38,267 nt of DNA from positions 1-38,267 of IMG/VR virus record IMGVR_UViG_3300020438_000109; one strand, 5' to 3'. Below, piece by piece: positions 1 through 38,267 of the stretch (position 1 is the stretch's first letter; each line of letters opens with the position of its first letter). This stretch comes from a virus. The notes under the pieces were generated by a model, which saw only the letters and a program-made list of their open reading frames with translations, ran no database searches and had not been told where the DNA came from. The position numbers and the translations under genes are program-made.

Positions 1-173
1 ACTTGGACAAGATGCAGGCAAGAAGCCCAGAAGGACGCGCAGCTGCGGCTGATGCTGATGTTGTTATGACAGTAACACCGGATTCATCGCCCGAACTTGA
101 TTCTGAGTTTATTAAAAAAACCAACCAGCGCAGCACCAAAAACATCAAGAACCTTCAACAAAAACGCAAATAA
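1..173 (+). CDS. C-terminal end of an unknown protein (partial)
   Basis: An open frame enters from the left edge (first complete codon at 3) and ends with TAA at 171-173. The visible 56 residues are hydrophilic. They begin LDKMQARSPEGRAAADADVV and end in a lysine- and asparagine-rich tail (KNIKNLQQKRK). I see no motif that identifies it. The reading frame, the stop just before a strong promoter and the shared strand make it a credible gene end; the function is unknown. Confidence 0.6.
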   Translation, partial: LDKMQARSPEGRAAAADADVVMTVTPDSSPELDSEFIKKTNQRSTKNIKNLQQKRK

Positions 174-177
174 GCAC

Positions 178-206
178 TTGACAACGAAACCCTAGGGTGA
201 TATGAT
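178..206 (+). promoter_or_regulatory. Sigma70-type promoter with extended -10
   Basis: TTGACA at 178-183 is a perfect -35 hexamer. A 17-nt spacer follows, then TATGAT at 201-206 (five of six matches to TATAAT), preceded by TG one base upstream (198-199), an extended -10. It lies in the only gap before the small membrane peptide and the recombination nuclease, so it probably drives both using unmodified host RNA polymerase. Confidence 0.8.
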
Positions 207-227
207 ATAGTATAGAAGAGGGAACAT

Positions 228-323
228 ATGCTTGAATTTGTGGCAGATACATTTGTAAAAGCGTTTATTATTTACACAGGCTGGTACGGATTCAACGCCT
301 TCTTCTGGATGATGTTAAACTAG
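228..323 (+). CDS. Small membrane peptide, 31 aa
   Basis: The ATG at 228 follows a purine-rich AGAAGAGGGA ribosome-binding stretch and lies about 20 nt downstream of the -10 element. The product (MLEFVADTFVKAFIIYTGWY, then GFNAFFWMMLN) is almost entirely hydrophobic and aromatic, long enough for one membrane pass at about residues 8-29. Its TAG stop is part of the TAGGAG ribosome-binding site of the next gene, suggesting translational coupling. I do not recognise a family. It could be a small inner-membrane peptide of the early region; a short leader peptide is the alternative. Confidence 0.5.
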   Translation: MLEFVADTFVKAFIIYTGWYGFNAFFWMMLN

Positions 324-331
324 GAGAATTT

Positions 332-3300
332 GTGAGCATTAAAATTGCGCACGTATCGGATATCCATGTCCGAAAATTGAAGTACCATAAAGAGTACCGT
401 GCAGTATTTGAGCAGCTTTATAAAAAGCTGAAAGAAGAAAAACCAGATATTATCGTCAATACCGGTGATACCTTTCATACAAAATTGGACTTAAGTCCAG
501 AAGCCATCAGAATGATGAGTGAGTTGTTTGTCGGTTTAGCCGATATTGCGCCTTACCATATGATTCTCGGTAATCATGATATGAATCTAAAGAATAGTGG
601 TAGACTAGATGCTATATCACCTATTGTAGATTATCTTGAGCACCCGAATATACACTTTCATAAGTACGCATCAGTAGTGGAGGTAGCCGATGGTATCGAT
701 TTGCATGTTTTATCTATTGTGGATCCAGAGAACTGGAAAAAAGATCTTCCAGAAGATCGTGTTAACATTGCCCTATATCATGGCTCTGTTGTTGGCTCGG
801 TCACAGACACTGGCTGGATGATGACTCATGGGGATATCTCGCTAGATGAACTTGAGAAGTATGACTACGCCATGCTTGGAGATATTCACAAGACAGATCA
901 AAAAGTAGACAACGAAGGACGCGCCAAGTACCCCGGCTCCCTTGTTCAACAGAACCATGGAGAGTCAAACGATAAGGGCTACCTTATATGGGATATTGAA
1001 AACAAGAACACGTGGTCTACGCGCCATGTTTCGCTTACTAACCCCAAGCCGTTTATTACTATCGAGCTTACTCGCAAGGGTAGAATGCCAAAGAATATTT
1101 CTATTCCGCTTGGTGCACGCTTGCGGCTCGTTAGCAATAACAATTTGCCGTTGGACATAATGCGCCGCGCCGTAGATATTGCGAAACACAGGTTTAAGCC
1201 AGAAAGTATATCATTCTTGAACAGGGCTTCTGGCGATCGTGGCTCGGTCGAAGGCTTGACCGATGGACTGAGAACCGAAAACCTACGCGACATAGACGTG
1301 CAGGAAGAGCTTATCGATGAATATTTGGTTGAGTACCAAGTACCTGCAGAGACTATGGAAAAGGTATGCGAATTAAATAAGAAATACAACAAAATAGTCG
1401 AGGACAATGAAGATGTATCAAGAAATATTAATTGGAAGCTCATTGATTTTGAGTTTGATAATTTGTTTAATTATGGCGAAGGCAATAGCGTCAATTTTGA
1501 AGAGCTAAGCGGTATTGTCGGTATCTTCGGTAAAAACTTTAGTGGTAAAAGTAGTATCATCGATGGAGTTTTGTGGACGCTGTTTAACACAACATCAAAG
1601 AATGAACGTAAGAACCTAAATGTAATCAATCAGAATAAAGAAGAATGCCGCGGCATCGTTAAAATTCAAATTGACGATCGCATCTTTACTGTGGAGAGAA
1701 GAGCTAAGAAGTACACGAAGAGACTTAAAGGCGAAGAAACACAAGAAGCTAAAACAGACTTGAATTTTGAGGTGTTTGATCCGGTCATGGGAGAAGTAGT
1801 CTCACTAAACGGGACTACGAGAACCCAAACAGACGCGAACATTCGCAAGCAGTTCGGTACCTTAGAAGACTTTTCAGTATCGTCGTTATCGTCGCAGCAC
1901 GGCGCCCTAGCCTTTATCGATGAGGGCTCGACACGACGTAAAGAAATCATAGCCAAGTTCTTAGATCTAGAGCTTTTTGAACAAAAATTTAAATTAGCCA
2001 AAGAAGACTCTGTTGACCTTAAGGGCGCCTTAAAGAGACTAGAAACCAAGAATTTTGATGAAGATATTCAAGATACCGCAGCCATGTTATCCACAACCAA
2101 AGTCAACCTCACGACGCAAAGAGATAAGTGTGACAATTCAAAAGATGAACTAACATTGTTGGCTAGCAGTTGTGTTGAAATACAAGCAAAGATTGATTCG
2201 ATACCTGCCGAGATTATTGATATTGTTAACATCACAAAACAAATTAGACACAAAGAAAATAATATCACGTCTTTGATGCTGAAGGTTGGTAAAGATGAAG
2301 AAACACTCAAAATTAAGCAAGGCTTGTATGAGAGAGTAATTGAGTTTATTGAGAATTTTGAACTTGACAAGCATAGAAAAACTAAGCAGCAAATTGATTC
2401 AAAAAAAGAACTACTCAGCGAACATGAATCTCAAATAGAACATCTTAACGGAGAGTACGATTATATCCTCAAGAAAGAAAAATTACTTCAAGAACACAAA
2501 TATGATCCAGACTGCAGTTATTGCTGTGAAAATGAGTTTGTAAAAGAAGCGCATCACGCTGTACTTAACAAAACAAAAATTGAAAGAGAGCAGCATGCTG
2601 TCCTGAGTTTTGTAAGAGAGATAGGGCAGCAAATTGAGAAGCTAGAGCCAGTACATGTTGAAGCTATGCTTGATAGATTTGATAAGATGAAAGAGAGTAA
2701 AAACGTCGTTTCTGCTACAATTGCTGATTTGAATCTTGAAATAGAGAGAACAAAAAACTCAATCTTAACAGCGAAAAACGAGCTTTCTGAATTAACTATA
2801 TTAAGAGACGAATACGAAGAGAATAAAGAAGCAATTGAAAATCTTGAAACGTTGGTCACGGAACTAAACAACTGCCACTATTCGATTGAGCAAACTAAAA
2901 AGAATATTGTAACTTGCGACAAATCGACCCTGGAGCTGGTCAAGTTACTTGGTTCACAGGAACAAAAATTATTAAACCTAAAAGAGCAAAAGCAAGAATA
3001 CCAAGACCTACAAACTGAATTTGCGGCATATGACTTGTATATGAGATGTATGCACCCCAACGGCATCGCTTACGACGTTATCAAGAAGAAGATACCCGTT
3101 ATCAACTCTGAGATTGCCAAGGTGTTAGCAAACATCGTAGACTTCGAAGTCTTTTTTGAGGCTACTGGAAATAAATTTGATATCTCAATCAAGCACCCTC
3201 AATACGATGAGAGACCAATTGAGATGGCTTCCGGCGCCGAGAAATCATTGTCCGCAATGGCCATTCGATTAGCGTTGCTTGGAGTATCTTCCTTGCCCAC

Positions 3301-3499
3301 CGGTGACTTATTCATTCTTGACGAACCTGGGACGGCTTTGGATGAAGACAATATGTCGGGCTTTATTCAGATTTTGGAACTAATTAAGGTATATTTCAAG
3401 AATGTCTTGTTGATCTCGCACCTTGATTCTCTTAAGGATTGTGTTGACATGCAAATCGTAATTGAAAAGAAAGACGGATACGCAAGAGTAAATCAATAG
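332..3499 (+). CDS. Fused SbcD-SbcC (Mre11-Rad50; T4 gp47-gp46) recombination nuclease
   Basis: This 1055-residue protein combines both subunits of the phage recombination exonuclease, which resects DNA ends for recombination-dependent replication and helps degrade host DNA. Residues 1 to about 365 are a calcineurin-type metallophosphatase: D10-x-H12, GD at 45-46, GNHD at 80-83, H150 and GDIH at 183-186. Residues about 366-1055 are an SMC/Rad50 ATPase: Walker A G400KNFSGKS407, long coiled coil, zinc-hook cysteines C728-x-x-C731 with an extra C732, ABC signature SGAEK at 967-971, Walker B LFILDEP at 993-999 and an H-loop (LLISHLD). The start is GTG at 332 behind TAGGAG. In T4 and most bacteria the two halves are separate genes, nuclease first, so this looks like an in-frame fusion in the same order. 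No frameshift is seen and all key motifs are intact. Confidence 0.93.
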   Translation: MSIKIAHVSDIHVRKLKYHKEYRAVFEQLYKKLKEEKPDIIVNTGDTFHTKLDLSPEAIRMMSELFVGLADIAPYHMILGNHDMNLKNSGRLDAISPIVDYLEHPNIHFHKYASVVEVADGIDLHVLSIVDPENWKKDLPEDRVNIALYHGSVVGSVTDTGWMMTHGDISLDELEKYDYAMLGDIHKTDQKVDNEGRAKYPGSLVQQNHGESNDKGYLIWDIENKNTWSTRHVSLTNPKPFITIELTRKGRMPKNISIPLGARLRLVSNNNLPLDIMRRAVDIAKHRFKPESISFLNRASGDRGSVEGLTDGLRTENLRDIDVQEELIDEYLVEYQVPAETMEKVCELNKKYNKIVEDNEDVSRNINWKLIDFEFDNLFNYGEGNSVNFEELSGIVGIFGKNFSGKSSIIDGVLWTLFNTTSKNERKNLNVINQNKEECRGIVKIQIDDRIFTVERRAKKYTKRLKGEETQEAKTDLNFEVFDPVMGEVVSLNGTTRTQTDANIRKQFGTLEDFSVSSLSSQHGALAFIDEGSTRRKEIIAKFLDLELFEQKFKLAKEDSVDLKGALKRLETKNFDEDIQDTAAMLSTTKVNLTTQRDKCDNSKDELTLLASSCVEIQAKIDSIPAEIIDIVNITKQIRHKENNITSLMLKVGKDEETLKIKQGLYERVIEFIENFELDKHRKTKQQIDSKKELLSEHESQIEHLNGEYDYILKKEKLLQEHKYDPDCSYCCENEFVKEAHHAVLNKTKIEREQHAVLSFVREIGQQIEKLEPVHVEAMLDRFDKMKESKNVVSATIADLNLEIERTKNSILTAKNELSELTILRDEYEENKEAIENLETLVTELNNCHYSIEQTKKNIVTCDKSTLELVKLLGSQEQKLLNLKEQKQEYQDLQTEFAAYDLYMRCMHPNGIAYDVIKKKIPVINSEIAKVLANIVDFEVFFEATGNKFDISIKHPQYDERPIEMASGAEKSLSAMAIRLALLGVSSLPTGDLFILDEPGTALDEDNMSGFIQILELIKVYFKNVLLISHLDSLKDCVDMQIVIEKKDGYARVNQ

Positions 3500-3510
3500 G
3501 AGATTGCAAA

Positions 3511-3867
3511 GTGAAAATTAGTAAGTCGCAACTTAAACAAATTATCAAGGAAGAGATAAAAGAGGCTATTAACTTCGACGCCCCCGCGGGTCAAAGCGTT
3601 TACGAACCAGAGCCCGAACCAGAGAAGTACCCGGATCAGTCAGAGCCTTATGATCCCTTCTACAACGACGATGTTGAGGTTGATAAGGCGAAACTTGCCG
3701 CAGATATGAAAAACGCATTGAAATATTTTAGCGCAGATCAGATTGCGAGTTCACTTGAGAGCGGTCTTGAGTATATGGGGCGCCCCGGCAAAGAAGCTTT
3801 CATTGAGATTTCTCAGATCTTTGCTGAACTTGGCAAACCACATCACGGAAAGCATCAAGATAACTAA
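3511..3867 (+). CDS. Small acidic protein with N-terminal LKQIIKEE tag, 118 aa
   Basis: It starts at GTG 3511 behind TAGGAG (3497-3502), which overlaps the stop of the nuclease gene. The N-terminus MKISKSQLKQIIKEEIKEAI is a charged helix that recurs almost unchanged in the proteins starting at 5217 and 7435. An acidic, proline-rich linker (residues about 25-50, EPEPEPEKYPDQSEPYDP) follows, then a helical C-terminal half with Ala and Glu. I recognise no enzyme motif. The I-K-E sequence in the tag fits the (I/L)xE cleavage rule of T4-type prohead protease, so a packaged internal head protein is my inference, not an established function. Confidence 0.7.
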   Translation: MKISKSQLKQIIKEEIKEAINFDAPAGQSVYEPEPEPEKYPDQSEPYDPFYNDDVEVDKAKLAADMKNALKYFSADQIASSLESGLEYMGRPGKEAFIEISQIFAELGKPHHGKHQDN

Positions 3868-3899
3868 GTATGAATGGATTGGCAACATAGGAGATTATA

Positions 3900-4280
3900 A
3901 TGGCTAGAAGAAAAAACACAAAAAGAATTGACCCTCGTTACTTTTTGAGCGAGACGACAAATAGAGATGAACTTGAAGAAGGTTTCTCCGGCGGAGATTA
4001 CTCCGACGCAGACAGCACCGCCCGCGCAATGGGAAGAAGTGACTCACAGGCAAGTACATCGTCAGGTGCCAGAGTCCCAGAAAAGTATCAAGCTCTTGCC
4101 GATAAACTGATTCAACAGGGCGGTGATGCTCGCAAAGTAGAACAGACGATTAGTGCTTGTCAAGAAGAGGGACTTAGGGGAGAAAAGTTGGCTTTTGAAA
4201 AGTGTATGGTACGAAAAGACACTTCTAGTAGGTATGCGATGATGGACTTGGGAATGATCCCACAGCAACAAGGTAGCTAA
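3900..4280 (+). CDS. Unknown small hydrophilic protein, 126 aa
   Basis: The ATG at 3900 has a good ribosome-binding site (AGGAGATT at 3890-3897). The N-terminus is basic (MARRKNTKRIDPRYFL), followed by an acidic segment with LEEG and a Ser/Gly/Asp-rich linker to about residue 60. The second half is helical and contains two cysteines spaced by about 16 residues (SACQEEG...FEKCMV), which could pair or bind a metal. No family was recognised. It sits in a run of small genes between the nuclease and terminase. The LSE and LEE sequences near the N-terminus are possible prohead-protease sites, but that is speculative. Confidence 0.65.
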   Translation: MARRKNTKRIDPRYFLSETTNRDELEEGFSGGDYSDADSTARAMGRSDSQASTSSGARVPEKYQALADKLIQQGGDARKVEQTISACQEEGLRGEKLAFEKCMVRKDTSSRYAMMDLGMIPQQQGS

Positions 4281-4282
4281 AA

Positions 4283-4873
4283 GTGAAGAAACTATTTGAA
4301 AATTGGCGAAAGCACACAAACGAAGCAGCATACGAACCCGGCCGTGCTGTCCCCCGGTACCGTACCGGCGAAGAACGCCCGCAACCCGAGATGGCTGAAA
4401 AAGAAGCGATGGAAGACTTGGCTGAAAAGTTTGGTGTTGAAGTTGAATTTAGTACCACCAAAGAGGGCACCCCCACCGCTATTGTAACTTTTGAAGATGG
4501 CGAGCAAATGGGATATAGTGATGAAGAAGAGATGTATCAAGACTTAGCGCAGAGGCGCGAAATGAACGAAGGCGCCGAATTAAAGATCCCAGTCGAGAGA
4601 TACGATACTTTTAAAAGAAAAATCGAACAGTGGGGTATGTTGTTCAATAAATTTACCGGATATACAAGAGACTTGAATCATCCGGAGTTTGATCAAAAAA
4701 CTGAAGGCCGCAGAATAGTTAGAATGGCTCATGAGCTTGAGAGTCAATTTAGAAAGATTATGAAAGAATTTGATTTTGACGCTAAATCTTATGAAGATGA
4801 GCGTTTCGCACAGCGTAAAAAGCTCGATAGGTTTGATGGAGATCATAAATTTTTCACGGAAGAAGAATCTTGA
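4283..4873 (+). CDS. Unknown protein with LFENWRKHTNEA N-terminus, 196 aa
   Basis: GTG start at 4283, only 2 nt after the preceding stop; the ribosome-binding stretch AAGG lies inside the end of the previous gene. The short helical N-terminus (MKKLFENWRKHTNEAAYEPG) resembles in layout the T4 capsid-targeting peptide, which has about ten residues, aromatic and basic, followed by an acidic residue and Ala. The rest is a charged alpha/beta region containing FGVEVEFSTTKEGTPTAIVTF and a helical C-terminus with many acidic and aromatic residues. I do not recognise a domain. Packaging into the head is an inference from the N-terminus alone. Confidence 0.65.
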   Translation: MKKLFENWRKHTNEAAYEPGRAVPRYRTGEERPQPEMAEKEAMEDLAEKFGVEVEFSTTKEGTPTAIVTFEDGEQMGYSDEEEMYQDLAQRREMNEGAELKIPVERYDTFKRKIEQWGMLFNKFTGYTRDLNHPEFDQKTEGRRIVRMAHELESQFRKIMKEFDFDAKSYEDERFAQRKKLDRFDGDHKFFTEEES

Positions 4874-4914
4874 GAAGAAAAAAATGACTTAGTTAAAGTC
4901 AAAAGGAAACAAAA

Positions 4915-5220
4915 ATGAATTGGTTAAAAACATTATGGGGTCAGATAGTCAACAAGACATCTGCTGCTACACAATTGCAAGAAGCTATCCCAGTTGAGGT
5001 AGAAGAGAGTGAATCAGTAATAGAGATATTCGAAAGAATTTGTACAGAGGCCGGCCTTGGTAGTAAATTTACCGAAGGCCTAGGCGCTAGTGAGAAATTT
5101 GTTGAATGGTACGATGGGCCCGCCGAGGAATCTGCCATCCGTGAATCTCTCGCAGAATTTAAAACTGTTCATCCCAGCATCAATGCAAAGATGACTTCAG
5201 CGATGGGGGTTTCGAAATGA
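4915..5220 (+). CDS. Unknown small acidic protein, 101 aa
   Basis: ATG at 4915 behind AAAGGAAA. The sequence starts MNWLKTLWGQIVNKTSAATQ, an amphipathic segment with two tryptophans that could lie on a membrane, followed by a strongly acidic stretch (EVEESESVIEIFERI) and a predicted helical C-terminus. Its stop overlaps the next start by 4 nt (ATGA at 5217-5220), so the two are translationally coupled. No family recognised. Confidence 0.6.
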   Translation: MNWLKTLWGQIVNKTSAATQLQEAIPVEVEESESVIEIFERICTEAGLGSKFTEGLGASEKFVEWYDGPAEESAIRESLAEFKTVHPSINAKMTSAMGVSK

Positions 5221-5504
5221 GAATCACTAAATTACAACTTAAAAAAATTATCAGTGAAGAAGTTGACGCGCTTGTAGAGAGTGACCAAAATATAAATGAA
5301 GGTGTCGAACAGCTTACTCCTGAAAATATAGAATTGCTATTTAATGTTATGAAAAAAATGGCCACTGAGCCGGCAATTGTCTCCGCACTCGGCGCCGGCG
5401 GTATGCTGGCAGCAATCGAACAGATTAAAGGTAGAATAAAAGCTTCACTCGGTTCTGAAATAACTGAACCAACCACAACATCTGAGCCCGCAGGAATAGA
5501 ATAG
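5217..5504 (+). CDS. Small protein with N-terminal LKKIISEE tag, 95 aa
   Basis: It begins within the ATGA overlap with the preceding gene. The first 15 residues, MRITKLQLKKIISEE, match the tag of the 3511 and 7435 proteins position by position (basic-I-S/T-K-x-x-L-K-x-I-I-x-E-E). An acidic stretch follows, then a central hydrophobic, Gly/Ala-rich helix (about residues 48-75, AIVSALGAGGMLAAIEQI) and a Thr/Pro-rich tail. The hydrophobic helix could insert into a membrane. No known family; an internal head protein cleaved after IISE is one possibility. Confidence 0.65.
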   Translation: MRITKLQLKKIISEEVDALVESDQNINEGVEQLTPENIELLFNVMKKMATEPAIVSALGAGGMLAAIEQIKGRIKASLGSEITEPTTTSEPAGIE

Positions 5505-5513
5505 GAAGTAACA

Positions 5514-5714
5514 ATGATGGCAAAAGCACAGGCATTCTTGGATACTTGGATTTCAAAGCTTACTTCGCGTAAGCTTATGGTCTGGCTTACTGCAACCGGC
5601 CTTACATTAGCCGGCCACGTCACTAGCGAAGATTGGGTAATTATTTCAGCAATCTATATTGGCGGTCAAACTGTCATTGATGGTATCAGTAGGTTGCGAG
5701 GTTACAATGGTTAG
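5514..5714 (+). CDS. Holin-like small membrane protein, 66 aa
   Basis: The start is ATG 5514 (or ATG 5517) behind AGGAAG. After an amphipathic N-terminal helix, two hydrophobic segments are visible: about residues 22-39 (MVWLTATGLTLAGHV) and 42-60 (WVIISAIYIGGQTVIDGI). A basic turn and tail follow (RLRGYNG). Two short membrane spans in a protein of this size, directly upstream of a spanin-like gene, suggest a class II-type holin that permeabilises the inner membrane at lysis. The role is inferred from size, topology and neighbour, not from sequence identity. No endolysin gene is present in the window. Confidence 0.55.
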   Translation: MMAKAQAFLDTWISKLTSRKLMVWLTATGLTLAGHVTSEDWVIISAIYIGGQTVIDGISRLRGYNG

Positions 5715-6090
5715 AACCCGATTGCTGGAGTTTGCGCTCAAGAACTGGAAAGCGATATTAATTGTATTGCTCAGTCTTGTTGTTACTATGAAAAGTCGAC
5801 ATGATTACAGTCTTATGCAAAAAGCATACGAAACACAAAACGAATCGTATCAAGCTCAAATCGATGGATTGAAAGAAATCCACAAACAAGAGATACGAGA
5901 AAAACAATTACTAATGGAGAACCACATGGAATCAATTGCAGCCATCGAAGAGGAATATGAAAACGCCCTCCAGATGATTAAGCAGTTAAGAGAAGATAAA
6001 CAAGGTCAGTATAAAAACAAGTTTAATCACGATCGAGAACAACTGATTAAAGATATAGAAAGTAAATTCGGGATTCAATATGCTCCTTAA
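5707..6090 (+). CDS. Membrane-anchored coiled-coil protein, inner-spanin-like, 127 aa
   Basis: I chose ATG 5707, which overlaps the end of the holin-like gene by 8 nt and has AGGTTGCGAGG upstream. The frame is open further upstream, but that part only shadows the previous gene. Residues about 13-28 form one membrane anchor (WKAILIVLLSLVVTM) with positive charges before it. The remaining hundred residues are a continuous Glu/Lys/Gln coiled coil. An N-terminal anchor with a periplasmic coiled coil is the layout of Rz-type inner spanins, which join the inner and outer membranes during lysis. The overlap with a secreted partner gene at 6080 supports this; sequence identity was not tested. Confidence 0.55.
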   Translation: MVRTRLLEFALKNWKAILIVLLSLVVTMKSRHDYSLMQKAYETQNESYQAQIDGLKEIHKQEIREKQLLMENHMESIAAIEEEYENALQMIKQLREDKQGQYKNKFNHDREQLIKDIESKFGIQYAP

Positions 6091-6502
6091 TCTACTTTTA
6101 ATGCTTACCCTTACCGCGAACGCTACCGAGCCAGCGAAATTTACGATACTTCAATATAAGGCACCAGCACCATTTGAGGGTGTCCTGTTTGATAGCAATG
6201 CGATGTCAAAAATTTTAGCTGACTATGATTTGGCGACATACTCATGCGATACAAAAACTAAATATCAACTGGATATTCAAGCCGAAGAGTACGATTACAA
6301 ATTAAAAGATCTGTCAATAGAACATAAAGCCTTGACTGATGAATACGATTTGTTTATAATGCAGAAGGACAAGGAAATTGATTTTCTAGCAAGTGCCCTA
6401 AAAAAAACATCACCCCAGTACAAATGGCTGTACTTTGCTGGGGGGATTGTGCTCGGAACAGCCGCTTCATATGGAGCATACAAAACCCTAAATGAAAGAT
6501 AA
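6080..6502 (+). CDS. Secreted coiled-coil protein with C-terminal membrane segment, 140 aa
   Basis: ATG 6080 overlaps the spanin-like gene by 11 nt. Residues 1-16 are a hydrophobic signal peptide ending ANATEP, with likely cleavage after ANA. No cysteine follows, so it is not a lipoprotein. A conserved-looking stretch, KAPAPFEGVLFD, comes next, then an acidic coiled-coil region (about 55-105) and a hydrophobic C-terminal segment (about 114-135, WLYFAGGIVLGTAASYGAY). The overlap with an inner-spanin-like gene makes it a candidate lysis partner, but an outer spanin should carry a lipobox, which is missing. It may instead be an unrelated exported protein. Confidence 0.55.
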   Translation: MLLNLLLMLTLTANATEPAKFTILQYKAPAPFEGVLFDSNAMSKILADYDLATYSCDTKTKYQLDIQAEEYDYKLKDLSIEHKALTDEYDLFIMQKDKEIDFLASALKKTSPQYKWLYFAGGIVLGTAASYGAYKTLNER

Positions 6503-6869
6503 AAGTTTAAATCAGATAGCTGCAATAGAAAAAGCCATAAAAGAAAAGTATGGCGATGAGGCTATAGCAAACCCCAAAGCGTTTTGGGACGAAGAAAAAG
6601 AAAAAGACTATCTTAAGCAAATGAAAGAGTTTTATTCAAAAACTTCAAAAAATTTAGAGCGTGAAGATAAAATTGACGTAAATGGTATAAAGGTTACAAA
6701 AAAACTACTTAATAAAGAACCTCGCAAAAATTGTCCTGTCTGCGGAAAGTTTCCAAAGAAATCTATGGATGATGTCTGTTTAGTCAAATTTGAATGTTGC
6801 AATACTTGTTACGTCAAATTTGTTGAAGATAGAGAAGAGCGCTGGGAACAAGGTTGGAGACCAAATTAA
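6492..6869 (+). CDS. Zinc-ribbon protein of unknown role, 125 aa
   Basis: ATG 6492 overlaps the previous gene by 11 nt. The N-terminal 75 residues are helical and highly charged. The C-terminal half holds a cysteine cluster: CPVCGKFPKK, then a C in DDVC, then CCNTCYVKF. This could supply four zinc ligands (CxxC plus CxxC) in a ribbon of about 35 residues, followed by an acidic, tryptophan-containing tail. Such ribbons bind nucleic acid or proteins. Its place a few hundred bases before the terminase gene gives no firm clue. Confidence 0.6.
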   Translation: MKDKSLNQIAAIEKAIKEKYGDEAIANPKAFWDEEKEKDYLKQMKEFYSKTSKNLEREDKIDVNGIKVTKKLLNKEPRKNCPVCGKFPKKSMDDVCLVKFECCNTCYVKFVEDREERWEQGWRPN

Positions 6870-6884
6870 AAAAGGATAAATATA

Positions 6885-7433
6885 ATGGCAACAGTTTACG
6901 AAATAGTACAAGGCCTGTCACAAGCCGCAGCAAATGCCTACGACGGTGCACTTGACGAAAATGAAGAACCTATCAAAACAGGACTTAATAGGGAAAATGG
7001 TGATCCGATTCTTGACAGAAGAGTTATCGATGGCTTTAAAGTCAAATTTTCCGGAAACATTATGCACCTGACTTATATGTCAGAAGTTCAATTGAAAAAG
7101 GTTCACCAAAATGGATTTGAAGACGAAGTAGTATCTACGATGACTGACGTTGTAAAATTTTTAAAGAAAGAATATCGCAAGATTATGGGCGAAACCGTCT
7201 CATTAACACAGGTGGAAGAGCCCGATATAAAAATTGAAAGCTCTTCGAATGTTCGTTCCTGGTTAACAGCAGTCCAGTCTTTCACGATTGGTGGTTTAAA
7301 CGAAGATATGAACAATGATAATTCAGACAACAAACCCCCAACAGAATCTTGGCAAGATTTTATGTCACAAGGTGGTTGGAATGGGTCTGGAGGAAAACGT
7401 CCACAAAACGATACCAGAAAAAAGGAATCGTAA
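6885..7433 (+). CDS. Unknown protein upstream of terminase, 182 aa
   Basis: ATG 6885 with AAAAGGA 12 nt upstream. Residues 1-130 look like a compact alpha/beta domain: a helix with YEIVQGLSQAAANAYDGA, a strand region FKVKFSGNIMHLTYMSEVQL, and a helix STMTDVVKFLKKEYRKIMG. The last 45 residues are a low-complexity Asn/Gly/Pro/Lys tail. I do not recognise it. In T4 the small terminase (gp16) lies immediately upstream of gp17. This and the following gene occupy that place, but neither shows features I can assign to gp16. Confidence 0.6.
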   Translation: MATVYEIVQGLSQAAANAYDGALDENEEPIKTGLNRENGDPILDRRVIDGFKVKFSGNIMHLTYMSEVQLKKVHQNGFEDEVVSTMTDVVKFLKKEYRKIMGETVSLTQVEEPDIKIESSSNVRSWLTAVQSFTIGGLNEDMNNDNSDNKPPTESWQDFMSQGGWNGSGGKRPQNDTRKKES

Positions 7434-7434
7434 G

Positions 7435-7920
7435 ATGAACATTAGCACTCAAAAACTTAAGCAAATTATCATTGAAGAGTACGTGAAAGAAGAAGGTATA
7501 GACGAAAGCCAAGCTGCTGAAGATCTTTTAAGGCAACTCATTGGGGATGAAGAATATAATCGCCGTCGCGCTTTAGAAAATCCTGACTCTCGTGGTGGAG
7601 ACACTGCAGCAATGGATAAACCTAATAAAGCGGCTGAAACCATGCCTATGCCTAGTGATCAAACGAACCTAGTCAAGGCTACTGTCGATGGCGTATACGC
7701 TTTGGTGTCCGATATGGATCCAGAGGACGTGCAAGAAATCTTTCAAATTGTGTTTGAGAGATTGCCCGGTGTTGAAATGATGAGCCCGGGCGATGAAGAT
7801 TACCCAGAGCAACCTCCTACTGAATATGTCCGCGGAGCCGGCGGTCGACCAAAAATTAGCAGCTTTGGCCTTGACGAAATTAAACAGTTAATTAGAAAAG
7901 TTTTAGCTGAGAGTGTATGA
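7435..7920 (+). CDS. LKQIIIEE-tagged protein next to terminase, 161 aa
   Basis: I place the start at ATG 7435, with AAAGGAATCG just upstream and the shared tag at the very N-terminus (MNISTQKLKQIIIEEYVKEE). The frame is open to 7315, but that overlaps the previous gene. After the tag there are acidic helices, a Pro/Met-rich linker (about 60-75), a helical segment DPEDVQEIFQIVFERLPG and an acidic Pro-rich linker. A second tag-like helix lies at the very C-terminus (GLDEIKQLIRKVLAES). Its stop overlaps the terminase start by 4 nt. By position it could be the small terminase; by its tag it could be a head-targeted protein. Neither is proven. Confidence 0.65.
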   Translation: MNISTQKLKQIIIEEYVKEEGIDESQAAEDLLRQLIGDEEYNRRRALENPDSRGGDTAAMDKPNKAAETMPMPSDQTNLVKATVDGVYALVSDMDPEDVQEIFQIVFERLPGVEMMSPGDEDYPEQPPTEYVRGAGGRPKISSFGLDEIKQLIRKVLAESV

Positions 7921-9500
7921 ATTTTGAACTTACCAAAAAACAAAAGTTTCAAGAAATTTTAAAGTGCGGTAAAGACCCAACATACTTCTTGAAAAATTAT
8001 GCCCGTATATCTCACCCGATGCACGGGTTAATTCTTTTTGATACTTATGATTTTCAAGATGTTTTGTTGAGTGATTTCAATGATTACCGATTTAATATTA
8101 TCTTGAAAGCAAGACAGTTGGGAATCTCAACGATCACCGCCGGTTATATTTCTTGGCTAATGTTGTTTCATAAAGATAAATCTATTCTTGTTATGGCAAC
8201 CAAGTTTGCTACCGCTGGTAACTTGGTAAAAAAAGTTAAAAGTATTATGAAGAACTTACCGGAGTGGATCCGAATCGCAACTATTTCAGTCGATAACCGA
8301 ACTTCATTTGAACTGTCAAATGGTTCGTCTATTAAGGCCACATCAACTTCTGGAGACGCCGGCCGTTCTGAAGCATTGTCCCTGCTGGTTCTTGATGAGG
8401 CTGCACACATTGAAGGGTTAGATGAGTTGTGGACCGGATTGTATCCTACGCTTTCGACTGGTGGGCGCTGTATTGCATTGTCTACTCCAAATGGCGTTGG
8501 TAACTGGTTTCATAAAAACTGTGTTGATGCCGAAAGTGGCACTAATAATTTTAACCTAACGACCTTGTCTTGGGATGTCCACCCAGATCGCGATGCTGAG
8601 TGGTACAAAAAAGAAACTAAAAACATGTCTAAACGCCAGATAGCGCAAGAGCTTGAATGCAACTTCAATACTTCAGGCGAGACAGTCATTGACCCTGAAT
8701 GTATGGACTGGTTACTGGCTAATGTGCGCGAACCAAAATACAGAACAGGCTTTGACAGAAATTTTTGGATCTGGGAAGAGTATGATCCTTCGTGCAACTA
8801 TCTTATGGTGGCCGACGTAGCTAGGGGTGATGGCGCTGATTACTCTACCTTTCATATGATCAAGCTGGAAACTTTAGAAATAGTTGGAGAGTATCAAGGT
8901 AAACCAACACTAGATATGTACGCTAATATATTAAACCAAGTTGGGAGAGAGTTTGGTAATGCAATGTTGGTTGTAGAGAATAACAACGTTGGATATTCTG
9001 TATTGGATAAATTGTTGGATGCGGATTACCCCAACCTCTATCACTCAATTAAATCGACACACGAATACATTGAACAATATCAAGCAGAAATCAGAAACTC
9101 TGCTGTGCCTGGATTTACTACCTCTTCCAAGACTAGACCTCTTATAGTAGCTAAATTAGAAGAGTTTATTAGAAATAAACTAATTACCATATATTCTTCT
9201 CGCACTATTAACGAGATGAAGACCTTTATTTGGAGGAATGGAAAGCCACAAGCAATGAAGGGTTATCACGATGACCTTATTATGGCTTTGGCAATTGCTT
9301 GCTGGGTTAGAGATACAGCGATACAAAGTAGCTCAAGAGATTTAAATTATCAAAGAGCATTTGCTGACGCTATCATGACCTCGCGAACAACCATGAATAC
9401 TCAAATAAAAGGACAAATAGGATACAAAGAAAAAGAATCTTTTGATAAACTAAGTGAAGCTAAAAAGATATATGAACAATTCAATTGGATTATAAAGTGA
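7917..9500 (+). CDS. terL: Terminase large subunit (gp17-like)
   Basis: This is the ATPase and nuclease that pumps DNA into the prohead through the portal and cuts the concatemer. The N-terminal ATPase shows a Walker A-type loop RQLGIST (66-72), Walker B LLVLDEA (156-162) and the coupling motif STPNG (189-193). The C-terminal nuclease domain shows the acidic metal ligands of an RNase H-like fold: D300 in MVADVARGDGADYS, E354 in VVENNN, and D452/D453 in GYHDDLIMALA. At 527 residues it is a little shorter than T4 gp17 (610). The start overlaps the preceding stop by 4 nt, and the portal gene follows 8 nt after its end. Confidence 0.96.
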   Translation: MNFELTKKQKFQEILKCGKDPTYFLKNYARISHPMHGLILFDTYDFQDVLLSDFNDYRFNIILKARQLGISTITAGYISWLMLFHKDKSILVMATKFATAGNLVKKVKSIMKNLPEWIRIATISVDNRTSFELSNGSSIKATSTSGDAGRSEALSLLVLDEAAHIEGLDELWTGLYPTLSTGGRCIALSTPNGVGNWFHKNCVDAESGTNNFNLTTLSWDVHPDRDAEWYKKETKNMSKRQIAQELECNFNTSGETVIDPECMDWLLANVREPKYRTGFDRNFWIWEEYDPSCNYLMVADVARGDGADYSTFHMIKLETLEIVGEYQGKPTLDMYANILNQVGREFGNAMLVVENNNVGYSVLDKLLDADYPNLYHSIKSTHEYIEQYQAEIRNSAVPGFTTSSKTRPLIVAKLEEFIRNKLITIYSSRTINEMKTFIWRNGKPQAMKGYHDDLIMALAIACWVRDTAIQSSSRDLNYQRAFADAIMTSRTTMNTQIKGQIGYKEKESFDKLSEAKKIYEQFNWIIK

Positions 9501-9508
9501 GACAATAA

Positions 9509-11503
9509 ATGGCCAAAAACGATAAAAACCCCAGAAACCAGCAATCTACGTTATTCAAATCTTTAACACGATTATTCTCTGGACCTATAATTAATTACCG
9601 CTCTCAGTCAGGGCGCCGAATTCGCAGACAACACCTTGATAAATTCTCTGCCAGATTTAAAACAGCATCAGGGCAACAGTTTAAGAAGACTCATTATAGT
9701 CCGCTTGACCAGCTAGGCTCTAACGCAATCGCCAACCAAAGAAGGTCTGAACGATATGTAGACTTTGATCAGATGGAGTATACTCCTGAGATTGCCTCCA
9801 CTTTAGATATATACGCAGACGAGATGACGACATATTCTGACTTAAGGCCGATGCTTAATATTAAATGCCCCAACGAAGAGTTAAGAGCGGTGCTGGCCAT
9901 ATTATATGAAAACATACTCAATGTTGAATATAACTTATTTGGTTGGTCACGCACGATGTGTAAGTACGGAGACTTTATGTTATATCTTGACATTGATGAT
10001 AATTACGGCGTTCAGTCCGTAATCGCCCTGCCTCCTGCAGAGGTTGAAAGATTAGAAGGTGAAGATGCTACCAATCCAAATTATGTCCAATACCAATGGA
10101 ACTCTGGTGGATTAACTTTTGAAAATTGGCAAGTTGCGCATTTTCGTGTTTTAGGCAATGATAAGTATGCTCCATATGGAACTTCTATTCTTGAGCCTGC
10201 CCGCCGCATTTGGAGACAACTTACCCTCATGGAGGATGCTATGATGGCTTATCGTGTTGTCCGTTCATCTGAGCGTCGAGTATTCAAGATTGATGTTGGC
10301 GCTGTACCTCCGAATGAAGTTGAACAGTATATGCAAAAAGTTGTAACCCAACTTAAGCGCAACTCTGTCGTAGACCCAGATACTGGCCGAGTAGATCTTA
10401 GATACAATCCAATGAGCATTGAAGAAGATTATTATATCCCAGTCCGTGCTGGCTCACAAACCGACATTGTATCGCTAGCTGGTGCTCAAAACATCACAGC
10501 CATAGATGATATTAAATATTTGCGTGATAAGTTGTTCTCAGCACTAAAGATTCCCCAGTCATATCTTACTATGGGTGAAGGTGCACAGGAAGATAAAACC
10601 ACATTAGCTCAAAAAGATATTCGCTTTGCTAGAACTATTCAAAGATTACAAAGAGTTGTTATTTCTGAGCTTGAAAAGATTGGCATTATCCACCTCTATA
10701 CTCTTGGTTTCAGAGGTGACGATCTACTTTCTTTTAAATTATCACTCAACAACCCTTCCAAGATTGCAGAAATTCAAGAGATTGAGCACTGGAAAGCTAA
10801 ATTTGATATTGCTGCTTCTGCTACGGAAGGTTACTTTTCTCGTCGCTGGGTAGCCGATAATATCTTTGGGCTTAACCACGAAGAATTCATTCGTAACCAA
10901 AGAGAAATGTATTACGATCGTAAACATGACGCAGCCTTACAGCAGGTCGCAGAGTCCGCAGCTACTGGCGAAACTGCCGGCGCGCTTGGCGGCGATCTGG
11001 GAGGTGCCCTAGATGCCGATCTGGGCGATGATCTTGGTCTTGGTGGCGAAGGTGGTCCTGAAGAGATACCGGCCGCTGACGTTGATCCACCTGATGATGC
11101 AGGCGCTGCCGGCGCAGATGACTCACCGCTGTTAGCAATCCCTCCTGGCTCTCGCCAGTCCAAGAGGTTGGGCCCTCGTGATAAGAAAGTAAGCACCTAT
11201 GAGAAAGGTTCGTATACAAGAAAGGACGGCCAAAATGACAAACGCCCTCAAGGGAAGCGCAGTCAGGCATATTCCTCTATAGCGACCCCGGAGACCAATA
11301 CTATGCGTACCAACAATCCGGGCTATCCCGAATTAAGATCGCTAGGCAGAGGCATTTTCACAGAAGAAACATCTATATATTCTGATAGAGAGCTTACAGA
11401 AGAGCAGAAAATTTTAGAGATGAACAATTCGGTTAAATCTTTAATCGATGTTTTAGAGAAAAAAGACACATTATTGACGGAGCAAAAAGATGAAGCACAA
11501 TAA
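9509..11503 (+). CDS. 20: Portal vertex protein (gp20-like)
   Basis: A dodecameric portal through which DNA enters and leaves the head, and the seed for prohead assembly. The 664-residue sequence has the gp20 layout: a basic N-terminal region, the segment around MEYTPEIASTLDIYADE, a conserved stretch with RRIWRQLTLMEDAMMAYRVV and RSSERRVF, and the clip/stem part LRDKLFSALKIPQSYL followed by AQKDIRFARTIQRLQ. From about residue 487 to 545 there is an acidic Gly/Asp/Ala-rich insert, then a basic Ser/Lys stretch and a charged tail, so the C-terminus is longer and less ordered than in T4 (524 aa). It overlaps the next gene by 14 nt. Confidence 0.93.
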   Translation: MAKNDKNPRNQQSTLFKSLTRLFSGPIINYRSQSGRRIRRQHLDKFSARFKTASGQQFKKTHYSPLDQLGSNAIANQRRSERYVDFDQMEYTPEIASTLDIYADEMTTYSDLRPMLNIKCPNEELRAVLAILYENILNVEYNLFGWSRTMCKYGDFMLYLDIDDNYGVQSVIALPPAEVERLEGEDATNPNYVQYQWNSGGLTFENWQVAHFRVLGNDKYAPYGTSILEPARRIWRQLTLMEDAMMAYRVVRSSERRVFKIDVGAVPPNEVEQYMQKVVTQLKRNSVVDPDTGRVDLRYNPMSIEEDYYIPVRAGSQTDIVSLAGAQNITAIDDIKYLRDKLFSALKIPQSYLTMGEGAQEDKTTLAQKDIRFARTIQRLQRVVISELEKIGIIHLYTLGFRGDDLLSFKLSLNNPSKIAEIQEIEHWKAKFDIAASATEGYFSRRWVADNIFGLNHEEFIRNQREMYYDRKHDAALQQVAESAATGETAGALGGDLGGALDADLGDDLGLGGEGGPEEIPAADVDPPDDAGAAGADDSPLLAIPPGSRQSKRLGPRDKKVSTYEKGSYTRKDGQNDKRPQGKRSQAYSSIATPETNTMRTNNPGYPELRSLGRGIFTEETSIYSDRELTEEQKILEMNNSVKSLIDVLEKKDTLLTEQKDEAQ

Positions 11504-12290
11504 AAAAAGAAATACAGCACTCGTTTTCGAATCACTGGTTAAAGAGATTACTGCTGCAATCATTAAAAATGATAAAGAAAGAAAAACAATTGCTGTTTCT
11601 CTTGTAAAGAAACACTTTAAACCAGGGACTTATTTGCGCAGACATTTAGATTGTTACAAGTCGCTTTATGAAAATCAAGACTTGCCAATTGAGACTTGCG
11701 AAAAAATACTAAAAGAAGCTAATCTTTCCGCAAGAATGATTGACCCACAAGGTTTATTTAAACAACAAACAGAACTTATTAACGACATTAATAAAGATTT
11801 AGATCCCACCGTGTTTAATAACTTTGTTCCAAACTATAAAACTTTGGCAACCATTGATCAGATATTCAATAGCAGGACTACTCCAAAAACTAAAGTTATG
11901 TTGGAAAACAAAATTATAGAAAATATGTCCAAGAACACTGAAATGAAGAACTCTTCTGATGTTGACAACTTAACACTAACAACATTCATTAATAAATTTA
12001 ATGAGAAATATTCCGATGAACTTCTTGAAGAGCAAAAAGAATTGTTAAATTACTACATTACATCTTTCGTTGATAACGCAGTCGAACTCAAAATGTTTCT
12101 AAACGAAGAGTTGGGCCGCCTGCAACAAGAGATTAAACAAATGCCAGAAGATAAATTAGAAGGTAAGAAAGAGATGATAAGTGAAAAGCTGAACTCCTTT
12201 CAAGCTACCAACATCGACGACAATACCTTATTGGTAGTTTTGAAAACCCAACAACTTGTAAAGGAACTTAACGATGGCAGTAATCATTAA
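11490..12290 (+). CDS. Unknown helical protein after the portal gene, 266 aa
   Basis: ATG 11490 lies inside the end of the portal gene, with GGAG upstream. The protein is predicted almost all helical and is rich in Lys, Glu, Asn and Leu. The first 60 residues are basic (MKHNKKRNTALVFESLVKEI) and the C-terminal third is acidic. I see no motif. In T4 the genes between portal and protease (67 and 68) encode prohead core proteins; this gene takes the same place but is larger, and I cannot claim homology. It may be a head-assembly factor. Confidence 0.7.
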   Translation: MKHNKKRNTALVFESLVKEITAAIIKNDKERKTIAVSLVKKHFKPGTYLRRHLDCYKSLYENQDLPIETCEKILKEANLSARMIDPQGLFKQQTELINDINKDLDPTVFNNFVPNYKTLATIDQIFNSRTTPKTKVMLENKIIENMSKNTEMKNSSDVDNLTLTTFINKFNEKYSDELLEEQKELLNYYITSFVDNAVELKMFLNEELGRLQQEIKQMPEDKLEGKKEMISEKLNSFQATNIDDNTLLVVLKTQQLVKELNDGSNH

Positions 12291-12813
12291 GGTTGGAAAA
12301 AAGTCTAACCAAAAGAAAGTCAGATTAGAATTAGATTTGCGCCGCTCCATGAATGGAGATTTAATGATTTTTGATCACGGCGATATAGACATTATTCTTT
12401 CTCCTGATAAGAAAAAGATTGTTGCTTTTCCCAAAGAGACGATGACAGACTTGGTTTACGGCGCGCAAAACAGATTATTTTCTCATTTGCGAAAACGAGG
12501 CTTGGTAATACCCGAGAGTATTCAAGCCGGTTCGTTTTACGGAGCCTTCGAAGCCACACTACAAGAATCTACAGACCCTGATGCATCTTCAGCTAAATTA
12601 GCTTTAATTAATATCTCCAATTTTATTGATGAAGAAAGACCTTACTTCGAACAAGTAGAGGCGATTGTGTCAATGGACGATGAACATTTAATTGATCCTG
12701 ATAAAGAATACTCAACTGAGCTTGGCGAAGTACCACAATCATCTGAGAAAGGTTCGATCCGCCCGGGATACATTAGGGATCCTTACGCCTACAACTATAT
12801 GTACACGATTTGA
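12274..12813 (+). CDS. Unknown protein between portal and protease, 179 aa
   Basis: It overlaps the preceding gene by 17 nt. The N-terminus is beta-rich and basic (MAVIIKVGKKSNQKKVRLEL) with a short strand pair (DLMIFDHGDIDIILSPDKKKIVAFP). The middle is helical and the end is acidic, then aromatic (PYAYNYMYTI). No family was recognised. Its place in the portal-protease interval, shared with prohead core genes in T4, makes a head-morphogenesis role plausible. Confidence 0.68.
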   Translation: MAVIIKVGKKSNQKKVRLELDLRRSMNGDLMIFDHGDIDIILSPDKKKIVAFPKETMTDLVYGAQNRLFSHLRKRGLVIPESIQAGSFYGAFEATLQESTDPDASSAKLALINISNFIDEERPYFEQVEAIVSMDDEHLIDPDKEYSTELGEVPQSSEKGSIRPGYIRDPYAYNYMYTI

Positions 12814-12820
12814 GGACTTG

Positions 12821-13171
12821 ATGGAATTAATTACATTTATACTTTGCGCATATGGTTTGACACAGATAGTAGTATATGGAAAGATATTTAATCGAATAAG
12901 ACCCACCAAAGGCAAAGCCGGCGAACTGTTCCGCTGCCCAATGTGTATGGGCTTTCATGTCGGTTGGTTTTTATTACTACTTTCTCCTTTCACAGAACTA
13001 TTTAACTTTGACGTAACGGTAACCAACTTCTTTCTTATGGGTTGGTTATCTTCGGGAACATCATATGTTTTTAACATGATATTTGGAGATGAGGGAATAA
13101 AATATGAATACAAACAGAGAAACCCAGATACCTGCCACTTGGACAAGCAAGTGGATGTTGCAGCCAGTTAG
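12821..13171 (+). CDS. DUF1360-like membrane protein, 116 aa
   Basis: I chose ATG 12821, 7 nt after the preceding stop, because the product then begins with a membrane segment (MELITFILCAYGLTQIVVYG). Two or three more hydrophobic segments follow (about 47-60 and 66-88). Between the first and second lies FRCPMCMGFHVGWF with C39-x-x-C42, a cysteine pair before a glycine-tryptophan motif, characteristic of DUF1360 membrane proteins. The gene sits directly before the prohead protease. T4 starts prohead assembly at the inner membrane with the membrane protein gp40, so an analogous helper role is an attractive but untested idea. Confidence 0.68.
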   Translation: MELITFILCAYGLTQIVVYGKIFNRIRPTKGKAGELFRCPMCMGFHVGWFLLLLSPFTELFNFDVTVTNFFLMGWLSSGTSYVFNMIFGDEGIKYEYKQRNPDTCHLDKQVDVAAS

Positions 13172-13195
13172 ACACTGCTGCAAAGGGAGTTAGCT

Positions 13196-13801
13196 ATGGG
13201 TAAAAAACTATTAAGAGAATTTTACGAACTTTGCGAAGGCGGTGTTTGTCAGGACTTACTCACTGAAGCAGAAAAGAAATTTGTTTCCGAAGGAGGTATG
13301 ATCCTTTCCGGCATTATGCAGATGTGCGAAACACTGAATGGTAATGGCCGTGTATACACTGAAAGTGTCTTGAAAAGAGAAGTTGGTAAATATCAAAAAC
13401 TTGTAGAACAACACCGCGCTCTGGGTGAATTAGATCACCCAGATAAAGTAGAAGTTTCATTAGAAAAAGTTTCCCACAAAGTTAATGAAATTTGGATGGA
13501 TGGAAATAAAGTAATGGGCAAGATTCAGGTCCTTGAAACGCCAGCCGGCAAGACGCTTCGTGCTCTTGTTGAGGGGGGTTGTAGTATCGGTATATCTTCA
13601 CGAGGTACTGGCTCTGTAATGGAACAAGGTGGGAAGTCCATCGTTCAAGAAGATTTTGAATTAGTTTGCTTTGATGTTGTATCAGAGCCTTCTACCCCCG
13701 GTGCTTTTATGATGAGAGAGGCTAAAGATTTTGGCCTCAAAGAGGGCAAACGCTCTAACGTTAGCAAACTTATAGACGAGGTATTAAGTAATGAAGTATG
13801 A
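13196..13801 (+). CDS. 21: Prohead core protease (gp21-like)
   Basis: A serine protease that, once the prohead is built, cleaves capsid and core proteins after (L/I)xE and then itself, making room for DNA. The 201-residue protein matches the usual gp21 length (212 in T4) and shows LNGNGRVYTESVLKRE (47-62), the catalytic-histidine region GELDHP (H81) and the catalytic-serine region CSIGISSRGTG (S134/S135), followed by FDVVSEPSTPGAF. ATG 13196 follows AAAGGGAG. The short N-terminus MGKKLLREFYELCEGG contains LRE and is a possible self-cleavage site. It overlaps the next gene by 11 nt. Confidence 0.94.
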   Translation: MGKKLLREFYELCEGGVCQDLLTEAEKKFVSEGGMILSGIMQMCETLNGNGRVYTESVLKREVGKYQKLVEQHRALGELDHPDKVEVSLEKVSHKVNEIWMDGNKVMGKIQVLETPAGKTLRALVEGGCSIGISSRGTGSVMEQGGKSIVQEDFELVCFDVVSEPSTPGAFMMREAKDFGLKEGKRSNVSKLIDEVLSNEV

Positions 13802-14381
13802 AAATTATGGTTTAATTAAAGAAGGATGGGATAAGTTTGTCGCGAACCCTTCTTATCTAGAGGAAGCTTTGGACGATTATCTAAAACAGCAGGCTGCCCC
13901 TAGCGGCACATTCGAAAAGTTAATGGACGCTTTTAAAAGTAAAGTTCGAACTGGCGCCGGCGCCGTGGCAATGGTAGATTTTATTAACGATCTGCCGACT
14001 ACTGGAGTTAGCTTTGATGTATTTATTAATTCGCCTGTTTCCTCTGCGATGTTGACAATGGTTATAATGAGTTATTTCAAGATTAGCAAAAAGCAAGTTA
14101 TAGATAAAGTAAAAGATCAAGGCCCTGAAGCAGCACGTACCGCGGCCCTTAAAACTGTCGATGTTAGTAGAGCCGCCTGGGAGAAGACAGTGGATCACTT
14201 AGATAAAGCAGCCAATGATCCGCGCGCACCTGAAGGAATGAAAAAAGTTCTTAATGGAATGGGAGCGCTTATTAATCCTCAAGATCCGAAAGATTTGGAA
14301 ACTTTAGACAATGAAGAAGAAGTGGCAAAACGAGTTAAGCAGCTTACTTTCAAAACAGCTGATCCGATTGAGCCAACATAA
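13791..14381 (+). CDS. Unknown protein after the protease gene, 196 aa
   Basis: The ATG at 13791 lies in the end of the protease gene; the local AGGTATTAAGTA is a weak ribosome-binding site, so coupling is likely. The N-terminus has GLIKEGWDKFVANPSYLEEAL. A central hydrophobic stretch runs at about residues 80-100 (SPVSSAMLTMVIMSYFKI), and the remainder is helical with Ala, Lys and Asp. The hydrophobic stretch may be buried in the fold rather than a membrane span. No family was recognised. Co-transcription with protease suggests a prohead core or internal protein, and I-K-E-G fits the protease rule. Confidence 0.65.
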   Translation: MKYENYGLIKEGWDKFVANPSYLEEALDDYLKQQAAPSGTFEKLMDAFKSKVRTGAGAVAMVDFINDLPTTGVSFDVFINSPVSSAMLTMVIMSYFKISKKQVIDKVKDQGPEAARTAALKTVDVSRAAWEKTVDHLDKAANDPRAPEGMKKVLNGMGALINPQDPKDLETLDNEEEVAKRVKQLTFKTADPIEPT

Positions 14382-14390
14382 GAGAATATA

Positions 14391-14783
14391 ATGAAGAAAT
14401 CTGAACTAAAGAAAATAATAAAACCACTCGTTAAAGAGTGTATACAAGAGGTTCTACTTGAGGACGGCCTTTTGTCTAATGTAGTCTCAGAAGTTGTTAA
14501 AGGCGTAACGAACGTCCCCATCACCGAACAAAGACAACAACCACTGAAGCAAATTGCCAGAGAGCCGAGTAATGTAAACCTGAAAGAGCAGCGCCAAAAG
14601 TTGATGGGAGCCATCAATAAAGATGCTTACAACGGGATAGATTTATTTGAGGGTACTACTCCTGCACCTTCGCAACGCGAACAGTCTGCTGGCAGTGTTG
14701 ACTTAGGAGATCCACGAGATTCTGGTGTAGATATCAGCTCCCTGATTGGAACATCGACAAAAATTTGGGAAAAATTAAAGTAG
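14391..14783 (+). CDS. Small protein with LKKIIKPLVKE N-terminus, 130 aa
   Basis: The product begins MKKSELKKIIKPLVKECIQE, a diverged version of the helical tag seen at 3511, 5217 and 7435: same L-K-K-I-I core, with Pro-Leu-Val in place of the first acidic residue. A hydrophobic helix (about 24-42) follows, then a Gln/Arg-rich linker and a disordered Ser/Gly/Asp-rich part ending in a short helix (TSTKIWEKLK). No known domain. The position just after protease and before bS21 suits a small internal or core protein, as an inference. Confidence 0.62.
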   Translation: MKKSELKKIIKPLVKECIQEVLLEDGLLSNVVSEVVKGVTNVPITEQRQQPLKQIAREPSNVNLKEQRQKLMGAINKDAYNGIDLFEGTTPAPSQREQSAGSVDLGDPRDSGVDISSLIGTSTKIWEKLK

Positions 14784-14789
14784 GTAAAT

Positions 14790-15032
14790 ATGAAAAAGAA
14801 ATCACAAGTAGTAACCAAAAGATTCAATCACAGAGAAAGCAACGAAAGATTAATCCGTAGATTTCTCAAAAAGGTAAAGAAAGAAAGAATTGTAGAAGAA
14901 GTTAGAGATCGAAAGCATTACGAAAAACCTTCCGTCAAGAAGAAGATTAAAAAAGAACGTGCAGAGCGAGCAAGACTTAGAGAAGAAAGAAAAAAACAAA
15001 GGGCGTTAGAAAGACGTCGAAGAAAAATTTAG
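14790..15032 (+). CDS. rpsU: Phage-encoded ribosomal protein bS21
   Basis: The 80-residue product is extremely basic (36 Lys or Arg). Its middle carries the bS21 signature: LIRRFLKKVKKERIVEEVRD (21-40) and HYEKPSVKKK (43-52), which line up with the E. coli S21 segments [20 protein letters not shown] and FYEKPTTERKR. A basic helical tail of about 28 residues follows, somewhat longer than in typical bS21. bS21 sits next to the 16S rRNA 3' end on the 30S platform, where mRNA Shine-Dalgarno pairing occurs. Phage-encoded bS21 has been reported in marine phage surveys. Its place at the head of the late structural block suggests a role in favouring phage mRNA translation. Another short basic DNA-binding protein is the less likely alternative. 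Confidence 0.85.
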   Translation: MKKKSQVVTKRFNHRESNERLIRRFLKKVKKERIVEEVRDRKHYEKPSVKKKIKKERAERARLREERKKQRALERRRRKI

Positions 15033-15034
15033 TA

Positions 15035-15043
15035 ACTATTTAC
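15035..15043 (+). promoter_or_regulatory. Candidate late promoter element CTAYTTA (site 1)
   Basis: ACTATTTAC lies in the gap between bS21 and the next gene, 31 nt before its start. It overlaps a small inverted repeat (ATTTAC-ATT-GTAAAT, 15037-15051), so a hairpin is an alternative reading. Confidence 0.4.
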
Positions 15044-15074
15044 ATTGTAAATCAAATTTTTGAAGGAGTTAATA

Positions 15075-15491
15075 ATGTCACAAGAAAGCTGGAAGACAAG
15101 AGTTGGATTAAATAACGTTGGTTCATACCAAGTGAGCGGTAAGCCGTTTGCAACAGGTTCGTGCTTGGCACCAGCCTCTGGTTCGGTTACACTAAAAATA
15201 ACATTTCCAAAGGTTACGAAGTGGGTTCAAATTGTCCCCGACAGTGAAGAACTGGGAAATGTAAAAGTTGGCTTTAGCCATGCAGGTACAATAGGTACAA
15301 ATCATTTCGTTGTTAATACTAGCGCTAGTACATCTCAAGCGTTAGATTTAAAAGTTAGTGAGTTATACTTTGTAGCAACAGATGCTACTACTTTTAAGTT
15401 TGATATTTTGGCTGGTCTAACTAATATTGATGCCGGTTCAGTTGAAACCGATGCCGGTCCAAACTGGAAAGGCACAGACGGAGTAGGATAA
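15075..15491 (+). CDS. Small putative virion protein, 138 aa
   Basis: I use ATG 15075 with AAGGAG (15063-15068) upstream, not the in-frame TTG at 15060, which would overlap the ribosome-binding site. The sequence MSQESWKTRVGLNNVGSYQV begins a beta-rich, Ser/Thr/Gly/Val-rich protein without cysteines, typical of a phage beta-sandwich structural protein. It starts the run of fibre-like genes after bS21 and has a late-type element upstream. I think a decoration or fibre-associated virion protein is likely; no specific family can be named. Confidence 0.68.
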   Translation: MSQESWKTRVGLNNVGSYQVSGKPFATGSCLAPASGSVTLKITFPKVTKWVQIVPDSEELGNVKVGFSHAGTIGTNHFVVNTSASTSQALDLKVSELYFVATDATTFKFDILAGLTNIDAGSVETDAGPNWKGTDGVG

Positions 15492-15495
15492 GCCT

Positions 15496-16200
15496 GTGGC
15501 AAACTTTGGATGGGCATATGTTAATTGTACCGATGATGACGGTAGCGGCCAAGCTGCAGGACCAACCGGCTCTGTCCAGTTTTTAACTGGTCATAATTCC
15601 ACCCTTGGTGTTACATCGCTTGTTTATCATACAGCATCCGATACATCACTACATCCTTACACGCCTAGCACTCTTGTTTTATCTGGGAATCTCTTAGTTA
15701 CAGGTTCAGTATCAGCCAGTATCTTCCATTTTGAAGACATCACTAGGATCGATGCAACTGGTTCTACATTCTTTGGTAATACCACTGACGACACACATTT
15801 AAGAACAGGTAGTTTGGTTGTAAAAGCCGCAGGCGCCGCTCCGTCCGTCTTTGTTCTTAGTGCAAGTGCGGAAGATTATGTTGTCAATGTGGCCGGCTTT
15901 GCTGGTGGTTATAGTGCTAAAAGTGCAAACTTTAGCTTAGTAGAGAGATATCATATCTATGGCGTTCAAAGAACCACCGCAACTGTGATTACAGTCCCAG
16001 CAGCTAATGCCGTCGCAACAGGTATAATCTGGACAATCAAAGATGAGGTGCCAGCAAGAACAGGTGCCGGTAATAATATCACTCTCACAAGCTCTTCTCC
16101 AGTCCAAAACCTGTTTGATAACGAAACAACATATGTGTTGACAGGGACAATGCCGGCTATAAGTTTGTATTCGAACGGAACAAACTGGTTTGTCTTCTAA
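15496..16200 (+). CDS. Fibre-like structural protein 1, 234 aa
   Basis: GTG 15496 starts 4 nt after the previous stop. The protein is beta-rich and Ser/Thr/Gly-rich. It has the phage-typical GPTGSVQFLTG segment near the N-terminus and a C-terminal domain of about 75 residues: TVITVPAANAVATGIIWTIKDE, then a strand pair, ending AISLYSNGTNWFVF. The same C-terminal domain (LP...G...KDE...SGSQTIDG...SPFASIxLYxNGTN) is found in the next genes, so these are paralogues. I infer a trimeric fibre or head-fibre protein; which part of the virion carries it is unknown. Confidence 0.68.
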   Translation: MANFGWAYVNCTDDDGSGQAAGPTGSVQFLTGHNSTLGVTSLVYHTASDTSLHPYTPSTLVLSGNLLVTGSVSASIFHFEDITRIDATGSTFFGNTTDDTHLRTGSLVVKAAGAAPSVFVLSASAEDYVVNVAGFAGGYSAKSANFSLVERYHIYGVQRTTATVITVPAANAVATGIIWTIKDEVPARTGAGNNITLTSSSPVQNLFDNETTYVLTGTMPAISLYSNGTNWFVF

Positions 16201-16219
16201 TTAAAAAAGGAGGCAACAC

Positions 16220-16966
16220 ATGGCATACAACAATATATCTGGTTCTGTTCTCCTTCCAAACGAACTATTAAAAGTAGAAGGGATATCTTCCGGAATAGTT
16301 TCGGGAAATTTAAGCACCTCTGATGGCGCAGAGGTTATTAATGTCCCGCGGGTGGCCAACGCAACAAATAATTCAATAATTACCAATGTTGGTGGTAATG
16401 CGAATACTTTAACTTGTGAAACCAATCTGACCTTTGACGGGGACACGTTAGGTATTACGGGTGAGATTACTGCTAGTACTGGCATATCAGCATCTTTTTT
16501 TATGGGAGATGGAAGCCGACTTACTGGAATTAGTGGTGGTGGCGGAGGTAATGCAAATGCTCAGGGCCCCCTCGGTGCACTGCAGTTTCGTAATGATGCA
16601 GATGCAGGAACAATCAGTGGTTCAGTTAATATTATATTCAACAACAACATACTTCAACTTGCTGGCGGTTTGAAGTTGAACAGAAGAAATGTCTCGTCTA
16701 CTGTAACTGCTTCTTTGACAGATTACTATATCGGTACCAACACAACCAACGGGATACTGTCTATTAGGTTACCAGATGCAGCCAACTTGCTGAACGGTCA
16801 AACATATGTTGTAAAAGATGAAGCTGGCACTGCCAACTCAAATAATGTGACAATATTGGCATCAGGATCACAAACGATCGACGGTCAAAATTCAGTAATT
16901 TTGGAATCACCTTTTGCATCCATCCAGCTTTATTGTAACGGGACCAATAAATACTTTATTTACTAG
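16220..16966 (+). CDS. Fibre-like structural protein 2, 248 aa
   Basis: Strong ribosome-binding site (AAAGGAGG) before ATG 16220. The N-terminus MAYNNISGSVLLPNEL shares MAYN with the three fibre-like proteins downstream. The middle includes ASFFMGDGSRLTGISGGGGG, a segment common in phage fibre shafts, followed by GPLGALQFRND. The C-terminal domain (LPDAANLLNGQTYVVKDEAG, then ASGSQTIDGQNSVILESPFA and LYCNGTNKYFIY) is the clearest example of the domain shared by the array. Role inferred: fibre or decoration subunit. Confidence 0.7.
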   Translation: MAYNNISGSVLLPNELLKVEGISSGIVSGNLSTSDGAEVINVPRVANATNNSIITNVGGNANTLTCETNLTFDGDTLGITGEITASTGISASFFMGDGSRLTGISGGGGGNANAQGPLGALQFRNDADAGTISGSVNIIFNNNILQLAGGLKLNRRNVSSTVTASLTDYYIGTNTTNGILSIRLPDAANLLNGQTYVVKDEAGTANSNNVTILASGSQTIDGQNSVILESPFASIQLYCNGTNKYFIY

Positions 16967-16987
16967 ATTCAATACCGATTGGTACAT

Positions 16988-16996
16988 ACTATTTAA
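16988..16996 (+). promoter_or_regulatory. Candidate late promoter element CTAYTTA (site 2)
   Basis: ACTATTTAA lies in the 113-nt gap between fibre-like genes 2 and 3, ahead of the stem-loop at 17003-17039 and 83 nt before the next start. Confidence 0.4.
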
Positions 16997-17002
16997 TCGT
17001 GC

Positions 17003-17039
17003 ACGGGTCTGTTTGTATTTATACAGAGCAGTCTCCCGT
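17003..17039 (+). terminator. Imperfect stem-loop in the gap between fibre-like genes 2 and 3
   Basis: ACGGG (17003-17007) pairs with CCCGT (17035-17039), and inside it TCTGT (17008-17012) pairs with ACAGA (17023-17027). No T-run follows directly, so it may be a weak terminator, an RNA-processing site or a 5'-end stabiliser for the next gene. Confidence 0.35.
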
Positions 17040-17079
17040 TCGCGCTATAAAAAAACTTATAATATGGAGGGTTTTATAA

Positions 17080-18633
17080 ATGGCTTATAAATTTCAATTC
17101 GGACAGGCAATCTTGTCCGGTGCCTTGGATCAAGAAGGTGACGTTCAAATCAAGGATCAAAGTGGTAACACTAGGATCAAACTTGATGATAACGGCGCGA
17201 TTTCTGGTTCAGGTTTATTCCACGCAGTTGGTGCTGCAACATTTGAGTCTACTCTTGCAACCTCGGGCTCTATCACTTCGGGCGCCGGTGTCGCTGCTGG
17301 TGGTGCAATCACTACCGCAACTAGCATCGACGGTTCTGGTGACCTTACAATGGGCACTATTACGATGACTGGAATGTCAGTCGACGCCGACGGTGACACC
17401 ATCGTCAAAACACTTGCAATGCCAGATGATGGTACAGTTGGAAACGCAACTAACGCTGACTTGCTGACACTTGCTGCAGCCGAGCTTACAGTAAAAGCCA
17501 ACAGTGATTTCACTATTGCTAAGGCTGGCGGTCTTAAACTTGCTGACGGCGCAGTTACTTCAACTGCTGCTGAACTTAACTTAGTCGATGGTTCTTCTGC
17601 TGGTACAGTCGTCGCCAGTAAAGCTGTAATCTACGATTCTCTCGGCGGAGTTAACGCTGTTGGTCTTACTGGTTCGCTTCGCTTCTCGCTTGACGTAGCT
17701 GCTAACAGTGGTATTGGTATGACCCCATTCAATAACTCTGCTAACGTTTCTGATCTCGGAATTAGTGCCTCTTTCATGGCTGCTGCCGATGTTGCTGTCG
17801 CTGCTGATCAGCTTGTAATGCTTGATGCTGACGGTTCTGTCAAGCGTGAAAGCTTTGCTGACTACGCTACTGCAATCGCTGGTGATGGTCTTGCTGCTTC
17901 TTCTGGTGTTCTTTCTGTCTCCTTGACAGAGCTTACCGAAGCTGCCGTTAACGTTGCTGCGGACTCGTTGATTTTCATCGATGCAGACGGAAACGTTACA
18001 CGTAGAGACACTTTCGCTGATTATGCTGCTGCATTGGCGGGAACTCCGAGTGCTTCGGGTCTTGATTCGGCTAGTGGTGTTCTTACTCTTGATATCGATG
18101 CTTTAGGTGTTGAAGACATCGCTACTGGCGATACCATTGCCTTCAATGATGATGGTGATAACGGTCTTCACAAAATCACTTTTGATAACGTGATCACTAA
18201 GGCTCCGGCACTTCTTACTGCTGCCACTATCGACGTATCTGCTGACCACTTCATGTTCCTTGACGGTGGCGCAACTGGTGATGCTAAGTCCGAGTCTATT
18301 GCAGACTTGGTTTCTGGTATAGCCGGCGCAGGTCTTTCTGATTCGGGTGGTGTCCTTTCGGTTCAAGGTAACGCTGTTACCGCCTTCGTTGACGGAACTG
18401 CCTTCTCGGAAGGTTACAACTTCGCTAGTGGTTCTCTTGGTGGTGCTGCTGCCCTGCCAGCTTCCCCAAGTGTTGGTGACGTTGTTACAGTTAAAGCTTC
18501 AAATGCTGGTGATATCTCAATTACCACTGCTGGCTCGCACACGATTGACGGCCAAGATTCAATTCTTCTTGAGTCTCCATTTGCTGCTGTTACTATGGTT
18601 TACATGGTTGCAAACGCTTGGAAGATCGTTTAA
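17080..18633 (+). CDS. Fibre-like structural protein 3 with internal repeats, 517 aa
   Basis: ATG 17080 is preceded by TATAAT (17058-17063) and GGAGG (17066-17070). The N-terminus MAYKFQFGQAILSGALDQEG resembles the other MAY-type proteins. Residues about 40-225 are Gly/Ala/Ser/Thr-rich. Residues 240-428 hold three diverged repeats of the form (V)xADxxxFxDADGxxKRESFADYxxAxAGxGLxxSSGVLSV, common in phage fibre shafts. The C-terminus (AGSHTIDGQDSILLESPFA) is the array's shared domain. Codon choice looks highly biased (GCT, GTT, CTT, AAC), more like the capsid gene than its neighbours, so it is probably strongly expressed. A rho-independent terminator follows. Confidence 0.72.
   Translation: MAYKFQFGQAILSGALDQEGDVQIKDQSGNTRIKLDDNGAISGSGLFHAVGAATFESTLATSGSITSGAGVAAGGAITTATSIDGSGDLTMGTITMTGMSVDADGDTIVKTLAMPDDGTVGNATNADLLTLAAAELTVKANSDFTIAKAGGLKLADGAVTSTAAELNLVDGSSAGTVVASKAVIYDSLGGVNAVGLTGSLRFSLDVAANSGIGMTPFNNSANVSDLGISASFMAAADVAVAADQLVMLDADGSVKRESFADYATAIAGDGLAASSGVLSVSLTELTEAAVNVAADSLIFIDADGNVTRRDTFADYAAALAGTPSASGLDSASGVLTLDIDALGVEDIATGDTIAFNDDGDNGLHKITFDNVITKAPALLTAATIDVSADHFMFLDGGATGDAKSESIADLVSGIAGAGLSDSGGVLSVQGNAVTAFVDGTAFSEGYNFASGSLGGAAALPASPSVGDVVTVKASNAGDISITTAGSHTIDGQDSILLESPFAAVTMVYMVANAWKIV
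17797..18363 (+). repeat. Three internal repeats in fibre-like protein 3
   Basis: Repeat units at 17797-17919, 17953-18090 and 18235-18363 each encode a VAAD/VSAD-xxxF/M-x-D-xDG-x-R/K-x-ESFADY-type block ending in GVLSV or GVLTL. The third unit is the most diverged (FLDGGATGDAKSESIADL). Unit length is about 41-46 residues, with spacers of 11 and 48 residues. Confidence 0.75.
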
Positions 18634-18664
18634 TCAATCTTTTTCAACTTTTGTTGGAATACCT

Positions 18665-18695
18665 GGATACCTCCCTTGTGGGGGTATCCTTTTTT
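18665..18695 (+). terminator. Rho-independent terminator after fibre-like gene 3
   Basis: GGATACC (18665-18671) and GGTATCC (18683-18689) form a stem extended by CCC/GGG around a TTGT loop, followed by six T residues. It lies 31 nt after the stop codon. Confidence 0.9.
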
Positions 18696-18719
18696 ATATG
18701 CATAATACATAAAAATAAT

Positions 18720-18728
18720 CTACTTATG
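18720..18728 (+). promoter_or_regulatory. Candidate late promoter element CTAYTTA (site 3)
   Basis: CTACTTATG lies between the terminator and the next start codon (16 nt before ATG 18745), where a new promoter would be expected. Confidence 0.5.
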
Positions 18729-18744
18729 ATTGAGAGGATTAAAT

Positions 18745-19878
18745 ATGGCATATAATGTTTTAAAAGGCAATGTAGAAGGATCGGTGGACCAACACGGCGA
18801 TCAAGAGATCGATGGGGTAAAAGTATTTAAAAATACTATAAGCGCTAGCGTATTCTGGGACACGGATGCACAAAGCCCTTGTGCAACTATGAAAGATGTG
18901 GCTATTCAAAGCATCAAGGGTAACGTTAATGATGGTTTGATAATAGCTGATAAGGAACACGGTGCCCGCACTCACCACAATTTAACTTATAACTCCGACA
19001 CAGAGACACTGGCGGTAAACACACTTTCGGCCAAAACCTTTGTTGGATCAGGAGTTTACTTGCAAGATATCCCAACAGATGCATTCACTGGTCAAATTAA
19101 TGCAAATTTTCTTAATCACGGCGCCGGCTTACAAAATGTAAGAGGTACTCTTCAATTAAGTGCACATAATGGACTGATACTAAGTGAAGGTGGTGTTGGA
19201 CTCAATCTCGCTTTAAACTCCGGCTTATCTGTGGCTAACAACAAGATCTCCATAGATCCCAGTAAATTAGAGCCAGTCAACGCCGATGGGCAGAATTTAA
19301 GCGATAACGACTTGTTGGTTGTATCGGATGTATCCAGAGGCAACAGCAGGTGCAGTAGTTTAAATAATTTATACGAATCTTACATTAAATCAAAAATTCC
19401 ACATCCAGTTGGTACCGCAGGTACACTTCAGATCAAAGGAAAGAAAGGCTTTGCTTCATCTGATAATTTAAACTTTAATTCCGCTAATAACACTTTAAAT
19501 ATTGATGGCACTTTAAATTCTAAAAACATAACTTCAAAAGGCAAAATGGTTTGTGAAGGCGCAGTATTCTTTAATATTGTTACCGTAGATGATGACTCGT
19601 ACGAAGTTTCAACCACGGACTATACAATTGTTTGCGATGCAAAAAACAATATTGTAAATGTTAAATTACCACCGGCTCAAAACAACAAAGGCAGAGTTAT
19701 TATAGTTAAAAAATCCAACTCTGATACATTTAAAATTAATTCAAATAAAGTAAAAGTAACTTGCGAAGAAAGTAATATTGATCTTAACAACGTTACTGAG
19801 ATCAAAATGAACTACTCTTCAAGAACATTTCAATCCGACGGTAAAAATTGGTATATCATTGGAACGAAAGGCACCTGA
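18745..19878 (+). CDS. Fibre-like structural protein 4, 377 aa
   Basis: I choose ATG 18745 because AGAGGA (18732-18737) lies just upstream; the TTG at 18730 would overlap it. The N-terminus MAYNVLKGNVEGSVDQHGDQ matches the MAY-type paralogues. The middle contains AKTFVGSGVYLQDIPTDAFTG, typical of phage shafts, and a segment LSAHNGLILSEGGVGLNL. The C-terminus follows the shared plan (VNVKLPPAQNNKGRVIIVKK, ending FQSDGKNWYIIG) but is the most diverged and more Lys/Asn-rich. Inferred fibre or decoration protein of the virion. Confidence 0.68.
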   Translation: MAYNVLKGNVEGSVDQHGDQEIDGVKVFKNTISASVFWDTDAQSPCATMKDVAIQSIKGNVNDGLIIADKEHGARTHHNLTYNSDTETLAVNTLSAKTFVGSGVYLQDIPTDAFTGQINANFLNHGAGLQNVRGTLQLSAHNGLILSEGGVGLNLALNSGLSVANNKISIDPSKLEPVNADGQNLSDNDLLVVSDVSRGNSRCSSLNNLYESYIKSKIPHPVGTAGTLQIKGKKGFASSDNLNFNSANNTLNIDGTLNSKNITSKGKMVCEGAVFFNIVTVDDDSYEVSTTDYTIVCDAKNNIVNVKLPPAQNNKGRVIIVKKSNSDTFKINSNKVKVTCEESNIDLNNVTEIKMNYSSRTFQSDGKNWYIIGTKGT

Positions 19879-19881
19879 TTT

Positions 19882-19890
19882 CTACTTATA
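19882..19890 (+). promoter_or_regulatory. Candidate late promoter element CTAYTTA (site 4)
   Basis: CTACTTATA lies in the 31-nt gap before fibre-like gene 5, 19 nt ahead of ATG 19910, leaving room for a short leader with the AAAGGAAA ribosome-binding site. Confidence 0.5.
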
Positions 19891-19909
19891 AACAAAGGAA
19901 ACCCACAAA

Positions 19910-21394
19910 ATGGCTTATAACAACAACAAAGGACCACAACATTCTGGAGATATTCAGTTTGAAGGTGATCCAAACGACACACAGATTGATTTCGAGAATG
20001 ATTCTATAACATTAAAAACCGGAGGCTCCGCAAGAGTTGTTGTTAACAATACAGGACTCTCTGGATCTGGCACCCTTCAAAGTGTTGGTCCAACTATTCT
20101 TGGTGGCGCACTCTCAGTTAGTGGAACTTTAACCGCTGGTAATGAACTTAATACAAAAGCTCTTTTTTCGCTTGGAGAATTTACTGACGGATTTAAGGTT
20201 ACTTCTGCAACGGCAGAAGTTTTTAGAATCGACACTGATGCTTCAGATGGTAACACCTTCTTTAGAGGTAAAACCCGCATTGGAAGCCACACAGTCGCAC
20301 CCACAGCTACAGTTTCGGTGACAGGGGATGTCTCAGGCTCAGGCGCCCTTCAAGCTGTTGGAGCCACTACGCTTGGCAATACTTTATCTGTTAGCGGCAA
20401 TGTTAATATTGGTGGACCTAATATCGGAAATGCAACCTTGTACGTCAACTCTACTGTCGATAATGCTTTCAGTATTTTTAAATCCCCCAGTCACAGCGTT
20501 ATCCTTGCTATCACAGGCTCAGGAAAGGTTGCAGTTGGCGGAGCCCACCTAGATGCAAAACTTAATGTAACCGGTTCTGATTCTGATATTTTAATTTCTG
20601 CGAAAAGCAATACACAAAATCCAGCATTCAAAGTTGAAGGTAATGGGAATGCATCAGCAAGCGGTAATTTATCTGCTCTACACGTTTCTGCTTCGCTTGG
20701 TATCACAGGTTCGGATGCACGACTTATAAGTAATAGCCCGACATTGTTTTTGTCGAGCGCCGCCGGCACAGGTTTGGGTACTATGGGATTTAACTCATCT
20801 AACAATATCGTAATTCAAAACGATAGCAACAACAGACATATCGTTTTTAAAGCTAGTGACGGGGGTGTTATCAAAGAAGGTTTGCGACTTGACGGGAATG
20901 TTCCAGAAGTTGTTGTTAACGAGCAGGGTGATGGAGGAACGTTGGTAGACTTTCGCGTAGAGTCTGATAACAATACACACATGTTTTATGTAAAGGGCGC
21001 CCGTGACGCAGTGGGTATCAACACCAATGCCCCTTCTCACACACTAGAAGTAACAGGCTCGTTTCTTCTCAGTGGTTCTGCGCGCTCTAGTTACACTAAC
21101 CGACCACAAGCAGGTGGATATACTATTCTAGATACTGATAATGTAGTTATTTTTAATAATGCTAGCGGCCAAACCGCGACATTACCTAGAATTACTACCT
21201 CGAACCAAGGCACAATGTGTTATATTAAAAACATTGGTGGCGGTGCTGTGACACTAACTGGCTCGGCAACTTACGAGCAGTTTATCGATGGCCTGCAGAC
21301 TCTTTCTCTTACTCAGGGTGATTCTGCTAAAGTTATTGGCCATCGTCTTGGAGCTGGCTTTGGCTGGTCTGTTCTATCATATTACAATGTATAG
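19910..21394 (+). CDS. Fibre-like structural protein 5, 494 aa
   Basis: ATG 19910 follows AAAGGAAA. The N-terminus MAYNNNKGPQHSGDIQFEGD starts a Gly/Ser/Thr-rich shaft with repeated S-G-S-G-x-L-Q-x-V-G-x-T blocks: LSGSGTLQSVGPTILGGALS at about 45-65 and VSGSGALQAVGATTLGNTLS at about 142-161. These are followed by longer beta-helical sequence with ASASGNLSALHVSASLGITG. The C-terminus (ATLPRITTSNQGTMCYIKNI, ending WSVLSYYNV) again follows the array's domain plan. A trimeric fibre protein is the most likely reading. The gene ends before the scaffold gene. Confidence 0.72.
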   Translation: MAYNNNKGPQHSGDIQFEGDPNDTQIDFENDSITLKTGGSARVVVNNTGLSGSGTLQSVGPTILGGALSVSGTLTAGNELNTKALFSLGEFTDGFKVTSATAEVFRIDTDASDGNTFFRGKTRIGSHTVAPTATVSVTGDVSGSGALQAVGATTLGNTLSVSGNVNIGGPNIGNATLYVNSTVDNAFSIFKSPSHSVILAITGSGKVAVGGAHLDAKLNVTGSDSDILISAKSNTQNPAFKVEGNGNASASGNLSALHVSASLGITGSDARLISNSPTLFLSSAAGTGLGTMGFNSSNNIVIQNDSNNRHIVFKASDGGVIKEGLRLDGNVPEVVVNEQGDGGTLVDFRVESDNNTHMFYVKGARDAVGINTNAPSHTLEVTGSFLLSGSARSSYTNRPQAGGYTILDTDNVVIFNNASGQTATLPRITTSNQGTMCYIKNIGGGAVTLTGSATYEQFIDGLQTLSLTQGDSAKVIGHRLGAGFGWSVLSYYNV

Positions 21395-21436
21395 TGAATT
21401 GTAATCATTAAAAATTGCTTTCCGGTTCTAATAATA

Positions 21437-21445
21437 CTATTTATT
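21437..21445 (+). promoter_or_regulatory. Candidate late promoter element CTAYTTA (site 5)
   Basis: CTATTTATT lies in the 82-nt gap before the scaffold gene, 31 nt ahead of ATG 21477. Nothing else is visible in that gap except a ribosome-binding site. Confidence 0.5.
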
Positions 21446-21476
21446 TCTGAATTATTGTCATTTTAGGAGTAAATTC

Positions 21477-22667
21477 ATGTCTAATCTTCTTAACGAATCC
21501 ATTGTGGATGCAAAAGCCCTTCGCGAATCAGCACTAAAGAATGCTGAATCTGTTGTTATCGAAAAGTATGCCGATGAGGTTAAGAAAACCTTAGAAAACT
21601 TGCTGGAGCAAGATGAACTTGATCTCGCAGCTGAGCCCACAGATGCCGCCCCCGAAGCGAGCGAAGTCGTTGAAGAACAAAGCGATGATGTACCTCTGGC
21701 AGCCACAGATGGTCTGGCCGAAAACGAAGGTGTGAATTTAGACTCCATTCAGACAGAAGGCGAAGACGTAGAAGTAACCTTAGACTTGGGCGCCCTTAAA
21801 GAGGCGATTGACGCATTGTCGAATGAATTAGATGAAGAAATTGATATTAGTCTTGATGAAGAAGAAGATTCTGAAGAATCTGACTTTCCTGATTTGACTG
21901 GCGATGGTAAAGTTACGCAAGCAGATATCCTCAAAGGACGCGGCGTTAAACTTTCCGAAGACCAAGAAGAAGATTTAGATGAAGAAATAGAAGTTGGTGC
22001 CTCTGCCGGCGAACAAAGCGCCGAAGAAACAGAAGCCTCAGAAAAACAATTCAATAGCTCCGATGATGGTGGGCTTACTGAGCGTTTACTTGATGCAGTT
22101 ATGGAAAAACTTTCTGCTGATATGGGCGCTGAATTGTCAGGATGGGCCGGCCGCCCCACTTCCCAACTACAATATGAAAAAGAGCGACAACTCGCTCAAG
22201 AAGCCTCGACCGAAAGTGAAGAAGAAGCAACACTTGAAGAAGAGGAACAAGAATTAAACGAATCCAATAATCTTGAAAACGTTCTCGAAAATAATGAGAA
22301 CCTTAAAGAGGAATTGGCAAAATACCAGTCTGCCTTAGAAGGATTGAAAGAAAACTTATATGACGTTAATCTTTCGAACGCTAGACTGTTATATACGAAC
22401 CGTGTATTGAGAAATACCTCCTTGAATGAGCGACAAAAAGAAAAGATTGTCGAAGCTATTTCCGGCGCGGGTTCAGTCACAGAAGCAAAGACTATCTTTG
22501 AAACGCTTCAAAGCACAGTGGAGGCCAAGCCAACGCGCAGCCCACAATCACTTAGCGAAGCAATCAGCAGTCGTTCTTCTGTATTAACCGCGTCTCGTAA
22601 AGAGACCAAAGCAACTTCTCAGGATCCCTTTGCGGATCGTATGAGAAGACTAGCTGGAATTAAATAA
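21477..22667 (+). CDS. 22: Prohead core scaffold protein (gp22-like) with EF-hand-like loop, 396 aa
   Basis: ATG 21477 follows TAGGAG. The place immediately before gp23 and the very acidic, coiled-coil composition fit the major prohead scaffold, around which the capsid assembles and which is later degraded by the protease. The N-terminus (MSNLLNESIVDAKALRESAL, then a Lys/Glu helix) is followed by long Glu/Asp runs. At residues 139-150 lies DLTGDGKVTQAD, with D139, T141, D143, K145 and D150 in EF-hand/dockerin calcium-loop spacing. The C-terminal part is a coiled coil and ends QDPFADRMRRLAGIK, a basic tail that could contact the capsid protein. T4 gp22 is shorter (269 aa). Assignment rests on position and composition rather than clear identity. 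Confidence 0.72.
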   Translation: MSNLLNESIVDAKALRESALKNAESVVIEKYADEVKKTLENLLEQDELDLAAEPTDAAPEASEVVEEQSDDVPLAATDGLAENEGVNLDSIQTEGEDVEVTLDLGALKEAIDALSNELDEEIDISLDEEEDSEESDFPDLTGDGKVTQADILKGRGVKLSEDQEEDLDEEIEVGASAGEQSAEETEASEKQFNSSDDGGLTERLLDAVMEKLSADMGAELSGWAGRPTSQLQYEKERQLAQEASTESEEEATLEEEEQELNESNNLENVLENNENLKEELAKYQSALEGLKENLYDVNLSNARLLYTNRVLRNTSLNERQKEKIVEAISGAGSVTEAKTIFETLQSTVEAKPTRSPQSLSEAISSRSSVLTASRKETKATSQDPFADRMRRLAGIK

Positions 22668-22686
22668 TAAACACAAATAAAATAAA

Positions 22687-22697
22687 AAGGAGGTGAT
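22687..22697 (+). promoter_or_regulatory. Full-length Shine-Dalgarno site of the capsid gene
   Basis: AAGGAGGTGAT is an 11-nt perfect complement to the standard bacterial 16S rRNA 3' end, ending 6 nt before ATG 22704. It is the longest such match I noticed in the window and fits very high capsid expression. Confidence 0.85.
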
Positions 22698-22703
22698 TTA
22701 ATT

Positions 22704-24515
22704 ATGTCTAGCATTATCGAAAGATTGACCGAAGGAGTTGTCAATCGTGATATGCGTGCCGAAGGTCATGCTCTTCTTTCCAAGTGGGAGAAGACAGGAC
22801 TTCTTGAGGGTCTCGAAAAAGAGCACACCCGCAAGAATATGGCACGATTACTTGAAAACCAAGCAAAGGAACTACTTCGTGAGAGTTCCTCGATGGCTGG
22901 TGGCGATGTCGAAGGATTCGCTGCAGTCGCATTCCCAATTGTACGACGCGTTTTCGCTGGCTTGATTGCCAACGATCTTGTCGCCGTCCAACCTATGAGT
23001 CTCCCCTCGGGCCTCATTTTCTTCCTTGACTTCACCGTCGATGGAGATATTCCTTCCCCTGCTAAGCCTGGCTACGCCGCAAACTCATCGTTTTACGGTG
23101 GTGGTCGAGTTGGTTCGCAGATCACCGGTGGTATCAACTTAACTGGTGATAACGCTGAAGCTGGTCCTTACGGACTGAACAATGGTTACGCTTCGCCTAC
23201 TGGCTCCGTTAAGGTTGCCGCGGCTTCGTTTATCCTTGTTGCTTCAGGTACCGCAGGTGCTACCCCCGGTGCAGGTGCATTGCCACTTAGCGCCAAAAAT
23301 CAAGCTACACTTGATAGCCTCACTAAATACGACCCAGATCTTTCTGGTGCTATTGTTGCGGTTGTTGAGCAAACCGGTGCTGCTGATTGGGGTCAACTTG
23401 CTGTTGACGACTTGATCACTATTGGTTTACAAGATAGCTTGTCTGCAACGACAGTTGATAAGAACGTTAAGATTATTCGTCGCTTGTCTTCGATCTCTTC
23501 TGGTTCTACTACCACAGATTCGTCTAACGTTTCTTGGAAGTGTACTCTTGTCCTTGCACAGCGTTCTGGCTCTGTTAAGCCAGACGATGGTGTGGTTGGT
23601 CGCTCTTTCATGAGTACCGTTACCGGAGCATCGACTGAGTTTGGCTTTAGCTTCCAGATTGATGATGACCTTGTCACTGGTGGAGCGCTTGGATCAGTTA
23701 TTGGTGATCCTACTTGGGGCTTGGAAGGAAATGATAACATTCCTGAAATCAACATCAAAGTCGATTCTGTCGCTGTTACCGCAGCTACTAAGAAGCTCAA
23801 GGCTAAGTGGACTCCGGAGTTAGGTCAAGACCTTAACGCCTACCACAACCTTGATGCAGAAGTTGAGTTGACTTCGATCCTTTCGGAGCAAATTGCTCTT
23901 GAGATCGATCGCGAGATTCTTGAAGATCTCATCAAAGGCGCGCAGGCTGCTACCTACTACTGGTCTCGCTCCCCAGGTCTCTTCGTGAACCGTGAAACTG
24001 GTAAAGAAATTGGCGCATCTTCGGCTGCTCCTGACTTCACTGGTACTGTGAGCGAATGGTATGAAACTCTCGTTGAAACCATCAACGATGTTTCGGCACA
24101 AATTCACCGTAAGACACTTCGCGGTGGCGCAAACTTCATCGTTTGCTCTCCAGAAGTTGCTAACGTCCTTGAATTCACTGCTGGCTTCCGTGCTTCCGTC
24201 ACTGCTGACGATGAGCGTGGTTCCATTGGTGCGGTCAAGGTCGGTGCTCTTACTAAGAAGTTCGATGTTTACGTCGATCCATACTTCTTGCGTAATGTCA
24301 TCCTTGTTGGCCGTCGCGGTACCTCTTTCCTTGAAAGCGGTTATGTGTACGCACCATACGTACCACTCCAGACTACACCTACAATCTTCGGACCAGAAGA
24401 CTTCGTACCACGTAAGGGCGTCATGACCCGCTACGCGAAGAAGATGGTTCGTCCAGATATGTACGGTCTTGTCGTTGTGCGCGGTCTCCTTGGAGAAGCT
24501 GGATCTACTGTTTAA
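22704..24515 (+). CDS. 23: Major capsid protein (gp23-like)
   Basis: This HK97-fold subunit forms the head shell. The 603-residue sequence shows the gp23 N-terminal region TGLLEGLEKEHTRKNMARLL (31-50) and ENQAKELLRE, then AFPIVRRVFAGLIANDLVAVQPMSLPSGLIF, close in pattern to T4 gp23. The protease rule (L/I)xE points to cleavage after E60 in LLRE, near the T4 site after residue 65. The C-terminal part contains DLNAYHNLDAEVELTSILSE, FIVCSPEVANVLE and GRRGTSFLESGYVYAPYVPL, usual for T4-type capsids. It is longer than T4 gp23 (521 aa), with extra Gly/Ala/Ser-rich sequence around residues 130-200. A strong terminator follows. Confidence 0.96.
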   Translation: MSSIIERLTEGVVNRDMRAEGHALLSKWEKTGLLEGLEKEHTRKNMARLLENQAKELLRESSSMAGGDVEGFAAVAFPIVRRVFAGLIANDLVAVQPMSLPSGLIFFLDFTVDGDIPSPAKPGYAANSSFYGGGRVGSQITGGINLTGDNAEAGPYGLNNGYASPTGSVKVAAASFILVASGTAGATPGAGALPLSAKNQATLDSLTKYDPDLSGAIVAVVEQTGAADWGQLAVDDLITIGLQDSLSATTVDKNVKIIRRLSSISSGSTTTDSSNVSWKCTLVLAQRSGSVKPDDGVVGRSFMSTVTGASTEFGFSFQIDDDLVTGGALGSVIGDPTWGLEGNDNIPEINIKVDSVAVTAATKKLKAKWTPELGQDLNAYHNLDAEVELTSILSEQIALEIDREILEDLIKGAQAATYYWSRSPGLFVNRETGKEIGASSAAPDFTGTVSEWYETLVETINDVSAQIHRKTLRGGANFIVCSPEVANVLEFTAGFRASVTADDERGSIGAVKVGALTKKFDVYVDPYFLRNVILVGRRGTSFLESGYVYAPYVPLQTTPTIFGPEDFVPRKGVMTRYAKKMVRPDMYGLVVVRGLLGEAGSTV

Positions 24516-24542
24516 CAGCAGATTAGTAACCTAATTGAATGT

Positions 24543-24574
24543 AAAGCCCCTGTTTTTAACAGGGGCTTTCTTTT
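24543..24574 (+). terminator. Rho-independent terminator after the capsid gene
   Basis: A 12-bp perfect stem, AAAGCCCCTGTT (24543-24554) with AACAGGGGCTTT (24558-24569), a TTT loop and a following CTTTT run. Confidence 0.95.
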
Positions 24575-24599
24575 GTGTTATATCTTGTGCGAAAGTAAA

Positions 24600-24608
24600 C
24601 TACTTATA
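24600..24608 (+). promoter_or_regulatory. Candidate late promoter element CTAYTTA (site 6)
   Basis: CTACTTATA lies 25 nt after the capsid terminator and 62 nt before the next start. A 6-bp hairpin (TGAACC-AAAA-GGTTCA, 24611-24626) follows at once and would sit at the 5' end of the transcript. Confidence 0.55.
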
Positions 24609-24670
24609 GTTGAACCAAAAGGTTCACCATAATGTTTATGAACATGATTATAAATGGAGGGTTTTAAACT

Positions 24671-25297
24671 ATGGGAAGTAAAAGAGTAGGCTTGGCAAGA
24701 ACCCAAGCCCTAATAGAAAATTTAAAGAGAGAATTAGATCTTAATGCGTCAACGCTTAAAGATTTTATCGTCGGTGGTGCTGGAGATGCTGCAGCAACGA
24801 CTGCCTCGACAGGCACTACTGGCAATTTCGCTGTCAGGAAGGCAAGTGAAGCTGTCGGGTATCACATTTACCAGGAGGAGGTTAGCTTGATTGGTGCATC
24901 TACCGCAACGGATCATGGTATGATTTGTTACTTAAGTAAGACACTTCCAGCAAATGCGAAAATTGTCTCAACAGCTATCACTGTTACAGAATTGGCTAAT
25001 GTGTCCACATTCTTATGTGAGTTAAACCTCTCGGCAACAGCCGACACCGTCCGCGGCGCGGCGGCTGGTTCTCCAACAGAATTAATTGGTGCCGGCCATG
25101 GCACCGGCGCACTTGCGTGTTCGTCTGGCGGATCTGTCGGCGATACTGAGTGTCAAGTGAAGGAGCATGGTATGGATGTTGGCGCAAAAACTTCAGTGCT
25201 TTTATGTAATGACAGCACTGGCAACGGCACCGCCGCAATTACTACAGGCTCTGTTCTTGTGACTATCGAATACTACGGAAGTGCTGCTCCAGCCTAG
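24671..25297 (+). CDS. Putative minor capsid or decoration protein, 208 aa
   Basis: ATG 24671 follows GGAGGG (24657-24662). The basic helical N-terminus MGSKRVGLARTQALIENLKR leads into a Ala/Thr/Gly-rich beta-type domain (from about residue 35) with four cysteines. The sequence has no T4 gp24 features; T4 gp24 is a gp23 paralogue and this protein is much shorter. Its own promoter-like element, its terminator and the position directly after the capsid gene suggest an abundant virion protein such as a decoration or head-stabilising protein. The exact role is not shown by the sequence. Confidence 0.65.
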   Translation: MGSKRVGLARTQALIENLKRELDLNASTLKDFIVGGAGDAAATTASTGTTGNFAVRKASEAVGYHIYQEEVSLIGASTATDHGMICYLSKTLPANAKIVSTAITVTELANVSTFLCELNLSATADTVRGAAAGSPTELIGAGHGTGALACSSGGSVGDTECQVKEHGMDVGAKTSVLLCNDSTGNGTAAITTGSVLVTIEYYGSAAPA

Positions 25298-25326
25298 GCT
25301 GACACAGTTTCTTAATTTCAAAATTA

Positions 25327-25356
25327 AACTCCACCCTTTTCGGGGTGGAGTTTTTT
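25327..25356 (+). terminator. Rho-independent terminator
   Basis: AACTCCACCC (25327-25336) pairs with GGGTGGAGTT (25343-25352) around a TTTTCG loop, and a T-run follows. It ends the single-gene unit 24671-25297. Confidence 0.93.
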
Positions 25357-25417
25357 AAAATTCGTAGTTTCTCATTTTTTTTCTCCGGTAAATTTTTGAG
25401 ATTTTGCTTTTTCTAAA

Positions 25418-25426
25418 CTATTTATA
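25418..25426 (+). promoter_or_regulatory. Candidate late promoter element CTAYTTA (site 7)
   Basis: CTATTTATA lies 60 nt after the preceding terminator and 17 nt before ATG 25444, with AAGGAG (25430-25435) between them. Confidence 0.5.
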
Positions 25427-25443
25427 TGAAAGGAGAAACTGCT

Positions 25444-25785
25444 ATGAACCCCCGCAGAAGAATGATGCTCAAACTTAAAGAAAGAGCACGCCAAACACCC
25501 GAGACTACACCTGAGACTACACCTGAGACCACATCCGAGACCGTCATTGAGGCCCCGACCACGACCGCACCAGCGGCTGTTACTGACGCCGGAACACTTA
25601 AGTCTACCGAGACTACGACTACAAAGGTTAACGCCACCGTAGAGGCTCCAAAAAGTTACTCGAAAAAAGGACCTACTCTGAAAAACACAGCGAAGAAGGT
25701 TACATCTACCGTCACACCAACAACAACCAAAAACACCAAAACAACAACCAAAAAAGTAACCAAAAAGACCACTCGAAAGAAGTAA
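25444..25785 (+). CDS. Thr/Lys-rich basic low-complexity protein, 113 aa
   Basis: I choose ATG 25444 because AAGGAG ends 8 nt before it; the ATG at 25426 lies inside the promoter-like element and ahead of this ribosome-binding site. The product starts MNPRRRMMLKLKERARQTPE, continues with PETT repeats and ends in a Thr/Lys tract (TTTKKVTKKTTRKK). It is disordered, strongly basic at both ends and acidic near the repeats. Histone H1-like tails and phage internal DNA-binding proteins look like this, so a DNA-associated head protein is possible. Low complexity makes homology calls unreliable. Confidence 0.6.
   Translation: MNPRRRMMLKLKERARQTPETTPETTPETTSETVIEAPTTTAPAAVTDAGTLKSTETTTTKVNATVEAPKSYSKKGPTLKNTAKKVTSTVTPTTTKNTKTTTKKVTKKTTRKK
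25498..25545 (+). repeat. 12-nt tandem repeat encoding PETT
   Basis: Four consecutive 12-nt units (CCYGAGACTACA-type) encode PETT, PETT, PETT and SETV. The first three differ by only one or two bases, so expansion by slippage is recent or ongoing. Confidence 0.85.
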
Positions 25786-25844
25786 AGAGTTGAATAGTAT
25801 AAAACTATTGTATTTTTAAGGCGGTCATTGATCGCCTCTTTACT
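25781..25844 (+). other. Predicted three-way-junction RNA structure
   Basis: AGTAAAGAG (25781-25789) pairs perfectly with CTCTTTACT (25836-25844). Within it are two hairpins: AATAGT/ACTATT (25793-25798 with 25804-25809) and GGCGGTC/GATCGCC (25820-25826 with 25830-25836, one G-T pair; the last C is shared with the outer helix). The stop codon of the preceding gene lies in the outer stem. No T-run follows, so it is not a standard terminator; RNA processing or translational control of the neck gene is possible. Confidence 0.5.
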
Positions 25845-25867
25845 AATTAAATTGAGGAAGTTTACAA

Positions 25868-27142
25868 ATGCCCACTAATTTAAATCCCAAATCACAAATA
25901 AGTGCTATCGTGTTGACGTCTACTGGTTCAACCGACAATGTTGCATCTGCAGTGCCATTTGGTATCTATACTGGCTCCGTTGAGTTTCTTAGTGGCGCGT
26001 CTGAACAAGTTGCCTATACATATAAAAAACTTGGCGGAGATGTCGTTGATATTGAATTGACGCCATCAAACGTTTATGCTGCATATGAAGAAGCAGTATT
26101 AGAATATTCCTATATTCTTAATCTACATCAAAGTAAAAACAGTATATCGAATGCGCTTGGTAATCTAACTGGAACGTTCGATCATCATGGAAACAGGATG
26201 AGCGGCCCTGTTAGTGCTAGTGTCAAGTATCCAAGATTTCAAGCTCAACCAGCTAAGCGAATCGGAGAAAATATGGCCGGTATGGCTGGTTTTGGCGGCA
26301 CATTCCCGCAATATTCAGCTTCCTTCATTGCACAAACCGAACAGCAAGATTATGACTTGCAGTCCATCATTGAAAGCCAATCAACAAGTGGTGTCGACGA
26401 CCAAGGGAAGGCGGTGAGATTTGCCGGCAAGATCGGAGACAGAAGAATTATAGTCACTCAAGTATTTTATAAGACTCCCCGCGCTATGTGGAGGTTTTTC
26501 GGCTATTATGGTGGAATTAACGTAATCGGCAATTATTCAACGTATGGGCAGTTTGCAGATGATTCAACTTTTGAAATTGTTCCAACTTGGCAAAATAAAC
26601 TGCAGGCTGTCATGTATGAAGACTCGATGTATACCCGGGCATCACACTATTCATATGAGATTATAGACAATAGATTAAGAATTTATCCACGTCCGGCTGA
26701 TTTTGGATTCGAAAGCACAAGAACAATTTGGTTTCGTTTTTACGTGGATGATAATAACGTATTTGCCAAGAATTCAAACTATGATGATGGCGTAGAGGGT
26801 GTTAATAACATCAACACACTGCCTTTTGGTAATATTCCTTACGAAAATATCAATGCGATAGGTAAACAGTGGATTAGGAAGTATTCTTTAGCACTCTGTA
26901 AAGAAATGTTGGGACAAATTCGTGGCAAGTTTACAACGTTGCCAATTCCCGGCGAATCTGTTACACTAAACCACTCAGAACTTCTTTCACAGGCCAAAGA
27001 CGAACAACAACAACTTAAGGACAAACTAATGGAGATCCTTAAAGAGGTTGAATACAAGGAACTCGTCAAATACGATGCGGAGTCATCAGAAGCATCCGAA
27101 AAAGTTTTCAAAGCTTCTCCATTACCAATTTTTGTAGGGTGA
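25868..27142 (+). CDS. 13: Neck protein (gp13-like), 424 aa
   Basis: ATG 25868 follows GAGGAAG. It is the first of three genes between capsid and sheath, the place of the T4 neck genes 13-14-15. Neck proteins seal the portal after packaging and join the tail. The N-terminal half contains YAAYEEAVLEYSYILNLHQS. The C-terminal half has IRKYSLALCKEMLGQIRGKF, LPIPGESVTLNHSELLSQA and a Glu/Lys helix, the pattern of gp13-type head-completion proteins in T4-like phages. It is longer than T4 gp13 (309 aa). The assignment is a family-level judgement by position and pattern; gp14 is the alternative. Confidence 0.7.
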   Translation: MPTNLNPKSQISAIVLTSTGSTDNVASAVPFGIYTGSVEFLSGASEQVAYTYKKLGGDVVDIELTPSNVYAAYEEAVLEYSYILNLHQSKNSISNALGNLTGTFDHHGNRMSGPVSASVKYPRFQAQPAKRIGENMAGMAGFGGTFPQYSASFIAQTEQQDYDLQSIIESQSTSGVDDQGKAVRFAGKIGDRRIIVTQVFYKTPRAMWRFFGYYGGINVIGNYSTYGQFADDSTFEIVPTWQNKLQAVMYEDSMYTRASHYSYEIIDNRLRIYPRPADFGFESTRTIWFRFYVDDNNVFAKNSNYDDGVEGVNNINTLPFGNIPYENINAIGKQWIRKYSLALCKEMLGQIRGKFTTLPIPGESVTLNHSELLSQAKDEQQQLKDKLMEILKEVEYKELVKYDAESSEASEKVFKASPLPIFVG

Positions 27143-27147
27143 AGTAA

Positions 27148-27636
27148 ATGTCAAATGAATGGGAAAGACCAGAACAACCGCCACCCCCGTTATTTCTAGG
27201 TAAGAAAGAAAGAGATCTTGTTAAACAAGTCAATGATGAGCTTATTGAAAAGGTCATCGGACAACAAATTCTATATTACTCTATAGATATGGAAAGGACT
27301 GATTTTCACGATATGTACGGCGAGGCTGTAGAGAAGACTTTTCTTCCACCCGTTAGAATATACGCTCTTGTAAACGTCGAAGAGGAATCTACTTCTTATC
27401 TCGAAGGCGTAGGTACCGATGCTGACGCTATGATTAATGTCTACTTCCACAAGAAAAGACTTAACGATGATCAGGATGTTTTTGTTAGGCAAGGTGACTT
27501 TGTTTTATACGGTAAAGTTTATTACGAGATAGTTAAGTTATCAGAGCCAAGAAAACTTTTTGGTCAAGTTGACCACACTTTTGAAATTATGGCTCTTTGT
27601 AAACGCGCCAGAAGAGGACTATTCGATGCTACCTGA
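27148..27636 (+). CDS. 14: Neck or head-completion protein (gp14-like), 162 aa
   Basis: ATG 27148 is 5 nt after the previous stop, with GGGTGAAG upstream. The sequence MSNEWERPEQPPPPLFLGKK leads into a helix (ERDLVKQVNDELIEKVIGQQ) and a beta-rich part with YYSIDMERTDFHDMYGEAVE, FVRQGDFVLYGKVYYEIVKL and DHTFEIMALC. This pattern is what I expect of gp14-type neck proteins in marine T4-like phages; T4 gp14 itself is longer (256 aa). It overlaps the next gene by 11 nt. Position between gp13-like and gp15-like genes supports the call. Confidence 0.65.
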   Translation: MSNEWERPEQPPPPLFLGKKERDLVKQVNDELIEKVIGQQILYYSIDMERTDFHDMYGEAVEKTFLPPVRIYALVNVEEESTSYLEGVGTDADAMINVYFHKKRLNDDQDVFVRQGDFVLYGKVYYEIVKLSEPRKLFGQVDHTFEIMALCKRARRGLFDAT

Positions 27637-28501
27637 TGATTTTGATTTCGCACAATTACCACCAACTAAATATAAATTTACTTTAAAAGAAATAGGAATG
27701 TTAGGTTCTTCAATCGAGGATATAGATTACTCTATTGTTTCTTGGTTAAAGGAAGATTTGGAACTAATTGCCAAAACAAATGCCGGCTACACTAAAGTGC
27801 CAGTTTTTTGGCAAACACCAGAAAGATCTTTCCAAGTCAAAGACGACAAATCTTTAAGAGATGCTGAAGGAGCAATTATTTTACCAGTCGTTAGCATCGA
27901 AAGAACAGGTATTGTAAAAGATCCAGCCCTTAAAGGATCCTTTCAAGCGCAACTTTTTTCCGATAAAGGAAATGGCCGAACAGGTCGTATGGTTATTGCT
28001 AAAAAAATAAAACAAGACAAAACCAGAAACTTCGCAGTTGCTGCAGGTACGCGAGCATATACGAACGGAAAGATACAACAGAACTTTCCTAGAGTTAACC
28101 ACAGAGTGGTCATTCAGACGCTGTCTATCCCAATACCTGTTTATGTAAACTTGGAATATAAAATAACCATCAGAAGCGAGTATCAACAACAGATGAACTC
28201 GTTAATGCAGCCTTTTCTTGCTCGAACTGGTCAAATCAATTCTTTTTTGTTGAGAAGAAACGGTCATATTTACGAAGCATTCATTGATCAGAATTTTGCA
28301 CATAATAACAATGTGGCAAATTTAAACGATGACGTCAGGATGTTCCAAACGGATATTACTATACGTATTTTGGGGTATCTAATAGGCGAGGGAGAGAACG
28401 ATGACAGAGAGTTGGTCAGGGTAGAGGAAAATTTTGTAGAAGTAACTTTTCCTAGAGAGGTCGAGCCACTTCCTGGTTCTCCGAGCTTTTTTGAAGACTA
28501 A
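27626..28501 (+). CDS. 15: Tail terminator / proximal sheath stabiliser (gp15-like), 291 aa
   Basis: I choose ATG 27626, which overlaps the previous gene by 11 nt and follows AGAGGA; the upstream in-frame ATG at 27560 lies deep inside that gene. The protein contains KVPVFWQTPERSFQVKDDKS, ILPVVSIERTGIVKD and RVVIQTLSIPIPVYVNLEYK, a pattern of T4-like proximal tail proteins. gp15 is hexameric, caps the finished tail tube and joins tail to neck. Length is near T4 gp15 (272 aa). The place immediately before the sheath gene agrees. Confidence 0.7.
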   Translation: MLPDDFDFAQLPPTKYKFTLKEIGMLGSSIEDIDYSIVSWLKEDLELIAKTNAGYTKVPVFWQTPERSFQVKDDKSLRDAEGAIILPVVSIERTGIVKDPALKGSFQAQLFSDKGNGRTGRMVIAKKIKQDKTRNFAVAAGTRAYTNGKIQQNFPRVNHRVVIQTLSIPIPVYVNLEYKITIRSEYQQQMNSLMQPFLARTGQINSFLLRRNGHIYEAFIDQNFAHNNNVANLNDDVRMFQTDITIRILGYLIGEGENDDRELVRVEENFVEVTFPREVEPLPGSPSFFED

Positions 28502-28557
28502 TTCAGGAACTGAACGTTATTTTGTCATTTCTCTTCCTCCTTTTGAAGATAGAAATA

Positions 28558-28566
28558 CTATTTAAG
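28558..28566 (+). promoter_or_regulatory. Candidate late promoter element CTAYTTA (site 8)
   Basis: CTATTTAAG lies in the 119-nt gap before the sheath gene, 54 nt ahead of the start. A short inverted repeat (TAATGA/TCATTA, 28567-28586) follows directly. Confidence 0.45.
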
Positions 28567-28620
28567 TAATGATATACCAGTCATTATGACAAATTCATTC
28601 TAAAGAAGGAAAGCAACACT

Positions 28621-31572
28621 ATGTCAATAAAGAAATTTAAATTTGTATCACCGGGAGTTTTTATTAACGAAATTGATAATTCGTTTATCCCCAGGGTAGC
28701 AGATACAATCGGCCCCGCAGTAATCGGCCGTGCTAGGAGAGGAATCTCTATGCAACCCGTTAGAGTAGAGTCTTACTCTAAATTCGTTGAGAATTTTGGC
28801 GATACTGTTGCCGGCGGATCCGGCGGCGATGTTTATCGTGATGGAAACTTGCTTTCTCCAATGTACGGAACCTACGCTGCTAAAGCCTTTTTACGCCCTA
28901 ACGTCGCACCCCTTACATACATGAGAACCTTGGGACATCAACATCCTGAAGCAGACACGTCCTTGACCGACGCTCTCGCTGGTTGGCGCACTAAAGAACG
29001 CGCCGGCGGTGGAGATGGTGGTGGCGCTTTCGGACTGTTTGTCGCGCGTTCATCTTCTTATGCCAGCGCAGAAGCTGGTGGTCTCGCCGCACAAGTAACC
29101 GCTTCGTTGGCGGCAGTCTGGTACTTACAAGACAGTAGAATAGAATTATCGGGTACGGTTTATGGTGCTGACTTTAAAAGCTCAGTAAATAGTGGAACAA
29201 CCGCTTCTTTTGGTATGCCAATCCTTTCCGATACAAACGGTGTCTTCAAGGCGCGCGTTGTAACTGGTTCGAACGGTACAGTTGATGTTCTCAACTTCTC
29301 TCTTAATCCAGATGACAGGCGTTATATCAGAAAAGTCTTTAATACAAACCCAACAACGATTAAAGCAGGTAATTTCTATCCAACAAGTGTAGAGAAGGAT
29401 TATTGGCTTGGTGAGACATACGAGCAAGAATCAAGAGATGTCACTGGTGATAATTTATCAGGAGTTTCCTTAGTAGGATTTATTGCTAATATCGCACTTA
29501 GTGGCAGCAGCCCAACTTCAAACACACCTGCAGATATGAAGGGTGTCAGCAATAAGGGTGCAACTGAGGCAAAAGCTGGCTGGTTCATTAGTCAGGACTT
29601 GGATGCCCCAGGTGCTAACCTGAAAGTACAGAAGTTATTCCGCCTTAAAGGCCGCGGCCATGGCGAATACCTCAACAAAAACTTAAAGGTATCCATCTCT
29701 AATATTCTTCAGTCCACCACAAGTACAACGAACTACGGTACTTTCTCCGTCGTGTTGAGAATGATAAGCGACTCTGACGGCGCAGTACAAGTCGTTGAAC
29801 GTTTTGATAAATGTACGCTGGATCCGGCTTCTCCCGACTTCGTTGCTAGAAAGATAGGAGATCAGTTCTTTCAGTGGTCCGAAGATCAGAGAAGACTCAG
29901 GCTTTACGGTGAATACCCCAATCTCTCTAAGTTTGTATACGTAGAGATGAATGCAGATGTAGAGGCGGCCGCAACCGATCCTCTTCTTCTTCCATTCGGC
30001 TTTTATGGGCCACCCAAGTTCAGCGAGGCTCAATTGACCATTCTTGGCCCGGGCACCACCCAACCGGAAATCCCCTCAACGCCTAACCAATATATATATC
30101 TCGAAGGTACCGGTGTAGGTTCTCCAGCAAAATATAGCTTATCTGGAGGATTGGCTCTCAAGGGCGCCGATGAAGGTGCTAGTGCTATCACAGCTTCATT
30201 AAGATTCCCAGATATTAGACTTAGAAACTCTGCTTCTGCAGGCGGTCTTTCAGCAGAGAATACCTACTTCGGTATCGAAACCTCCCAGACGTCTGGCTCA
30301 AACAGATTTGATCCCAGCGTCAAGATGGTAAACCGATTATTGACCAATGGTATTGGCGATGATCCACTTGAATCAGTACCAACGGGTATTGATTCTTATG
30401 GATATCTATTCACAATGGATGACCTTGTTCAAGGTACCGGTGGAACATATTACGATTCTGGTTCTAGAGGTTCTGATGGTCGCGGTGGTCGTTCAATGAC
30501 ATCAGCTTCTTATGTTGCAGCTCTTGATGCAGGATTTAATAAATTCACTGCACCTTTCTGGGGCGGATTCGATGGACTTGATATTACCAAGCCAGATCCC
30601 TTCTTTAACAATGGTATGCCCGCTTCTTCAACCGAGAAGAATAACTATGCATATTACACTCTCCTTAGAGCGATTGATACCCTCGCAGATCCTGAGTTCG
30701 TAGACATGAACTTACTGACTTCGCCGGGCTTAACTCAACCAGCTCTTACTGAGAGAATGATTAACATTTGTGAAGATCGTGGTGATGCCATGGCCCTTAT
30801 TGACCTTCAGGATGGCTACTTACCAACCGCTGAAGGTGAGTACTCTACCAGAAAAACCAAGCCATCTCGAATCCCTTACACGCCAACTAAGCTGGCTGAA
30901 AACTTAAGAAATAGAGCAATTGACTCATCTTACGGTGCCACTTTCTACCCTTGGGTACAAACCCGAGAAGAAAGTAATGGTCAGCTTCTGTGGGTACCCC
31001 CTAGTGTCGCAATGATGGGCGTTCTCGCGTCCTCTGAGCGTAAATCTCACCTCTGGTTCGCACCAGCCGGCTTCAACCGCGGTGGTCTCTCTGATGGCGC
31101 TGCAGGTATCCCCGTCCTCGGAGTTACAACTAAGCTGACTTCGAAAGAGAGAGATGTTCTTTACGATTCAAACATTAACCCAATTGCATCATTCCCATCA
31201 ACAGGAATTGTTGTCTTCGGGCAAAAGACACTTCAAACTCGTCAATCTGCTTTGGACAGAATCAATGTTCGCAGATTGGTAATTTACTTGAAGAAGCAGA
31301 TTTCAATTATCTCTTCTCAAATTCTTTTTGAACAAAATGTTCCAACCACTTGGAACAGGTTCAAAGGTCTTGTTGAGCCATTCTTGGCCAACGTTAAGAC
31401 TAACTTCGGTATCGCAGACTACAAGTTAATCCTTGATGAGGCTACGACTACACCGGATCTTGTTGATCAGAACATTCTTTATGCGAAGATCATGGTTAAA
31501 CCAGCACGTGCAATTGAATTCATCGCAATTGATTTCGTTGTTGCTTCAACTGGAGCGTCTTTTGACGACTAA
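28621..31572 (+). CDS. 18: Contractile tail sheath protein (gp18-like), 983 aa
   Basis: This protein surrounds the tail tube and contracts to drive DNA injection. The N-terminus KKFKFVSPGVFINEIDNSFI, followed by GPAVIGRARRGISMQPVRVE and SYSKFVENFG, is characteristic of sheath proteins. The C-terminal core contains LADPEFVDMNLLTSPGL, INICEDRGDAMALIDL, YPWVQTREESNGQLLWVPPS, VAMMGVLASSERKSHLWFAP and, near the end, NVRRLVIYLKKQI. At 983 residues it is about half as long again as T4 gp18 (659). The extra length lies in the middle (about 120-600), in Gly/Ser-rich beta-type sequence, probably outward-facing domains. Strong start at ATG 28621 behind AAGAAGGAAAG. Confidence 0.95.
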   Translation: MSIKKFKFVSPGVFINEIDNSFIPRVADTIGPAVIGRARRGISMQPVRVESYSKFVENFGDTVAGGSGGDVYRDGNLLSPMYGTYAAKAFLRPNVAPLTYMRTLGHQHPEADTSLTDALAGWRTKERAGGGDGGGAFGLFVARSSSYASAEAGGLAAQVTASLAAVWYLQDSRIELSGTVYGADFKSSVNSGTTASFGMPILSDTNGVFKARVVTGSNGTVDVLNFSLNPDDRRYIRKVFNTNPTTIKAGNFYPTSVEKDYWLGETYEQESRDVTGDNLSGVSLVGFIANIALSGSSPTSNTPADMKGVSNKGATEAKAGWFISQDLDAPGANLKVQKLFRLKGRGHGEYLNKNLKVSISNILQSTTSTTNYGTFSVVLRMISDSDGAVQVVERFDKCTLDPASPDFVARKIGDQFFQWSEDQRRLRLYGEYPNLSKFVYVEMNADVEAAATDPLLLPFGFYGPPKFSEAQLTILGPGTTQPEIPSTPNQYIYLEGTGVGSPAKYSLSGGLALKGADEGASAITASLRFPDIRLRNSASAGGLSAENTYFGIETSQTSGSNRFDPSVKMVNRLLTNGIGDDPLESVPTGIDSYGYLFTMDDLVQGTGGTYYDSGSRGSDGRGGRSMTSASYVAALDAGFNKFTAPFWGGFDGLDITKPDPFFNNGMPASSTEKNNYAYYTLLRAIDTLADPEFVDMNLLTSPGLTQPALTERMINICEDRGDAMALIDLQDGYLPTAEGEYSTRKTKPSRIPYTPTKLAENLRNRAIDSSYGATFYPWVQTREESNGQLLWVPPSVAMMGVLASSERKSHLWFAPAGFNRGGLSDGAAGIPVLGVTTKLTSKERDVLYDSNINPIASFPSTGIVVFGQKTLQTRQSALDRINVRRLVIYLKKQISIISSQILFEQNVPTTWNRFKGLVEPFLANVKTNFGIADYKLILDEATTTPDLVDQNILYAKIMVKPARAIEFIAIDFVVASTGASFDD

Positions 31573-31586
31573 AATAAACTAACAAA

Positions 31587-31595
31587 CTACTTAAA
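31587..31595 (+). promoter_or_regulatory. Candidate late promoter element CTAYTTA (site 9)
   Basis: CTACTTAAA lies in the 46-nt gap between sheath and tube genes, 23 nt before the tube start. It could give extra tube transcripts. Confidence 0.45.
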
Positions 31596-31618
31596 AATAC
31601 ACAAGGAGAAACCAAAAA

Positions 31619-32221
31619 ATGCCATTCTGGTCAGATGATTTTCGCAATACGCAAATGGAACTTAAGGATCCAAAAAGACAATTTAGATTTAAGGTCGAGA
31701 TAACAGGTATCAATGCTGATACTGGCGGCCCACTTGTTTGGTATGCCAAGGCTATTAACAAGCCTTCGTTCGAGGTTTCCACCGGAGAACACACATATCT
31801 TAACCACAAGTTTTACTACCCCGGTGGTGTAACTTGGAACCCTATTACGATGACGTTGGTAGACCCGCGTGATCCTGATATGGCAGCAACCCTGTCCGAT
31901 ATAGTAACCAAAGCGGGTTATGCCCCTCCGGCTGATCCCAATGACTTAGGTTCTATGTCCAAGTCCCGCTCTGCCGGCGCATTAGGAACTGTGTATATCG
32001 CACAGCTTGATGGCGACGGTAATGAGATTGAAAAATGGACCCTCTGGAACTCTTTCATCACTAAGGTTGACTATGGTCAGCTTCAATATGAAGGTGGTGA
32101 AGGACTGGTCGAGATCACTTTAGATCTTGCCTATGACTGGGCCCGTCTTGAAATCTTAGGAGACAACAAGGGTTCTATGGCTCTCGCAGGTAATCAGGGC
32201 AAAACTTTCTTCGAAGGTTAA
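31619..32221 (+). CDS. 19: Tail tube protein (gp19-like), 200 aa
   Basis: Forms the hexameric inner tube through which DNA passes. The sequence starts MPFWSDDFRNTQMELKDPKR, followed by QFRFKVEI, WYAKAINKPSFEVSTGEH, TWNPITMTLVDP and a C-terminal WTLWNSFITKVDYGQLQYEG leading to LVEITLDLAYDWARLE. This is the strand order and motif set of gp19-type tubes, with a length near the T4 protein (163 aa). ATG 31619 follows AAGGAGAAA. Position directly after the sheath is standard. Confidence 0.92.
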   Translation: MPFWSDDFRNTQMELKDPKRQFRFKVEITGINADTGGPLVWYAKAINKPSFEVSTGEHTYLNHKFYYPGGVTWNPITMTLVDPRDPDMAATLSDIVTKAGYAPPADPNDLGSMSKSRSAGALGTVYIAQLDGDGNEIEKWTLWNSFITKVDYGQLQYEGGEGLVEITLDLAYDWARLEILGDNKGSMALAGNQGKTFFEG

Positions 32222-32247
32222 AAAACGCTCTAAAACAATTAATTTTG

Positions 32248-32256
32248 TGATATAAT
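32248..32256 (+). promoter_or_regulatory. Extended -10 promoter before the gp26-like gene
   Basis: TGATATAAT at 32248-32256 is a perfect extended -10 element (TG-N-TATAAT). No good -35 hexamer is present at the usual distance. It resembles the TGATATGAT of the promoter at 178-206 and starts a separate baseplate unit. Confidence 0.6.
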
Positions 32257-32263
32257 TATATTA

Positions 32264-32297
32264 TCTAGAAACGACGAGGTGTATATTGTCTAGAAAC
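32264..32297 (+). repeat. Short direct repeat TCTAGAAAC around the start of the gp26-like gene
   Basis: TCTAGAAAC occurs at 32264-32272 and again at 32289-32297, just after the TTG start. The spacing is 25 nt, start to start. Its meaning is unclear; it may reflect a local duplication or a binding site near the promoter. Confidence 0.5.
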
Positions 32298-33158
32298 AGT
32301 AAACGTGTAACCGGTGGAGGCGGCCCTGCAGAGCAGGATTCCGCCCCGCCACAACAAAACTTACAAGGCCAATCTAACGATTTTGGCTTTGTCGTGCCGA
32401 CGGAATTCGTCGATTTGCCATCGGAGGGTACCCACTATACCGATGGTCACCCATTGCAGAATCAAAGCACGATAGAAATCAAACAAATGACAGCCAAGGA
32501 AGAGGATATGCTCACATCACGCAGCCTGCTTCGAAAAGGTATAGCATTGGAGCGAGTCATTGCCAGTTTGATTATAGATAAATCAATCGATCCGGCAACA
32601 ATGCTTGTTGGCGATCGAAACGCTATTGTTGTAGCAGCAAGAATTTCTGCTTATGGAAGTGACTATACAACAAAGGTTACTTGCCCCAACTGTAGTACGC
32701 AGCAAGAACACACTTTCAATTTAAATGAGATAACCTCTGATAAAAATGAAATTGACACAATGATGATTGATGGTGTTGAACAACAAGAAGATGGAACTTT
32801 CCTTATCGAGCTTCCAAGGTCAAAACTGGACATTGGTTTCCGTTTGTTAACTGGTGCAGATGAAATGAAACTAGCTTCTGGTATAGAGATGGACAAGAAA
32901 GCGAAAGGACAGTATGAAAAAAATGTCACTAGGCAACTGAAGCATATTGTAACCTCGGTTAACGGAAACTCTTCAGCAGATGCTGTTAATTATGTCGTTG
33001 ACAATATGCCATCCTTAGATGCTAGATATCTCAGGCAGGCGTTTAAATCAGTTAGCCCAAACCTCAACATGACTCAAGAATTTGAATGTATCGAATGCGA
33101 TTTCGAGTCAGACCTGGAGGTGCCGCTCACCGCGGACTTTTTTTGGCCTGACCGGTGA
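32286..33158 (+). CDS. 26: gp26-like baseplate hub / tail assembly protein, 290 aa
   Basis: The only suitable start is TTG 32286, with GAGGTG (32276-32281) 4 nt before it. After a Gly/Ser/Gln-rich N-terminus, the protein shows FVVPTEFVDLPSEGTHYTDG, IEIKQMTAKEEDMLTSRSLL, RKGIALERVIASLI and VAARISAYGSDYTTKVTCPN, the pattern of the T4 base-plate family that includes gp26. C133-x-x-C136 and C268-x-x-C271 could bind one zinc. In T4 genes 26, 51, 27, 28 and 29 are adjacent; here the next genes are a small ORF and the tape measure. A run of seven T lies 12 nt before the stop codon. Confidence 0.75.
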   Translation: MSRNSKRVTGGGGPAEQDSAPPQQNLQGQSNDFGFVVPTEFVDLPSEGTHYTDGHPLQNQSTIEIKQMTAKEEDMLTSRSLLRKGIALERVIASLIIDKSIDPATMLVGDRNAIVVAARISAYGSDYTTKVTCPNCSTQQEHTFNLNEITSDKNEIDTMMIDGVEQQEDGTFLIELPRSKLDIGFRLLTGADEMKLASGIEMDKKAKGQYEKNVTRQLKHIVTSVNGNSSADAVNYVVDNMPSLDARYLRQAFKSVSPNLNMTQEFECIECDFESDLEVPLTADFFWPDR

Positions 33159-33162
33159 GTAT

Positions 33163-33405
33163 ATGGAGAACGTATATGAGCAGTTCTTTTATTTAAAGTA
33201 TGCAGGCGGTTGGTCGTTCTCAGAAGCTTACAATCTCCCAATCGGCTTGAGAAGATGGTTTGTTGAAAGACTATCGAGACAATTATTAGAAGAAAGAGAA
33301 GCTATTGAGAATGCCTCTAAAGGCTCTAGTAGCTCACAAACGCTATCCTCTAACAACGCCCCTCGAATGCCGGGCGGTTATAGTAAAAAATACGGACAGG
33401 GTTAA
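33163..33405 (+). CDS. Small protein between gp26-like and tape-measure genes, 80 aa
   Basis: ATG 33163 is 4 nt after the stop of the gp26-like gene, with GGTGAG only 3 nt away. The same frame stays open upstream to at least 33082, across the T-run of the previous gene. The product MENVYEQFFYLKYAGGWSFS, followed by EAYNLPIGLRRWFVERLSRQ, is a compact helical aromatic domain with a disordered Ser/Asn/Gly tail. It occupies the position of T4 gene 51 but is far shorter (T4 gp51 is 249 aa). It might be expressed independently or as a frameshifted extension of the gp26-like protein, as in tail-assembly chaperones of other phages. Confidence 0.65.
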   Translation: MENVYEQFFYLKYAGGWSFSEAYNLPIGLRRWFVERLSRQLLEEREAIENASKGSSSSQTLSSNNAPRMPGGYSKKYGQG

Positions 33406-33420
33406 CCCCTGTCTTTTTTT
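33395..33420 (+). terminator. Rho-independent terminator before the tape-measure gene
   Basis: GACAGGG (33395-33401) pairs with CCCTGTC (33407-33413), followed by seven T residues. The stop codon of the small gene (TAA, 33403-33405) is inside the loop, so a terminating ribosome could disturb the hairpin. Confidence 0.85.
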
Positions 33421-33454
33421 GTTGTAACTAATTAATTAAGCAAGGAAACTTATC

Positions 33455-36058
33455 ATGGCTGAAGATGCTAAGAGTGCTAAACAACTTAAAGAACTCTCAA
33501 AACTTCTCAAAGAGATTAATAGAGAGCAAACTGATTATCGAGATATTCTGCAGGATAACGAAGCCCTCCTTGATGCAATATTAGAAGCATCCAGTAGAAG
33601 AGCAAAGAAAAAGCAGGAACAGGCAGCTGTTGAGCTTGCTAATTTAAAGAAACAACAACAAGAGCTTATAAATCTTAAGAAACCAACCGATGAGCAAATC
33701 GCGATGGAGGACGAGCTTAATAAAAAGATCGCAGAAAAAACTCAAGCCCTTGTAGATAACGAAGTTGCAATTAAGGAAAATACTAAGGCAACCAAAAAAC
33801 AAAACGCCGCAATTAAGACCACCCTGGCACGAGTAAAAGGTATGGTGGACGTTTACGGCCGCCACGAAGAAGTTAACGCGGATATGATCTTCCGCTTTAA
33901 AGCCCTGATGGACACGCTTGGTTCTGTTCGCGGATCTCTCGCTTTGACTGGTATAATAGCCGCTAGCTTTTTTGATACAATGGTTAATCTTGCATTCATG
34001 ATTGATGAAACTTCGTCGTCATTAATGAGACAGACTGGTATCAATAGGGATATGGCAGACTCAGTCGCTATGTCTCAGAGAGAGACGGCCCGACTTGGCG
34101 TCACACTTGAACAACAAGGTGAAGCTTTTCAGTCTCTTTTTAGTACTTATACGGACTTTACATTACAGAACAAAGCTACACAATTAGAACTCACTAAAAC
34201 GACTGCTGTTTTGGGTCAGTTAGGTATTAGCACCGGCGATGTATCGACTGGTTTACAAAATACAACCAAATTTTTTGGCCAAACCGGTGAAGCCGCCGCG
34301 GCAACTGCCAGGGATTTAGCCGACTTTGGCTCGATCATAGGAGTCACTCCACAGAAGATGGCTGCAGACTTTGCGGGTATTGGTGATTCGATCGCAAAAC
34401 TGGGTTCCGACGGCCCTAGGGCGTTCAAAGATCTGGCAATTGCAGCTAAGATTACCGGTATAGAAGTAAATCGCTTAGTGCAAATTACCGATAAATTTGA
34501 CACCTTTGAGGGTGCTGCTACCCAAGCGGGTAAGCTGAATGCAGCTCTCGGCGGCAACTTTGTCAACGCAATGGATCTTATGATGGCGACAGATCCACTA
34601 GAACGGTTTGAGATGTTACGCGAAGGAATAATGGAAACGGGACTTACTTTTGACGATATGTCCTACTACCAGCGCAAATTCTTTACAGAAGCCGCAGGCT
34701 TGAGCGATGTCGGAGAGCTTGCCAAATTAATGAGTGGTGATTTAAATGATCTGGCCGGCGCAACTCAGATGTCTTCATCTGAATACTCTAAATTAGCAGA
34801 AAGAACAAAATCAGTTCAAAGTGTTCAAGAGAAAATGAAAGCAACGCTACAATCAGTGATGATTGCCAGTGAGCCATTGGTTGATTTATTCAGAGAATTT
34901 GCAGTTGCATTAGAAAAAAATGAAGATATAATTAAAATGTTCGCTGAAAGTGTCAAATTCCTTGTTGAGACAACATTCATACCTATGATGAAGTTTTTTG
35001 CTGAATTCCCGAAAACGGCGCTGGCCAGTGCGGCCGCTATTGGTATGTTTGGGGGTGCTCTCAAAGGCGCCGTGGCAAATTTTATAGGTTCTAAGTTGGG
35101 CGGTGGCGGTTCTGGCGGTACTCTGTTCGGCAAAATCTTCGGTAAATTTGCAAACTCAAGCATCACTGATGCGGCTGTTGGAAATGTTGCGGGTGGGTTT
35201 GAGACAATGTCCAGCGCCGCAACAGGTTTAGCAGAAAATGGAGAAGACGCTTCATCAGCAATTGAATCAATGGGTGAGGCGTCTAGAGAAGCTGCCGGCA
35301 GTTTGAAAAGTATGGTAGGCCCAATATTGGCAATTGGCGCTTCTGTAGCTATGGCATCATTTGGGGTATCTTTCTTGGTTAAAGCATTTAGTGAATTAGA
35401 AGGCGGCCAAATAGCTGGTGCAGTTCTTGGAATTATAGCACTTGGTGGCGCACTGGCTTTATTTGCTAAATTTGCGCTTGTCGCTACTGTACCGGCCGCT
35501 GGTCTAGCAACCTCGATTCTTGCTGTTGGTGCTGCTGTTGGTCTTGCGGCGTTTGGCATATCGTTTATGGTTGAATCTTTCAAAGGCCTTGAAACATCAC
35601 TGGGATCATTTGTCGGGTTTGCGGTTGTGTTGGTTGTCTTTACAAAGGGAGCAATTGCGCTAGGTGCTGCAGGCGCAGCAGCCTCGGGTGGTATTTTAGT
35701 ATTGGCCGGCGCCTTGGCGTTCTTGGCATTTTCGTTCGCCAGCTTGGGTGATGAAATGCAGCCATTCAACACATTTGTGACGGGTTTAGCAAAATTAACC
35801 GAAAACGTTTCCAACCTAACGCTAGTTAAAACAGAGGTTGAAGCAATCGCAAAAGCCATGGCAAAAGTACCTTCAGCCGCAGGAATGTCAATAAATACAA
35901 TGGCCGCCGGCGCAAGTAATTTTAGTGCTGCACCAACAAGCATTAGCTTTCAGCCTGAACAGACAATTAATCTTGAAATTGACGGAGTTCAATTTAAGAC
36001 TTATGTCAAAAATGTTATTGGTGAAGGCGTGCAAGAATATATGAGAAAACAAAAATAA
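33455..36058 (+). CDS. 29: Tail tape-measure protein (gp29-like), 867 aa
   Basis: Sets tail length and is extruded ahead of the DNA. Residues 1 to about 125 are a Lys/Glu/Gln coiled coil (KQLKELSKLLKEINREQTDY). Residues about 140-520 are helical with AQ-rich segments (FGSIIGVTPQKMAADFAGIG). Residues about 520-780 carry several long hydrophobic Ala/Gly stretches (TALASAAAIGMFGGALKGAV; AGAVLGIIALGGALALFAKF; AIALGAAGAAASGGILVLAG). The C-terminus is a short beta/helix domain (TINLEIDGVQFKTYVKNVIG). Length, hydrophobic stretches and place after the gp26-like gene give the assignment. It is longer than T4 gp29 (590 aa), which by the length rule for tape measures implies a longer tail. Confidence 0.88.
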   Translation: MAEDAKSAKQLKELSKLLKEINREQTDYRDILQDNEALLDAILEASSRRAKKKQEQAAVELANLKKQQQELINLKKPTDEQIAMEDELNKKIAEKTQALVDNEVAIKENTKATKKQNAAIKTTLARVKGMVDVYGRHEEVNADMIFRFKALMDTLGSVRGSLALTGIIAASFFDTMVNLAFMIDETSSSLMRQTGINRDMADSVAMSQRETARLGVTLEQQGEAFQSLFSTYTDFTLQNKATQLELTKTTAVLGQLGISTGDVSTGLQNTTKFFGQTGEAAAATARDLADFGSIIGVTPQKMAADFAGIGDSIAKLGSDGPRAFKDLAIAAKITGIEVNRLVQITDKFDTFEGAATQAGKLNAALGGNFVNAMDLMMATDPLERFEMLREGIMETGLTFDDMSYYQRKFFTEAAGLSDVGELAKLMSGDLNDLAGATQMSSSEYSKLAERTKSVQSVQEKMKATLQSVMIASEPLVDLFREFAVALEKNEDIIKMFAESVKFLVETTFIPMMKFFAEFPKTALASAAAIGMFGGALKGAVANFIGSKLGGGGSGGTLFGKIFGKFANSSITDAAVGNVAGGFETMSSAATGLAENGEDASSAIESMGEASREAAGSLKSMVGPILAIGASVAMASFGVSFLVKAFSELEGGQIAGAVLGIIALGGALALFAKFALVATVPAAGLATSILAVGAAVGLAAFGISFMVESFKGLETSLGSFVGFAVVLVVFTKGAIALGAAGAAASGGILVLAGALAFLAFSFASLGDEMQPFNTFVTGLAKLTENVSNLTLVKTEVEAIAKAMAKVPSAAGMSINTMAAGASNFSAAPTSISFQPEQTINLEIDGVQFKTYVKNVIGEGVQEYMRKQK

Positions 36059-36070
36059 GGAATTTAAAAA

Positions 36071-37201
36071 ATGGCAGATGATGAAACATTAGATTTTAAT
36101 AATGAAAAATTCTACCCTATTATGATTGGCGAAGGCCCTGGTAATCGTTTAGAAGAAGAAATCCAACCTATTGGTCCAGATGGCAAGCCAACTGGCGACC
36201 GTGTGCAGGTTTTTCAATTTTCTGCAACTGATAGCATAGCCAATAACTCAGAAGCAGTCATTTCTTTCCAGCATGTCCCAAGTGGCGAAGATGTTTATTT
36301 TAAAGCATTCATCACTTCTTTCTCAGACTCAATCTCTCCTAGTTACAATGAAGAAACCGTGTTTGGTCGAACCGATGCAATCTATACTTATAAAAACGCA
36401 ACTCGCAATATTACACTAAATTGGAAAATACCCGCTGAGTCTTACAGTGAGGCATACGAGAACTTAGGCAAAGCCCAAAAACTAGCCCAGTTCATTTACC
36501 CTTCTTATCATAAGCTTGAACACGCGGAGACTATATCGCAAACATCTCTAGTCAGGCTTAAAGTTATGAATTTGTTAACAAAAGTAGGGGCTACACAGGT
36601 TAAAGATAAAAATCCTGCTCAAGGTACAAGTAACATTAAAAAGTTTACCGGATATCGGTCTGATAAAAGTTCAGATCAGGGCGCCCTAGGGGTTATCAAG
36701 AGTATGACCATTCTTCACAACTTAGAGAACCCGGATGCTGGTGGTGGGGTGCTATATCTTGGCAAAAATACTGTTTTGCCAAAATTAATTGAAATTAATA
36801 TGTCATTTGATGTCATTCACGAAGAAACACTTGGTTGGCAAAATGGTAACTTTAAAGCTTCTGGGTTTCCGTATAACACTCAAGATGTTAAAGAGATAAC
36901 GGAAGAAGACTTAAGCAAACTCACAACTTTCAATGAGCGTATCCAGAAAGAAAGACAAAATGAGGCCAATCGAGCCAATGCGCTAGCAAGATATAGTGGC
37001 TTCGGAGGCAATGCAAGGTTTAAAAAGGATAAAAATCGAATTCGAAACTTGGAAGGCCGTGACAATTTGACACAGAATCAACAGAATCGACTGGACTATC
37101 TTCGTTCGGCCAGAGAAGGTCACCAACAACCTAATCTTCAGGATGATACAGCCGCGCAGGCCGGCCAAGATGCCAGTATTGATCCAGCTATGACGCAGTA
37201 A
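36071..37201 (+). CDS. Baseplate / tail-tube junction protein (gp48/gp54-like candidate), 376 aa
   Basis: ATG 36071 follows AAGGAATTT. The protein contains VYFKAFITSFSDSISPSYNE, GRTDAIYTYKNATRNITLNW and IPAESYSEAYENLGKAQKLA, then LPKLIEINMSFDVIHEETLG. The middle pattern (V-x-G-R-x-D-x-I-Y-x-Y-x-x-A-x-R-x-I) is common in baseplate hub or tube-initiator proteins. In T4, genes 48 and 54 follow the tape-measure gene 29 and encode the tube cap and tube initiator; this gene has the same place. The C-terminal 90 residues are a charged, Gln/Asn-rich tail. I cannot separate gp48 from gp54. Confidence 0.62.
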   Translation: MADDETLDFNNEKFYPIMIGEGPGNRLEEEIQPIGPDGKPTGDRVQVFQFSATDSIANNSEAVISFQHVPSGEDVYFKAFITSFSDSISPSYNEETVFGRTDAIYTYKNATRNITLNWKIPAESYSEAYENLGKAQKLAQFIYPSYHKLEHAETISQTSLVRLKVMNLLTKVGATQVKDKNPAQGTSNIKKFTGYRSDKSSDQGALGVIKSMTILHNLENPDAGGGVLYLGKNTVLPKLIEINMSFDVIHEETLGWQNGNFKASGFPYNTQDVKEITEEDLSKLTTFNERIQKERQNEANRANALARYSGFGGNARFKKDKNRIRNLEGRDNLTQNQQNRLDYLRSAREGHQQPNLQDDTAAQAGQDASIDPAMTQ

Positions 37202-37213
37202 AGGGAGTAAATC

Positions 37214-37552
37214 ATGTCACGTTACAGCAATTACAGAATCTTAAACAATTCAAACGAATATTATCGCAAATTAAGACAAGAGCGTAATAATATAAAAAAC
37301 ATTCGTCAATTCGAGACCCCGATCTTAAGACATCCCACTGTAGGGGAAAGAGCTAGACTTGAAACAACTCAACACATCTGGACAACAGGGGATAGGTATT
37401 ACAAATTAGCTAATACCTATTACAATAATCCTACACTTTGGTGGGTAATAGCTTGGTACAATGCACTCCCAACCGAAGCTGATGTATTGCCGGGAGATTT
37501 AATTACGATACCGCTTGACATTGAAAATGTGTTAGAGCTTTTCGGGATTTAA
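37214..37552 (+). CDS. 53: Baseplate wedge protein with LysM-like fold (gp53-like), 112 aa
   Basis: ATG 37214 follows AAAGGGAG. After a basic N-terminus, the sequence IWTTGDRYYKLANTYYNNPT, followed by LWWVIAWYNALPTEADVLPG and DLITIPLDIENVLELFGI, matches the pattern of gp53 baseplate wedge proteins, with aspartate and tyrosine before a tryptophan pair and the PGD-IxIP end of a LysM-like module. gp53 joins wedges around the central hub. T4 gp53 is longer (196 aa), so this is a compact version. Confidence 0.78.
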   Translation: MSRYSNYRILNNSNEYYRKLRQERNNIKNIRQFETPILRHPTVGERARLETTQHIWTTGDRYYKLANTYYNNPTLWWVIAWYNALPTEADVLPGDLITIPLDIENVLELFGI

Positions 37553-37555
37553 AAA

Positions 37556-38267
37556 ATGTCAGCAGATTTAGAAGCATATATAGAGGAAACAAAAGCCGCC
37601 GGTAACGTCCACACCGCTGCCGCCTTGGAGGCCGCCCTTCCTATATTGACAAAAATGATTGACGAAGAGTCAGTTAGAGGCACAGCAGCCACCAACGCGA
37701 ACAACTCTCTCGCTGCTGCCCGCGAAACGATAGCAGCCTTAACAAATCCGAATGGTGGAAATCTGTTTGCCCCCGGCAATTACTCGTTATCAATTGCTGG
37801 CCAGGTGACCACCGCCGTCCTGTTACCCAATGAGGGTCCGTTTGGATCATCGATAGATGTAAGCGACACTTTTTCTTCAGGGCAGTCAGATGTATTGGCA
37901 AGACTTGGTCAAGCTGAGATAAAACTGGGTGAGGTTTCGACAATTATAAGCGATATAAGTGGTGAAGAACAGACCATAGTCAATATGATTAGTTATGCAT
38001 CCGAATCGTACCCTGTAGATCCTTTTGGCCACGTTGACCCGCTAACCGACGCTCTCGGAAACTTAAGAAAGGCAATTGCCGAATATAATACTCTGAAGTC
38101 CCAGTTGGGAGTACTTTCAGGGACTTTCTCAAAGATTAAGCTAGCGATCGAAGAAGATCAAAAAGAAATTGATGCAGCTATGGCCGCGCGCACAACCAGC
38201 ATTGGTGCAACAGCTGAAGAGAAAGAGGAAGCTTTAAGACAACGCCAAGCAATCTTAAACGGCGCCT
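37556..38267 (+). CDS. Unknown structural-type protein, N-terminal part (runs off the end)
   Basis: ATG 37556 is 3 nt after the gp53-like stop, with only a weak ribosome-binding stretch (TTCGGGATTT); translational coupling is likely. The frame remains open for 237 codons to the window edge. It starts MSADLEAYIEETKAAGNVHT and is rich in Ala, Ser, Thr and Glu, with few aromatics and no cysteine. Helical segments (GNLRKAIAEYNTLKSQLGVL) alternate with Ser/Thr/Gly-rich ones. No domain was recognised. Its place after the gp53-like gene suggests a baseplate component. Confidence 0.62.
   Translation, partial: MSADLEAYIEETKAAGNVHTAAALEAALPILTKMIDEESVRGTAATNANNSLAAARETIAALTNPNGGNLFAPGNYSLSIAGQVTTAVLLPNEGPFGSSIDVSDTFSSGQSDVLARLGQAEIKLGEVSTIISDISGEEQTIVNMISYASESYPVDPFGHVDPLTDALGNLRKAIAEYNTLKSQLGVLSGTFSKIKLAIEEDQKEIDAAMAARTTSIGATAEEKEEALRQRQAILNGA

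Follow-up and report, generated by a model that had tools for sequence, protein, structure and literature searches.

We found that small proteins of a T4-like phage carry short N-terminal peptides of three kinds, here called tags A, B and C, which are probably T4-style capsid-targeting sequences on internal head proteins of modular build, punctuated by sites for the head protease. The direct basis for this reading comprises the shared tags, the unrelated bodies behind them, a coupled L/I-x-E motif, swaps of the tag at that site, recurring modules and the presence of a protease gene in the window, that is, the whole 38,267-base virus record analysed here, part of a T4-like phage genome. The N-terminal peptide, be it tag A, B or C, would dock the protein in the scaffold core during prohead assembly; the S77 protease would then cleave after L/I-x-E at the tag end, multi-module bodies would also be cut between their modules, and the mature cargo would remain in the head with the DNA. 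Docking, cutting, presence in the virion and injection of the tagged proteins are what we infer from sequence.

The window phage and its head genes

Among the window's genes are those for a capsid protein of gp23 type (PF07068) and for a protease of gp21 type (PF03420), the type of cutter to whose rule an earlier sequence-only reading of this DNA had pointed (Table 1). Among the best eight capsid matches, which also include two unannotated uncultured phage records, the closest named proteins are those of Flavobacterium phage immuto, Microcystis phage Mel-JY01 and Rhodothermus phage RM378. Since an account of the Far-T4 phages gives RM378 as their single named reference genome (PMC4360716), the window probably belongs to a Far-T4 phage. 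The propeptide site of gp23 is conserved as LL(R/K)E in six of the seven listed sequences of the group, with IVSE in immuto, and obeys the same rule as the tags.

Of 20 long contigs that carry tags, 12 have an S77 protease. The other eight are fragments, six of them also without terminase and portal and two stopping just beyond the portal, so that none of the 20 presents an intact head module lacking the protease. The tag had been expected to go together with a gp21 protease, and no exception with an intact head module appeared among the contigs examined.

Table 1. Tagged genes and head genes of the window (a slash marks a predicted cut; numbers in brackets are positions in the window).
Feature	Coordinates	Strand	Remarks
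Tag A protein, 118 aa, GTG start	3511..3867	+	predicted cut IKE18/A (3564); IKE14/E also possible
Tag C protein, 126 aa, MARRKNTKRIDPRYFLSETTNRDELEE/GFSGGD	3900..4280	+	predicted cut LEE27/G, after E27 (3980)
Tag B protein, 196 aa, two cargo modules	4283..4873	+	tag end TNE14/A (4324); internal MNE96/G (4570)
Tag A protein, 95 aa	5217..5504	+	sites LVE21/S (5279), INE28/G (5300); body is the GVEQLTPEN module
Tag A protein, 161 aa	7435..7920	+	sites IDE24/S (7506), LAE159/SV (7911) near the C-terminus
Large terminase	7917..9500	+	head module marker; tag cluster directly upstream
gp21-type prohead protease (Peptidase_S77), presumed cutter	13196..13801	+	PF03420 E 8.3e-30; phrog_207 E 7.4e-56
Separate conserved protein after the protease, outside the tag set	14391..14783	+	tag A profile E 0.86
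Major capsid protein gp23	22704..24515	+	PF07068 E 3.9e-74; propeptide site LLRE60/S

Three tags in front of unrelated bodies

Five genes within 4.4 kb (3511-7920) carry tags: tag A is found at 3511, 5217 and 7435, tag C at 3900 and tag B at 4283. A tag A profile of 37 rows, from which the window rows had been taken out, was searched against the six frames of the window and matched 5217 (E 2.9e-8), 3511 (E 1.1e-7) and 7435 (E 3.1e-6), the next frame lying at 0.078. Also, when the N-terminal 18-mers of the 39 window genes were paired at their stated starts, the three pairs formed by these proteins scored highest, at 43, 34 and 21; the best pair among an equal number of random internal 18-mers averaged 16.8, reached 28 or more in 11 of 400 draws and had a maximum of 35.

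The sequence-only reading had placed one shared helix on four proteins. It holds for the three named above and not for the protein at 14391, which we rejected as a tag A member because of its profile value and whose pairs score -14 to -21 in the ungapped N-terminal 18-mer register. The single tag of that reading gave way to three, the proteins at 4283 and 3900 bearing the other two. In turn, the presence of unrelated bodies behind one N-terminal peptide was borne out, the tag does change bodies, and the similar DNA that had been pointed out, CTTAAxxAAATTATC, occurs alike in 3511, 5217 and 7435. The profile search with the tag that had been suggested recovered these same three proteins and reached beyond the window: 14 of 14 long relatives had 4 to 11 matches per record (E<=1), and each of 20 contigs preselected for the exact tag had 3 to 12 (E<=0.01).

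When the N-termini of four long records were compared all against all, 11-17 pairs per record scored 35 or more, against 0-0.3 for internal segments; this comparison recovered tags A and B, and tag C was found next. In four long records, regular expressions for the three tags picked out 8 to 14 genes per record, on a single strand each time, and picked out none when these records were read backwards. One of the eight matches in record G001, at 24410, looks like chance. Across 310 records of the T4-like group (3.73 Mb) there are about 340 distinct bodies behind tag A, 75 behind tag B and 32 behind tag C, bodies other than that of the window protein having been found behind tag C in relatives; these counts were taken after alike bodies had been removed and the 14391-like family dropped and, with many loci overlapping, they tell how many bodies differ and should not be taken as independent events. 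A regular-expression scan of 160 records yielded 150 distinct tag A proteins, all of them on the head-gene strand because the loci had been oriented on the terminase or the protease. The tagged genes are mostly clustered upstream of the terminase and some lie elsewhere, as in a second cluster at 2.6-5.6 kb of record G003 and in scattered tagged genes of record G005.

The exact 15-residue tag pattern had no match in contigs of 84,980 bacterial and archaeal species and was present in at least 120 stretches of viral contigs, which led us to reject a bacterial or prophage origin of the tag. Among 50,697 phage records the only match to tag A was Flavobacterium phage immuto (E 8, not significant by itself), and tags B and C had no match. 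Phage immuto, in full vB_FspM_immuto and isolated on Flavobacterium sp. LMO8, has proteins with MKKSQLRxIIKEAL-like and MENFDLKKFLVENKLT starts; in Mel-JY01 no clear tag was seen among 21 genes inspected. The N-terminal pair test found the T4 IPII/IPIII pair and missed the tags of immuto, whose register shifts.

Predicted cleavage at the tag end

The T4 protease is described as cleaving after L/I-x-E, and processing of T4 IPIII depends on residues 8 and 10, a D at position 10 blocking it (PMC9026906). In a set of 93 tag A proteins, of which one or more (L130:6963) is probably a chance ORF, the putative P1 lies at residue 22 in 25 proteins and at residue 21 in 16, where about 2.4 each would be expected (0 of 2000 shuffles). 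Hydrophobic-x-E pairs numbered 51 in this set against 29.6 with permuted columns (0 of 3000), and the excess was confined to the +2 position and to E, with none for D. Before these site counts 10 of 151 rows were dropped as 14391-like; the same family is left out of a stricter set (n=314), in which 188 such pairs were counted and 124.3 expected (0 of 1000). For tag B, when the set was picked without requiring the site, 63 of 80 proteins had it at one and the same offset, with 3.1 expected, a result that supersedes a former count of 75/75, circular because the regular expression itself demanded the site. Tag C has 29 pairs against 14.9 expected (0 of 2000), with at least one site in 28 of 32 proteins.

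The P3 residue of tag A (n=322) is L in 167, I in 78, V in 41, M in 31 and F in 5. P1' is often E (55 of the 322), where T4 IPII and IPIII have A. A hydrophobic-x-E motif falls within the tested P1 window in 216 of the 340 tag A bodies and is absent in 124. Glutamate 14 is nearly invariant (92 of 93 tag A proteins), and the I-x-E ending there had been proposed as the cut. A cut solely at I12-x-E14 was rejected because homology between differently tagged bodies begins later, at a second site; the likelier cut would be this second L/I/V/M-x-E at the tag end, most often at residue 21-22 in tag A.

Alternatively, the tags may be docking helices for another partner, such as portal, terminase or tail parts, that are never cut and whose acidic end serves as a helix cap. 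We regard this as unlikely, because E is coupled to a hydrophobic residue two positions earlier and D is not, because three dissimilar tags finish with the same rule, and because internal modules are separated by the same boundary (see below). Nevertheless, such a role would suit the helical conformation of tags A and B in both structure models (4283 and 7435, the latter with a mean pLDDT of 69.9 and a pTM of 0.29) and the position of the cluster directly upstream of the terminase, where 7435, an ATG start within a longer ORF opening at 7315, is a conserved gene directly ahead of the terminase that has kept its tag.

Tag swaps and shared DNA

Related bodies were found behind different tags, with similarity starting at the predicted site or one residue past it. 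In an A/C swap, L185:2643 (tag A) and L138:5629 (tag C) share 47% over 297 aa from predicted mature residues 1,1. In an A/B swap, L120:69 (tag A) and L096:2647 (tag B) share 91% over 54 aa from residue 2 of both; L167:6776, which has the same body behind tag A, is 90% alike to L096:2647 over 58 aa. Two tag types within one co-terminal family occur in only 2 of 66 families.

At the DNA level, the Leu8 codon is CTT in 91 of 131 tag A genes against a background of 26% (chi2 133), and identical upstream 18 bases precede up to five different bodies. Therefore, the tags share DNA descent in addition to selection on the peptide, which fits recombination at the tag and agrees with the shuffling that the sequence-only reading had considered possible. 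Carried further, both observations could mean that the tag marks the end of a cassette at the DNA level, its start region kept by recombination and its peptide without a role. This we hold to be very improbable: the third codon position is the most variable in tag A (0.46 vs 0.24 and 0.16, the body being roughly even at 0.70-0.74), so the peptide is under selection, and tags B and C differ in sequence and have the same layout. Even so, common DNA may help the tags to be shuffled.

Modular bodies and internal sites

The module scan matched tagged bodies against interior positions in other proteins, tag-like upstream parts being excluded. The residue before an internal module was E in 36 of 64 cases against 10.5% at random places, and hydrophobic-x-E lay exactly at the module boundary in 27 of the 64 against 2.4%. 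Non-cargo proteins of the same phages gave no boundary signal (223/2478, or 9.0%, vs 9.6%); cargo boundaries taken from two-sided alignment starts, which are ragged, gave a weak one (79/408, or 19.4%, vs 17.6%). Sixteen module motifs were chosen by eye, with a site background of 16.7%. Among these hand-picked motifs, a site precedes VSSEKQRR and TPEN in 17/17 contexts each, HYHDMGG in 14/15, GEGSMA and NPWAIC in 5/7 each, and PHSAHHVV in 8/8, four of these behind tag A, one behind tag B and three internal; GEGNLT had a preceding site in 0/2 contexts and GCG (4/66) is too loose.

Many of the bodies consist of modules that are met elsewhere behind an internal site of this form, and the window offers examples of this layout. 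The chain at 4283 runs from tag B through module 1 and EMNE96/ to module 2, and in relatives three other modules follow module 1 instead. In its AlphaFold model, which is of modest confidence (pLDDT 65.1), module 1 is folded (about 35-95), module 2 is helical, and a break lies at 96-99 (pLDDT<50), where the predicted site E96 is; Foldseek with this model returned no match at E<=0.001. The body of 5217 is also found behind other tags and internally in other proteins. The protein at 7435 ends in KVLAESV, and relatives extend past this point with the HYHDMGG module, which in L122:5191 stands alone directly behind tag A. The idea that the small tagged proteins form a cargo set keeps its support in the unrelated bodies and gains an addition: some of them are polyprotein-like, with internal sites.

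Pfam, PHROGs and fold searches were little informative on the tagged bodies, and a Pfam scan of 94 tagged proteins gave 15 families, each in one member. One tag B body is P-loop kinase-like (AAA_33, E 1.4e-11). Two others, L181:2397 and L186:4040, contain DFDxT, a motif known from HAD phosphatases; Pfam gave no support for the former and only a sub-cut-off DUF2608 match for the latter.

The presence of several sites per protein also brings to mind components of the core or scaffold such as T4 gp22 and gp67, which are cleaved and for the most part lost, instead of cargo that is retained and injected; T4 core proteins are reported to be cut to fragments, most of which exit the head (PMC9026906). 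That the tagged proteins are of this kind seems improbable to us, given that their bodies vary among related records and that at least one tag B body is the kinase-like protein mentioned above.

Comparison with known systems

The closest likeness of these targeting peptides is to T4 IPI, IPII and IPIII, where a short N-terminal peptide, the CTS, is common to dissimilar small proteins and has a gp21 site at its end (MKTYQEFIAE/A in IPII and IPIII). The internal proteins of T-even phages are described as diverse, with the CTS alone conserved (PMC3012670), and a conserved targeting peptide on such proteins is thus established. The same traits are found here, namely a shared N-terminal peptide, an L/I-x-E end (216/340 in tag A) and an encoded gp21-type protease. 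However, the tag sequences are other ones, three interchangeable tags serve one group and modules are chained behind a single tag; tagged genes number 5 to 14 in each record, whereas three IPs and Alt are named for T4 (PMC9026906). By eye, tag B looks the nearest to the T4 CTS. The T4 gp21 substrates gp22, gp67 and gp68 likewise receive multiple cuts per chain (PMC9026906), but they are conserved core proteins, while the modules described here recur in other proteins.

Head propeptides of SPN3US and phiKZ are also N-terminal, two of them of only 20 and 24 residues, and are removed by the prohead protease, and in what that source covers no common tag on unrelated bodies is described (PMC10052503). 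Polyvalent proteins of phages and conjugative elements resemble the present ones in having several effectors per chain with proteolytic release, but they are reported to carry their own peptidase domain (PMC5512222). Assignment to that class was rejected, no peptidase domain and no set of typical polyvalent domains having been found by Pfam in the 94 tagged proteins. As far as we searched the open-licence literature of PubMed Central, the tag sequences, the three tags swapping at the site and the modular cargo with internal sites are new.

Implications

We tentatively propose, as a possible wider reading, a cargo-loading code of an uncultivated T4-like group, in which any of three tags heads a chain of one or more effector modules, with a site for the head protease ahead of each. 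One tagged gene could in this way deliver several separate injected proteins, and new cargo would be added by joining a module behind L/I-x-E. The tags, naturally interchangeable, could be employed to bring selected proteins into phage heads, a use to which the T4 tag has already been put (PMC9026906). Exact mature ends are predicted, which makes the proposal testable in one experiment. Furthermore, small orphan genes of marine phages gain, by the hundred and at once, a probable role, and the tag followed by L/I-x-E provides a simple rule to list the proteins that such phages may inject. If the internal sites are cut, these phages would deliver several proteins by means of polyproteins that the head protease releases.

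Genes of the window and shared N-termini in related phages

The 1055-aa product of a single ORF looks, from motifs read by eye, like a nuclease fused to an SMC-type ATPase, as if T4 gp47 and gp46 were joined in one chain. Within the tagged cluster, which itself lies just upstream of the large terminase gene, a small membrane protein is followed by two overlapping ORFs, each with an N-terminal hydrophobic stretch, and these genes may constitute a lysis set. The protein conserved after the prohead protease in relatives starts with MxKxELKK and may form a separate family of core proteins. A start close to MAYN/MAYK is common to four large proteins that look like fibres; it is probably a shared fibre attachment end.

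In the cultured Flavobacterium phage vB_FspM_immuto, unrelated proteins begin with sequences resembling MKKSxLxxIIKEAL, and another start, MENFDLKKFLVENKLT, is likewise shared by unrelated proteins. Several short proteins of the long record G001 start with MKVGDL. Tag B, a putative capsid-targeting N-terminal peptide, is carried by proteins with DFDxT or P-loop motifs, suggesting that these are possible packaged enzymes.

Positions of the features described (gene starts or ranges)
Feature	Source	Position
Nuclease/ATPase-like ORF	window	332-3499
Candidate lysis genes	window	5514-6502
MxKxELKK protein	window	14391-14783
Fibre-like proteins	window	16220, 17080, 18745, 19910
Two shared starts	immuto (L160)	7295, 7881, 18189; 8807, 22632, 23633
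MKVGDL start	G001 (L162, L163)	31385, 36922, 41720, 42504
Tag B proteins	related loci	L181:2397, L186:4040, L177:8733-9749
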